Positions 1 through 38,528 of a DNA stretch of 38,528 bases are shown here, in pieces. The notes beneath the pieces were generated by a model that saw only the letters and a list, made by a program, of their open reading frames with translations, made no database searches and had not been told where the DNA came from. The position numbers and the translations under genes were made by a program. The stretch is from an uncultured Acholeplasma sp. (GTDB lineage Bacteria > Bacillota_I > Bacilli_A > Acholeplasmatales > Acholeplasmataceae), in NCBI GenBank assembly GCA_937868795.1, contig CALMNM010000134.1, forward strand, positions 1 through 38,528. Reading direction: 5' to 3'. How positions within the stretch are numbered: the first letter of the stretch is position 1; each line of letters begins with the position of its first letter.

Positions 1-1
1 G

Positions 2-697
2 CGTGGGATCAATACGATGGTTGATTTATATACACTTTACAGTCTACCTTTGCAGGTTCCTAATTTCTATAATGATTTTAGGGATACATCCATTCCCATG
101 GGTGTCAGTGGCTTTGGAACGTATGTTCAACTCACCTTCGCTGCTCCTGAAATTGCTAATAAATGGAATATCGCGCTTGCACCAGGTGTCGATGATGGAT
201 TAGGCAATATTCGTCGTGATAACGTAGGTGCCGCACAGGCATCTGTCATCTTTGAAAAGAGTGAGAAGAAACAAGAAGCTTGGGAGTTGCTGCAGTGGTG
301 GATGAGTACCGAAACACAAACAGATTTTATCTATAAACTGCTCGTCACCTACGGTGATGGATTCCTGTGGAATTCTGCGAATGTGGCTGCATTTGCCACG
401 CTACCCATTCCTGAAGAGCATATTAATGTGATCCTTGAACAATGGGAATATCTTCATGAAGTCCCCAAGGTTCCAGGAGGGTACAAACTCGAACGTGAAT
501 TATCCAATGTTTGGAATCGTGTTGTTTTTGATGGCATCGATGTGCGAAGTGCGGTTGATGATGCAAAAATTTTAATTGAGCGTGAACTTGAACGCAAATA
601 TATCGAATTTGGTTATCTAGATCGAGATGGTGCTGTGATTAGACCCTATTTAATCACAACTATTGATGATGTAAAACGTTGGATTGAGGAGGACTAA
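2..697 (+). CDS. ABC transporter extracellular solute-binding protein, C-terminal part (5' truncated by window)
   Basis: The frame is open to the left edge, so about 232 residues of the C-terminal part are visible and the ATG at 17 is internal. The fragment has the look of the C-terminal lobe of a family-1 sugar-binding protein: a Gly/aromatic segment ([11 protein letters not shown]), a conserved block in which the complex is 'repaired' by helices ([14 protein letters not shown]), and a long charged C-terminal helical tail. The tail after the usual end of the fold (about the last 80 residues) suggests the large type of binding protein found next to DUF5696 genes. It would capture an oligosaccharide outside the membrane and pass it to the permeases that follow. 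The stop lies 2 nt before the next start and the RBS GGAGGA precedes that start, so they are co-transcribed. Ligand assignment to beta-1,2-glucan is inference from the downstream enzymes. Confidence 0.85.
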
Positions 698-699
698 AC

Positions 700-1668
700 A
701 TGACATTCAAAGCGAAATTATGGCATGGCCTCAAACAAATTCGTACGTTTTTTTCGGATCTTTCGACCAAGGTTTTACACTGGCTTGAAGATAAGAATAG
801 AACAACCTATCTCTTCTTAGCTCCTTACGTACTGTTATTCTTCACGTTTATCGTGATCCCCGTCTTTTTGGCAATTATTTTAAGTTTTACCTACTTCAAT
901 GGTATTCAATTTCCCACGTTCAATGGTTTTAATAATTACTTATATATCCTTACTGAAGATGACGTCTTTATGAAGACGGTGCTTCCCAATACGCTTCTAT
1001 TTAGTTTGGTTGTCGGTCCCGGTGGGTATGCATTAAGCTTTATTTTGGCTTGGATGTTATCCCAAGTCACCCCCAAAATACGAACCGTTTTAGCACTCAT
1101 TATCTATTCTCCATCCATGACAGCGGGTGTTGCAATCGCAGTCGTTTGGAAAATCTTGTTTAGTGGTGATGAACAAGGGATGATCAATTCATGGTTACTC
1201 CAACTCTCACTACTCGATGAACCTTTACAATTCTTGCAGAATCCTGATTATTTAATGCCCATTATGATTTTAGTGTCTTTGTGGAGTTCGATGGGTGTAG
1301 GATTTTTAGCAATTCTTGCGGGATTACTTAATGTCAATAAAGAGCTTTATGAAGCGGCTTATATCGATGGTATGCGCAATCGTCTTCAAGAAATCTTTTA
1401 TATTACGATTCCATCCATTAAAAAGCAAATGATGTTTTCAGCCGTCATGAGTATCGTTGGAACATTCTCTGCAGGTGCGATTGGGGTGGCTCTTTCGGGA
1501 TCCAATCCTACCCCTCAAAATTCAGGACAGATGATTATTAACCATATTGAAGACTATGGTATTTTGCGTTCTGAAATGGGTGTTGCAGCTGCATTGTCTG
1601 TCATTTTACTGCTCATCATTTTAGCATTCAGTAAATTCTTCCAGCGAATTCTCAAAGAAGATGAATAA
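700..1668 (+). CDS. ABC sugar transporter permease (MalF-type)
   Basis: A 322-residue inner-membrane permease. After a basic N-terminal segment (about 1-35) there are six predicted membrane spans, the first at about residues 37-62 ([20 protein letters not shown]). The cytoplasmic EAA loop that contacts the ATPase reads [16 protein letters not shown] near residue 220, with the usual G at the conserved position. It forms a heterodimer with the next gene product. RBS GGAGGA lies just upstream, inside the end of the binding-protein gene. Typical MalF/UgpA-type length. No ATPase gene is nearby, so the pair presumably uses a shared MsmX-like ATPase. Confidence 0.93.
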
Positions 1669-1680
1669 GGAGGAAAAGCG

Positions 1681-2541
1681 ATGATTGGTGTCAATTTTAA
1701 TCCAACTAATTTTCATAAGTCTCAATTGAAGATGTACGCGTTCCTCTTCCCATTCGCGATTTTTATGGCGCTTCCTATCGTCTATATCTTTTCGACTGCA
1801 TTTAAGCCTATTGATGAATTGTTTGCTTTTCCCCCACGTTTCTTTGTTATCCAACCCACGATTAATAATTTCCGTGATCTCTTCGTCTTCATCGGTTTTG
1901 GTTTACCCGTCTTAAAGTTTATCGTCAATAGTGTGGTCGTCACATTCTTTGTCGTCTTTACAAGCGTCTTATTTAGTTCGATGGCAGGCTATATTTTATC
2001 CAAGAAGAATTTTAGAGGAAAGAAGTTTATTTTTGAAGTTAATAAACTCGCCCTCATGTTCGTCCCCATCGCAGTGACGATTCCCAGATTCTTAGTCATC
2101 ACCCGGATTGGTATCGTTGATACCATGGCTGCGCATGTCCTACCGATGATTGCGATTCCCGTTGGCTTGTTTTTGGTCAAGCAGTTTATCGACCAAATCC
2201 CCAATGAACTGATCGAAGCAGCAAAAGTGGATGGTGCTGGAGATTTTTACATTTATTTAAAGATAATTGTTCCTTTAACAATGCCTGCACTCGCGACTGT
2301 CGCTATTTTAAGTTTCCAAGCGACGTGGAATAATACGGAAACGTCAACGCTTTTTGTCAGTGATGAACTCAAACAAACGTTTGCCTTTTATATGTCAACA
2401 CTTACCAATGTGTCTAATAGTGTAGCAGCAGCTGGTATCGGCGCTGCAGCAACACTCATTATGTTTTTACCTAATTTAATTATCTTTATTATCATGCAGA
2501 GCCGTGTCATGAGCACAATGACGCACTCTGGCATCAAGTAA
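1681..2541 (+). CDS. ABC sugar transporter permease (MalG-type)
   Basis: A 286-residue permease with six predicted membrane spans. The first is at about residues 18-40 ([20 protein letters not shown]), followed by the MalG-type segment [14 protein letters not shown]. The EAA loop [20 protein letters not shown] sits at about residue 180 and matches the family consensus EAAxxDGA. It is the partner of the preceding permease; the two start/stop sites are 12 nt apart with an excellent RBS (GGAGGAAAAG). The product probably transports the oligosaccharide bound by the upstream binding protein. Confidence 0.93.
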
Positions 2542-2551
2542 GAGGTGCAAG

Positions 2552-4588
2552 ATGACGATACTTAAGCGTTTAACCATCCTCTTCATTTTCATCTCCCTCT
2601 TTGGATTTTCACTTCCTACCCGCGCTGAAACGAGTATATCAAATATTCCTTATAGCACATGGACGATAGGATTTGATGGGGGTTACGTCAGAACTGCCAA
2701 CGCGTATGAAGGCACATTTGTCTTAAATCGTGGGTTTTTGTCGGCGAGAGATATCTTTATTCAAGGGGATATTGTCTACATTGCTGATACGGGAAACTCC
2801 AGGATTTATCTTTATGATATGGAGACCACATTAGATAGTGAAATTACCCACGAACTTATCAAAGAACCGACAGGAATCTTTGTCACAGAAGAGGGTCTCA
2901 TTTATGTCGCAGATGCCAATACGGACATGATTTTGGTCTTTGATGAGAATCATGAACTCATCCACCAATTTGGACGTCCCACAGAACCTCTTTTTGGAGA
3001 ACAATCCATCTATGAACCAAGAAAAGTCGTCGTAGATCCGAGAGGTAATATTTACGTGGTTAGTGATGGCGGTGTCAACGGGATAACGCAACTCGATGCA
3101 GAAGGGCGGTTTTTAGGTTTTTTTGGAATCAACCGTGTCTTTATTACGATTGAACTTTTATTTCAACGAGCGCTCATGAGTGATGAGCAAAAAGAGATGT
3201 TTGCTCCACTCACACCACGTGCCACGACCAACATCTCGATTGATCAACAAGGATTAATCTACACGGTTATAAAAAACGAGTACACAACTCCCTTAAAGAA
3301 ATTAAATATTGAAGGAAACAATATTTTGGGTGGAACCTCAATTCCTGACCCCAATTATGAAGATATCACGGTCGATAAGTATGGCAATATTTATACCGTG
3401 AGTCAAGCCTTTGATACACGAGGTGTCATTGGCGTTCACGATAGTTTTGGTAACCTAATATTCAAATTTGGTACGCAGAAACCCAATAGTTTAAGACTTG
3501 GTGAATTTGCGGGTCCTACGGGGATTGCTGTCGATAAATATGGCGATATTTGGGTTCTTGATGGACTAGGCAATAACGTTCAAGTCTTTTCAAAGACAGA
3601 ATTTGCTACCTCAGTATTGACAGGCATTGAACTTTATCGTATCGGTAAGTATGATGAAAGTGCGGTCTATTTTCAAGAGATCATTCGTCAAAACAGTTTA
3701 TTTGCTCTCGCACATTCGAGATTAGGAAAGTATTATGAACGAAATGAAGATTTTGATAATGCGCTCTTAAGTTACCGGATCGCGAATAATAAAGAAGGAT
3801 ATTCCGTAGCCTTCTGGGAAGTAAGAGACGCGTGGATTAATCAAAACATCGTCTGGATGTTGATCACCCTCGGTGGACTTGTGGTGGTTTGGAATGTCTT
3901 TAAGCGAACCCCAGCATTTGAGACATATCAAAAACAACAATTACATGTTAAAGAAAAAATCAATCGATATCCATTAACTGGGGAAATCAAACTCATGCTG
4001 CACATGTTGAAACATCCAGTGGATGCGATATATGATATCAAGTATAAACAGAAGATTCGGGTTAAGACGGCAGCTTTCATGTATGTTATCTTTGTCCTAC
4101 TCAATATTTTGAGTGACTATTATGTCAAGGGCTATCTCTTTAGGAATAATATCGATGACATGGTCTTTTTCTACGAAATCTTGAAGTGGTCAGTCCCTCT
4201 CTTACTCTTTGGGTTAGGAAACTACTTAGTGAGTACACTTCAAAATGGAGAAGCGTTTTATCGTGATATTTTCATTGGGTCGATAGTGGCATTACTCCCT
4301 ATTTTCCTCTTTAAACTGCCGATTGATATTATCAGTAATGTGTTAACGTATAATGAAGCTTTCTTATATGATTTCGGTTATCTCATCATGATTTCTTGGT
4401 CTGTCATCATGATGCTCATCATGATTAAAGAACTCAATAATTTCAAATATGGTGAACTTGTCGTTAATCTGTTGTTAACCATCTTTATTATGATCATTAT
4501 CATCGTCCTATATCTTATTATCAGCATTCTATCCTCACAACTCTTTGATTTCTTTATCAATCTCTTCCAGGAGGTGTTTTCGAGATGA
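2552..4588 (+). CDS. Secreted NHL beta-propeller / TPR / Yip1-like membrane protein
   Basis: A 678-residue multidomain protein. It has a signal peptide (residues 1-25, cleavage likely after T-R-A), then a beta-propeller with six NHL-like repeats between about 55 and 345 (VYIADTGNSRIYLYD, IYVADANTDMILVFD and similar). A pair of TPR-like helical repeats follows at about 354-410 (GIELYRIGKYDESAVYFQE), a membrane span near 432-450, and a C-terminal Yip1-like domain with about five spans (about 500-678). The propeller and TPR should face outside. Genes of this layout occur beside DUF5696 and sugar permeases in Firmicutes, but to my knowledge none has an established function. The stop overlaps the next start (ATGA). 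A scaffold or sensor for the transporter is a guess; no catalytic motif is visible. Confidence 0.8.
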   Translation: MTILKRLTILFIFISLFGFSLPTRAETSISNIPYSTWTIGFDGGYVRTANAYEGTFVLNRGFLSARDIFIQGDIVYIADTGNSRIYLYDMETTLDSEITHELIKEPTGIFVTEEGLIYVADANTDMILVFDENHELIHQFGRPTEPLFGEQSIYEPRKVVVDPRGNIYVVSDGGVNGITQLDAEGRFLGFFGINRVFITIELLFQRALMSDEQKEMFAPLTPRATTNISIDQQGLIYTVIKNEYTTPLKKLNIEGNNILGGTSIPDPNYEDITVDKYGNIYTVSQAFDTRGVIGVHDSFGNLIFKFGTQKPNSLRLGEFAGPTGIAVDKYGDIWVLDGLGNNVQVFSKTEFATSVLTGIELYRIGKYDESAVYFQEIIRQNSLFALAHSRLGKYYERNEDFDNALLSYRIANNKEGYSVAFWEVRDAWINQNIVWMLITLGGLVVVWNVFKRTPAFETYQKQQLHVKEKINRYPLTGEIKLMLHMLKHPVDAIYDIKYKQKIRVKTAAFMYVIFVLLNILSDYYVKGYLFRNNIDDMVFFYEILKWSVPLLLFGLGNYLVSTLQNGEAFYRDIFIGSIVALLPIFLFKLPIDIISNVLTYNEAFLYDFGYLIMISWSVIMMLIMIKELNNFKYGELVVNLLLTIFIMIIIIVLYLIISILSSQLFDFFINLFQEVFSR

Positions 4589-6750
4589 AAAAACTCATAC
4601 TTATTGTGTTAAGCATTAGTTTACTCTTTATCCCATTCTCGATACAAGCCGAAGAAGATGAATATGATTTCCTTTCCACGGGAATAACGACATTGCTTGA
4701 ATCGAATCTTTTCACCAGAGATGAAGATTATACGATCTACAATCAACCTGCGATGGATATGACGAATTTTGTATTAATCATGGAAAATGCATCCTACCAA
4801 GTATTTGTCAATCCTTTGGGATTAGCATTGCGAATTATCGATAAATCTTCTGGATTTGTTTGGGCAAGTGATATTAACGATCTTGAACTCTATCCCCTCA
4901 CTGGAGGATGGATCAGACGCATTCGCTCAGCCATCACCATTGATTATTTGAACGAGAACAATATTGCTATTACCTCATCGATGTTACAGCGGCGAGCAGA
5001 TGAAAATGCGATTACATCTTACCAAGTGAATGGCTTAATTACGCGGTTTTATGTTGATTTTCACATCGAACAGATCTCCTTAGAGTATACAGTTGAACTC
5101 ACTGATGATGGCATTATCATCACCGTTGATCGAAATTCCATTGATGAATATGGAACCTCACGATTGACCGCAATCACCCTCTATGAATTTTTTGGCAGTG
5201 TGCATAGTGATGATGTTCCTGGATATTTCTTTATTCCCTCGGGAAACGGAGCACTTGTAAGATTTACAGCGACATCAACCATTAACAACCTTTATCGTGC
5301 ACGCTTTTACTCTCAAGATAAGTATCGCAGTTTTGTTGATGGTGATTCCAATCTAAACTATCCAGTTTATGGTAGTGTTCATGGGGTTGATCAACACGCC
5401 ATCTTTACCCATATTCTTGAAGGTGCAGAATTTGCTGAATACGTCTATAAACCCCCCACGTATCAAACCGAGTTTCATAGTCAAAATGCCGTCTTTCTTA
5501 TGCGGGAAAACCATGTTCAACCCATCTCAGGAGGGGAAACATTAACCGTTTATGAAAGTGACATTAAGGATTACAATCCAAGGGTAAAACATACCTTTAT
5601 CGAAGGTACAGATGCCAATTATATCGGATTTGCAAAAACACTAAAGGCATCCATGATTGCATCTGGAATGCTCAAAAAATCATTAGCACCCGATGAAGTA
5701 TCACTTCATATGGATGTCTTCATGAAGGATTATGAACAAGGACTTATTTTCAAGAATCCTTACGTGATGACATCGGTGACTGATTTGTTATCAATCAATC
5801 GAGATCTAGTTAGTGAAGGCATTTCTTCGATTCGCTATACACTCAGAGGCTACAATCGTGGTGGCTACTCTGATCGCAGCATGGATAACGTCAAATTTGA
5901 TCGCAGTCTTGGTGATTTTGATGACTTAAAGGATCTTGATATTGAATTCTATTATGATCCAACGGTCGAATACAGTTATCAAAGTCAAACCCCGAGAAAT
6001 ACCTTACAAATGGTCAATAAAAATTATTATACAGCTTCGCTTTCTCAAGGTGACTACTATCGATTTGTGATGGATATTGAAGCGATTGAGGCTCAGTATG
6101 ATGACGCTTATGCTACCCTTAGCAAACATGGAAGAATCGCCATCGATGGATTATCCAACGAACTCAATTCTAACCAATCATTAACGAGAACTGAAGTGTT
6201 ATCCATCTATGAAAATCTCTTTAGTGAACAAGTCAGTATGTATCGTCCCTCGTATTTCAATATCGGTCATACCTCTGCTTATTATATGAGTTCTCTTTAT
6301 CACAATCGGTCAAGATTCTACACCGATAGTGTGCCCTTTGAACAAATTCTTTTATCTGGATATATGCCTGTTTACTCGCAATTTTTAAACTTCACCTCTA
6401 ATATTAACGTCGATCTCCTCAAGACGATAGAATTTGGTATTCTCCCTTCATTTTTGATTACTGCTCAACCATCTTATTTGTTAAGCGATACGATGAGTAG
6501 TGAGTTTTACGCGACCTACTATGATAATTTAAGAGTTTATATTTTAAGAGCATATAACGAAGCTTTTGAAGCGTTAAGTCCTGTTATCGGTCATGAGATT
6601 ATCGATCGAGAAGTGCTTGCAACCGGTGTGGTTCGTGTAGATTATGATCATGGATATTCGATTTATGTGAATTACACCCAAGAAGTGTTTACCTCAGGAG
6701 CGCTTACGATCCAACCTTTTGATTATCTTGTCAGTGAGGTGATCTTATGA
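4585..6750 (+). CDS. Secreted DUF5696 family protein, candidate carbohydrate-active enzyme
   Basis: A 721-residue exported protein with a signal peptide (1-22, cleavage after SIQA). An N-terminal part (about 55-330) is rich in beta-strand and has the look of a sugar-processing beta-sandwich (LGLALRIIDKSSGFVWAS). A central part (about 340-640) alternates helices and strands as in a TIM barrel, including RYTLRGYNRGGYSD and AIDGLSNELNS (Asp about 521). The C-terminus (YSIYVNYTQEVF) is again beta. This matches DUF5696, which is regularly found with large solute-binding proteins and permeases. I infer a secreted glycan-binding or glycan-cleaving role; no activity is established. RBS AGGAGGT precedes the ATG, which overlaps the previous stop by 4 nt; its own stop overlaps the next ATG. 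There is no lipobox and no C-terminal span. Confidence 0.75.
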   Translation: MKKLILIVLSISLLFIPFSIQAEEDEYDFLSTGITTLLESNLFTRDEDYTIYNQPAMDMTNFVLIMENASYQVFVNPLGLALRIIDKSSGFVWASDINDLELYPLTGGWIRRIRSAITIDYLNENNIAITSSMLQRRADENAITSYQVNGLITRFYVDFHIEQISLEYTVELTDDGIIITVDRNSIDEYGTSRLTAITLYEFFGSVHSDDVPGYFFIPSGNGALVRFTATSTINNLYRARFYSQDKYRSFVDGDSNLNYPVYGSVHGVDQHAIFTHILEGAEFAEYVYKPPTYQTEFHSQNAVFLMRENHVQPISGGETLTVYESDIKDYNPRVKHTFIEGTDANYIGFAKTLKASMIASGMLKKSLAPDEVSLHMDVFMKDYEQGLIFKNPYVMTSVTDLLSINRDLVSEGISSIRYTLRGYNRGGYSDRSMDNVKFDRSLGDFDDLKDLDIEFYYDPTVEYSYQSQTPRNTLQMVNKNYYTASLSQGDYYRFVMDIEAIEAQYDDAYATLSKHGRIAIDGLSNELNSNQSLTRTEVLSIYENLFSEQVSMYRPSYFNIGHTSAYYMSSLYHNRSRFYTDSVPFEQILLSGYMPVYSQFLNFTSNINVDLLKTIEFGILPSFLITAQPSYLLSDTMSSEFYATYYDNLRVYILRAYNEAFEALSPVIGHEIIDREVLATGVVRVDYDHGYSIYVNYTQEVFTSGALTIQPFDYLVSEVIL

Positions 6751-8621
6751 AAAAATGGAAGATCACTTACAAGCAACGAGAAGCGTTGCTAGGTTACTTG
6801 TTTATCGGATTATGGATCATAGGTTTTGGTGTATTTGCTCTTTACCCCATTTTGTACTCGTTTTTCTTGAGTCTAAACCATGTGACGATACCAACGACAG
6901 GGATCAATTTAGAGTTTATTGGCTTTGAAAACTATCGTCATGCATTCGCGATCGATCGTGTGATGGTCCTTGAACTAGGAAACTTTGTTCAAGACTCTGT
7001 TTTGATGATGGTGATTATCAATGTATTCGCGTTGATTTTTGCGATGATCTTAAATATGAATATTAAGTTTAAGGGATTCTTTAGAACTGTTTTCTTTCTT
7101 CCTGTTGTCATCGTTTCTGGTCCAGTCATGCAGGAACTCTTGAACAATGAAGCCATCATTTTACCTGGAATTACCAATTATCAAGTCATTCAAATCTTTA
7201 CCGCCATTTTTGGTCGAGGATTCGGTGAGTTAATCGTTGGTGTATTCAGCAATTTGATTTACATGTTCTGGTTTTCTGGTGTTCAGATTATCGTATACTT
7301 GGTCATGCTTCAAAAGATGAACAAAGAAGTGTATGAAGCGTCAGAAATCGATGGAGCAAGTCCATGGGAACAATTTTGGAAGGTCACACTCCCATTTTTG
7401 AAGCCAATCATTTTGATTAACATGATCTATACGCTCGTTATGCTCGCTGGATTTTCAACCAATCCTATCATCATTTTGATCAAAGATTACATGTTTAGAA
7501 CTGGTGAAATCGGGAATGGTTTTGGCTTTAGTGCGGCACTCGTTTGGATCTACTTTGTAGCGATTGCCTTAATCGTCATCATCCTCTTTGCACTATTTTC
7601 CACCCGAGGTAAACTTCATTTTGTCAGAAATAGTGATCACTATGTCTTTGACATGTTGCGCTATCAAGAAAAACCATCACTTTTTGCTAAGCATCCGAAG
7701 ATCATGCATTACCGTAGAAAACTCATTGGGCGAAAAGGTACCGACGGGTGGATATTCAAAGGATTTACGTATTTACTCATTGCATCGGTGGGTTTCACCT
7801 TTCTCTATCCTTTTATTTTCCTTGCATTAAAGAGTTTACAATCCCCCTTTGATTTAATCGATAGCAGTGTTGGTCTCATTCCTACCTCACTCTATTTCGA
7901 TAACTATACCAAAGCTTTTGCCACCTTAGGATTTTTCAATGCACTTCAAGAAAGTGTGAAGATATCCTTCTTCCCCGCACTTGCTCAAGTGGTCAGTACC
8001 GCATTGATCGGCTATGGATTAGCTCGATTTGAATTTCCTTTCAAGAAAACGATCATCGTTCTCATCCTGATTACCTTCATCATTCCTGCACCTGTCTTAA
8101 TGATTCCAACGTATCTCATGTACCGAGATCTTGGCATCCTCGGTAATCTCGGATCATTTATCTATCCTGCACTCTTTGGTCAAGGCATCAAGAGTACCAT
8201 TTTCATCATGATTTTCTATCAATTCTTTAATACGATTCCTAAAGTGCTCGATGAAGCGGCGAGAGTTGATGGTGCAGGACCCATTCGTGTCTTCTTAAAA
8301 GTAAGTCTGCCTTTAGCTATCCCAGCGGTTGTCGTTGTCTTCCTCTTCAGTTTTGTCTGGTACTGGAATGAAACCTATCTCACGGGGCTATACATGCCTG
8401 AAGCACGGACATTACCTTTACAATTGTCAAGATTTGCAGATTCGTTTAGACAGCGTTTTGGCAATCCAGATCCTAACTCAGATGGATTTGTCGACCGTCT
8501 AAATGAAGCCATCTATATGGCAGGAACATTGATCAGTATTGTCCCATTATTATTACTATATTTTGGTTTACAAAAATGGTTCGTCGAGAGTGTCGATCGA
8601 TCCGGAATCACAGGAGAATAA
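6747..8621 (+). CDS. Fused ABC sugar permease (MalF-type + MalG-type in one chain)
   Basis: A 624-residue membrane protein, about twice the normal permease length. Residues 1-285 form one complete permease with an EAA loop EASEIDGASPWEQFWKVTLP near 197. A basic cytoplasmic linker follows at about 286-333. Residues 334-624 form a second permease with the MalG-like opening FLYPFIFLALKSLQSPFDL and a second EAA loop, EAARVDGAGPIRVFLKVSLP, near 502. The reading frame is continuous with no internal RBS/start at the junction that I can see, so it looks like a true fusion giving a fixed 1:1 heterodimer. The ATG overlaps the DUF5696 stop (ATGA). It would need an external ATPase. Whether it shares the binding protein with the two upstream permeases or has its own partner cannot be seen. 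Confidence 0.9.
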   Translation: MKKWKITYKQREALLGYLFIGLWIIGFGVFALYPILYSFFLSLNHVTIPTTGINLEFIGFENYRHAFAIDRVMVLELGNFVQDSVLMMVIINVFALIFAMILNMNIKFKGFFRTVFFLPVVIVSGPVMQELLNNEAIILPGITNYQVIQIFTAIFGRGFGELIVGVFSNLIYMFWFSGVQIIVYLVMLQKMNKEVYEASEIDGASPWEQFWKVTLPFLKPIILINMIYTLVMLAGFSTNPIIILIKDYMFRTGEIGNGFGFSAALVWIYFVAIALIVIILFALFSTRGKLHFVRNSDHYVFDMLRYQEKPSLFAKHPKIMHYRRKLIGRKGTDGWIFKGFTYLLIASVGFTFLYPFIFLALKSLQSPFDLIDSSVGLIPTSLYFDNYTKAFATLGFFNALQESVKISFFPALAQVVSTALIGYGLARFEFPFKKTIIVLILITFIIPAPVLMIPTYLMYRDLGILGNLGSFIYPALFGQGIKSTIFIMIFYQFFNTIPKVLDEAARVDGAGPIRVFLKVSLPLAIPAVVVVFLFSFVWYWNETYLTGLYMPEARTLPLQLSRFADSFRQRFGNPDPNSDGFVDRLNEAIYMAGTLISIVPLLLLYFGLQKWFVESVDRSGITGE

Positions 8622-8624
8622 TCT

Positions 8625-9944
8625 ATGAAAAAACTATTGATTATCGTCTTTACCTTGTGGGTACTCTTCGGTTGTACAGAAGTTGAAGAGCCCACACCTA
8701 CGCCACCCAGAGAATATGATGCAGCAGAACTCATCATGCTTGAAGAAATGGAAAACAGTTTTAATTTTTTCTGGGAGCAAGCCAATACCGATGAAGAAAG
8801 CGGTGGCTACGGACTTATTAATGACCGATATCCCTCCAATGTTTCACTTTCATCCATCGCCTCTGTAGGCTTTGGATTAGCAGGATTACCCATAGGGATC
8901 GAATATGAATGGATTACCTATGATGAAGGGTTTGAACGTGCTGAAAAAACTTTAGATACCTTCTTAGCTCTAGATAATTACCATGGATTCTTTTATCACT
9001 TTTTAAACAAGCAAACCGGTGAACGTGCAGGAACAAGTGAAGTTTCCATCATCGATACCGCCCTCTTTCTTGCAGGTGCCATTACCGCGGGAGAGTATTT
9101 TGGTGGTGATGTTAAAGAAAAAGCAGAAGATCTCTATGAACAAATCGATTGGACATGGTACCTTGATCCATCGAGAAACATGTTCTATATGGGCTATCGA
9201 CCTGAAAGTGGTTTTGCAGGTCATTGGGACTTCTATGGTGAACAATTGATATTATACGTATTAGGTGCTGGCGCTCCGAATGAAGCTTACCGGACGAATG
9301 TATCTACATACAATACCTTTATACGTAGACAAGCAAGTTATGGCGGAGGAGAAACATTCATTTCCAGTTGGTTTGGTAGCTTATTCACTTATCAGTTTTC
9401 TCATGCCTTTGTCGATTTTAGAAATCGTGAAGATGCACAAGGAGTCAACTGGTTTGAAAATAGCATCAACGCGACGATTGCTAACCGTCAATACGCAATT
9501 GATAGCCATAGTACATTCCAAACATTTACTGCGAACTCTTGGGGTATGACAGCTTCAGATGGCCCAAGAGGATACAGTGGTTATTATGGATCCAAGCCTT
9601 CAGGATATACCGACGATGCTCACCGCAATGATGGCACGATCGCTCCTGCCGGTGCTTTAGGGAGTGCCCCCTTTACCCCGGATTTAGTCAAGGGTGCCAT
9701 TCAGTATTTTGAAACTATTGGAGGACTTAAAGGTGAATATGGGTATAAAGATGCCTATAATTTTGATCAAGCCACACCATGGGTTGCAGGAGACATAATC
9801 GGAATAGATAAGGGAATCACGTTATTGATGCTCGCGAATTATTTCGATGGACTTGTCTGGGAACAATTCATGAAAAATGAATACGTCAACTTAGGTTTAG
9901 AGAGAATTGGTATTCTACCTGTCGAAATCAGTGAAACTGCATAA
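8625..9944 (+). CDS. Lipoprotein GH144 endo-beta-1,2-glucanase
   Basis: A 439-residue lipoprotein: MKKLL signal and lipobox LFGC with Cys17 as anchor, then a short Pro/Glu-rich tether (EEPTPTPP). The rest is a PF10091 ('glucoamylase-like') (alpha/alpha)6 barrel now classed as GH144. Recognisable blocks are ESGGYGLINDRYP, SVGFGLAGLP, FYHFLN, TSEVSIIDTALFL, GHWDFYGEQL, SWFGSLFTYQFSHAF and TASDGPRGY. GH144 enzymes hydrolyse beta-1,2-glucan, mostly endo and some releasing sophorose. Anchored outside the cell, it would shorten the polymer before uptake by the operon's transporters. RBS AGGAG lies 3 nt past the permease stop. The older name 'glucoamylase' would be misleading. Family assignment is strong; endo mode is inferred. 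Confidence 0.88.
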   Translation: MKKLLIIVFTLWVLFGCTEVEEPTPTPPREYDAAELIMLEEMENSFNFFWEQANTDEESGGYGLINDRYPSNVSLSSIASVGFGLAGLPIGIEYEWITYDEGFERAEKTLDTFLALDNYHGFFYHFLNKQTGERAGTSEVSIIDTALFLAGAITAGEYFGGDVKEKAEDLYEQIDWTWYLDPSRNMFYMGYRPESGFAGHWDFYGEQLILYVLGAGAPNEAYRTNVSTYNTFIRRQASYGGGETFISSWFGSLFTYQFSHAFVDFRNREDAQGVNWFENSINATIANRQYAIDSHSTFQTFTANSWGMTASDGPRGYSGYYGSKPSGYTDDAHRNDGTIAPAGALGSAPFTPDLVKGAIQYFETIGGLKGEYGYKDAYNFDQATPWVAGDIIGIDKGITLLMLANYFDGLVWEQFMKNEYVNLGLERIGILPVEISETA

Positions 9945-9964
9945 AGAATCTCTCGATATTTATC

Positions 9965-9977
9965 ATTTCAGTGAAAT
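9965..9977. promoter_or_regulatory. Perfect odd-centred palindrome upstream of lacI gene, possible operator
   Basis: ATTTCA-G-TGAAAT is a perfect inverted repeat placed 3 nt before a possible -35 (TTGAAA, 9981-9986) of the first LacI-family gene. There is no following T-run, so it is not a terminator. It could serve autoregulation, but it differs from the CG-centred operator at 13404. Confidence 0.25.
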
Positions 9978-9980
9978 AAC

Positions 9981-10009
9981 TTGAAACAATAAGAAAACTA
10001 TGCGATGAT
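9981..10009 (+). promoter_or_regulatory. Weak candidate promoter for first lacI gene
   Basis: TTGAAA (9981-9986) is followed after 17 nt by GATGAT (10004-10009), a poor -10. No terminator is visible after the GH144 lipoprotein gene, so read-through from the transporter operon is an alternative source of this transcript. Confidence 0.25.
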
Positions 10010-10036
10010 GAACATAGTGTTAAGGAGTGTGTTGAT

Positions 10037-10990
10037 ATGGTGACTATTAAGGACGTTGCGAAAGCCTCTGGATATTCAATATCTACCGTCTCATATGCCT
10101 TGAATGATACAGGGAACATTCCCCAAAAAACCAAAGATAAAATCTGGAATGTCGCCAAAAAACTTAAATATTATCCCAACGCTGCGGCGAGAAACCTAAA
10201 AAACCGAAAAACGATGAACATCGGATTTTTCGTCTCGGGGTTTAGCGGACCTGTTTATCATAAGATTTATGATGGCATTGCCCAAGGTCTCGAAGGTAGT
10301 GACTATAATCTAATCGTCTCATTTTCTAAGAATGCAAAAAAGATGATCACGGAACGTCAGATTGATGCCGCCATCATTTTATGTCCTGCTGTTGAAGATA
10401 AAGTGATCAAAATTGCCCAAAATCTAGGGATGCCAACAATTTTACTCGATCGTGATCATCCAGGCGGTAATCATGTCTACACCAATGTCTTGAATTCCTA
10501 TGAAGGCGCGAAGATTGCGACCCAACATATCATCAGTCATGGAAGAAAAAAGATTGCATATCTCTCTGGAATTCTCGGTAGTCACGAAGACATGCAACGT
10601 TTTCAAGGGTACAGTGAAGTGATCGAAGCTTACGGGATGAGTCAAATGGTCTTCTTTGGTGATTTCACCGAAAAGAGCGGGTTAGACATCATTCAAAAAC
10701 TGGATGGAAATATTCCTTTTGATGGTATATTCTGTGCGAATGATGAAATGGCGATCGGCTTGATTAAGGGTTTACAGGCGATTGGAAAGAAAATACCTGA
10801 AGACATCAGTGTCATCGGATTTGATGATGTCGATGTCTCACAATACATCTGTGGAGGATTATCCACGATCAGTATCAATTATGAGTCTTGGGGGATATCG
10901 GTCGCTAAAGATATGCTTTCTATCTTATCCGGTCAAGAGGTCGAAAAAGAACAAATCGTTCCCGTCAGACTTGTACCAAGAAATACATAG
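10037..10990 (+). CDS. LacI-family transcriptional regulator (first)
   Basis: A 317-residue repressor. The N-terminal helix-turn-helix (TIKDVAKASGYSISTVSYALN, residues 3-23) is followed by the hinge helix (NAAARNLKNRKT) and a periplasmic-binding-protein-like effector domain (about 60-317) ending in the family motif SVIGFDDVDVSQ. RBS AAGGAG is 9 nt before the ATG. It resembles the second regulator at 16242 throughout (for example GPVYHKIYDGI against GPVFSETLEGI), and the residues that should read the operator (I, S, Y in SISTVSY) are the same. It is transcribed alone and ends at a strong terminator. It probably represses the transporter and/or glycosidase operons in the absence of a beta-1,2-gluco-oligosaccharide; the effector is not known. 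Confidence 0.92.
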   Translation: MVTIKDVAKASGYSISTVSYALNDTGNIPQKTKDKIWNVAKKLKYYPNAAARNLKNRKTMNIGFFVSGFSGPVYHKIYDGIAQGLEGSDYNLIVSFSKNAKKMITERQIDAAIILCPAVEDKVIKIAQNLGMPTILLDRDHPGGNHVYTNVLNSYEGAKIATQHIISHGRKKIAYLSGILGSHEDMQRFQGYSEVIEAYGMSQMVFFGDFTEKSGLDIIQKLDGNIPFDGIFCANDEMAIGLIKGLQAIGKKIPEDISVIGFDDVDVSQYICGGLSTISINYESWGISVAKDMLSILSGQEVEKEQIVPVRLVPRNT

Positions 10991-11013
10991 AGGTTACCAA
11001 ACCTCTTTTTTTT
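10989..11013 (+). terminator. Rho-independent terminator of first lacI gene
   Basis: AGAGGTT (10989-10995), loop ACCA, AACCTCT (11000-11006), merging into a run of eight T (11006-11013). The stem overlaps the stop codon. Confidence 0.85.
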
Positions 11014-11015
11014 GC

Positions 11016-11040
11016 CAAAAAAAAGTGCCTTTCGGCACTA
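11016..11040 (-). terminator. Rho-independent terminator of GH35 gene
   Basis: Read on the - strand: AGTGCC, tetraloop GAAA (a stable GNRA loop), GGCACT, then eight T. Its 5' arm overlaps the TAG stop of the GH35 gene. It lies back to back with the + strand terminator just before it. Confidence 0.85.
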
Positions 11041-13323
11041 ATTAAAGTGGATGATGATGCGATCATGAAGCTTCGCATGGGTATTAGAACGTATGATAAC
11101 CATATCTTTTGTGTCATGAACGGTGTAAGAGGGGGATGGTGTGATCAAACGATTGACGATCAGTCTTATCTCATCTTCCTCTTGGGTTAAGCGAAATGCT
11201 AAATAATCGTCATGAATCTCCAAAAGTTCAGCGGTTGAATCGATGATTTTCCCTTGAGGAATTGTGAAATCGAGCGGTAACATCATCGCGTCTTGACTAA
11301 AGACATCCAGTGATTTACCTTGAAATAAAGGTTTTCCTCGATAAGAAATCTTTACTTTCTGATCAAAATGATCAAGATTGATGAGATGGAGTAAGTGGGG
11401 GTCTTTATCACCCTGCATTAAGGCAATAAGATGCCCTTGGTGATCCATCAATTGTAGGTTAGAAGTGACATCAAGATGATTTAGGATGTCTATTGTGACT
11501 TCCAAATGGCCTGGATAAGAAGACGATATGAGCGCGAATCGATTCCCTAAGACACCGACACTTTCGTTGGTATTCATCAATTGAAAAAGAGGTTGATCTT
11601 TTGATTCTGTCACTTGTGCAAAATAGGAACGAAACGATTGTGCTTCACGAATCGGATGACGACGTGTGAGTGTGATGAATGGAACTTCCCAATCAACCAT
11701 CACTGGTTTTGATCGGATACCTAAATAGTCAAGGAGTAATGTATCCTCTTGACCAAGAAGATTTCTTGTTGGGCATTCCCCAGCAAGAATGAGTTTTCCA
11801 CCTTGTTTATGATAATCAATAAGTTTCTGTTGAAGATCATTGGCCATGAAACGTGTCGTTGGGACAATCACCAATTTCGTTTTTTGTGGATCTATAGGTC
11901 GTCTTTCGAGATCGATCGCACCTAATTGGTAATTGAGCAACATCATCTGTTTGATGAGGGTATCCCAGACGACACCATTACGTTGAAATTCATGTGCGGT
12001 TTGGATGTCTTTAACGACGGGATTTTTTTCATCTGCAATCGTGGTCATGTAAATATCACTGATCCACGCAATCGCGATATCATCTTTCATAGGTTTTAAT
12101 TCACCAATATAAGGACTTAATGAGGTGAGCATGCGTGTGGTCCTTGCTAAGCGATCAAAGGTATAATTAGTCGTTCCATCAGGCTGAATAGGTGCAGCAT
12201 ATCCATGACGTTCACCTGTGATTGCGATAAAAGGACTATGTCTTAGAGCACCATATTTAAAACGCGGATTAAATCCTCCGGTAAGTAAGTAATAATTGAT
12301 CATTTTATAACCTTGCGCCATATTCATTCGCAATTTGAAATCTGCCGCAGATGGAAGTGTTCTAGAAGCCAGGTTATCACCAAAATTACCATCACCACAG
12401 TTAAATTCCAAAGAAGTTAGCGGTTGTTCACCTTCAAGGGTTGCCTCTAAAAACTCATGGATGATGTAATAGTCATGAACATCCTCAATGGTCAAATTTC
12501 CAAAATAGACATCTGTTCCTGGAATCATTTTGGTCTTTTGCCAGGTTAACATGAGTTGACTGATGCCGATCGGAAACGTTTTTCCTCTTCCATGAGAAGT
12601 CCCGTGAATGTTGATGAAATAATTCATGTCTTTCACACCTAAATTGATAAACATCGATTCGAGAGCTTTGGCATATGCAAGATAGTATTCTCTTTCGTAT
12701 TCCCCACAGCTCAAACGTTTTTGATAAAGATCGTTTTTGTGGATGCTATTTGGCATGAAATAAGGTGAATCGATTGATTGTCTTGAGACCCAAGGAAGCA
12801 TTCCAATTTCATTGTCGAGTTGAATCCCGATAATCGGACCTCCATGTTGTTGCAAATGATGACCAATCTCATGGAGTAATTGTTGGTACCAGGTATGAAC
12901 TTCGTGTAAAAATCCAGGATGAAGGTAATCCACAATGGGACCTTGAATAGGTTTGCCATCGATCGTTTTAGGCTTGACATCAGGATATTTTTCGAATACC
13001 CATTCTGGAATTCCTTCATTCATCAATTCAGCCATGACATAGGGCCCTGGTCTTAGAAAAACATAAAACCCTTTTTCTTTACAGAGTTCAATGAACCCAT
13101 TGAGGTCATAAATATCTGTTTTTCCGAAATCAAGATCGTTTTCTTTTTCGACATGGCCAATCCAGGGAACGTAGGTTGCAATCGTGTTAAGACCCATCGC
13201 TTTCGCAAGGTCAAGGTGCATGGACCATCTCGATTTAGGCAGCCTGAAATAGTGAACTTCACCAGCCATCAAGAGGATAGGCTTTTCGTTATCATAAAAG
13301 TTGTGATTGCGATAATAAATCAT
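11038..13323 (-). CDS. GH35 family enzyme, probable beta-1,2-glucosyltransferase rather than beta-galactosidase
   Basis: 761 residues from the ATG at 13323, chosen because GGAGG lies 9 nt upstream; an ATG 12 codons earlier has no RBS. The N-terminal TIM barrel has GH35 hallmarks: GEVHYFRLPKSRW (residues 21-33), FLRPGPYVMAEL (89-100) and the acid/base site GIQLDNE (Glu172). The nucleophile region is TSLEFNCGDG (Glu306), whereas classical beta-galactosidases have an E-F/W-x-x-G-W-F type motif. There is no signal peptide, so it is cytoplasmic. It faces genes for GH144, GH94 and GH3. A GH35 protein encoded beside GH144-type genes in Ignavibacterium album was shown to be a glycosyltransferase on beta-1,2-gluco-oligosaccharides, and I infer the same subtype here. 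Beta-galactosidase remains the alternative. Confidence 0.8.
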   Translation of the reverse strand: MIYYRNHNFYDNEKPILLMAGEVHYFRLPKSRWSMHLDLAKAMGLNTIATYVPWIGHVEKENDLDFGKTDIYDLNGFIELCKEKGFYVFLRPGPYVMAELMNEGIPEWVFEKYPDVKPKTIDGKPIQGPIVDYLHPGFLHEVHTWYQQLLHEIGHHLQQHGGPIIGIQLDNEIGMLPWVSRQSIDSPYFMPNSIHKNDLYQKRLSCGEYEREYYLAYAKALESMFINLGVKDMNYFINIHGTSHGRGKTFPIGISQLMLTWQKTKMIPGTDVYFGNLTIEDVHDYYIIHEFLEATLEGEQPLTSLEFNCGDGNFGDNLASRTLPSAADFKLRMNMAQGYKMINYYLLTGGFNPRFKYGALRHSPFIAITGERHGYAAPIQPDGTTNYTFDRLARTTRMLTSLSPYIGELKPMKDDIAIAWISDIYMTTIADEKNPVVKDIQTAHEFQRNGVVWDTLIKQMMLLNYQLGAIDLERRPIDPQKTKLVIVPTTRFMANDLQQKLIDYHKQGGKLILAGECPTRNLLGQEDTLLLDYLGIRSKPVMVDWEVPFITLTRRHPIREAQSFRSYFAQVTESKDQPLFQLMNTNESVGVLGNRFALISSSYPGHLEVTIDILNHLDVTSNLQLMDHQGHLIALMQGDKDPHLLHLINLDHFDQKVKISYRGKPLFQGKSLDVFSQDAMMLPLDFTIPQGKIIDSTAELLEIHDDYLAFRLTQEEDEIRLIVNRLITPSPSYTVHDTKDMVIIRSNTHAKLHDRIIIHFN

Positions 13324-13364
13324 GGATAGAATCCTCCGTTTTTTACCATTTATAATCATTCGGG

Positions 13365-13393
13365 TTGTCTTTTTCTATTTTATCATATAAAAT
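13365..13393 (+). promoter_or_regulatory. Promoter of the GH144-GH94 catabolic operon
   Basis: TTGTCT (13365-13370), 17 nt spacer, TAAAAT (13388-13393). The start point would fall near 13400, just upstream of the operator. On the opposite strand the same AT-rich stretch carries TGATAAAAT (13385-13377), a possible extended -10 for the divergent GH35 gene, though its -35 is poor. Confidence 0.6.
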
Positions 13394-13403
13394 AAAAATA
13401 GGT

Positions 13404-13419
13404 ATCGAAACGTTTCAAT
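13404..13419. promoter_or_regulatory. LacI-family operator
   Basis: ATCGAAACGTTTCAAT is a CG-centred palindrome: the core GAAACGTTTC is perfect and seven of eight pairs match over 16 bp. It sits at the expected transcription start and just before the RBS (GAGGT, 13420-13424) of the cytosolic GH144 gene, where a bound repressor would block transcription. It matches the CcpA cre consensus poorly (no TG..CA ends), so one or both of the local LacI proteins is the likelier ligand. It could also act on the divergent GH35 gene. Confidence 0.65.
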
Positions 13420-13429
13420 GAGGTAAAAA

Positions 13430-14686
13430 ATGGACAAAAAACGGTTAGAGCAGCACCAAAAATTAGGATTTGAATATTATATGGCTTATACCAATCTGAA
13501 CCCCGAATCACAGGGCTTTGGACTGGTCGTCGATCACACACTTAGACCGAATGTAGCCAGCATTGCAGCAACTGGTTTTATGCTTTCGTCACTCGTCATT
13601 GGTGTGAACAATCATTATATTGACTATGATAAAGCAAAAGAAATTGCCGAAAGAACATTACAGTCAATGATTAACTTACCTCATGAACGAGGATGGATAG
13701 CTCATTTTCTTGACATGAATACAGGAGCTCGCTTGGGGAAGACGGAATATTCAACGATTGACACAGCGCTTGCATATTGTGGCGTGATCACCGTTGATAG
13801 TTTTTTCAATGATGACAAGATTCATGGGTTAACCAAAGTTCTCATAGATCGACTGGATTGGACATGGCTTGTGCATGAACATGAAGGTGTCAAACGTTTT
13901 TACATGGCATATAATCCTGACAGAGAAGGCGACTATGTGAGTGGTAAACCAGGGTTTATCCATCATTGGGGTATGTTTGCTGAACAACTGATGATGTATG
14001 TCATCATGGCGGGTAGTCATGATGCGCAAACAGCAAAAGAACTTTATCAAGGATTCAAACGTGAAAAGGGGACCTATAAAGATATCAGCTATATTTATAG
14101 TCCAGGTAATTCATTATTCGTTTATCAGTTTCCACTTGCATGGTTGGATTTGCGTGGTGTCTTCGATCAGAACGGTATTTGTTGGTTTGATAATGCCGAA
14201 AAGGCAACAAAAGCCCATGCACGTCTATCTCGTGACATAAAAGAAGAATACAAAACATTTGAGGGTAACTTCTTTGGATTCTCAGCTTCGGATTCGCCCA
14301 AAGGTTATCGTGTCTTTGGGGGGTTACCCAATCATGATCAAAAGGTGAGAACCGATGGAACAGCATCGACGTTTGCCATGATTGGTTCATTACCTATGAC
14401 ACCCAATCTTTCGATAAAAGCTATTACAGAGATGGAAAAACTACCTGAGTTGTGGGGACCCTTTGGGTTTTATGATGCATTCAATCTTTCGGATGAACCT
14501 TGGTTCAGCAAGCGCTATATATCCATTAATAAAGGATTGGAATTGTTGATGATCAATGCCTATCTAAGTCAAGATGTCTATCATGCATTTATGTCTCATC
14601 GGATCATCATCAAAGGAATGGAGGTACTCTCATGGATCAAACAGCCTGGTGGAAACGCGCCATCGTCTACCAAATCTATCCGTTAA
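13430..14686 (+). CDS. Cytoplasmic GH144 beta-1,2-glucanase
   Basis: 418 residues, same PF10091/GH144 fold as the lipoprotein at 8625 but without any signal. Parallel blocks include SQGFGLVVDHTLRP, ATGFMLSSLVIG, TEYSTIDTALAY, RLDWTWL, HHWGMFAEQL, SLFVYQFPLAWLDLRG, SASDSPKGY, RTDGTAS and the C-terminal ISINKGLELLMINAYLS. It would act inside the cell on imported beta-1,2-gluco-oligosaccharides or rings, perhaps as an exo-acting sophorose-releasing form or as a ring opener; the mode cannot be decided from sequence. RBS GAGGT is 5 nt upstream, right after the operator. Its last 55 nt overlap the next gene, giving a polar, probably unstructured tail (QPGGNAPSSTKSIR). Confidence 0.88.
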   Translation: MDKKRLEQHQKLGFEYYMAYTNLNPESQGFGLVVDHTLRPNVASIAATGFMLSSLVIGVNNHYIDYDKAKEIAERTLQSMINLPHERGWIAHFLDMNTGARLGKTEYSTIDTALAYCGVITVDSFFNDDKIHGLTKVLIDRLDWTWLVHEHEGVKRFYMAYNPDREGDYVSGKPGFIHHWGMFAEQLMMYVIMAGSHDAQTAKELYQGFKREKGTYKDISYIYSPGNSLFVYQFPLAWLDLRGVFDQNGICWFDNAEKATKAHARLSRDIKEEYKTFEGNFFGFSASDSPKGYRVFGGLPNHDQKVRTDGTASTFAMIGSLPMTPNLSIKAITEMEKLPELWGPFGFYDAFNLSDEPWFSKRYISINKGLELLMINAYLSQDVYHAFMSHRIIIKGMEVLSWIKQPGGNAPSSTKSIR

Positions 14687-16230
14687 GCTTTAAAGATTCC
14701 AATCATGATGGCATCGGTGATCTTCCTGGAATTATTAGTGAACTTGATTATCTTCAAAAACTTGGTGTGGATGTTATTTGGCTCTCACCTGTTTACCGTT
14801 CACCGATGGATGATAATGGCTATGATATCGCTGACTATTACCAAATAGACCCCATCTTTGGAACGCTTGATGACATGAAACGTTTACTCACCGAAGTTCA
14901 CAAACGAAAGATGAGACTCATCATGGATTTGGTGATTAATCATACATCAGACGAACACATTTGGTTCAAAGAGTCAAGAAAAGATGTCCATTCTCCCTAT
15001 CGTGATTATTACCTTTGGCGTAAGGAACCCACCGCAGTAGATTCAATTTTTGGTGGATCTGCGTGGACCTTAGACCCACAGACAAATATGTATTATTTCC
15101 ACCTATTTTCAAAACGTCAACCTGACTTGAATTGGCATCATCAACCGCTACGTCAAGCGATTTATGATATGGTCAACTGGTGGCTTGATCTTGGGATTGA
15201 CGGGTTTAGACTTGATGTCATCGACCTTATTGGGAAAGATATTGACAAGATGCAGTTTGCTGATGGGCCTTATTTAAACACTTACTTAAAGGAACTCTAT
15301 GACACATGCTTTAAAGGTAGAGACATCATGACAGTTGGTGAAATGCCAGGATTATCCATTGAGAGAGCTAGAGAAATCACAGGTGGCAAACATCCGTTCC
15401 TCAATATGGTCTTTCAATTTGCCCATGTGGGTTTAGATGAAGTCCAAGGTCAGGGGAAATGGGCTTTACGTCAATTAGATGTCAATGAATTCAAACACAC
15501 TTTTGAAAAACTTCAACATGCAATGCACCATGGGGGATGGAACTCTCTGTTTTTATCCAATCATGATCAACCTCGTGTTGTAAGTCGATATGGTAGTGAA
15601 CACTACCGAAAAGCATCAGCAAAAATGCTCGCAACCATTCTTTATGGCATGCAAGGGACACCCTATATCTACCAAGGTGAAGAGATTGGGATGACAGGTA
15701 TCAAAATGCCTATTGAAAATTATCGTGACTTAGAAACAAGACAAATCTATACGATTCTACAAGAAAAAGGATGGAAAGAAGAAGACATCATGCGTTCGAT
15801 TTATGCGAAAAGTCGTGATAATTCAAGAACACCCTTTCAATGGAACGATCATGAATATGCAGGATTCTCTATGCATGAACCTTGGCTTCAGGTCAACCCT
15901 AACTACAAAACACTTAATGCAGAAACTGATCGAAGTGATCGTGATGGCGTCTATCCATACTATCAAGAACTTATCAAACTACGTAAATCACATCGCATCT
16001 TTGATGAAGGTGATTTTCAGTTAATCTTTGAAGATCACCCAAAACTATTTGCCTATAAGCGTTCATATCAAGGACAAACGGTCTTAATCATCGGATCATT
16101 TTCTGATTTACCGATCACTCTTGATTTAACGGATTACCCTTTCAGTAAGATTTTATTATCCAATGATCACTCTGTAAAATTAGCACAACATATGACGATT
16201 CCACCTTATTATGCAGCGATTATCATTTAA
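14632..16230 (+). CDS. GH13_31 oligo-1,6-glucosidase-type alpha-glucosidase
   Basis: 532 residues, the normal length for the family, cytoplasmic. The (beta/alpha)8 barrel shows all GH13 motifs: DLVINHTSDEH (99-109), GFRLDVI with nucleophile Asp195, GEMPG with acid/base Glu237 and SNHDQPR with transition-state stabiliser Asp312. The residue after the nucleophile is Val196; in this subfamily Val marks alpha-1,6 (isomaltase/oligo-1,6-glucosidase) specificity, while Ala or Thr marks alpha-1,4. RBS GGAGGT (14620-14625) lies inside the end of the GH144 gene, which it overlaps by 55 nt. An alpha-1,6-glucosidase is unexpected among beta-1,2-glucan enzymes. It may remove the single alpha-1,6 link of certain cyclic beta-1,2-glucans, or simply serve isomalto-oligosaccharides. 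Confidence 0.9.
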   Translation: MDQTAWWKRAIVYQIYPLSFKDSNHDGIGDLPGIISELDYLQKLGVDVIWLSPVYRSPMDDNGYDIADYYQIDPIFGTLDDMKRLLTEVHKRKMRLIMDLVINHTSDEHIWFKESRKDVHSPYRDYYLWRKEPTAVDSIFGGSAWTLDPQTNMYYFHLFSKRQPDLNWHHQPLRQAIYDMVNWWLDLGIDGFRLDVIDLIGKDIDKMQFADGPYLNTYLKELYDTCFKGRDIMTVGEMPGLSIERAREITGGKHPFLNMVFQFAHVGLDEVQGQGKWALRQLDVNEFKHTFEKLQHAMHHGGWNSLFLSNHDQPRVVSRYGSEHYRKASAKMLATILYGMQGTPYIYQGEEIGMTGIKMPIENYRDLETRQIYTILQEKGWKEEDIMRSIYAKSRDNSRTPFQWNDHEYAGFSMHEPWLQVNPNYKTLNAETDRSDRDGVYPYYQELIKLRKSHRIFDEGDFQLIFEDHPKLFAYKRSYQGQTVLIIGSFSDLPITLDLTDYPFSKILLSNDHSVKLAQHMTIPPYYAAIII

Positions 16231-16241
16231 AGGAGAATGTT

Positions 16242-17201
16242 ATGCCAACGATTAAAGATGTAGCCAAATTAGCAGGAGTTTCGATCTCAACGGCATCCTA
16301 TGCCCTAAACGACCAACCCAACGTACATCCAGAAACAAAAGCAAGGATTCTTCATGCTGCTAAAGAACTGAGTTATCACCCACACGGCATCGCACGTAAC
16401 TTAAAAAAACGACAAACCAATAATGTTGGCGTATTTATTTACGCTTTTGCGGGTCCTGTCTTTTCAGAAACGTTAGAAGGAATTCGTCAAACATTGCAGG
16501 AACATGATTTCAATATCATCGTCAGTTCGGGGACGTCCTCAATGAACCTATTATTAGAACGCCAGGTCGATGGCGCGATCGTCTTTGACAATCATATCTC
16601 AGATGATGTATTAAAGCATTATGCTGCCCATGGCATGCCTTTAATCGTCTTAGATCGCTTAATTCAAGAAGAAAACATTTATACATCATTAATCGATAAT
16701 GAATCCCTGGTTTATCATCTAATGTCCGATATGATTAAAAAAGGGTATCAACGTCTTGCTTATTTAGCTGGACCGGAGAACGCCTTCAATAATCGCATGC
16801 GCTATGTCGGTTTTGAAAAAGCGCTAAAGGAACATCGTCTTACCCCATTTGGCTATTTTCAAGGTGACTTCACCATTCAAGGAGGTTACCATATTGGAAA
16901 AGAATTGATCAAAAGAAAGAATCGACCCGATTTTATCTTTTGTGCCAACGATGAATCCGCCATCGGTTTGATGCAAGCCCTCAAGGAATCAAACATTCGA
17001 ATCCCAGAAGATATCGCGGTTGCTGGATTCGATCACATCGCGATTGGTCAGCTGATAACACCTAAATTGACAACGATCTCAATCGACCATAAAGCATGGG
17101 GAAAAATGGTCGCCAAAGTGATGATTGACATCTTAAAAGGCGAAAAAGTGACAAGAAGTTTTAGACCTGAAGGAAAGGTATTGGTGAATGAATCATGTTA
17201 G
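16242..17201 (+). CDS. LacI-family transcriptional regulator (second, in the catabolic operon)
   Basis: 319 residues. Helix-turn-helix TIKDVAKLAGVSISTASYALN at the N-terminus, hinge helix GIARNLKKRQT, then a sugar-binding effector domain ending in AVAGFDHIAIGQ and TTISID. Excellent RBS (AAAGGAG, sharing bases with the stop codon of the GH13 gene). It is a paralogue of the regulator at 10037, with the same predicted operator-reading residues in the recognition helix. Being inside the operon whose promoter carries the 13404 palindrome, it probably controls its own synthesis. Its effector may be a short beta-1,2-gluco-oligosaccharide such as sophorose, by context only. Confidence 0.92.
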   Translation: MPTIKDVAKLAGVSISTASYALNDQPNVHPETKARILHAAKELSYHPHGIARNLKKRQTNNVGVFIYAFAGPVFSETLEGIRQTLQEHDFNIIVSSGTSSMNLLLERQVDGAIVFDNHISDDVLKHYAAHGMPLIVLDRLIQEENIYTSLIDNESLVYHLMSDMIKKGYQRLAYLAGPENAFNNRMRYVGFEKALKEHRLTPFGYFQGDFTIQGGYHIGKELIKRKNRPDFIFCANDESAIGLMQALKESNIRIPEDIAVAGFDHIAIGQLITPKLTTISIDHKAWGKMVAKVMIDILKGEKVTRSFRPEGKVLVNESC

Positions 17202-18121
17202 ACCGATTAATACCAATCAAAAAACCCGATGATTTTGATCGTTTTTGGCAGCACGCAAAACAAGAACTCAACCATATCCCCTTTCGTTATCATGTGATAG
17301 AAACATATAGAAATGAAGACTTTGAAGAAGTCCAAAAGTTTTCTTATCAAGGAGCGAAAAACGAAACCATATACGGTATGCAACTTATCCATGAAGGTAT
17401 ACCTCGTCCTACGATGGTCTTCTTTCACGGTTATGGTTGGCACAAAGGTGAACCAAATGACTATCTCGATTATTACCAAATCGGATATAACATAGTCTCA
17501 ATCGATATCAGAGGTCAAAAAGGATTGACCAAAGATCGTTACCCTTATCACAGTGGTGATGAGCGATTAATGACAAGAGGAATTATGAATCCTGATGAGT
17601 ATTATTTAAAGCATGTTTACCAAGATAGCTTGCAGCTGATCCGTATAGTAAAGACTCTTTCCTACGTAGAACAAAAACATATCATCCTACATGGAGGGTC
17701 TCAAGGGGGTGGAATCGTCATTGCTCTTGCAGCACTGGAGGATGTCGCCTATGTTTTTGCAGATGTACCGAGTTATACCCATTTCAAAGGCAGATTGATT
17801 GGAAAACATGGATCAGTGAGAGAGATAGCAGATTATATCTCTGAACACCATCTTGATCCAGACAAGATCCTTGATAATCTTCAATATTTTGACAATATCC
17901 ACTTTGCCCCAATGATCAAAGCCCCAATTTTTAGCTCAGTGGGTTTAAAGGATCAGATATGCCCAGCAGAATTTTTTGAGATGGCTTATGATACCATCAC
18001 TGCTAAAAAAGTTCTCTTTCGCTATCCTGAGGGTGGGCATGAAGGTGGTGGTGCTGTGCATCATCAACAAAAACTAAAACAGTCCAAGGAGTATTATGAT
18101 GAATACGAAAGAACTACTTAA
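17195..18121 (+). CDS. CE7-family acyl (acetyl) esterase
   Basis: 308 residues of an alpha/beta-hydrolase of the acetyl-xylan-esterase / cephalosporin-C deacetylase family (AXE1). The family's RGQ motif is at 106-108 (SIDIRGQKG); the nucleophile elbow is GGSQGGG with Ser169, and the likely triad partners are Asp253 (GLKDQICP) and His282 (EGGHEGGG). There is no signal peptide, so it acts in the cytoplasm on imported sugars. It starts 7 nt inside the lacI stop (ATGTTAG) with only a weak RBS, suggesting translational coupling. In this locus a substrate carrying O-acyl groups on beta-1,2-glucan is plausible, but that is inference; CE7 enzymes are broadly active on small acetylated sugars. Confidence 0.87.
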   Translation: MLDRLIPIKKPDDFDRFWQHAKQELNHIPFRYHVIETYRNEDFEEVQKFSYQGAKNETIYGMQLIHEGIPRPTMVFFHGYGWHKGEPNDYLDYYQIGYNIVSIDIRGQKGLTKDRYPYHSGDERLMTRGIMNPDEYYLKHVYQDSLQLIRIVKTLSYVEQKHIILHGGSQGGGIVIALAALEDVAYVFADVPSYTHFKGRLIGKHGSVREIADYISEHHLDPDKILDNLQYFDNIHFAPMIKAPIFSSVGLKDQICPAEFFEMAYDTITAKKVLFRYPEGGHEGGGAVHHQQKLKQSKEYYDEYERTT

Positions 18122-20228
18122 ATCCTTAACAAGAGAAGAAAAAATTGGTCAGATGCTTCAGATCGCCCCCTTCTTTTTTGTCAAACATGCACATGTGGAA
18201 GTTGCAGGTCATTTAAAAGCCCTTAACCTCACAAAAAAGCAGATTTTTGAAGCGGGATCCGTCCTTGGTATTGGTAACGGTCATGAAATGATTGAGGTTC
18301 AAGAAGTTTTTCTCAAAGAGAGCAGACATAAGATTCCCCTTTTATTCATGGCAGATATTATTCATGGTTATGAAACTATTTTCCCAGTCCCACTAGGATT
18401 AGCATCATCCTTTAATCCCAAATTAGCCAAAAAGGTCGCACGGATCTCTGCACTAGAAGCAGCAACTTCAGGAATTCATGTAACATTTTCACCGATGGCA
18501 GATTTATCAAGAGATCCCAGATGGGGTCGTGTTGTTGAAAGTTTTGGTGAAGATCCATATCTCAATGGACAATTTTCATCAGCCATGGTGCAAGGCTATC
18601 AAGGGGATGATCTCAAACAAGAAAATAACCTCGCATCCTGCGTTAAACACTATGCTGCTTACGGAAAATCAGAAGCAGGACGCGATTATAATACCGTCGA
18701 TTTATCACGTCTTTCACTACACTATGATCATATGGAAGGCTATCGTAAGGCAATTGAAGCTGGAGCGCGTTTGATCATGACAAGTTTTAATGTTGTCGAT
18801 GGCATCCCTTCAACGGTCAACAAATACTTACTTAGAGATGTGTTAAGAGATTTGTGGCATTTTACAGGTGTGACCATCACAGATTATGATTCACTCCATC
18901 AGGTGATTGCTCACGGTGTGGCTGAAGATGATCTACAGGCTGCACTTCGCGGGATTGATGCAGGCCTTGATATCGAAATGGCCTCGACATGTTATGTAAA
19001 CTACTTAAGTGAACTTGTCGATCAAGGTCTCGTCGATGAAACATTAATTGATGACGCATGTCTTCGTATTTTAGATTTGAAAGAAGAACTTGGTCTATTT
19101 GATAATCCTTACAAACATGCTCATCCTGAACGTGCGACTCAGATTGTTCGCTCTAAGGAGCATTTAGATAGTGCACGAAAGGTCGCACACGAATCCATCG
19201 TGCTTTTGGAAAATCGTCAGGTGCTTCCTCTAAAAAGTGGAACGAAGGTTGCACTCGTTGGACCTTACGCGACCAATAGAGAGACCAACGGGCCATGGAG
19301 TTGGCATGGTAATAATGCATTGAATGCCAATTTACAAGAAGCGCTCAATCATGATCTTGAGATCATCTATATCAATTCAAGTGAAGTGATTAGTGATTAT
19401 CAAACTGATGATTTTAATGTGATAGAAGACGCAGATGTCGTTCTTTATGCGTGTGGTGAGACCATTCATGAATCAGGCGAAGCGCATAATCGAGCGAAGA
19501 TAGCATTACCAAGAGATCAAGAAAATCTTTATCACGTTTTAAAGAAACATGCGAAAAAGATAGTGACCATCATTTTTGCTGGACGACCCCTCATTCTTAA
19601 TGAACTTACATCAAGTGATGCCCTTGTTTACGCATGGTTCCCTGGAAGTGAGGGAGCGTATGCACTGAGTGATCTTCTCTTAGGGCGGATGAATCCATCA
19701 GGAAAACTTCCGATGAGTTTTCCACGTCATGAAGGTCAAATTCCACTTTATTACAATCATCTGAATACAGGACGCCCCTATGATCCAACACATCGAAATC
19801 CATTTACAAGTTATTATCTAGATGTCCCTAATACACCACTGTATCCCTTTGGCTATGGACTCTCCTATACCTCATTCGAACTAGGATCTTCTATGCTATC
19901 TTCAAATCATATGTCTTTAAACGAAACAGTCGAATTAAAGGTTCAAATAAAAAATACCGGAATGATGCGTGGTCAAGAAGTGGTTCAACTCTACATTCGA
20001 GATCATTTTGCATGGATTGCACGACCCATTAAGGAACTAAAAGCATTCCAAAAAGTGATGCTTGAACCCGGTGAAGAAGTAACTCTCACGTTTAACATCG
20101 ATAAAACGATGCTTGGATACTACACCCAAGATGGATTATTTGTGGTAGAACCTGGTCATTTTGATTTGATGATTGGGACAGATAGCGATCATCTTACTAC
20201 CCATAAACTGACCTTAAAAAAGGAGTGA
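18096..20228 (+). CDS. GH3 beta-glucosidase (probable sophorose-type)
   Basis: 710 residues with the complete three-domain GH3 layout: a TIM barrel (about 1-330) with DPRWGRVVESFGEDPYL, CVKHYAAYG and the nucleophile block TITDYDS (Asp263); an alpha/beta sandwich (about 360-560) with GETIHESGEAHNR holding the probable acid/base Glu; and a C-terminal fibronectin-III-like domain (about 610-710). There is no signal peptide. AAGGAG (18086-18091) is 4 nt before the first ATG and 7 nt before the second (18099), so the second may be the true start. It overlaps the esterase gene by 26 nt. In Listeria innocua a GH3 enzyme adjacent to the GH94 phosphorylase prefers sophorose; the same pairing here suggests it splits sophorose and short oligomers to glucose. 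Confidence 0.9.
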   Translation: MMNTKELLKSLTREEKIGQMLQIAPFFFVKHAHVEVAGHLKALNLTKKQIFEAGSVLGIGNGHEMIEVQEVFLKESRHKIPLLFMADIIHGYETIFPVPLGLASSFNPKLAKKVARISALEAATSGIHVTFSPMADLSRDPRWGRVVESFGEDPYLNGQFSSAMVQGYQGDDLKQENNLASCVKHYAAYGKSEAGRDYNTVDLSRLSLHYDHMEGYRKAIEAGARLIMTSFNVVDGIPSTVNKYLLRDVLRDLWHFTGVTITDYDSLHQVIAHGVAEDDLQAALRGIDAGLDIEMASTCYVNYLSELVDQGLVDETLIDDACLRILDLKEELGLFDNPYKHAHPERATQIVRSKEHLDSARKVAHESIVLLENRQVLPLKSGTKVALVGPYATNRETNGPWSWHGNNALNANLQEALNHDLEIIYINSSEVISDYQTDDFNVIEDADVVLYACGETIHESGEAHNRAKIALPRDQENLYHVLKKHAKKIVTIIFAGRPLILNELTSSDALVYAWFPGSEGAYALSDLLLGRMNPSGKLPMSFPRHEGQIPLYYNHLNTGRPYDPTHRNPFTSYYLDVPNTPLYPFGYGLSYTSFELGSSMLSSNHMSLNETVELKVQIKNTGMMRGQEVVQLYIRDHFAWIARPIKELKAFQKVMLEPGEEVTLTFNIDKTMLGYYTQDGLFVVEPGHFDLMIGTDSDHLTTHKLTLKKE

Positions 20229-20234
20229 AGCAAT

Positions 20235-23200
20235 ATGCTGTTGAACAATCAAATCAAGACACAATCGATTGAAAGCCAAGGACTATTCGTCAATTTTTTA
20301 GAATCAGGTGATGTTTATGACATTACCTATCAAGATGCACAGATCAACCTGTTACATGGAAATCTTGTCGATGGTGGAACCATCAATCTCTATTTACGCG
20401 TTTTCGAGGATGAATCCATTAAGTATACCCCACTTTTTGGTCGCCACTCACCTTCTCATTTTTTGATTCATGAAAACAAAGCGATTTATCAAGGGTCTTT
20501 TGAGGGGATTCATTATCAAATCGTTTGGTTTTTGACTGGTTTAAGATTTGATTTAAACGTCAAATTATCAAGTGACCTTCCAAAAAAGGTGGATCTCATG
20601 TTTGGTATGGATTTAGCGATCACCTCTAAAGGAAGTGTACTGAATAGTGAACCTTATACTGTTCAGTATATCGATTATAAAGTCTTTGAACATGACTTGG
20701 GCTACACGCTTTGTGCACGACAAAATCAGGGAAGAAGTCAATACTTTCAATTAGGGTCATTCAATAAAACGATAGGCTATACCACCGATGGATTTCAATT
20801 CTTTGGACTTTCGGCCAAAGAAACAGGCATTCCTGAAGCGATGAATCAAGAAAGACTCATCTCAGACATCTATCAATATGAATTTGCCTATTTTGCACTC
20901 CAAACTGAAGCATTATCTATCTCTCAACATCATCAATCAGTCACCTTTTATGGACTATATGAACCCGAAGATCATGATGTGATTAAAAAGGCAAAAAAGG
21001 TTGAACCTATCAAAACGAGTGATGTCTTTATACTTAATACTGATAACAAAGAAGTGTCGATCGGCTTTATTAATCCTAAACATCGCTTAAATGGATTATC
21101 ATTGTCACATAAAGAATGGGATCGACTTTATCCACTTAGGGATCAGCTTGAAACAAAAGAGCAACAATGGTTATCTTTTTTTACCGATGACCATCACCAT
21201 GTGGTCGCCAAAGAAAAAGAATTACTTCTTGAAAGACAACATGGGAATCTTTTGATTCATGGGGATCTAGAGCATGTCTCAGATCGCGTAATGGCAACAA
21301 CCAATTGGATGTTTGGTGTCTTTCATTCTCACGTAGTGGCTGGAAACAGTAGTTTTAATAAGCTTTTAGGTGACTTAAGAAATCCTTTGAATTTACAGAC
21401 CATTTCCGGGTTAAGAATTTATGTCAAAATCGATGGAATTTATCATTTGTTAGGCATCCCCAGTGCGTATGATATGGGTGGAGCGACAACGCGTTGGATT
21501 TATCAACAAGAAGATCGGTGTATTGTCATCAGTAGTTTTGTCGATTCCTATCGTTTAGTTCAAGGACTTAACGTCGAAGTTTCTGGACAACCTATAGAGG
21601 ATATGATCATTTTGCAACAAGTCCTTATGAATGTCAATGAACATCTCTCCGATATTCCTTATGATGTAGAGGGTAGAAATATCATTTTCTATCCACCTCA
21701 AGGTTCGATGATGGCCAATCGTTATCCTGAATTAAAGTATCGTTATCAACTTGATCAGGACTTTGACTTAGTCAGTGAAGAAGATGCGTTTGGCACCCAC
21801 TCCCATCAAGGTTTGTTACTTCTTCACGTACAACCTAAAACCTCGTTAACCCTATGGATTCAAGCGACTTATGATAAAGAGTTTGAACCCATTGAAACAT
21901 TGACTTATGAAGAAGCGAATCGACAAGGAACTGACCGATTACTAGGGTTTACGCATCAACTAAACCTAAGCCATCCTACGCTTCAACACGAGATGAACTT
22001 GCTCATGCATACGATCTTTTGGTATACCCATAATGCACTCATCCATTACGCATCACCTCATGGACTCGAACAATACAATGGTGCAGCTTGGGGAACAAGA
22101 GATGTCTGTCAAGGACCCTTCGAATTTTTCATGGCGAATCAACATTATGACATCGCAAGAGAAATTTTAGTGAAAATATATGGTAGACAATTTATTGAAA
22201 ACGGGGATTTTCCTCAGTGGTTTATGTTTGATCGCTATTATCAAATTCAAGCACACGAAGCGCATGGTGATATCATCATCTGGCCACTTCGGGCACTCGC
22301 TTATTACATCAAAGGCACCGAGGATCTTTCGATTCTTGATGAGTTTACGAGTTACATGTCGATTCAAAAAAACGATTTTGTCGATCAAGTATCGATCTAT
22401 GATCACGTCAAAAAGCAGATTCAAGCGATTGAAGAAACATTTATCCCAGGAACGTATTTACCACGTTATGGTGGCGGAGACTGGGATGATACATTACAAC
22501 CAGCCAATCACGATTTGACGAAAAAGATGGTTTCAGGATGGACAGTAGCTCTCCTCTATGACACCCTAAAGACTTTTGGGGAAGAGATTTTTAAGTATGA
22601 TAACGAGTATGCAAAACAACTCAATCTTTTAGCACAAAAGATCAAAGCAGATTATCAAAAACATATGGTCGTCGACGGAATACCTGCGGGTTTTGTCGTC
22701 TTTGATAAAGAAAAGATGTATCTTTTACATCCAAGAGATCAAAAAACGGGTTTGAAATATCGACTACTTCCACTGACCCGTTCAATGATTGCTGAATTTG
22801 TCCAACCAAAAGACATCAATCCTTATTTACATGTCATCAATCAATACTTAAAACATCCCGATGGTGTTCGCCTGATGGATACGACGGTTGAATATCGAGG
22901 TGGTATCAAAACGTATTTCACACGAGCAGAAACAGCAGCAAACTTTGGTCGTGAAATTGGACTCCAGTATGTTCATGCTCACATTAGATATATAGAAGCC
23001 TTAGCGAAGATAGGACATGCAGATGAAGCCTATGACGCACTGATGGTCATCAATCCGATTCTCTTATCTGAACGAGTTAAAAATGCGTATTACCGACAAT
23101 CTAACATGTATTTCTCGAGTTCTGATGCTTGGTTCAAAGATCGTTATCAGGCCAGAAGAGAATTTGATCGGGTCAAAAAAGGTGACATTCTTGTCAAAGG

Positions 23201-23522
23201 TGGATGGCGTCTATACTCCAGTGGACCTGGTATATATTTAGCACAACTCATTTCAAATCTACTCGGTTTACAATCTTATCATGGTCACTTATTACTCGAT
23301 CCTGTTTTACCGAAACGCTTGGATGGGTTAACCGTTTCTTTTAGAAAAAATGAGCGAACTTACCGAATCTCTTATCAACGTGGTCGTGATCAGATTTTAC
23401 TCAATGGTATAAGTGCTCCTTATCAATCACGGTTTAATTTATATAAACAACCCTCTGTCTTGATCGATAGACATGATCTAGAACAGAAGAATGAAATCAA
23501 CCTAATCTTTATTAGACAATAA
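20235..23522 (+). CDS. GH94 phosphorylase, probable 1,2-beta-oligoglucan phosphorylase
   Basis: 1095 residues, close to the roughly 1100 of the Listeria 1,2-beta-oligoglucan phosphorylase and much longer than cellobiose phosphorylase (about 800). N-terminal beta-sandwich domains occupy about 1-560. The (alpha/alpha)6 catalytic barrel (about 570-1010) contains YNGAAWGTRDVCQGP and the GGDWDD block (residues 747-752) with the candidate catalytic Asp. A final beta domain closes the chain. It resembles the phosphorylase half of cyclic beta-1,2-glucan synthase but has no glycosyltransferase or membrane part, so it is a free cytosolic enzyme: beta-1,2-gluco-oligosaccharide + phosphate to shorter chain + alpha-glucose 1-phosphate. 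RBS AAAGGAG overlaps the GH3 stop. It is the last gene of the operon and is followed by a terminator. Confidence 0.88.
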   Translation: MLLNNQIKTQSIESQGLFVNFLESGDVYDITYQDAQINLLHGNLVDGGTINLYLRVFEDESIKYTPLFGRHSPSHFLIHENKAIYQGSFEGIHYQIVWFLTGLRFDLNVKLSSDLPKKVDLMFGMDLAITSKGSVLNSEPYTVQYIDYKVFEHDLGYTLCARQNQGRSQYFQLGSFNKTIGYTTDGFQFFGLSAKETGIPEAMNQERLISDIYQYEFAYFALQTEALSISQHHQSVTFYGLYEPEDHDVIKKAKKVEPIKTSDVFILNTDNKEVSIGFINPKHRLNGLSLSHKEWDRLYPLRDQLETKEQQWLSFFTDDHHHVVAKEKELLLERQHGNLLIHGDLEHVSDRVMATTNWMFGVFHSHVVAGNSSFNKLLGDLRNPLNLQTISGLRIYVKIDGIYHLLGIPSAYDMGGATTRWIYQQEDRCIVISSFVDSYRLVQGLNVEVSGQPIEDMIILQQVLMNVNEHLSDIPYDVEGRNIIFYPPQGSMMANRYPELKYRYQLDQDFDLVSEEDAFGTHSHQGLLLLHVQPKTSLTLWIQATYDKEFEPIETLTYEEANRQGTDRLLGFTHQLNLSHPTLQHEMNLLMHTIFWYTHNALIHYASPHGLEQYNGAAWGTRDVCQGPFEFFMANQHYDIAREILVKIYGRQFIENGDFPQWFMFDRYYQIQAHEAHGDIIIWPLRALAYYIKGTEDLSILDEFTSYMSIQKNDFVDQVSIYDHVKKQIQAIEETFIPGTYLPRYGGGDWDDTLQPANHDLTKKMVSGWTVALLYDTLKTFGEEIFKYDNEYAKQLNLLAQKIKADYQKHMVVDGIPAGFVVFDKEKMYLLHPRDQKTGLKYRLLPLTRSMIAEFVQPKDINPYLHVINQYLKHPDGVRLMDTTVEYRGGIKTYFTRAETAANFGREIGLQYVHAHIRYIEALAKIGHADEAYDALMVINPILLSERVKNAYYRQSNMYFSSSDAWFKDRYQARREFDRVKKGDILVKGGWRLYSSGPGIYLAQLISNLLGLQSYHGHLLLDPVLPKRLDGLTVSFRKNERTYRISYQRGRDQILLNGISAPYQSRFNLYKQPSVLIDRHDLEQKNEINLIFIRQ

Positions 23523-23543
23523 AGCGATGCCTATCGCTTTTTT
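23521..23543 (+). terminator. Rho-independent terminator of the catabolic operon
   Basis: AAAGCGAT (23521-23528), loop GCCT, ATCGCTTT (23533-23540), running into six T. The stem starts within the GH94 stop codon. It marks the boundary between the sugar locus and the housekeeping genes. Confidence 0.88.
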
Positions 23544-23567
23544 GCTTAATGAAGTCCCCATTGAATA

Positions 23568-23576
23568 TGATATAAT
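23568..23576 (+). promoter_or_regulatory. Extended -10 promoter for rnr
   Basis: TGATATAAT is a perfect extended -10 (TGn + TATAAT). No good -35 is found at 16-18 nt; extended -10 promoters can do without. Transcription would start near 23583, giving a very short leader of about 11 nt, which contains the GAGGT RBS. Confidence 0.55.
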
Positions 23577-23593
23577 ATCATCGAGGTAAAACC

Positions 23594-25639
23594 ATGAACA
23601 ATTTATATCTGATGTTTTATGAACATCAAACAAGAAAACTGAATAAAGACAGTGTCACAGGTGTTCGTTTAGAAGAATATCCATATGTGACGTTTGAAGA
23701 TCCTTATTATATTTTAAAGCACGATATTTTAATCGGACGCATCGATCATAAAAAGACTTTCGGCTTTTTACGCCAAGAAAACGGGGACATCTACCTAGAA
23801 CAACGCGATATGATGGATGCGATGCATGATGATATCGTCTTGGTCAAAGAAGGGGTTGAACCCCACGTCATTCTGATCGTTAAACGGGCGTTATCTGTCT
23901 TGGTAGCTACCGTAAAAAAAGGTAAGAATGGTCTTTATTGTCAAGCGGATACTTATTTAGATCGTCGATTAGAAGTGGATTTAGAACTAGAATTGGTTCC
24001 GGGTCATGTGGTGATGCTTGAAATCGAATCGATTGAACGCTTTGTCATCAATGCAAAAGTGATTAAGGTCATCGGACACATCAATGATCCAGACATCAAT
24101 ACATTAAAAATTGTTGCGAGTTATGATTGGCCACAAACATTTTCGGACCAAGTGATGGATTCGATTCACGATATCACGATCGATATGAATCAAGAGAGAA
24201 AAGAACGTCTTGATTTAACTAACGATTTGATCATCACCATTGATGGAAAAGATGCGAAAGACTTAGATGATGCCATCAGCATGACTGTGGACAATGGCAT
24301 TTATCATTTAGGTGTTCACATCGCCGATGTCTCCCATTATGTGAAAGAAGACTCACCACTCGATCAAGAAGCGTTTAAACGTTCGACATCTTCCTATTTA
24401 GCGGATCGCGTGATTCCGATGTTACCACATAAACTTTCTAATGATTGGTGTTCACTCAATCCAAACGAAGAAAAATTAACATTATCTTGTCTGATGGATA
24501 TCGATCAAGATGGAAAAGTGATCAGTTATGAAATCAAGAAATCGGTCATCATCAGTAAGCGTCGGATGACCTATGATGAAGTCAACCAATTTCTTTTAGA
24601 AGGCAAATCACTTAACCATCCTGCCATTGAATCGATGCTGATCCATATGAATGAGCTATCTCAAAAACTTAAACTCATTCGCAAAAAGCGTGGGGAAATT
24701 GAATTTGAATCTTCGGAATTAGGATTTATCGTAGACGATAAAGGACGTGTGCTTGATGTCTATGAACGTCATACCAATGAAGGGGAAGAACTCATTGAAT
24801 CTTTCATGCTCATAGCTAATGAAACCGTAGCTTTCCACATGTTCCATGCCAATCTTCCCAGTATCTATCGTATTCACGAAGATCCCGATCATGTCAAACT
24901 AAAACTTGCACTACAGACAGTCAGTAAATTAGGAATTCCAGTCAATTATAAGCAACTCGGTAATCCTAAGCCTTTACAGATTATCACTGAACATACGCGA
25001 AACACCCATGTCGAATATGTCGTCCATATGATTTTATTGCGGGCAATGCAGAAGGCGAAATACTCTGAAATATTAGCCCCACATTATGGCTTAGGTGCGC
25101 GTTATTACACGCACTTCACATCACCGATCAGACGTTATCCTGATTTGATTTTACATCGCTTAATTCATCGTTTTGTCTTAAACGAATCGAGCAACTATAA
25201 GAATGATCTGTATCATTTTGAATCCATTATGCCGGATGTTGCAAAGCATACTTCAGATCAGGAAAGAAAAGCGGTTCAGATGGAACGTGATGTCGCTAAA
25301 CTCAAGAGTTGTGAGTATATGCAAGATAAAGTAGGGCATATATTTAAGGCCACCATTACACAAATGATGCCCTCTGGGATGTTTGTTAAATTGACCTCAG
25401 GCATAGAGGGGTTTATCCCACTTCGCGTCTTAGATGACTACTACATGTATGATGAAGCATTATTGACGTTTATCGGAAATCGTGGGAAACGATACCGGTT
25501 AGGTGATAGTGTCAAAGTCGAATTATTATCCGTTGATATCAATGATAAAAAAATGGATTTTGGTATCGTCGATAAAAAGAAACCCAAAAAGGATTACACC
25601 CATGAAAATCATTACACAAAACAAAAAGGCAAGGCATGA
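23594..25639 (+). CDS. rnr: Ribonuclease R
   Basis: 681 residues of a 3'-5' exoribonuclease. An N-terminal cold-shock-type OB domain (about 40-110, [16 protein letters not shown]) precedes the RNB catalytic domain (about 200-520), which has the metal-binding Asp cluster [14 protein letters not shown] and the motif [19 protein letters not shown]-terminal S1 domain (about 580-650, [22 protein letters not shown]) and a Lys-rich tail follow. It lacks the extra N-terminal helix-turn-helix seen in longer homologues such as those of E. coli and Bacillus (around 780-810 residues). Together with SmpB it serves RNA decay and trans-translation; the pair overlap by 38 nt. There is no secG upstream, unlike the usual Firmicutes order. 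Confidence 0.95.
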
Positions 25640-26045
25640 TTACTTCATCGAAGATACGTATGAAGCAGGTATTCAGCTCCTTGGCAGTGAAATTAAATCC
25701 ATTCGTTTAGGCAAAGTGAGCATCAATGATGCCTTCGTGACAATCAAGCATGGCGAAGCGTATATTCATAATATGCATGTCGCGATTTATGAGTTTTCTA
25801 ATCGTTTTAATCACGAGGAAACACGAACACGAAAATTGCTTTTACACAAAAACGAAATACTCAAACTGTTTGCCAAAACACGCGAACAGGGTTTTACATT
25901 AATTCCCTTAAAAGTTTATTTAAAAGACGGACTATGCAAAATAGAAATCGCCCTTGCCAAAGGTAAAAAATCTTATGACAAGCGTGATGACTTAAAAGAA
26001 AGAGATGCCAACGATCGTTTGAAAAAAATCATGCGGAGAAGGTGA
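25602..26045 (+). CDS. smpB: SsrA-binding protein SmpB
   Basis: 147 residues from the ATG at 25602, where the conserved family N-terminus begins ([18 protein letters not shown]). Further upstream the frame is open, but only because it runs through rnr. The core has [21 protein letters not shown] and the basic C-terminal tail [19 protein letters not shown] that enters the ribosome decoding centre. It carries tmRNA to stalled ribosomes. Its start lies 38 nt inside the end of rnr, in another frame, so translation is likely coupled; only a weak AAAGGA lies upstream. The tmRNA gene itself is not in this window. Confidence 0.95.
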
Positions 26046-26049
26046 ACTC

Positions 26050-26934
26050 ATGGTACCCAAAATCGGTTTAGCTTTAGGTGGTGGTGGATCAAGGGGATCC
26101 TACCAAATCGGTGTGCTTAAAGCGCTGGATGAAGCAGGCATTTTGCAAGAAATTGATAGTGTCGCAGGCAGCTCAATCGGTGCAATCAATACGCTTATGG
26201 TTATGGCGAAATTTTCCTTTGATCGCATGATTGACACTTGGGAAACGATTACCAATCAGGATGTTTATGGTCGCCATTTTGATCACCTTCAGTTCAGTAA
26301 AATCGGTTTATTTAGTGTGAAAAATCTTTTTGAGAGACTATCAAAACAAATTTCACTCAAAGAAATCCGTGATAGTAAAATCCAAGGCTATGTGACAGCA
26401 ACGAAAATTCGAAAGGGGTCAATGGTCGAACAGGTGATGCTCCATCGGATGGAAAAAGAAGTATTTCATCTAAATAACTTTAATTACCCCCATAAAGCTG
26501 TGCTCGCTTCAGCATCGATTCCTTTAATCTTTGGTTCTACAGAAATAGATGAATCTTATTATGTCGATGGAGGCATCAAAGATAACTGTCCTGTCGATGT
26601 CTTGATTGAACAGGGTTGCAATATAATCCTAGCCATCCCTATTGATGGCAGATTTCATCCCAAAAAATATGAGGAATCACCGATTCTATTAATCAATTTT
26701 GAAACCAAAAAGCTTTTCTCAATTCTCTTGATTGATATCCTGGACTTCAAAAAAGAAAGTGTCAAGGATAAGGCCAATTATGGGTATCGATTGGGAAAAC
26801 ACATGATTAAAAAACTGATGGATGAAGGTCTATATGATGGACAAACATGGCAGATCAACGAGACATTTCATCATATCTTTATCTCGAAAGACGAAGAGAA
26901 TAACTTAGATGAAGGAGTAAACGCATGGATTTAG
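26050..26934 (+). CDS. Patatin-like phospholipase family protein
   Basis: 294 residues. The patatin fold is evident from the oxyanion-hole loop GLALGGGGSRGSYQIG (6-21), the nucleophile elbow GSSIG (Ser42) and the second dyad residue in DGGIKDN (Asp173). The family hydrolyses acyl lipids; bacterial members of this RssA/YchK-like type are mostly uncharacterised and probably cytoplasmic or membrane-associated, as no signal or span is seen. It begins 4 nt after smpB and overlaps the next gene (a PAP2 phosphatase) by 10 nt, which suggests a joint role in membrane lipid turnover. Confidence 0.9.
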   Translation: MVPKIGLALGGGGSRGSYQIGVLKALDEAGILQEIDSVAGSSIGAINTLMVMAKFSFDRMIDTWETITNQDVYGRHFDHLQFSKIGLFSVKNLFERLSKQISLKEIRDSKIQGYVTATKIRKGSMVEQVMLHRMEKEVFHLNNFNYPHKAVLASASIPLIFGSTEIDESYYVDGGIKDNCPVDVLIEQGCNIILAIPIDGRFHPKKYEESPILLINFETKKLFSILLIDILDFKKESVKDKANYGYRLGKHMIKKLMDEGLYDGQTWQINETFHHIFISKDEENNLDEGVNAWI

Positions 26935-27773
26935 AGATCATTTATCGCTTACAGGATTTAAGAAACGCTTTTCTTGATGGGACGTTTTATCTCATCACAC
27001 AACTCGGTGATCAAATATTTTTTATCCTCGTTGCAGGCGTGCTATATTGGACGGTAGATAAACGACTTGCTCATAAATTCGTTTTCGCGTATATGATGAG
27101 CGCGATTGCAAATACTGCCTTAAAAAATGTCTTTAAACGAACACGTCCCTTTTATTATCCTGGTGTAGAATCAGAACCGAGTTGGCGTACCACAGGGTAT
27201 TCATTTCCTAGTGGTCACGCGCAAGCATCCGGTGTCTTAGGGTATACAGCCTATCATATTGCGAAAAAGTATGACAAAAAATACTTTTCGTGGATCGGAT
27301 TATTTATTATGATCATGGTCCCCTTATCCAGAATGTATTTGGGTCAACATTTTTTAACTGATGTGATCGTTGGATTATTCTTGGCTTTAGGATTAACGTA
27401 TTTGTCATTTAAACTTGTTGATAAAATGGGCAACGATGAACACATCTACACGTTGATGCTTGCGCCATTGTTCATTGCAGCACTCCTGTTATTCCCTCAT
27501 CATGATTTAGCCGTAGGTGCCGGAGGATTTGTCGGATTTGCTGCTGGATACTACGTTGAAAAGAAGTTTATCGGTTATGATGTCAGTGCAAAAATGTGGG
27601 TTCAAGTCTTAAAAGTTCTTTTGGGACTCGCTGTGGCTATGATCATCAAAGAAGGATTAAAACTTGTTTTCCCAGAACTGATTTTCTTTGATTTTGTACG
27701 CTATTTGCTGATTGGAGGATGGGCTGCACTCGGTGCACCTGTAACATTTAAATATGTCTTTAAACATCGTTAA
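26925..27773 (+). CDS. PAP2-family membrane phosphatase
   Basis: 282 residues with about seven predicted membrane spans. All three parts of the PAP2 phosphatase signature are present: KNVFKRTRP, SFPSGHAQ and SRMYLGQHFLTDV, whose His residues form and break a phospho-enzyme intermediate. After the catalytic region there are about three more spans (about 170-282) that are not needed for the basic fold. Likely substrates are phosphatidic acid, phosphatidylglycerol phosphate or an isoprenoid diphosphate; sequence alone does not choose. RBS AAGGAG is 7 nt upstream, inside the patatin gene. In a wall-less cell a lipid role would be more likely than undecaprenyl-diphosphate recycling. Confidence 0.9.
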   Translation: MDLEIIYRLQDLRNAFLDGTFYLITQLGDQIFFILVAGVLYWTVDKRLAHKFVFAYMMSAIANTALKNVFKRTRPFYYPGVESEPSWRTTGYSFPSGHAQASGVLGYTAYHIAKKYDKKYFSWIGLFIMIMVPLSRMYLGQHFLTDVIVGLFLALGLTYLSFKLVDKMGNDEHIYTLMLAPLFIAALLLFPHHDLAVGAGGFVGFAAGYYVEKKFIGYDVSAKMWVQVLKVLLGLAVAMIIKEGLKLVFPELIFFDFVRYLLIGGWAALGAPVTFKYVFKHR

Positions 27774-28194
27774 AAAAACATTTGCAGAATTGACTAACCA
27801 AGAACTCTATCAAATCCTTGATTTACGTGGTAAGGTCTTTGTCATGGAACAGAAAATTTTATATCTTGATACGGATTATAAAGATCAAAAATCAGTTCAC
27901 TACATGATTTTTGAGGGAAATAAACTCATTTCCTATTTACGCCTTGTCGACCCGGGATATAAGTTTAAGGAGTATGCCATTTCAAGAGTACTTACTGATC
28001 CCGATTATCGCAAGCAAGGGCTGGCTACAAAACTTATCCACGAAGCAATGCATGATATTAAAGGACAACCCATTCGAATTTCAGGTCAAGCGTATTTAAA
28101 ATCTTATTATGAGGCTCTTGGATTTCGAGTGGTTAAAGGACCTTATATCGAAGAAGACATTTTACATTACGAAATGATCCATTCAAATCAATAG
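27754..28194 (+). CDS. elaA: ElaA-like GNAT acetyltransferase
   Basis: 146 residues of a single GNAT domain. The N-terminus fits the ElaA subgroup (FAELTNQELYQILDLRGKVFVMEQ), and the acetyl-CoA-binding loop is ISRVLTDPDYRKQGLATKLIHEA, followed by AQAYLKSYYEALGF-like strand/helix signals near residues 108-124. The substrate of ElaA-type enzymes is not well established. It overlaps the PAP2 gene by 20 nt and has no clear RBS, so it is probably translated by coupling. No convincing terminator follows it. Confidence 0.85.
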   Translation: MSLNIVKKTFAELTNQELYQILDLRGKVFVMEQKILYLDTDYKDQKSVHYMIFEGNKLISYLRLVDPGYKFKEYAISRVLTDPDYRKQGLATKLIHEAMHDIKGQPIRISGQAYLKSYYEALGFRVVKGPYIEEDILHYEMIHSNQ

Positions 28195-28273
28195 GCTTTC
28201 TTTCTGACAATTTCTATTTATATCCATCGAAAATGTTGATTTATTAGTCATAAAGCAAGTCTGATGAAATGGC

Positions 28274-28302
28274 TTTACAAGTGGATGGGTTTATGCTAAA
28301 AT
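28274..28302 (+). promoter_or_regulatory. Promoter of the T-box/alaS operon
   Basis: TTTACA (28274-28279), 17 nt spacer, TAAAAT (28297-28302) with an extended TGC just before the -10. Transcription would begin near 28309, at the base of the T-box stem I. The 80 nt between the elaA stop and this promoter show nothing else that I can support. Confidence 0.75.
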
Positions 28303-28308
28303 AAATGT

Positions 28309-28510
28309 GCGATGAACAAAAGGAGTAATCATGTTTCTTTTTCATAGAGACTTCGTGGTTGGTGTAAACGAAGAAAAGAGGATGATGAAGGCTGTTTGGG
28401 AGCAAAAGGTATGTCGGCCTTAACGATATTTGAGGGCTAGGGTTTTCCTAGAACTAAGGTGGTACCGCGTAATAACTTACGTCCTTAGATTAACTAAGGG
28501 CGTTTTTCTT
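28309..28510 (+). promoter_or_regulatory. T-box riboswitch, alanine-specific
   Basis: Stem I: CAAA (28317-28320) pairs with TTTG (28395-28398). The AGTA bulge is at 28324-28327, ATCAT (28328-28332) pairs with ATGAT before the specifier loop, and the distal GGTG is at 28361-28364. The specifier triplet is GCT (28391-28393), an alanine codon followed by a purine as usual. The T-box sequence AAGGTGGTACCGCG is at 28456-28469; its TGGT pairs with the ACCA end of uncharged tRNA-Ala (discriminator A). The terminator stem ACGTCCTTAG / CTAAGGGCGT follows. Uncharged tRNA-Ala should stabilise the antiterminator and switch on alaS. Confidence 0.93.
28479..28510 (+). terminator. Conditional terminator of the alaS T-box
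   Basis: ACGTCCTTAG (28479-28488), loop ATTAA, CTAAGGGCGT (28494-28503): ten pairs including one G-T, then TTTTTCTTT. The 5' arm is shared with the competing antiterminator. Confidence 0.88.
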
Positions 28511-28528
28511 TGATGAGGAGGAATATGT

Positions 28529-31108
28529 ATGAAAATGATGACTGCAGCAGAAATTAGACAGACTTGGTTACGCTTTTTTGAATCAAAAAAACACAAGGTG
28601 GAAGCCTCTGCCTCTTTGGTTCCGCAAAATGATCCAACGCTTTTATGGATTAATGCGGGGGTTGCACCCCTTAAGAAGTACTTTGATGGCACGGAAAAAC
28701 CCCAAAATCCCCGTATCACCAACGTACAAAAGTGTATCAGAACCAATGATATCGATAATGTAGGTCGTACCGCTCGCCATCATACATTCTTTGAAATGCT
28801 TGGTAATTTTTCGATTGGTGATTATTTTAAACATGAAGCGATCGCTTGGGGACTTGAATTACTCACTGATCCCAAATGGTTTGGTTTTCCCATTGAAAAA
28901 CTCTACATGACCTATTATCCCGATGATCTTGAGGCGAGAGATCGTTGGATCGAACTCGGGGTCGACCCATCTCATCTCATTCCACGAGAAGATAATTTCT
29001 GGGAAATTGGCGCTGGTCCTTGTGGTCCGGATACAGAAATCTATTTTGATCGAGGCGAATCCTATGATTCGAGAGGCAAAGAACTTATCGAAAAAGATCT
29101 AGAAAATGAACGCTACATTGAAATATGGAACATCGTTTTCTCGCAATTTAATTCAAAACCGAACCTAACGCGTGATCAATATCCAGAACTTCCGAGTAAA
29201 AACATTGATACCGGTGCTGGACTTGAACGTTTTGCTTGTGTCATTCAAGGAACCAAAACGAACTTTGAAACGGATCTATTTTTCCCTATCATTAAACATA
29301 CCGAAGAAATCTCTAAAATCACTTATCAAGGACAAATGGCATTTAAAGTTATCGCTGATCATATTAAAGCATTGACGTTTGCGATTAGTGATGGTGCTAT
29401 TTTATCCAATGAAGGACGCGGTTATGTTTTACGCCGGTTACTCAGACGTGCGGTGAAATACGGAAGAACCCTCCATTTAACCGAACCTTTCCTCTATAAA
29501 TTAGTGGATGATGTCGTTGAAATCATGGGCACATTCTATACCAATCTTTATGAAACAAAAGATATTGTTAAAAAACTGATCCTCAAGGAAGAACAAAAAT
29601 TCTTAGAAACAATCAATGAAGGCGAAAAGCATCTTCTTGAAGCCATTGAAAAAGATGGTAAAAAGGTCAGTGGTGAAGTTGCCTTTAAACTATACGATAC
29701 CTATGGATTTCCCATTGAATTAACCTTAGAATATGCCGAAGAACAGGGCGTGTTTGTTGATGTACCTGCATTTAAGCATGAACTAGAAAAACAAAAGGAA
29801 CGTTCAAGACAAGCGCGAAATGTCAGTGGATCGATGAAAGCACAAGAAGAAGCTTATTTAAACTTTGTCACACCTTCTAAGTTTATCGGCTATGATGTCT
29901 TGCAGACGGAAGCAAAAGTCATCAAAGTCTTTGATGAAGGTATTGTTTTAGATCAAACCCCATTTTATGCAACATCCGGTGGACAGGTTGCCGATCAAGG
30001 GTGGATTAATGGACTTCAAGTCATCGATGTGATGAAACTCCCGCATGGTCAGTTCCTACACAAAGTTGAAGGCGAATACAATGAAGGAGATGATGTCCTT
30101 GCTGTTGTTGATCCTAAGATGCGGTTAAAGACCGTACGCAACCACTCAGCAGCACATCTATTCCATCAAGCGATTAAAGATATCTTTGGAAAGCATGCAA
30201 ACCAGCAAGGATCACAAGTTTCTCCAAAAAGCTGGCGCTTTGACTTCAATCATTTTGAAACCGAAAGTGATGAGAAGATTTTAGAGGTTGAACGTTTAGT
30301 CAATCATTATATCAAAGAAACACCTCTCGATGTCGTGATCAGACAACTGCCGATCGAAGAAGCACGTAAACTAGGCGCGATGGCGTTGTTTGGTGAAAAA
30401 TATGGCGATATCGTTCGTGTGGTTGATATGGGGTGGAGTAAGGAATTTTGTGGGGGAACCCATGTAAAAAATACGAAAGAAATCATCAATTTCGCGATCG
30501 TACTCTATGAATCTATAGGATCAGGTATCTATCGTATGGAAGGTGTCACAGGACCGGATGTAGTCTCTCAAATGGGATCATTCTTAGAACCTTTAGATGC
30601 AGAGATTCAATTAATCCAAGAAAAGATTATGCGTTTATCTCAAACACTTCTTATTCCAAATGCGCCAATCACAACCGGTTCATATCAAGATATCATCCAA
30701 CGCAGACGTTATATTGAGGAACTTAAAGAACTTGCGAAACAGTATGAAAAAGAACTAAATCGTCAAAAAGAAATGGATGTTTTAAAGCGTCTTGATGACT
30801 TTATCACGGATCCTAGTAAGAAACGCCAAGTCATAATTACCGAAGGTCTCGAAGTGAAGGTACTCAAGCAACTGATTGATGCACTTTATGATAAAATAAA
30901 AGCGGACCTTCTCTTCTTAATCAACATTTCTGAGGGCAAAGCATCCTTCTTGTGTAAGAGTGCTCAAGATGAGGCTAATCTTTGGATTAAGAAAGCCGCT
31001 GACATAACTCATGGTTCTGGTGGCGGAAAAGGTATGTTCGCACAAGGTGGGACACAAGATTTATCCACCATTCAATCCTTGATTGAAGAACTCAAAGCAT
31101 CCTTATGA
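28529..31108 (+). CDS. alaS: Alanyl-tRNA synthetase
   Basis: 859 residues, full length. The class II aminoacylation core has IRTNDIDNVGRTARHHTFFEMLGNFSIGDYFK-type motif 2 sequence near 70-100 and the RRLLRRAVKYG block. The editing domain is at about 480-700 with zinc-type motifs NHSAAHLFH (His539, His543) and FCGGTHV, and a C-Ala domain ends in a Gly-rich segment (GSGGGKGMFAQGG). RBS GAGGAGG is 7 nt upstream. It is controlled by the T-box just before it and overlaps ruvX by 4 nt. One oddity: the editing motif has Ala542 where most AlaRS enzymes have a Thr (HxxTH), which could alter proofreading of Ser/Gly-tRNA-Ala. Confidence 0.97.
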   Translation: MKMMTAAEIRQTWLRFFESKKHKVEASASLVPQNDPTLLWINAGVAPLKKYFDGTEKPQNPRITNVQKCIRTNDIDNVGRTARHHTFFEMLGNFSIGDYFKHEAIAWGLELLTDPKWFGFPIEKLYMTYYPDDLEARDRWIELGVDPSHLIPREDNFWEIGAGPCGPDTEIYFDRGESYDSRGKELIEKDLENERYIEIWNIVFSQFNSKPNLTRDQYPELPSKNIDTGAGLERFACVIQGTKTNFETDLFFPIIKHTEEISKITYQGQMAFKVIADHIKALTFAISDGAILSNEGRGYVLRRLLRRAVKYGRTLHLTEPFLYKLVDDVVEIMGTFYTNLYETKDIVKKLILKEEQKFLETINEGEKHLLEAIEKDGKKVSGEVAFKLYDTYGFPIELTLEYAEEQGVFVDVPAFKHELEKQKERSRQARNVSGSMKAQEEAYLNFVTPSKFIGYDVLQTEAKVIKVFDEGIVLDQTPFYATSGGQVADQGWINGLQVIDVMKLPHGQFLHKVEGEYNEGDDVLAVVDPKMRLKTVRNHSAAHLFHQAIKDIFGKHANQQGSQVSPKSWRFDFNHFETESDEKILEVERLVNHYIKETPLDVVIRQLPIEEARKLGAMALFGEKYGDIVRVVDMGWSKEFCGGTHVKNTKEIINFAIVLYESIGSGIYRMEGVTGPDVVSQMGSFLEPLDAEIQLIQEKIMRLSQTLLIPNAPITTGSYQDIIQRRRYIEELKELAKQYEKELNRQKEMDVLKRLDDFITDPSKKRQVIITEGLEVKVLKQLIDALYDKIKADLLFLINISEGKASFLCKSAQDEANLWIKKAADITHGSGGGKGMFAQGGTQDLSTIQSLIEELKASL

Positions 31109-31530
31109 ACCGTTATTTAGGCTTAGATTTAGGAAGTAAAACCGTTGGTGTTGCTATCAGTGAATCAGGTATCATCGCAAGCACATTGACCACGATTCGT
31201 TTTAAAGAGAATGATTATGATGATGCGAGCAAACAAGTGCATTCATTGATTTCTTCATTAAAGATTGACACCGTGGTTCTCGGCTTACCCAAGCACATGA
31301 ATAATGACCTTGGGATCCGTGGTGAAATCAGCGTCAAATTCAAAGACCTTTTGGAGAAGATGAGTTCTGTTCAGGTGGTTTTATGGGATGAACGTCTCTC
31401 CACAGCCACGGCGAGAAAAGTCATGATTGAAGGATCACAGCGACGCCAAACACAAAAACAAAAGAAAGACGAGCTCGCAGCCGTCGTTATCTTACAAAAT
31501 TATCTCGATTATAAAGGAGCACGACCATGA
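31105..31530 (+). CDS. ruvX: Holliday junction resolvase-like protein RuvX (YqgF)
   Basis: 141 residues with an RNase H-like fold: LGLDLGSKTVGVAIS (3-17, first catalytic Asp), VVLGLPKHMNNDLG near 58-71 and VVLWDERLSTATA near 90-103. The family is linked to resolution of DNA junctions and, in E. coli, to 16S rRNA processing. It sits between alaS and the yrzB-like gene as in Bacillus, with 4-nt overlaps on both sides. The yrzL (ireB) gene that separates alaS and this gene in Bacillus is absent. Confidence 0.94.
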   Translation: MNRYLGLDLGSKTVGVAISESGIIASTLTTIRFKENDYDDASKQVHSLISSLKIDTVVLGLPKHMNNDLGIRGEISVKFKDLLEKMSSVQVVLWDERLSTATARKVMIEGSQRRQTQKQKKDELAAVVILQNYLDYKGARP

Positions 31531-31832
31531 TTAAAGAAGATCAAATGATTATTACCAAAGACAATGGAGACGAAGAAATCGTCAATATTCTCTTTACCCA
31601 CGAAGCCAACGGAAAAAACTATGTTGTCTTTGAATTCAGTGAATCCCATGAAATAAGTGCAGCAGTGTATGTCCCTGAAGGAGATTCCGATGAAGGAACG
31701 TTTGAAGACATTCAAACCGATGCAGAATGGGATATGCTCGACCGCATTTTACAGGAATACTTCGATGATTTAGAACTCGATGAAGAAGTCGATGAAGATG
31801 AAGAAGACGACGAGGAAGACGAACTCGCATGA
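31527..31832 (+). CDS. yrzB: DUF1292 family protein (YrzB-like)
   Basis: 101 residues, very acidic. The DUF1292 core occupies about 5-80 (MIITKDNGDEEIVNILFT, YVVFEFSE, WDMLDRILQEYFDD), and the last 20 residues are almost all Asp/Glu. Function unknown; its place after ruvX is conserved across Firmicutes. RBS AAAGGAG is close to the ATG and the gene overlaps both neighbours by 4 nt. In Bacillus mltG follows; here the next gene is trmR. Confidence 0.9.
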   Translation: MIKEDQMIITKDNGDEEIVNILFTHEANGKNYVVFEFSESHEISAAVYVPEGDSDEGTFEDIQTDAEWDMLDRILQEYFDDLELDEEVDEDEEDDEEDELA

Positions 31833-32395
31833 ACTTAAGTTTTCTCAAAGCGTATGCCCTTGAGAAACGGATTCCCATCATCACCGATGAAGCATTGGCA
31901 TTGATTGAAGCAGAGATAAAAAAACATCATGTGAAAGACGTTCTTGAAATTGGTACCGCAATTGGCTATAGCGCACTTGCTATGGCCTCTTTTGGTTGTC
32001 ATGTGGATACGATAGAAAGAGATGAGTTTATGATTGAGGAAGCGAAGCGTCATTTTGATCGCTATGATGAGGATCATCAAATTACCCTCTATCCTTTTGA
32101 TGCCCTGACGTATCATCTTCCAGAAAAAACTTATGATCTCATCTTCATCGATGCAGCAAAATCACAATATCAAACATTTTTTAATAAGTTCACACCATAC
32201 CTTAAGTTAGGTGGATTAGTGATTTGTGATAATCTTAACTTCCATCATCTCGATCCAGCGAAAGTGAATCGTCATACGCAGGGATTACTCAGAAAATTGG
32301 ATGTATTTAAACGCTTTTTGGCAGACCATCCCCATTTTAAGACCGAATTTTATGATCTTGGTGATGGAACTTCTCTGTCGGTTAGGATAAAGTAA
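31829..32395 (+). CDS. trmR: tRNA 5-hydroxyuridine methyltransferase TrmR (YrrM)
   Basis: 188 residues of an O-methyltransferase of the catechol/caffeoyl-CoA type. The SAM-binding motif is VLEIGTAIGYSALAMA (about 39-54), with acidic residues TIERDEFMIEEA next, and the metal-site segments are FIDAAKSQYQ (about 107-116) and VICDNLNFHH. The Bacillus protein YrrM/TrmR methylates 5-hydroxyuridine to 5-methoxyuridine at tRNA position 34. The two following U32 proteins make the hydroxylated precursor, so the three genes form one pathway. It starts 4 nt inside the DUF1292 gene. Confidence 0.9.
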   Translation: MNLSFLKAYALEKRIPIITDEALALIEAEIKKHHVKDVLEIGTAIGYSALAMASFGCHVDTIERDEFMIEEAKRHFDRYDEDHQITLYPFDALTYHLPEKTYDLIFIDAAKSQYQTFFNKFTPYLKLGGLVICDNLNFHHLDPAKVNRHTQGLLRKLDVFKRFLADHPHFKTEFYDLGDGTSLSVRIK

Positions 32396-33273
32396 TGAAG
32401 ACGTTGATTACACTATATGCTCAAAAATCGATGGAACCCATAAGTCCATACGTGGACGGATTCATCATTGGTAACCATACATATGGGACAAGACTCACCC
32501 ATAATTTTTCTTCATATGACATTCATGAAATGATTCTTACAGCTCGAGAGTTACAAAAAGAACTCTTTTTGATGGCTAATCAAATGATGACCGATGATCA
32601 TCTTTTGCATTTTATCTCTTGGTTAAGTGAGTTTTCTTTGGGAGATTTCACTGGGATTATATGTGCTGATTTAGGTGTGGTCAAAAAACTAACGGATTTA
32701 GGATGGGCCGATAAAGTCATCTATAATCCTGAGACACTGATGACCAATTTTTATGATTTCAATTTCTTTTCTCGTTTGAAAATTAAAGGTGTTTATGTCG
32801 CGAAAGAAATCACCTTAGAAGACATTAAAAAGATGGGTCAAGAAAAAAATATGCAACTTTTTATGGTGGGGCATGGACATTTAAATATGTTTTACTCAAA
32901 ACGTCAACTCATTAAAAATTATGCAGATTATATCGATATCCCCGAAGAATTTCATGAGCGACAAGATTTACGGATTATCGAAGAAACAAGAACAGGCATC
33001 GAATATCCCATTTTAGAAGATCAAGCAGGAACACACGTCTTTCGAGCTAATGTGTTTTCGACGCTTGATCATCTCGAAGAACTTAACCCAATCGTTGACT
33101 ATCTTGTCATCGATACGTTATTTAAAGATGATATGTATGGCTTAATGATTGCTAAAGCCTATCATAGTAAAGACAAAGATGTAAAATCACACCTTGAAAA
33201 AGATTATCACGAGACATGGGATCAAGGATTCTTTTTCAAAAAAACGATCTACAAAGGAAAGAGCAGTGAATGA
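32395..33273 (+). CDS. yrrN: Peptidase U32 family protein, YrrN-like (tRNA U34 hydroxylation partner)
   Basis: 292 residues of the U32 TIM-barrel type, shorter than its neighbour and without its cysteine cluster (only one Cys is visible, in IICADLG). The first ATG overlaps the trmR stop (TAATG). In Bacillus YrrN lies beside YrrO, and the U32 proteins TrhP1/TrhP2 make 5-hydroxyuridine in tRNA using prephenate. The lack of iron-sulfur cysteines suggests an accessory or structural role for this copy; that is inference. Confidence 0.85.
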   Translation: MKTLITLYAQKSMEPISPYVDGFIIGNHTYGTRLTHNFSSYDIHEMILTARELQKELFLMANQMMTDDHLLHFISWLSEFSLGDFTGIICADLGVVKKLTDLGWADKVIYNPETLMTNFYDFNFFSRLKIKGVYVAKEITLEDIKKMGQEKNMQLFMVGHGHLNMFYSKRQLIKNYADYIDIPEEFHERQDLRIIEETRTGIEYPILEDQAGTHVFRANVFSTLDHLEELNPIVDYLVIDTLFKDDMYGLMIAKAYHSKDKDVKSHLEKDYHETWDQGFFFKKTIYKGKSSE

Positions 33274-34451
33274 TGACTGAATTACTCGCTCCTGCGGGAG
33301 ATTTAGAAAAACTGAAGATTGCGTTAATGTACGGTGCAGATGCTGTCTTTATTGGAGGACAGGATTTTTCACTGCGTGCACGTGCTTCAAACTTCACCAT
33401 TGATGATATTAAAGAAGCCACTAAGTTTGCCCATGAACGACAAAAAAAAGTCTATGTGACAACTAATATTATTCCTCACCACGAGGATATGCATGATCTG
33501 GTTTCTTATCTTAAGGCTTTAGAAGAAGCGAAGGTGGATGCCATTATCGCAGCTTCGCCTTATATCATCGAAACCGCTCTAAAAGAAACAAATCTTGAAG
33601 TTCATCTTTCTACACAGCAGAGTGCAACGAATAGTGAAGTCGTCAATTTTTGGTACGAACAGGGGATTAAACGCGTGGTTTTAGCAAGAGAACTTGATAA
33701 ATCACAAATACGCGCACTCATTCCTAAAACGAAAGCGGATATTGAAGTGTTTATCCATGGTGGGATGTGCATGAGTTATTCGGGTCGTTGTAGTCTATCG
33801 AATAACATGACCGATCGTGACGCGAATCGAGGAGGGTGTGCTCATTCATGCCGTTGGAATTATGAACTCATTCGCGATGGAGAAAAGGTATCAGATCAAG
33901 CATTTTCGATGTCCTCCAAGGATTTAGAAGCATTAGAACAAATTCCTTACTTGATGGACAGTGGAGTTGCCTCACTTAAAATTGAAGGACGGATGAAGAG
34001 CCTTCATTATATTGCCACAGTTGTTTCTACGTACCGAAAGCTTATGGATGATTATCATCGACTTGGAATCATCACGGATTTTACACCTTATGCCAATGAA
34101 CTAGAAAAAGCGGAAAATCGTTTAGCATCGCACGGTTATCTCGAAGGAATGCCTGGCGTTGAACAGCAACTTTACAACATGCGAAGCGAACGACCGACAC
34201 AACTTTTCATTGGACTGGTTCAAAGTTATGATCCCCAAACAAAAATCGCCGTGATTGAACAAAGAAATCATTTTATCCTTGGAGAGTTGGTAGAAATCTT
34301 TCATCCAAACGGAAACGTGGAACCCTTCGTCATCGAATCGATGACCGATATCGATGATCAAGTCCTCGATGTTGCAAGACATCCCAAGCAACTGATCAAG
34401 GTCCCCATGCCTTTCCCTGTGGAACCTTACGCCATGCTGAGAAAACGATGA
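33270..34451 (+). CDS. trhP: Peptidase U32 family tRNA hydroxylase TrhP (YrrO-like)
   Basis: 393 residues. The N-terminal TIM barrel begins ELLAPAGDLEKLKIALMYGADAVFIGG, typical of U32. Four cysteines for an iron-sulfur cluster lie in the middle (GMCMSYSGRCSLSNN followed by GGCAHSCRW), then SMSSKDLEALEQIPYL and SLKIEGRMKS. A C-terminal beta domain begins near 310 (QLFIGLVQSYDP). Historically called a collagenase-like protease, the family is now known to hydroxylate tRNA uridine 34 (TrhP) or make related RNA modifications. It overlaps yrrN by 4 nt (ATGATGA) and the next gene by 4 nt. Confidence 0.92.
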   Translation: MMTELLAPAGDLEKLKIALMYGADAVFIGGQDFSLRARASNFTIDDIKEATKFAHERQKKVYVTTNIIPHHEDMHDLVSYLKALEEAKVDAIIAASPYIIETALKETNLEVHLSTQQSATNSEVVNFWYEQGIKRVVLARELDKSQIRALIPKTKADIEVFIHGGMCMSYSGRCSLSNNMTDRDANRGGCAHSCRWNYELIRDGEKVSDQAFSMSSKDLEALEQIPYLMDSGVASLKIEGRMKSLHYIATVVSTYRKLMDDYHRLGIITDFTPYANELEKAENRLASHGYLEGMPGVEQQLYNMRSERPTQLFIGLVQSYDPQTKIAVIEQRNHFILGELVEIFHPNGNVEPFVIESMTDIDDQVLDVARHPKQLIKVPMPFPVEPYAMLRKR

Positions 34452-35113
34452 AATACTACATAAAAGATGGAAAGTCTATCCCTTATCAAATCACGCGAAA
34501 GCCTAATAAACACACCTATTTTCGCATTAAAGAAGGCGTTTTACACGTCACGACGCATCCCTTATCGACACAGCGTTTGATCGAAGGATTTATTGATCAA
34601 AAATTCGATATCTTCTACGATAAACTGACTGAATCACAAGCAAAAGAACGTGATGATGTCATCCAGCTATGGGGAAAAACCTATCACTTAGTACTTGAAA
34701 AAGGACGATTTCAACTTCATATTGAACAAGATACAATCTACGTAAAATCGTTAAATGATGATATCTCCATCGTTAAGAAAAGAATTTATCATACCTTGAT
34801 GGAAAAGGAGCTAGATCATATCCATCAGCAGGTGATTCCTGTGATTAAATCCAAAGGATTATCTCCTCTTCCCATCAAGATAAAATACCTAAAATCAAAG
34901 TATGGAAGTTATCATAGAAAACATAATGAAATCACGATTAATAGTTTTCTTTCAAGGCTTGATCCGATCTATTTGACGTATGTGCTTTTCCATGAATACG
35001 CACATGCTAAAGTGTTTAATCATTCCAAAGCATTTTATGACGTTCTCGATCAATGGATGCCAGGACATAAGCAATACCAAAAAGACCTAAAAAAATGGAC
35101 AATTACCGAATAA
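34448..35113 (+). CDS. YgjP-like metal-dependent hydrolase (DUF45, SprT/WLM-type zincin)
   Basis: 221 residues. A beta-rich N-terminal half (about 1-100, VLHVTTHPLSTQRLIEGFI) is followed by a helical zincin domain with KSKYGSYHRKHNEITINSFL and the metal site FHEYAHAKVFNHSKAFYDVL (HExxH plus a downstream His), as in YgjP/DUF45 proteins. The target is unknown. It overlaps trhP by 4 nt and is the last gene before the greA promoter; in Bacillus udk occupies this place. It probably ends the alaS operon, though no classic terminator is seen in the 40 nt before greA. Confidence 0.87.
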   Translation: MKYYIKDGKSIPYQITRKPNKHTYFRIKEGVLHVTTHPLSTQRLIEGFIDQKFDIFYDKLTESQAKERDDVIQLWGKTYHLVLEKGRFQLHIEQDTIYVKSLNDDISIVKKRIYHTLMEKELDHIHQQVIPVIKSKGLSPLPIKIKYLKSKYGSYHRKHNEITINSFLSRLDPIYLTYVLFHEYAHAKVFNHSKAFYDVLDQWMPGHKQYQKDLKKWTITE

Positions 35114-35125
35114 ATGGTGTATAAT
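35096..35125 (+). promoter_or_regulatory. Promoter of greA
   Basis: TGGACA (35096-35101), 18 nt spacer, perfect TATAAT (35120-35125). The -35 lies in the last codons of the YgjP-like gene. It starts a transcript for greA and probably the yqe cluster behind it. Confidence 0.7.
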
Positions 35126-35151
35126 GATAAAGAAATTTAAGGAGGACCATG

Positions 35152-35625
35152 ATGGCCATTAAACAACAATTTCAACTCACCCAAGAAGGTGTAGATAATT
35201 TAAAACAAGAACTTAATTATTTGAAAGATGTCAAGCGTGAAGAAAACAAAGAAGCATTGAAAGAAGCACGTGCTCAAGGTGACCTTTCTGAAAATGCTGA
35301 TTATGATGCAGCAAGAAATGAACAAGCACGTATTGAAGCGAGAATTGCTGAAATCGAAAACATCTTAAAGAATGTTAAGATCATCAAAACTACTGCTGAA
35401 GATATCGTCAACATTGGTAAGAGTGTCATCGTTCGTTTCGTTCAAACTGGTGAAGAAAAGGAATTTACACTTGTAGGATCCATTGAAGCAGATCCAAGAG
35501 CGAAAAAGATTTCGATTGAATCACCCATTGGGAAATCCATTTTAAACAAAGCAGAAGGCGATGTTGTTGAAGTGAAAACTGAAACCGGACGTCTTTATCA
35601 GCTTGAAATTGTGGAAATCAAATAA
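35152..35625 (+). CDS. greA: Transcription elongation factor GreA
   Basis: 157 residues from the second of two tandem ATGs. GGAGG (35141-35145) is 6 nt before this one but only 3 nt before the first at 35149, so this start is favoured; the difference is one Met. The N-terminal coiled coil has the tip acidic motif (QGDLSENADYDAA) that enters the polymerase secondary channel to help cleave backtracked RNA. The C-terminal FKBP-like globular domain has IGKSVIVRF and SPIGKSILNKAEGD. It has its own promoter and abuts yqeG (TAATG overlap). Confidence 0.95.
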   Translation: MAIKQQFQLTQEGVDNLKQELNYLKDVKREENKEALKEARAQGDLSENADYDAARNEQARIEARIAEIENILKNVKIIKTTAEDIVNIGKSVIVRFVQTGEEKEFTLVGSIEADPRAKKISIESPIGKSILNKAEGDVVEVKTETGRLYQLEIVEIK

Positions 35626-36179
35626 TGACGTTCTATCAAAAATGTATTCCACATCATTATGATGTGTCCATTTTTGACATCGACTATGAAACCTTAAAAA
35701 AACAAGGAATCCATGCCTTGTTTTTTGACTTAGATAATACTATCATCGGGTATGATCAGGTGCGACTTGACGAAAAACATCGCACATTGATTACTTCCTT
35801 ACAAAAAGACTTTTTCGTGGTGATACTATCCAATACGAATTTATCTCGGGTTTCAACAGCACTCGAAGGCCTGGATGTCCCATTTTTGTTTCATGCCACC
35901 AAACCTTTAAAGCGTGGTTTTAAGAAGGCATTGAAGATATCGAAAACAACCGTCAATGACACTGTGATGATTGGTGATCAACTGATGACTGATGTCTTTG
36001 GAGCCAATCGAATGGGCATCAAGACAATATTGATCAGATCTGTCAAACGAAAATCTGATCGTTGGATGACGAAGATTAACCGGATCTTCGAACGTTTCGT
36101 TTTAAAGAAAGTACAAAAGAAATATCCATCACTCTATCTTGAAAGGCTAAAAGACTATGTCGACGACCATGAGATGTAA
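35625..36179 (+). CDS. yqeG: YqeG-type HAD phosphatase
   Basis: 184 residues of a HAD subfamily IIIA protein: motif I ALFFDLDNTIIGYD (about 31-44), motif II VVILSNTNLS, a Lys in KPLKRGF, and motif III MIGDQLMTDVFGANRMGIKTILI. YqeG is always next to the GTPase YqeH and is thought to act with it in small-subunit assembly, possibly as a lipid-phosphate or nucleotide phosphatase; the exact substrate is not settled. It starts in the greA stop (TAATG) and overlaps yqeH by 23 nt. The basic C-terminal tail (about 145-175) is longer than the phosphatase needs. Confidence 0.92.
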   Translation: MTFYQKCIPHHYDVSIFDIDYETLKKQGIHALFFDLDNTIIGYDQVRLDEKHRTLITSLQKDFFVVILSNTNLSRVSTALEGLDVPFLFHATKPLKRGFKKALKISKTTVNDTVMIGDQLMTDVFGANRMGIKTILIRSVKRKSDRWMTKINRIFERFVLKKVQKKYPSLYLERLKDYVDDHEM

Positions 36180-37173
36180 AGGGTGTGGCGCATTACTCCA
36201 AACGGAGCATAAAGATCGTGTGGGTTATGTGATCAGTTTGGATCATGAATATTGTCAATCATGTTTTCGCTTAATGCATTATGGGGAATCTTTGGTCCAC
36301 TTTCATCCTGAAGATTTACCATCTTTGCCTAAGGATTCCATTATTGTCATGGTTTCATCCGTTCTTCATTTCGATTTACTCTTTAGTTATCCAGTTTATC
36401 GTTATCAACCCGATGCTAAATATATTTATTTAATCAACCAAGTGGATTTACTTCCTAAAGGAACGAATTTGGAGCATTTACTCAAGAATGTGACAAATAA
36501 AGCCAAATCCATGGGAATCCCCTACGAAGACATCATCTTGATGTCAGCGAAAAATCCTTATGATATCGATCATTTGAAAGCGTATCTTTCTTCATTAAAC
36601 GAACCTAATGTCTATTTTATTGGGGTCCAAAATAGTGGAAAAACAACGCTTTATAAAGCCATTACTGGGGATAATCACGCACTTTCCATGAAGAAAGCTG
36701 GATTGACCCAAGATGTCTTATCAATGCCTTATCAATCAATGATGATCTACGATTTACCTGGGCTTTATCAAGAAGGATATCTGCATCAGTTTTATCCCTA
36801 TAATACTTATAAACGTTGGTTACCTGATGAAGAGATTTCACCGCGTATTTATCAACTCATCGAAGGGCAATCCATCATCATTGAATCACTCTTAGGATTA
36901 AGTTTTTATGGTCAATCTATTACACCCATATTTTATCTTGGACGTGAAGTCAAACTTCATCGTACACAGGATCAAAAGGTTATGGAACTGTTAAAGAAAA
37001 TGGATGAAGTGACGCTTAATTTTGAGATAAAGACTTTCAAAATTCCAAATGGACTTCAACAAATCACCATAGCAGACATGGGGTTTATCCATATGAGAGG
37101 TCCTGGAAATGTCAAACTTTATGTTCCCAAGGGACTTCATGTTACACTTTCGGAGGCACTCTTCAATGATTGA
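36157..37173 (+). CDS. yqeH: Ribosome biogenesis GTPase YqeH
   Basis: 338 residues of a circularly permuted GTPase. The zinc finger comes first (Cys7, Cys10, Cys33, Cys36), then G4 (NQVDLLPKG), then the P-loop GVQNSGKT (156-163) and G3 (YDLPGL). The C-terminal part is a YqeH-specific domain. It is needed for 30S subunit assembly in Bacillus. The ATG at 36157 has AAAGG 10 nt upstream; an ATG at 36169 (MRCKGCG) is another possible start. It overlaps yqeG by 23 nt and yqeK by 8 nt. The aroE, yhbY and nadD genes that follow in Bacillus are missing. Confidence 0.94.
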   Translation: MSTTMRCKGCGALLQTEHKDRVGYVISLDHEYCQSCFRLMHYGESLVHFHPEDLPSLPKDSIIVMVSSVLHFDLLFSYPVYRYQPDAKYIYLINQVDLLPKGTNLEHLLKNVTNKAKSMGIPYEDIILMSAKNPYDIDHLKAYLSSLNEPNVYFIGVQNSGKTTLYKAITGDNHALSMKKAGLTQDVLSMPYQSMMIYDLPGLYQEGYLHQFYPYNTYKRWLPDEEISPRIYQLIEGQSIIIESLLGLSFYGQSITPIFYLGREVKLHRTQDQKVMELLKKMDEVTLNFEIKTFKIPNGLQQITIADMGFIHMRGPGNVKLYVPKGLHVTLSEALFND

Positions 37174-37738
37174 GACCCTCATGTGTGATGTTCAAGTTAA
37201 ACTTAAAGAACATCCCAAAAGATTACGCCATGTGATAGGTGTCAAAGAGACTGCAGTCGCTTTAGCAGAAATTCATGGTGTCAATGTAGAATATGCGGCA
37301 ATAGCAGCTTTATACCATGACGTCACCAAATATGATTCCATCAAAGATCAAACCGATCTTTTAGATCAAGACACGATTCTTAAGTATCAAGCGTATCCCG
37401 TGATGTATCATGCATTATCTGCCGCTAAATTGTTAGAAATGACGTATGATATTCATGATGCAGATATCTTAAATGCCATCAAGCATCACATCTGGGGAGC
37501 ACCACATATGTCATCCTTAGAAAAAATTATTTTCATCGCTGATTCATGTGAACCTAATCGTCAATTTGATGATGCACCCATGATCTTTGAACTCGCAAAA
37601 AAGGATCTCGATCATGCAACACTAGTTGCGATGAAGGCATCCATTGATTACTTAGAAAAAAAGGGCCATAGCCCAAGTCAAGAACAGCTTGACGCTTACC
37701 AATACTATCAGGAGGTTATTCGTGGAAAAACTACATAA
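37166..37738 (+). CDS. yqeK: HD-domain hydrolase YqeK (diadenosine tetraphosphatase type)
   Basis: 190 residues from the ATG at 37166, chosen because GGAGG lies 9 nt upstream and the family N-terminus (IETLMCDVQVKLKEHPKRLRHVIGV) begins there. The HD metal site is LYHDVTKYD, with further His in YHALSAAKLL and AIKHHIWG and the end block IIFIADSCEPNR. Members of the family cleave Ap4A symmetrically to ADP. It overlaps yqeH by 8 nt and rsfS by 17 nt. In Bacillus nadD precedes it directly; here nadD is absent. Confidence 0.93.
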   Translation: MIETLMCDVQVKLKEHPKRLRHVIGVKETAVALAEIHGVNVEYAAIAALYHDVTKYDSIKDQTDLLDQDTILKYQAYPVMYHALSAAKLLEMTYDIHDADILNAIKHHIWGAPHMSSLEKIIFIADSCEPNRQFDDAPMIFELAKKDLDHATLVAMKASIDYLEKKGHSPSQEQLDAYQYYQEVIRGKTT

Positions 37739-38036
37739 AATTATCGATACATTAGAAGATGTCAAGGTCAAGGACTTAGCTGTCTATGATTTTGAAAAAG
37801 CATCCCCCTTTTATGACTACTTTATTATTGCAACAGTCAATGAACGTCAGGGAAATGCTGCAATCAATTATTTAAAAAAAGCACTGCTCGCCGATGAAAT
37901 CAAGCATGTTGAAGGTAAAGGCGGCAGTTGGACATTAATCGATTGTCATGATGTCATCGTGCATCTCTTTAGAGAAGAAGACCGCAAGTATTACGGTTTT
38001 GATCAACGGTTATTAGGCATCAAGAGAATTAAATAA
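37722..38036 (+). CDS. rsfS: Ribosome silencing factor RsfS
   Basis: 104 residues starting at GTG (37722), which has AGGAGG 7 nt upstream and matches the family start (VEKLHKIIDTLEDVKVKDLAVYDF). An ATG 11 codons earlier has no RBS and lies deep in yqeK. The family core is YDYFIIATVNERQGNAAI, HVEGKGGSWTLIDCHDVIVHLF and YGFDQRLLG. The protein binds uL14 on the large subunit and blocks subunit joining during starvation. It overlaps yqeK by 17 nt. Confidence 0.94.
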   Translation: MEKLHKIIDTLEDVKVKDLAVYDFEKASPFYDYFIIATVNERQGNAAINYLKKALLADEIKHVEGKGGSWTLIDCHDVIVHLFREEDRKYYGFDQRLLGIKRIK

Positions 38037-38037
38037 C

Positions 38038-38528
38038 ATGTTTGAGCGTCTTTATGATGTATTGATGAGTGATGTCGACTATGAACAAGTATTTCAACAG
38101 GTGGAACCTTATTTGAGAAAAGAAGACCTGATCATCGATGCTGGGTGTGGTTCAGGTTATTTCTTAATTGAACTCATCAAGCGTGGCTATGATGCCATTG
38201 GTATCGATTTATCTTCCACCATGCTATCACTCGCTCAAGATCATTTAAAGGAACATGGTCTTTATACGACGTTGTATGAGCACGATTTGAGACAACCTTT
38301 CCCCATGAAGGTTGATGTCATTTGTGCGATGTTTGATGTCATGAATTACTTTAAAGGGGTTAAAGGTGTTTTAAGAAATATAAAAGATGCCTTATTACCT
38401 CAGGGAAGATTGATCTTTGACCTTTATAAAGAAGAAGTGCTTGAAACGTATGATGGTTACGAAGAAATAGGAGATGAACCCATCGAATACGTCTGGACCA
38501 TTCATCGAAAAGAGGAAAGATTTATCCA
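38038..38528 (+). CDS. yqeM: SAM-dependent methyltransferase YqeM (3' truncated by window)
   Basis: 163 codons are visible, open to the right edge. The class I methyltransferase motif I is LIIDAGCGSGYFLIEL, followed by GIDLSSTMLSLAQ and the motif IV region DVICAMFDVMNYF. The start is 1 nt after the rsfS stop. YqeM follows rsfS in Bacillus too. Its substrate is not established. The first residues (FERLYDVLMSDVDYE) fit the family. Confidence 0.9.
   Translation, partial: MFERLYDVLMSDVDYEQVFQQVEPYLRKEDLIIDAGCGSGYFLIELIKRGYDAIGIDLSSTMLSLAQDHLKEHGLYTTLYEHDLRQPFPMKVDVICAMFDVMNYFKGVKGVLRNIKDALLPQGRLIFDLYKEEVLETYDGYEEIGDEPIEYVWTIHRKEERFI

What the first reader, a model, noticed from the sequence alone, without database searches (positions are those of the whole stretch)
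4585..6750. DUF5696 protein as a candidate new family of secreted glycan-active enzyme
The domain order (beta-sandwich, TIM-like alpha/beta part, C-terminal beta region) is that of many glycoside hydrolases. Segments such as RYTLRGYNRGGYSD and AIDGLSNELNS look like barrel strand ends with polar residues. It is secreted, stands between transporter genes and has no known function. It could be an extracellular glycosidase or a glycan-binding partner of the large solute-binding protein.
Basis: inference. Interest (0 to 1): 0.55.

Follow-up and report, generated by a model that had tools for sequence, protein, structure and literature searches.

The report
Glycosidase-like part of a sugar importer
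This secreted protein of unknown function is built like a sugar-cutting enzyme but mostly lacks the usual cutting residues, and it sits at a fixed place inside a conserved set of genes for importing complex sugars, so it more likely handles or passes on sugar chains than cuts them.

Summary
The ORF is real: 4585-6750 (+), 721 aa, Pfam DUF5696 (E 2e-104), with a signal-like N-terminus and no lipobox. Profile comparison joins DUF5696 to the GH129 glycosidases over sandwich, barrel and C-terminal part (hhalign probability 98-99%), and hmmsearch reaches the anhydrogalactosidase DagB, GH129 and, weakly, GH101; GH31 fails. The catalytic pair is not a family feature. The column aligned with the GH129 nucleophile is Asp in 16 of 75 non-redundant homologues (the window included), and the columns aligned with the acid/base are acidic in 7 and 9 of 75.

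The main discovery is the setting. In all 41 loci examined, DUF5696 lies directly after an NHL-TPR-Yip1 membrane protein and, in 40 of 40 that could be judged, directly before permeases. The full order is large CBM35-like SBP, permease, permease, NHL/Yip1, DUF5696, permease, permease. The NHL-Yip1 profile and DUF5696 occur together in 48 of 392 genomes and apart in one. Cargo enzymes differ. I read DUF5696 as a mostly non-catalytic glycosidase-fold subunit of a double-permease glycan ABC importer. Structure prediction failed (two-sequence alignment), so no fold search was run. No paper in the searched library names DUF5696.

The parts
4585..6750 (+). DUF5696 protein (721 aa): GH129/DagB-like sandwich + barrel + C-terminal beta domain
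4585..4650 (+). signal peptide or N-terminal anchor (residues 1-22), no lipobox
   Evidence: cleavage site by eye
5617..6444 (+). barrel part, about residues 345-620 (borders approximate, from profile alignment)
6145..6147 (+). D521 (AIDGLSNEL), aligned with the GH129 nucleophile; Asp in 16 of 75 homologues, 10 of 10 in the window clade
6241..6246 (+). Y553-R554, aligned with the GH129 acid/base (SSEE); acidic in 7 of 75 and 9 of 75
6430..6432 (+). E616, the only universally acidic column of the barrel part (E 50, D 25 of 75); role unknown
2552..4588 (+). NHL beta-propeller + TPR (probably outside) + Yip1-type membrane part; next gene upstream
6747..8621 (+). fused double ABC permease with two EAA loops (downstream pair)
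700..1668 (+). ABC permease, upstream pair, first
1681..2541 (+). ABC permease, upstream pair, second
2..697 (+). C-terminal end of the large solute-binding protein (cut by the contig end)
8625..23522 (+). cargo genes of this copy: two PF10091 proteins, LacI regulator, GH13, GH3, SOGP-type GH94 (GH35 on - strand)

Best explanation
DUF5696 is a secreted protein with a GH129/DagB-like glycosidase fold that serves as a fixed extracellular component of an unnamed type of carbohydrate ABC importer. Shown: it is homologous to GH129-type glycosidases; it has a fixed place between an NHL-TPR-Yip1 membrane protein and permeases, in a cassette with a large CBM35-like SBP and two pairs of EAA-bearing permeases; it co-occurs with NHL-Yip1; cargo enzymes differ between cassettes. 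Inferred: most members have lost the glycosidase mechanism and use the old substrate cleft to hold and present glycan chains to the large SBP and permeases, held at the membrane by the NHL-TPR part of the Yip1 protein; ATP comes from a shared MsmX/UgpC-type ATPase. In this copy the cargo is most likely beta-1,2-glucan oligosaccharides.
For: Fold: hhalign of 34 and 75 DUF5696 sequences against 7 GH129 proteins gives 98.0% (E 1.8e-13, 464 columns) and 98.6% (E 7.4e-16); controls GH31 1-2%, GH101 5-7% (two sequences only), NHL-Yip1 6-11%, SBP 0.4-1.4%, permease under 0.3%, GH13 52-57% over ~140 columns. hmmsearch hits DagB-type 8rzk E 2.8e-7 with three segments in the same order. Seven GH129 proteins match both DUF5696 and GH101/GH129 Pfam models. 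No conserved catalytic pair. Cassette: 41 of 41 loci NHL/Yip1 directly upstream, 40 of 40 permease directly downstream, all gaps 18 bases or less; also in Butyrivibrio fibrisolvens and Paenibacillus cellulosilyticus, the latter next to a UgpC ATPase. Co-occurrence: 48 of 392 genomes with both, 1 with DUF5696 only. Cargo differs: PF10091/SOGP/GH3, GH16 + GH94-like + GH30, NamZ + GH3, GH16 + CBM6, NAGPA, GH20 and GHL10.
Against: The window clade keeps Asp at the nucleophile position in 10 of 10 members, and one barrel column is acidic in 75 of 75 (E616), so a different active site is possible. Acid/base alignment in the second half of the barrel is weak; hhalign with the 7-member window clade alone gave only 42.6% and stopped before that site. 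DagB itself shares only one of NagBb's two catalytic residues and is active, so loss of one aligned residue does not prove loss of activity. No binding or transport data exist.
Confidence: 0.6

Rival explanations
1. DUF5696 is an active extracellular glycosidase or transglycosidase with its own catalytic residues, trimming glycans before import; specificity differs by clade (beta-1,2-glucan in the window clade, with D521 as nucleophile).
For: GH129-type fold; D521 conserved in 10 of 10 members of the clade whose loci carry fused permeases and PF10091 genes; a 100% acidic column E/D616; DagB shows that this fold can be active with a partly different residue set.
Against: No acidic pair conserved over the family. 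The acid/base position is Tyr/Arg in the window. Each well-covered cassette already has separate glycan-active enzymes, and DUF5696 stays when these change.
Confidence: 0.25
2. DUF5696 is mainly a structural or assembly factor of the importer complex and does not touch glycans; the sandwich and C-terminal domains bind the NHL-TPR protein and the permeases.
For: Invariant residues are mainly Gly/Pro/Tyr/Asn in sandwich, barrel and C-terminal part; strict linkage to NHL-Yip1 and permeases.
Against: The fold comes from glycan-binding enzymes and the large SBP partner carries a CBM35-like region; a scaffold would not need a barrel (inference).
Confidence: 0.12
3. It is an ordinary uncharacterised hypothetical protein, and the neighbourhood is only operon drift in one lineage.
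For: The searched paper library names DUF5696 nowhere.
Against: The same order is seen in Acholeplasma relatives, other orders and families of the phylum sample, Butyrivibrio (Clostridia) and Paenibacillus, with identities to the window protein down to 19% among 34 aligned members.
Confidence: 0.03

Closest known systems
GH129 alpha-N-acetylgalactosaminidase NagBb (PDB 5wzn)
   Same: Profile similarity over sandwich, barrel and C-terminal part through a GH129 profile; in the window D521 aligns with the nucleophile Asp
   Different: Acid/base Glu absent; nucleophile Asp in only 16 of 75 DUF5696; DUF5696 is secreted and in a transport cassette
DagB (ZGAL_3152, PDB 5opq; 8rzg), exo-alpha-1,3-(3,6-anhydro)-D-galactosidase, first called GH129-like
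   Same: Best PDB match by hmmsearch (E 2.8e-7 for 8rzk); three segments in the same order; sandwich + TIM barrel + Ig-like C-terminal domain
   Different: DagB needs Asp202, Asp486, Glu517 and Glu531; no acidic pair is conserved in DUF5696
Carbohydrate ABC importers of the MalFG type; Lin1841 beta-1,2-glucooligosaccharide SBP of Listeria innocua
   Same: EAA loops in the permeases; SBP domain of the large SBP is closest to Lin1841 (5ysb, E 2.2e-32)
   Different: Two permease pairs, a CBM35-like extension on the SBP, and two extra fixed proteins (NHL-TPR-Yip1, DUF5696)

Membership tests
Pfam DUF5696 (PF18952) | score above the curated cut-off (25.6 bits) | tested here: met
   350.7 bits
GH129 | end-to-end profile similarity | tested here: met
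   hhalign 98.0% and 98.6%, at 11-12% identity: remote homology, not family-level similarity
GH129 | catalytic nucleophile Asp (NagBb Asp435, named as catalytic; its role as nucleophile recalled) | tested here: inconclusive
   present in the window (D521) but in 16 of 75 homologues
GH129 | acid/base Glu (NagBb Glu478, recalled; SSEE motif) | tested here: not met
   window Y553/R554; acidic in 7 and 9 of 75
GH101 | match to the GH101 barrel | tested here: inconclusive
   hmmsearch 6qfo E 0.0013; hhalign 5-7% against two sequences
GH31 | profile similarity | tested here: not met
   hhalign 1-2% against 10 sequences
GH66 | profile similarity | not tested
   no GH66 set was fetched; no GH66 Pfam or PDB hit
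Carbohydrate ABC importer (cassette) | SBP and permeases with EAA loops | tested here: met
   EAA by pattern in U1 37/37, U2 37/37, D1 28/29, D2 25/29, fused 11/11 with two
Carbohydrate ABC importer (cassette) | dedicated ATPase | tested here: inconclusive
   no importer ATPase identified in the cassette; UgpC adjacent in Paenibacillus; the whole genome was not searched for one
Active glycosidase | hydrolysis of a glycan | not testable with these tools
   needs an assay

The most novel reading that the evidence does not exclude
Many Bacillota and their wall-less relatives carry a distinct glycan importer type in which a retired glycosidase (DUF5696), tethered by an NHL-TPR-Yip1 protein, receives polysaccharide chains from a CBM-bearing binding protein and feeds two MalFG-type permease pairs acting as one machine; exchange of the cargo enzymes re-tunes it for beta-1,2-glucan, other beta-glucans or peptidoglycan.
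Probability: 0.35. Interest if true: 0.8.

Novelty: new variant of a known kind. Interest (0 to 1): 0.6.

Why it matters
It turns an anonymous domain into a testable part of a defined machine. If true, it adds obligatory extracellular parts to sugar ABC importers, gives a case of a glycosidase fold reused for transport, and offers a genomic marker (NHL-Yip1 + DUF5696 + four permeases) for finding glycan uptake loci whose cargo can be read from the neighbouring enzymes.

Tried and rejected
Idea that the first upstream permease lacks an EAA loop: my first pattern missed it (0 of 37); the alignment and a corrected pattern (37 of 37) show it is present; dropped. Idea that E616 equals a GH129 catalytic residue: the alignment is unclear there; not claimed. 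Weak DUF5696 hits in other genomes: of the ten Pfam-scanned, seven are GH129-like and three are GH13 amylases, not DUF5696. Paper PMC4264767 (passages) was checked for the cassette: a different ABC cluster. PMC12102758 (passages) has no occurrence of 'ABC transporter' or 'DUF'.

Full report
OBSERVATION. ORF 4585-6750 (+) is a 721-aa protein with a strong DUF5696 match (E 2.1e-104, residues 155-714), no NCBIfam match and no phmmer match in the PDB. It has one N-terminal hydrophobic segment. Over 75 non-redundant family members, 71 have such a segment, 1 has a lipobox and 1 has another hydrophobic segment. The closest named relative is an Acholeplasma MAG (84% identity). The window's genome has four DUF5696 genes.

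FOLD. In the phylum sample, seven ~600-aa proteins passed the DUF5696 cut-off weakly and also matched GH101, GH129 and/or DUF6259 models over overlapping stretches. A profile of these seven hits the solved GH129 enzyme NagBb at E 1e-223 and DagB at 1e-26, so they are GH129-type proteins. hhalign of 34 DUF5696 against these seven gives 98.0% (E 1.8e-13) over 464 columns, window residues 209-706; with 75 sequences it gives 98.6%. Controls are far lower, apart from GH13 (52-57% over ~140 columns, a piece of barrel). hmmsearch of DUF5696 against the PDB ranks DagB-type chains first (2.8e-7 to 6.7e-7), then GH129 (0.0012-0.0017) and GH101 (0.0013); the DagB match has an N-terminal, a barrel and a C-terminal segment in order. 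DagB is a distorted beta-sandwich, TIM barrel and Ig-like domain (PMC5698469, passages).

CATALYSIS. In the 34-sequence and in the window-clade alignments, window D521 (AIDGLSNEL) falls on the GH129 YLDVFTCNE Asp, which corresponds to NagBb Asp435, named as catalytic and conserved in DagB. The SSEE region (NagBb Glu478, recalled) falls on window Y553-R554 (only; the alignment stops earlier). In 75 non-redundant proteins (90 collected, 79 after removal of contained copies, 75 after removal above 85% identity, ORFs under 600 aa dropped), column 521 is Asp in 16 and Glu in 13, and columns 553 and 554 are acidic in 7 and 9. Invariant positions are P218, Y346, P584, N602 and some Gly; the only universally acidic barrel column is 616 (E 50, D 25). 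So there is no conserved catalytic pair. Against this: the window clade (10 non-redundant sequences, one branch in the tree) is Asp at 521 throughout, so activity in this clade stays open.

CASSETTE. I fetched 40 wide stretches chosen by hand from the listed hits for spread plus the window. In 41 of 41 loci an NHL/TPR/Yip1 gene (or its Yip1 half) is directly upstream; in 40 of 40 a permease is directly downstream (the 41st ends at its contig end); gaps are -44 to 18 bases. The large SBP is present in 36 of 41; the other five reach a contig end. Eleven loci, the window included, have the downstream pair fused, and all eleven carry a PF10091-type gene next to it. EAA loops: 37/37, 37/37, 28/29, 25/29, and two in each of 11 fused proteins. 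Annotated plasmids of Butyrivibrio fibrisolvens and Paenibacillus cellulosilyticus show the same order. The NHL-Yip1 profile is found (E <= 1e-30) in 48 of 392 genomes, all of which are among the 49 with DUF5696 at E <= 1e-50 (my count from the list); the exception, G042, has a fragment. The seven other genomes over the DUF5696 cut-off are the GH129 carriers.

PARTNERS AND CARGO. The large SBP has an SBP domain closest to Lin1841 (E 2.2e-32) and an N-terminal half that matches part of cycloisomaltooligosaccharide glucanotransferase (E 7e-10), which I take for its CBM35 (that it carries one there is recalled; one SBP has a sub-threshold Pfam CBM_35 match). The NHL-Yip1 protein has a signal-like segment, NHL and TPR repeats, then membrane segments from residue 432, so NHL and TPR probably lie outside. 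Cargo genes differ: PF10091, SOGP, GH3 and GH35 in the window; GH16, GH94-like and GH30, or NamZ and GH3, in two other cassettes of the same genome; GH3 with a glucosamine isomerase domain, GH16 with CBM6, NAGPA, GH20 and GHL10 elsewhere. These scans covered only part of the downstream genes (7 + 10 + 10 ORFs; some had no glycan-related match, for example a tRNA synthetase in L109). A part that stays while the enzymes change is more likely transport machinery than a linkage-specific enzyme.

LITERATURE. DUF5696: 0 papers; DUF6259: 0; 'YIP1 family protein' + 'sugar ABC transporter': 1 paper, on Pseudomonas taxonomy by its title (listing only); 'NHL repeat-containing protein' + 'carbohydrate ABC transporter permease': 0. 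The library is open-licence PubMed Central only.

VERDICT. Observation confirmed; interpretation partly supported. The fold guess was right in kind; a family-wide active glycosidase is unlikely; a partner role in a conserved importer cassette is the best reading.

Noticed in passing
L072 and L071 (window's own genome, contigs C154 and C22): The same genome carries DUF5696 cassettes next to GH16/GH94-like/GH30 genes and next to NamZ/GH3/DUF624 genes, suggesting separate importers for other beta-glucans and for peptidoglycan pieces in a wall-less lineage.
   Followed up: partly
window 11038-13359 (-): GH35 protein in a beta-1,2-glucan locus; a GH35 from Ignavibacterium album in such a locus is reported as a glycosyltransferase acting on beta-1,2-glucosidic linkages (PMC8861115, search listing only), so 'beta-galactosidase' may be wrong here.
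   Followed up: no
L109:10862-13639: A cassette permease ORF of 926 aa carries a ~540-aa highly charged, helix-like N-terminal extension.
   Followed up: no
L078:3395-6319: Large SBP: N-terminal ~550 aa looks like CBM35-like domains, unusual for a solute-binding protein.
   Followed up: partly
L079:8204-10401: DUF5696 reading frame is broken into two ORFs (526 and 204 aa) inside an otherwise complete cassette.
   Followed up: no
L111 (Paenibacillus cellulosilyticus plasmid): The cassette is followed by several LLM-class flavin oxidoreductases and more SBPs, an odd cargo set for a sugar importer.
   Followed up: no
L085, L097, L104, L108: DUF5696 proteins of 1142-1317 aa have long N-terminal extensions; Pfam scans of L085 and L097 gave no convincing match there.
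   Followed up: partly

What the first reader, a model, noticed from the sequence alone, without database searches (positions are those of the whole stretch)
11038..13323. GH35 protein with a non-galactosidase nucleophile region
The acid/base motif (DNE, Glu172) is normal, but the nucleophile region reads LEFNCGDG instead of the Trp-rich galactosidase form. A GH35 protein beside GH144-type genes in Ignavibacterium album is a beta-1,2-glucosyltransferase. Automatic annotation would call this one beta-galactosidase, probably wrongly. A transferase could resize chains for the phosphorylase.
Basis: partly seen in the sequence, partly recalled or inferred. Interest (0 to 1): 0.6.

Follow-up and report, generated by a model that had tools for sequence, protein, structure and literature searches.

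The report
Probable beta-1,2-glucan enzyme, not galactosidase
A gene that automatic annotation would probably call a beta-galactosidase instead belongs to a little-studied enzyme group that most likely moves or removes glucose units on the rare sugar chain beta-1,2-glucan, and it sits in a widespread gene cluster for using that sugar.

Summary
A 761-codon GH35 gene lies on the minus strand (ATG at 13323, GGAGGA Shine-Dalgarno). Glu172 is the acid/base; the nucleophile Glu306 sits in LEFNCGDG, where galactosidase-type GH35 proteins of the same class have EFWxGW. The best solved match by sequence and predicted fold is the Ignavibacterium album beta-1,2-glucosyltransferase IaSGT (E 1e-46; Z 49), ahead of archaeal glucosaminidases (Z 40) and galactosidases (Z 37 or less). 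All seven catalytic/subsite -1 residues of IaSGT are kept in 70 relatives. In 160 genomes of the order, all 17 with this gene also carry the phosphorylase SOGP. It shares a divergent promoter region, with a conserved palindrome, with a GH144-like gene. Refinement: the protein is not an IaSGT orthologue. It belongs to a separate, uncharacterised subfamily (100/100) lacking IaSGT's Arg349 and Trp279; a second, IaSGT-like GH35 occurs beside it in some Bacillota operons. Most likely role: retaining cytosolic beta-1,2-glucosyl transfer that converts sophorose, which the phosphorylase cannot use, back into Sop3. Transfer versus hydrolysis, and the acceptor, cannot be settled by sequence.

The parts
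11038..13323 (-). GH35 protein, subfamily A of the beta-1,2-glucosyltransferase-like group (761 aa from ATG 13323; longest ORF to 13359)
12808..12810 (-). Glu172, acid/base (IaSGT Glu176), preceded by Asn171 (IaSGT Asn175)
   Evidence: alignment; IaSGT roles from PMC8861115
12388..12411 (-). LEFNCGDG with nucleophile Glu306 (IaSGT Glu343)
13407..13416 (.). palindrome GAAACGTTTC, probable LacI-family operator between divergent GH35 and PF10091b
   Evidence: same palindrome before GH35 in 8 of 16 loci of the order; binding untested
11024..11039 (-). terminator-like hairpin ending the GH35 unit
   Evidence: consensus scan only
8625..9944 (+). PF10091a, GH144-type beta-1,2-glucanase, lipoprotein-like N-terminus (LFGC), best match XcSGL (XCC2207)
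10037..10990 (+). LacI-family regulator
13430..14686 (+). PF10091b, second GH144-type protein, no signal peptide
16242..17201 (+). LacI-family regulator
18096..20228 (+). GH3 beta-glucosidase
20235..23522 (+). [quoted passage not shown]

Best explanation
The protein is a cytosolic retaining GH35 enzyme of the beta-1,2-glucosyltransferase-like group. It takes a non-reducing-end glucose from sophorose or short beta-1,2-oligoglucans on to Glu306 with acid/base help from Glu172, then passes it to another beta-1,2-oligoglucan or glucoside. Net effect beside SOGP: two sophoroses, a dead end for the phosphorylase, become glucose plus Sop3, which SOGP can phosphorolyse. This would be the beta-1,2 counterpart of amylomaltase working beside maltodextrin phosphorylase. 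Shown here: family placement, catalytic and subsite -1 residues, predicted fold, cluster and co-occurrence, shared divergent promoter region. Inferred: transfer rather than hydrolysis, chain-resizing role, LacI control.
For: Best solved relative is IaSGT: sequence E 1.4e-46 against 1e-38 for GlmA and 1e-22 for galactosidases. The predicted model (pLDDT 88, pTM 0.89) matches IaSGT-sophorose best: Z 49 over 637 residues, GlmA Z 40, galactosidases Z 37 or less and mostly over the barrel alone. Y52, E102, N175, E176, N275, E343 and Y378 of IaSGT are kept in all 70 subfamily A members, one gap aside. PF22369 GLMA second domain present. 61 of 75 named loci of 12 kb or more have SOGP or PF10091 within about 10 kb, against 0 of 7 galactosidase-type GH35 loci. 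All 17 gene-bearing genomes of 160 in the order have SOGP and PF10091; the 10 loci without such neighbours all lie in genomes with SOGP and/or PF10091. SOGP, GH3 and GH35 all lack signal peptides. LpSOGP has no phosphorolytic activity on Sop2 (PMC5309861); IaSGT disproportionates Sop2-5 without hydrolysis (PMC8861115).
Against: Only about 25% identical to IaSGT and in a separate clade, so the nearest characterised activity is remote. Arg349 and Trp279, which hold the +1 glucose in IaSGT, are not kept; Gln106 of +2 is Glu. A GH3 beta-glucosidase in the same cluster can presumably already remove sophorose. 24 SOGP genomes of the order lack the gene. Bxy_22780, a GH35 beside GH144, turned out to be a beta-1,2-galactosidase (PMC11739564), so neighbourhood alone can mislead.
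Confidence: 0.6

Rival explanations
1. Beta-1,2-glucosidase: same active site and substrate, but water is the acceptor, so it hydrolyses sophorose or the non-reducing ends of beta-1,2-oligoglucans.
For: Subsite -1 is kept while IaSGT's firm +1 glucose site (Arg349, Trp279) is not. 16 of 31 named loci with SOGP have no GH3 within about 10 kb, whereas 19 of 20 loci with SOGP but without GH35 do have GH3, as if either enzyme could clear sophorose.
Against: The window and most Acholeplasma loci hold both GH3 and GH35, so a second hydrolase would be redundant; the nearest characterised relative shows no hydrolysis (PMC8861115). The GH3 counts compare different lineages and do not look elsewhere in the genomes.
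Confidence: 0.25
2. Transferase or glycosidase acting on a beta-1,2-glucosyl unit attached to something other than a plain glucan, for example an alpha-linked glucose end or an aglycone, in parallel with the GH13 of the cluster.
For: The +1 region differs from IaSGT and from subfamily B throughout subfamily A; both subfamilies coexist in 9 of 75 loci, suggesting different acceptors; Methylococcus has subfamily A directly after a GH13 gene; IaSGT prefers aryl/alkyl glucosides as acceptors (PMC8861115).
Against: No direct sign of any particular acceptor; the GH13 is also present in clusters that lack GH35.
Confidence: 0.1
3. Ordinary GH35 beta-galactosidase, or the beta-1,2-galactosidase type of Bxy_22780.
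For: Fold and Pfam family are GH35; Asn before the acid/base Glu is shared with galactosidases.
Against: Galactosidase-type rows form a separate clade, 100/100; EFWxGW absent, Cys of the galactosidase and GlmA pocket is Met; the CjBgl35A group, in which Bxy_22780 falls, scores Z 30 against 49 for IaSGT; neighbours of seven galactosidase-type genes include none of the beta-1,2-glucan genes.
Confidence: 0.03
4. Exo-beta-D-glucosaminidase (GlmA type).
For: GlmA is the second-nearest solved family; NF041127 matches at 165 bits.
Against: Score far below the family cut-off of 1500 bits; Asp178, read as the amino-group determinant, is Asn here; the neighbours are beta-1,2-glucan genes.
Confidence: 0.02

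Closest known systems
IaSGT (IALB_1185), beta-1,2-glucosyltransferase, EC 2.4.1.391, PDB 7VKX/7VKY (PMC8861115)
   Same: GH35 with GlmA-like domain order, no signal peptide, all seven catalytic/subsite -1 residues, beta-1,2-glucan gene cluster
   Different: about 25% identity, separate clade; Arg349, Trp279, Gln106 not kept; Leu100 is Met; longer loop after the nucleophile; window cluster has a GH3 beta-glucosidase, which the discussion of that paper says the I. album cluster lacks
Subfamily B GH35 (EFQxG loop) of Bacillota beta-1,2-glucan clusters (uncharacterised)
   Same: same group, shared residues, same clusters; 9 of 75 named loci hold both
   Different: closer to IaSGT (up to 32% identity, all best BLAST hits)
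Archaeal GlmA exo-beta-D-glucosaminidases (5GSM, 8OUG)
   Same: fold over about 700 residues, catalytic pair
   Different: Asp instead of Asn before the acid/base, Cys instead of Met; substrate chitosan
Bxy_22780 beta-1,2-galactosidase (PMC11739564)
   Same: GH35 in a cluster with GH144
   Different: falls in the CjBgl35A galactosidase group; cluster is a SusCD locus

Membership tests
GH35 | Glyco_hydro_35 profile with two catalytic Glu | tested here: met
   PF01301 143.9 bits, cut-off 27; Glu172 and Glu306
beta-1,2-glucosyltransferase (IaSGT) | Y52, E102, N175, E176, N275, E343, Y378 (residues the authors call conserved among homologues) | tested here: met
   all seven kept
beta-1,2-glucosyltransferase (IaSGT) | Arg349 and Trp279 at subsite +1 | tested here: not met
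   the authors report Arg349 as not conserved in many homologues and Trp279 binds by its main chain, so neither defines the group
beta-1,2-glucosyltransferase (IaSGT) | same clade as IaSGT to the exclusion of GlmA | tested here: inconclusive
   93/87 and 90/87, GlmA+IaSGT not rejected (p-AU 0.15)
beta-1,2-glucosyltransferase (IaSGT) | orthology with IaSGT | tested here: not met
   window type + IaSGT as one clade rejected, p-AU 0.032; first 15 BLAST hits of IaSGT are all subfamily B, window ranks 85th
beta-1,2-glucosyltransferase (IaSGT) | transfer of beta-1,2-glucosyl without hydrolysis | not testable with these tools
   needs assay
GH35 beta-galactosidase | placement within galactosidase clade | tested here: not met
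   galactosidase rows separate 100/100
GH35 beta-galactosidase | Trp-rich EFWxGW nucleophile loop and Cys in the -1 pocket | tested here: not met
   LEFNCGDG and Met97
GlmA | Asp before the acid/base Glu | tested here: not met
   Asn171 in all 70 subfamily A rows
GlmA | NF041127 cut-off 1500 bits | tested here: not met
   165 bits

The most novel reading that the evidence does not exclude
Subfamily A is a second, functionally distinct beta-1,2-glucan GH35 enzyme, different from IaSGT in acceptor or reaction, working alongside SOGP across Bacillota and wall-less Acholeplasmataceae; operons that hold both A and B would then carry two GH35 enzymes with divided tasks on the same glucan.
Probability: 0.4. 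Interest if true: 0.55.

Novelty: new variant of a known kind. Interest (0 to 1): 0.42.

Why it matters
IaSGT is the only GH35 beta-1,2-glucosyltransferase described in the papers read here. The window protein stands for a large related subfamily (one genome scan found 450 relatives of the wider group) that is likely annotated as beta-galactosidase and is tied to SOGP. If it resizes chains, it solves the sophorose dead end of the phosphorolytic route without losing the bond energy to hydrolysis, and gives a simple test of how beta-1,2-glucan catabolism saves energy in small-genome, wall-less bacteria.

Tried and rejected
Considered beta-galactosidase and GlmA readings: both rejected on residues and tree. 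Considered plain orthology with IaSGT: rejected. Tested whether the neighbourhood is a general GH35 feature: 0 of 7 galactosidase-type loci have the beta-1,2-glucan genes. Tested whether loci without such neighbours break the link: all 10 genomes still carry SOGP and/or PF10091, two of them in 2844- and 2893-aa frames of cyclic-glucan-synthase size. The exact placement of IaSGT stays open because of its long branch and because only parts of two GlmA sequences were available. I. album itself was not among the 80 loci returned, so its sequence was taken from the printed PDB alignment. The profile match of A1 to IaSGT at 1e-200 is circular (A1 contains part of IaSGT) and is not used. No held paper mentions DUF5696. 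The palindrome count inside the window alone is not above chance when one mismatch is allowed; its support comes from conservation of position in relatives.

Full report
WHAT IS THERE. The window is a whole contig of a 1.99-Mb genome of Acholeplasmataceae kind (nearest named relative an Acholeplasma MAG with a 79% identical protein). The gene runs 13323 to 11038 on the minus strand in an otherwise plus-strand cluster. It has its own Shine-Dalgarno sequence and a terminator-like hairpin at 11039-11024, next to one that ends the LacI gene from the other side, so it looks like a single-gene unit divergent from PF10091b.

FAMILY. Pfam gives GH35 plus the GlmA-like second domain PF22369. Against solved structures the order is IaSGT, GlmA, galactosidases. 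The AlphaFold2 model (mean pLDDT 88.3, pTM 0.89, 27 sequences) gives the same order: IaSGT with sophorose Z 49.0, rmsd 3.0 over 637 residues; GlmA Z 40.1 over 713; galactosidases Z 36.6 or lower. Foldseek alone does not separate IaSGT from GlmA clearly (about 1e-48 both).

ACTIVE SITE. With residue roles taken from Kobayashi et al. 2022 (PMC8861115), all seven residues named as catalytic or subsite -1 are present: Tyr51, Glu99, Asn171, Glu172, Asn238, Glu306, Tyr345 in window numbering, and in all 70 subfamily A rows apart from one truncated row. Leu100, thought to disfavour an axial O4, is Met here, as the paper says for many homologues; galactosidases have Cys. At +1 the picture changes: Arg349 and Trp279 are not kept, and the nucleophile is followed by a longer loop, CGDGNFGD. 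So the glucose donor site is predicted with some confidence, the acceptor site is not.

TREE. Subfamily A (window) is a clade at 100/100 and the galactosidase-type rows are another at 100/100. IaSGT, A and B join against GlmA with 93/87 and 90/87, short of full support; IaSGT has a long branch. IaSGT with A alone is rejected (p-AU 0.032); IaSGT with B is not (0.24). IaSGT's best BLAST matches are all subfamily B, the window protein coming 85th at 25% identity. The correct statement is a sister subfamily, not an IaSGT orthologue.

CONTEXT. The window cluster holds a lipoprotein-type GH144-like enzyme, a GH144-like protein without signal peptide, GH3, SOGP, a GH13, an AXE1 esterase, two LacI regulators and sugar ABC transporter parts. 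In 75 named loci with at least 12 kb, 47 have PF10091, 31 SOGP, 31 GH3, 52 DUF5696; 61 have SOGP or PF10091. Seven galactosidase-type loci have none. In 160 genomes of the order, 17 have the gene, 41 SOGP, 42 PF10091, and all 17 are in both sets; chance of nesting in the SOGP set is 4e-12 without correction for kinship. 24 SOGP genomes show no GH35 of this kind, and in most of those fetched PF10091a and PF10091b stand side by side where the GH35 would be, so the gene is an optional part.

REGULATION. The exact palindrome GAAACGTTTC lies between GH35 and PF10091b in the window (13407-13416) and before GH35 in 8 of 16 loci of the order; it also precedes PF10091b in 9 of 18 loci without GH35, and GH35 in 18 of 72 other loci; it precedes SOGP, GH3, GH13, PF10091a or DUF5696 in none of the loci of the order tested. 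Background is 31 in 702 kb. A LacI-family operator is the likely reading; which regulator binds is unknown.

MECHANISM. LpSOGP phosphorolyses Sop3 and longer but not Sop2 (PMC5309861). IaSGT disproportionates Sop2-5 by single glucose transfer with no measurable hydrolysis (PMC8861115). An enzyme of this type beside SOGP would turn 2 Sop2 into glucose and Sop3 and so recover one Glc1P per Sop3. The comparison with amylomaltase and maltodextrin phosphorylase is my inference from general knowledge. GH3, present in the window, offers the hydrolytic route; 19 of 20 loci without GH35 have GH3 beside SOGP, while 16 of 31 named SOGP loci with GH35 do not. That fits overlapping roles on sophorose but compares different lineages and does not separate transfer from hydrolysis.

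CAUTION. Bxy_22780 shows that a GH35 beside GH144 may be something else (PMC11739564). There the tree disagreed with the context; here residues, tree and structure agree with it. Some subfamily A genes lie in other surroundings: Gfo/Idh/MocA and isomerase genes in Fictibacillus and Bacillus, directly after GH13 in Methylococcus; their genomes still carry SOGP and/or PF10091.

Noticed in passing
2552-8621: Between the ABC permeases and the GH144-like lipoprotein lie an NHL-propeller/TPR protein and a DUF5696 protein, both with signal-peptide-like N-termini; this pair is conserved in beta-1,2-glucan clusters across Bacillota (DUF5696 in 52 of 75 named loci), and no held paper mentions DUF5696. 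They may be extracellular parts of the glucan importer.
   Followed up: partly
6747-8621: One 624-aa protein with two permease stretches where most relatives have two separate permease genes: an apparent permease fusion.
   Followed up: partly
14632-16230: GH13 resembling trehalose-6-phosphate hydrolase but below that family's cut-off (630 against 799 bits) is kept in most beta-1,2-glucan clusters of the order, with or without GH35; its role in this pathway is unexplained.
   Followed up: no
17195-18121: AXE1-type acetyl esterase inside the cluster, also in several relatives: the glucan imported may carry acyl groups.
   Followed up: no
L090, L092, L097, L117, L118, L126, L132, L081, L098: Two different GH35 subfamilies (A and IaSGT-like B) in the same locus; in Acholeplasmataceae genomes G011, G012, G014, G017 and G074 they lie in separate clusters.
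   Followed up: partly
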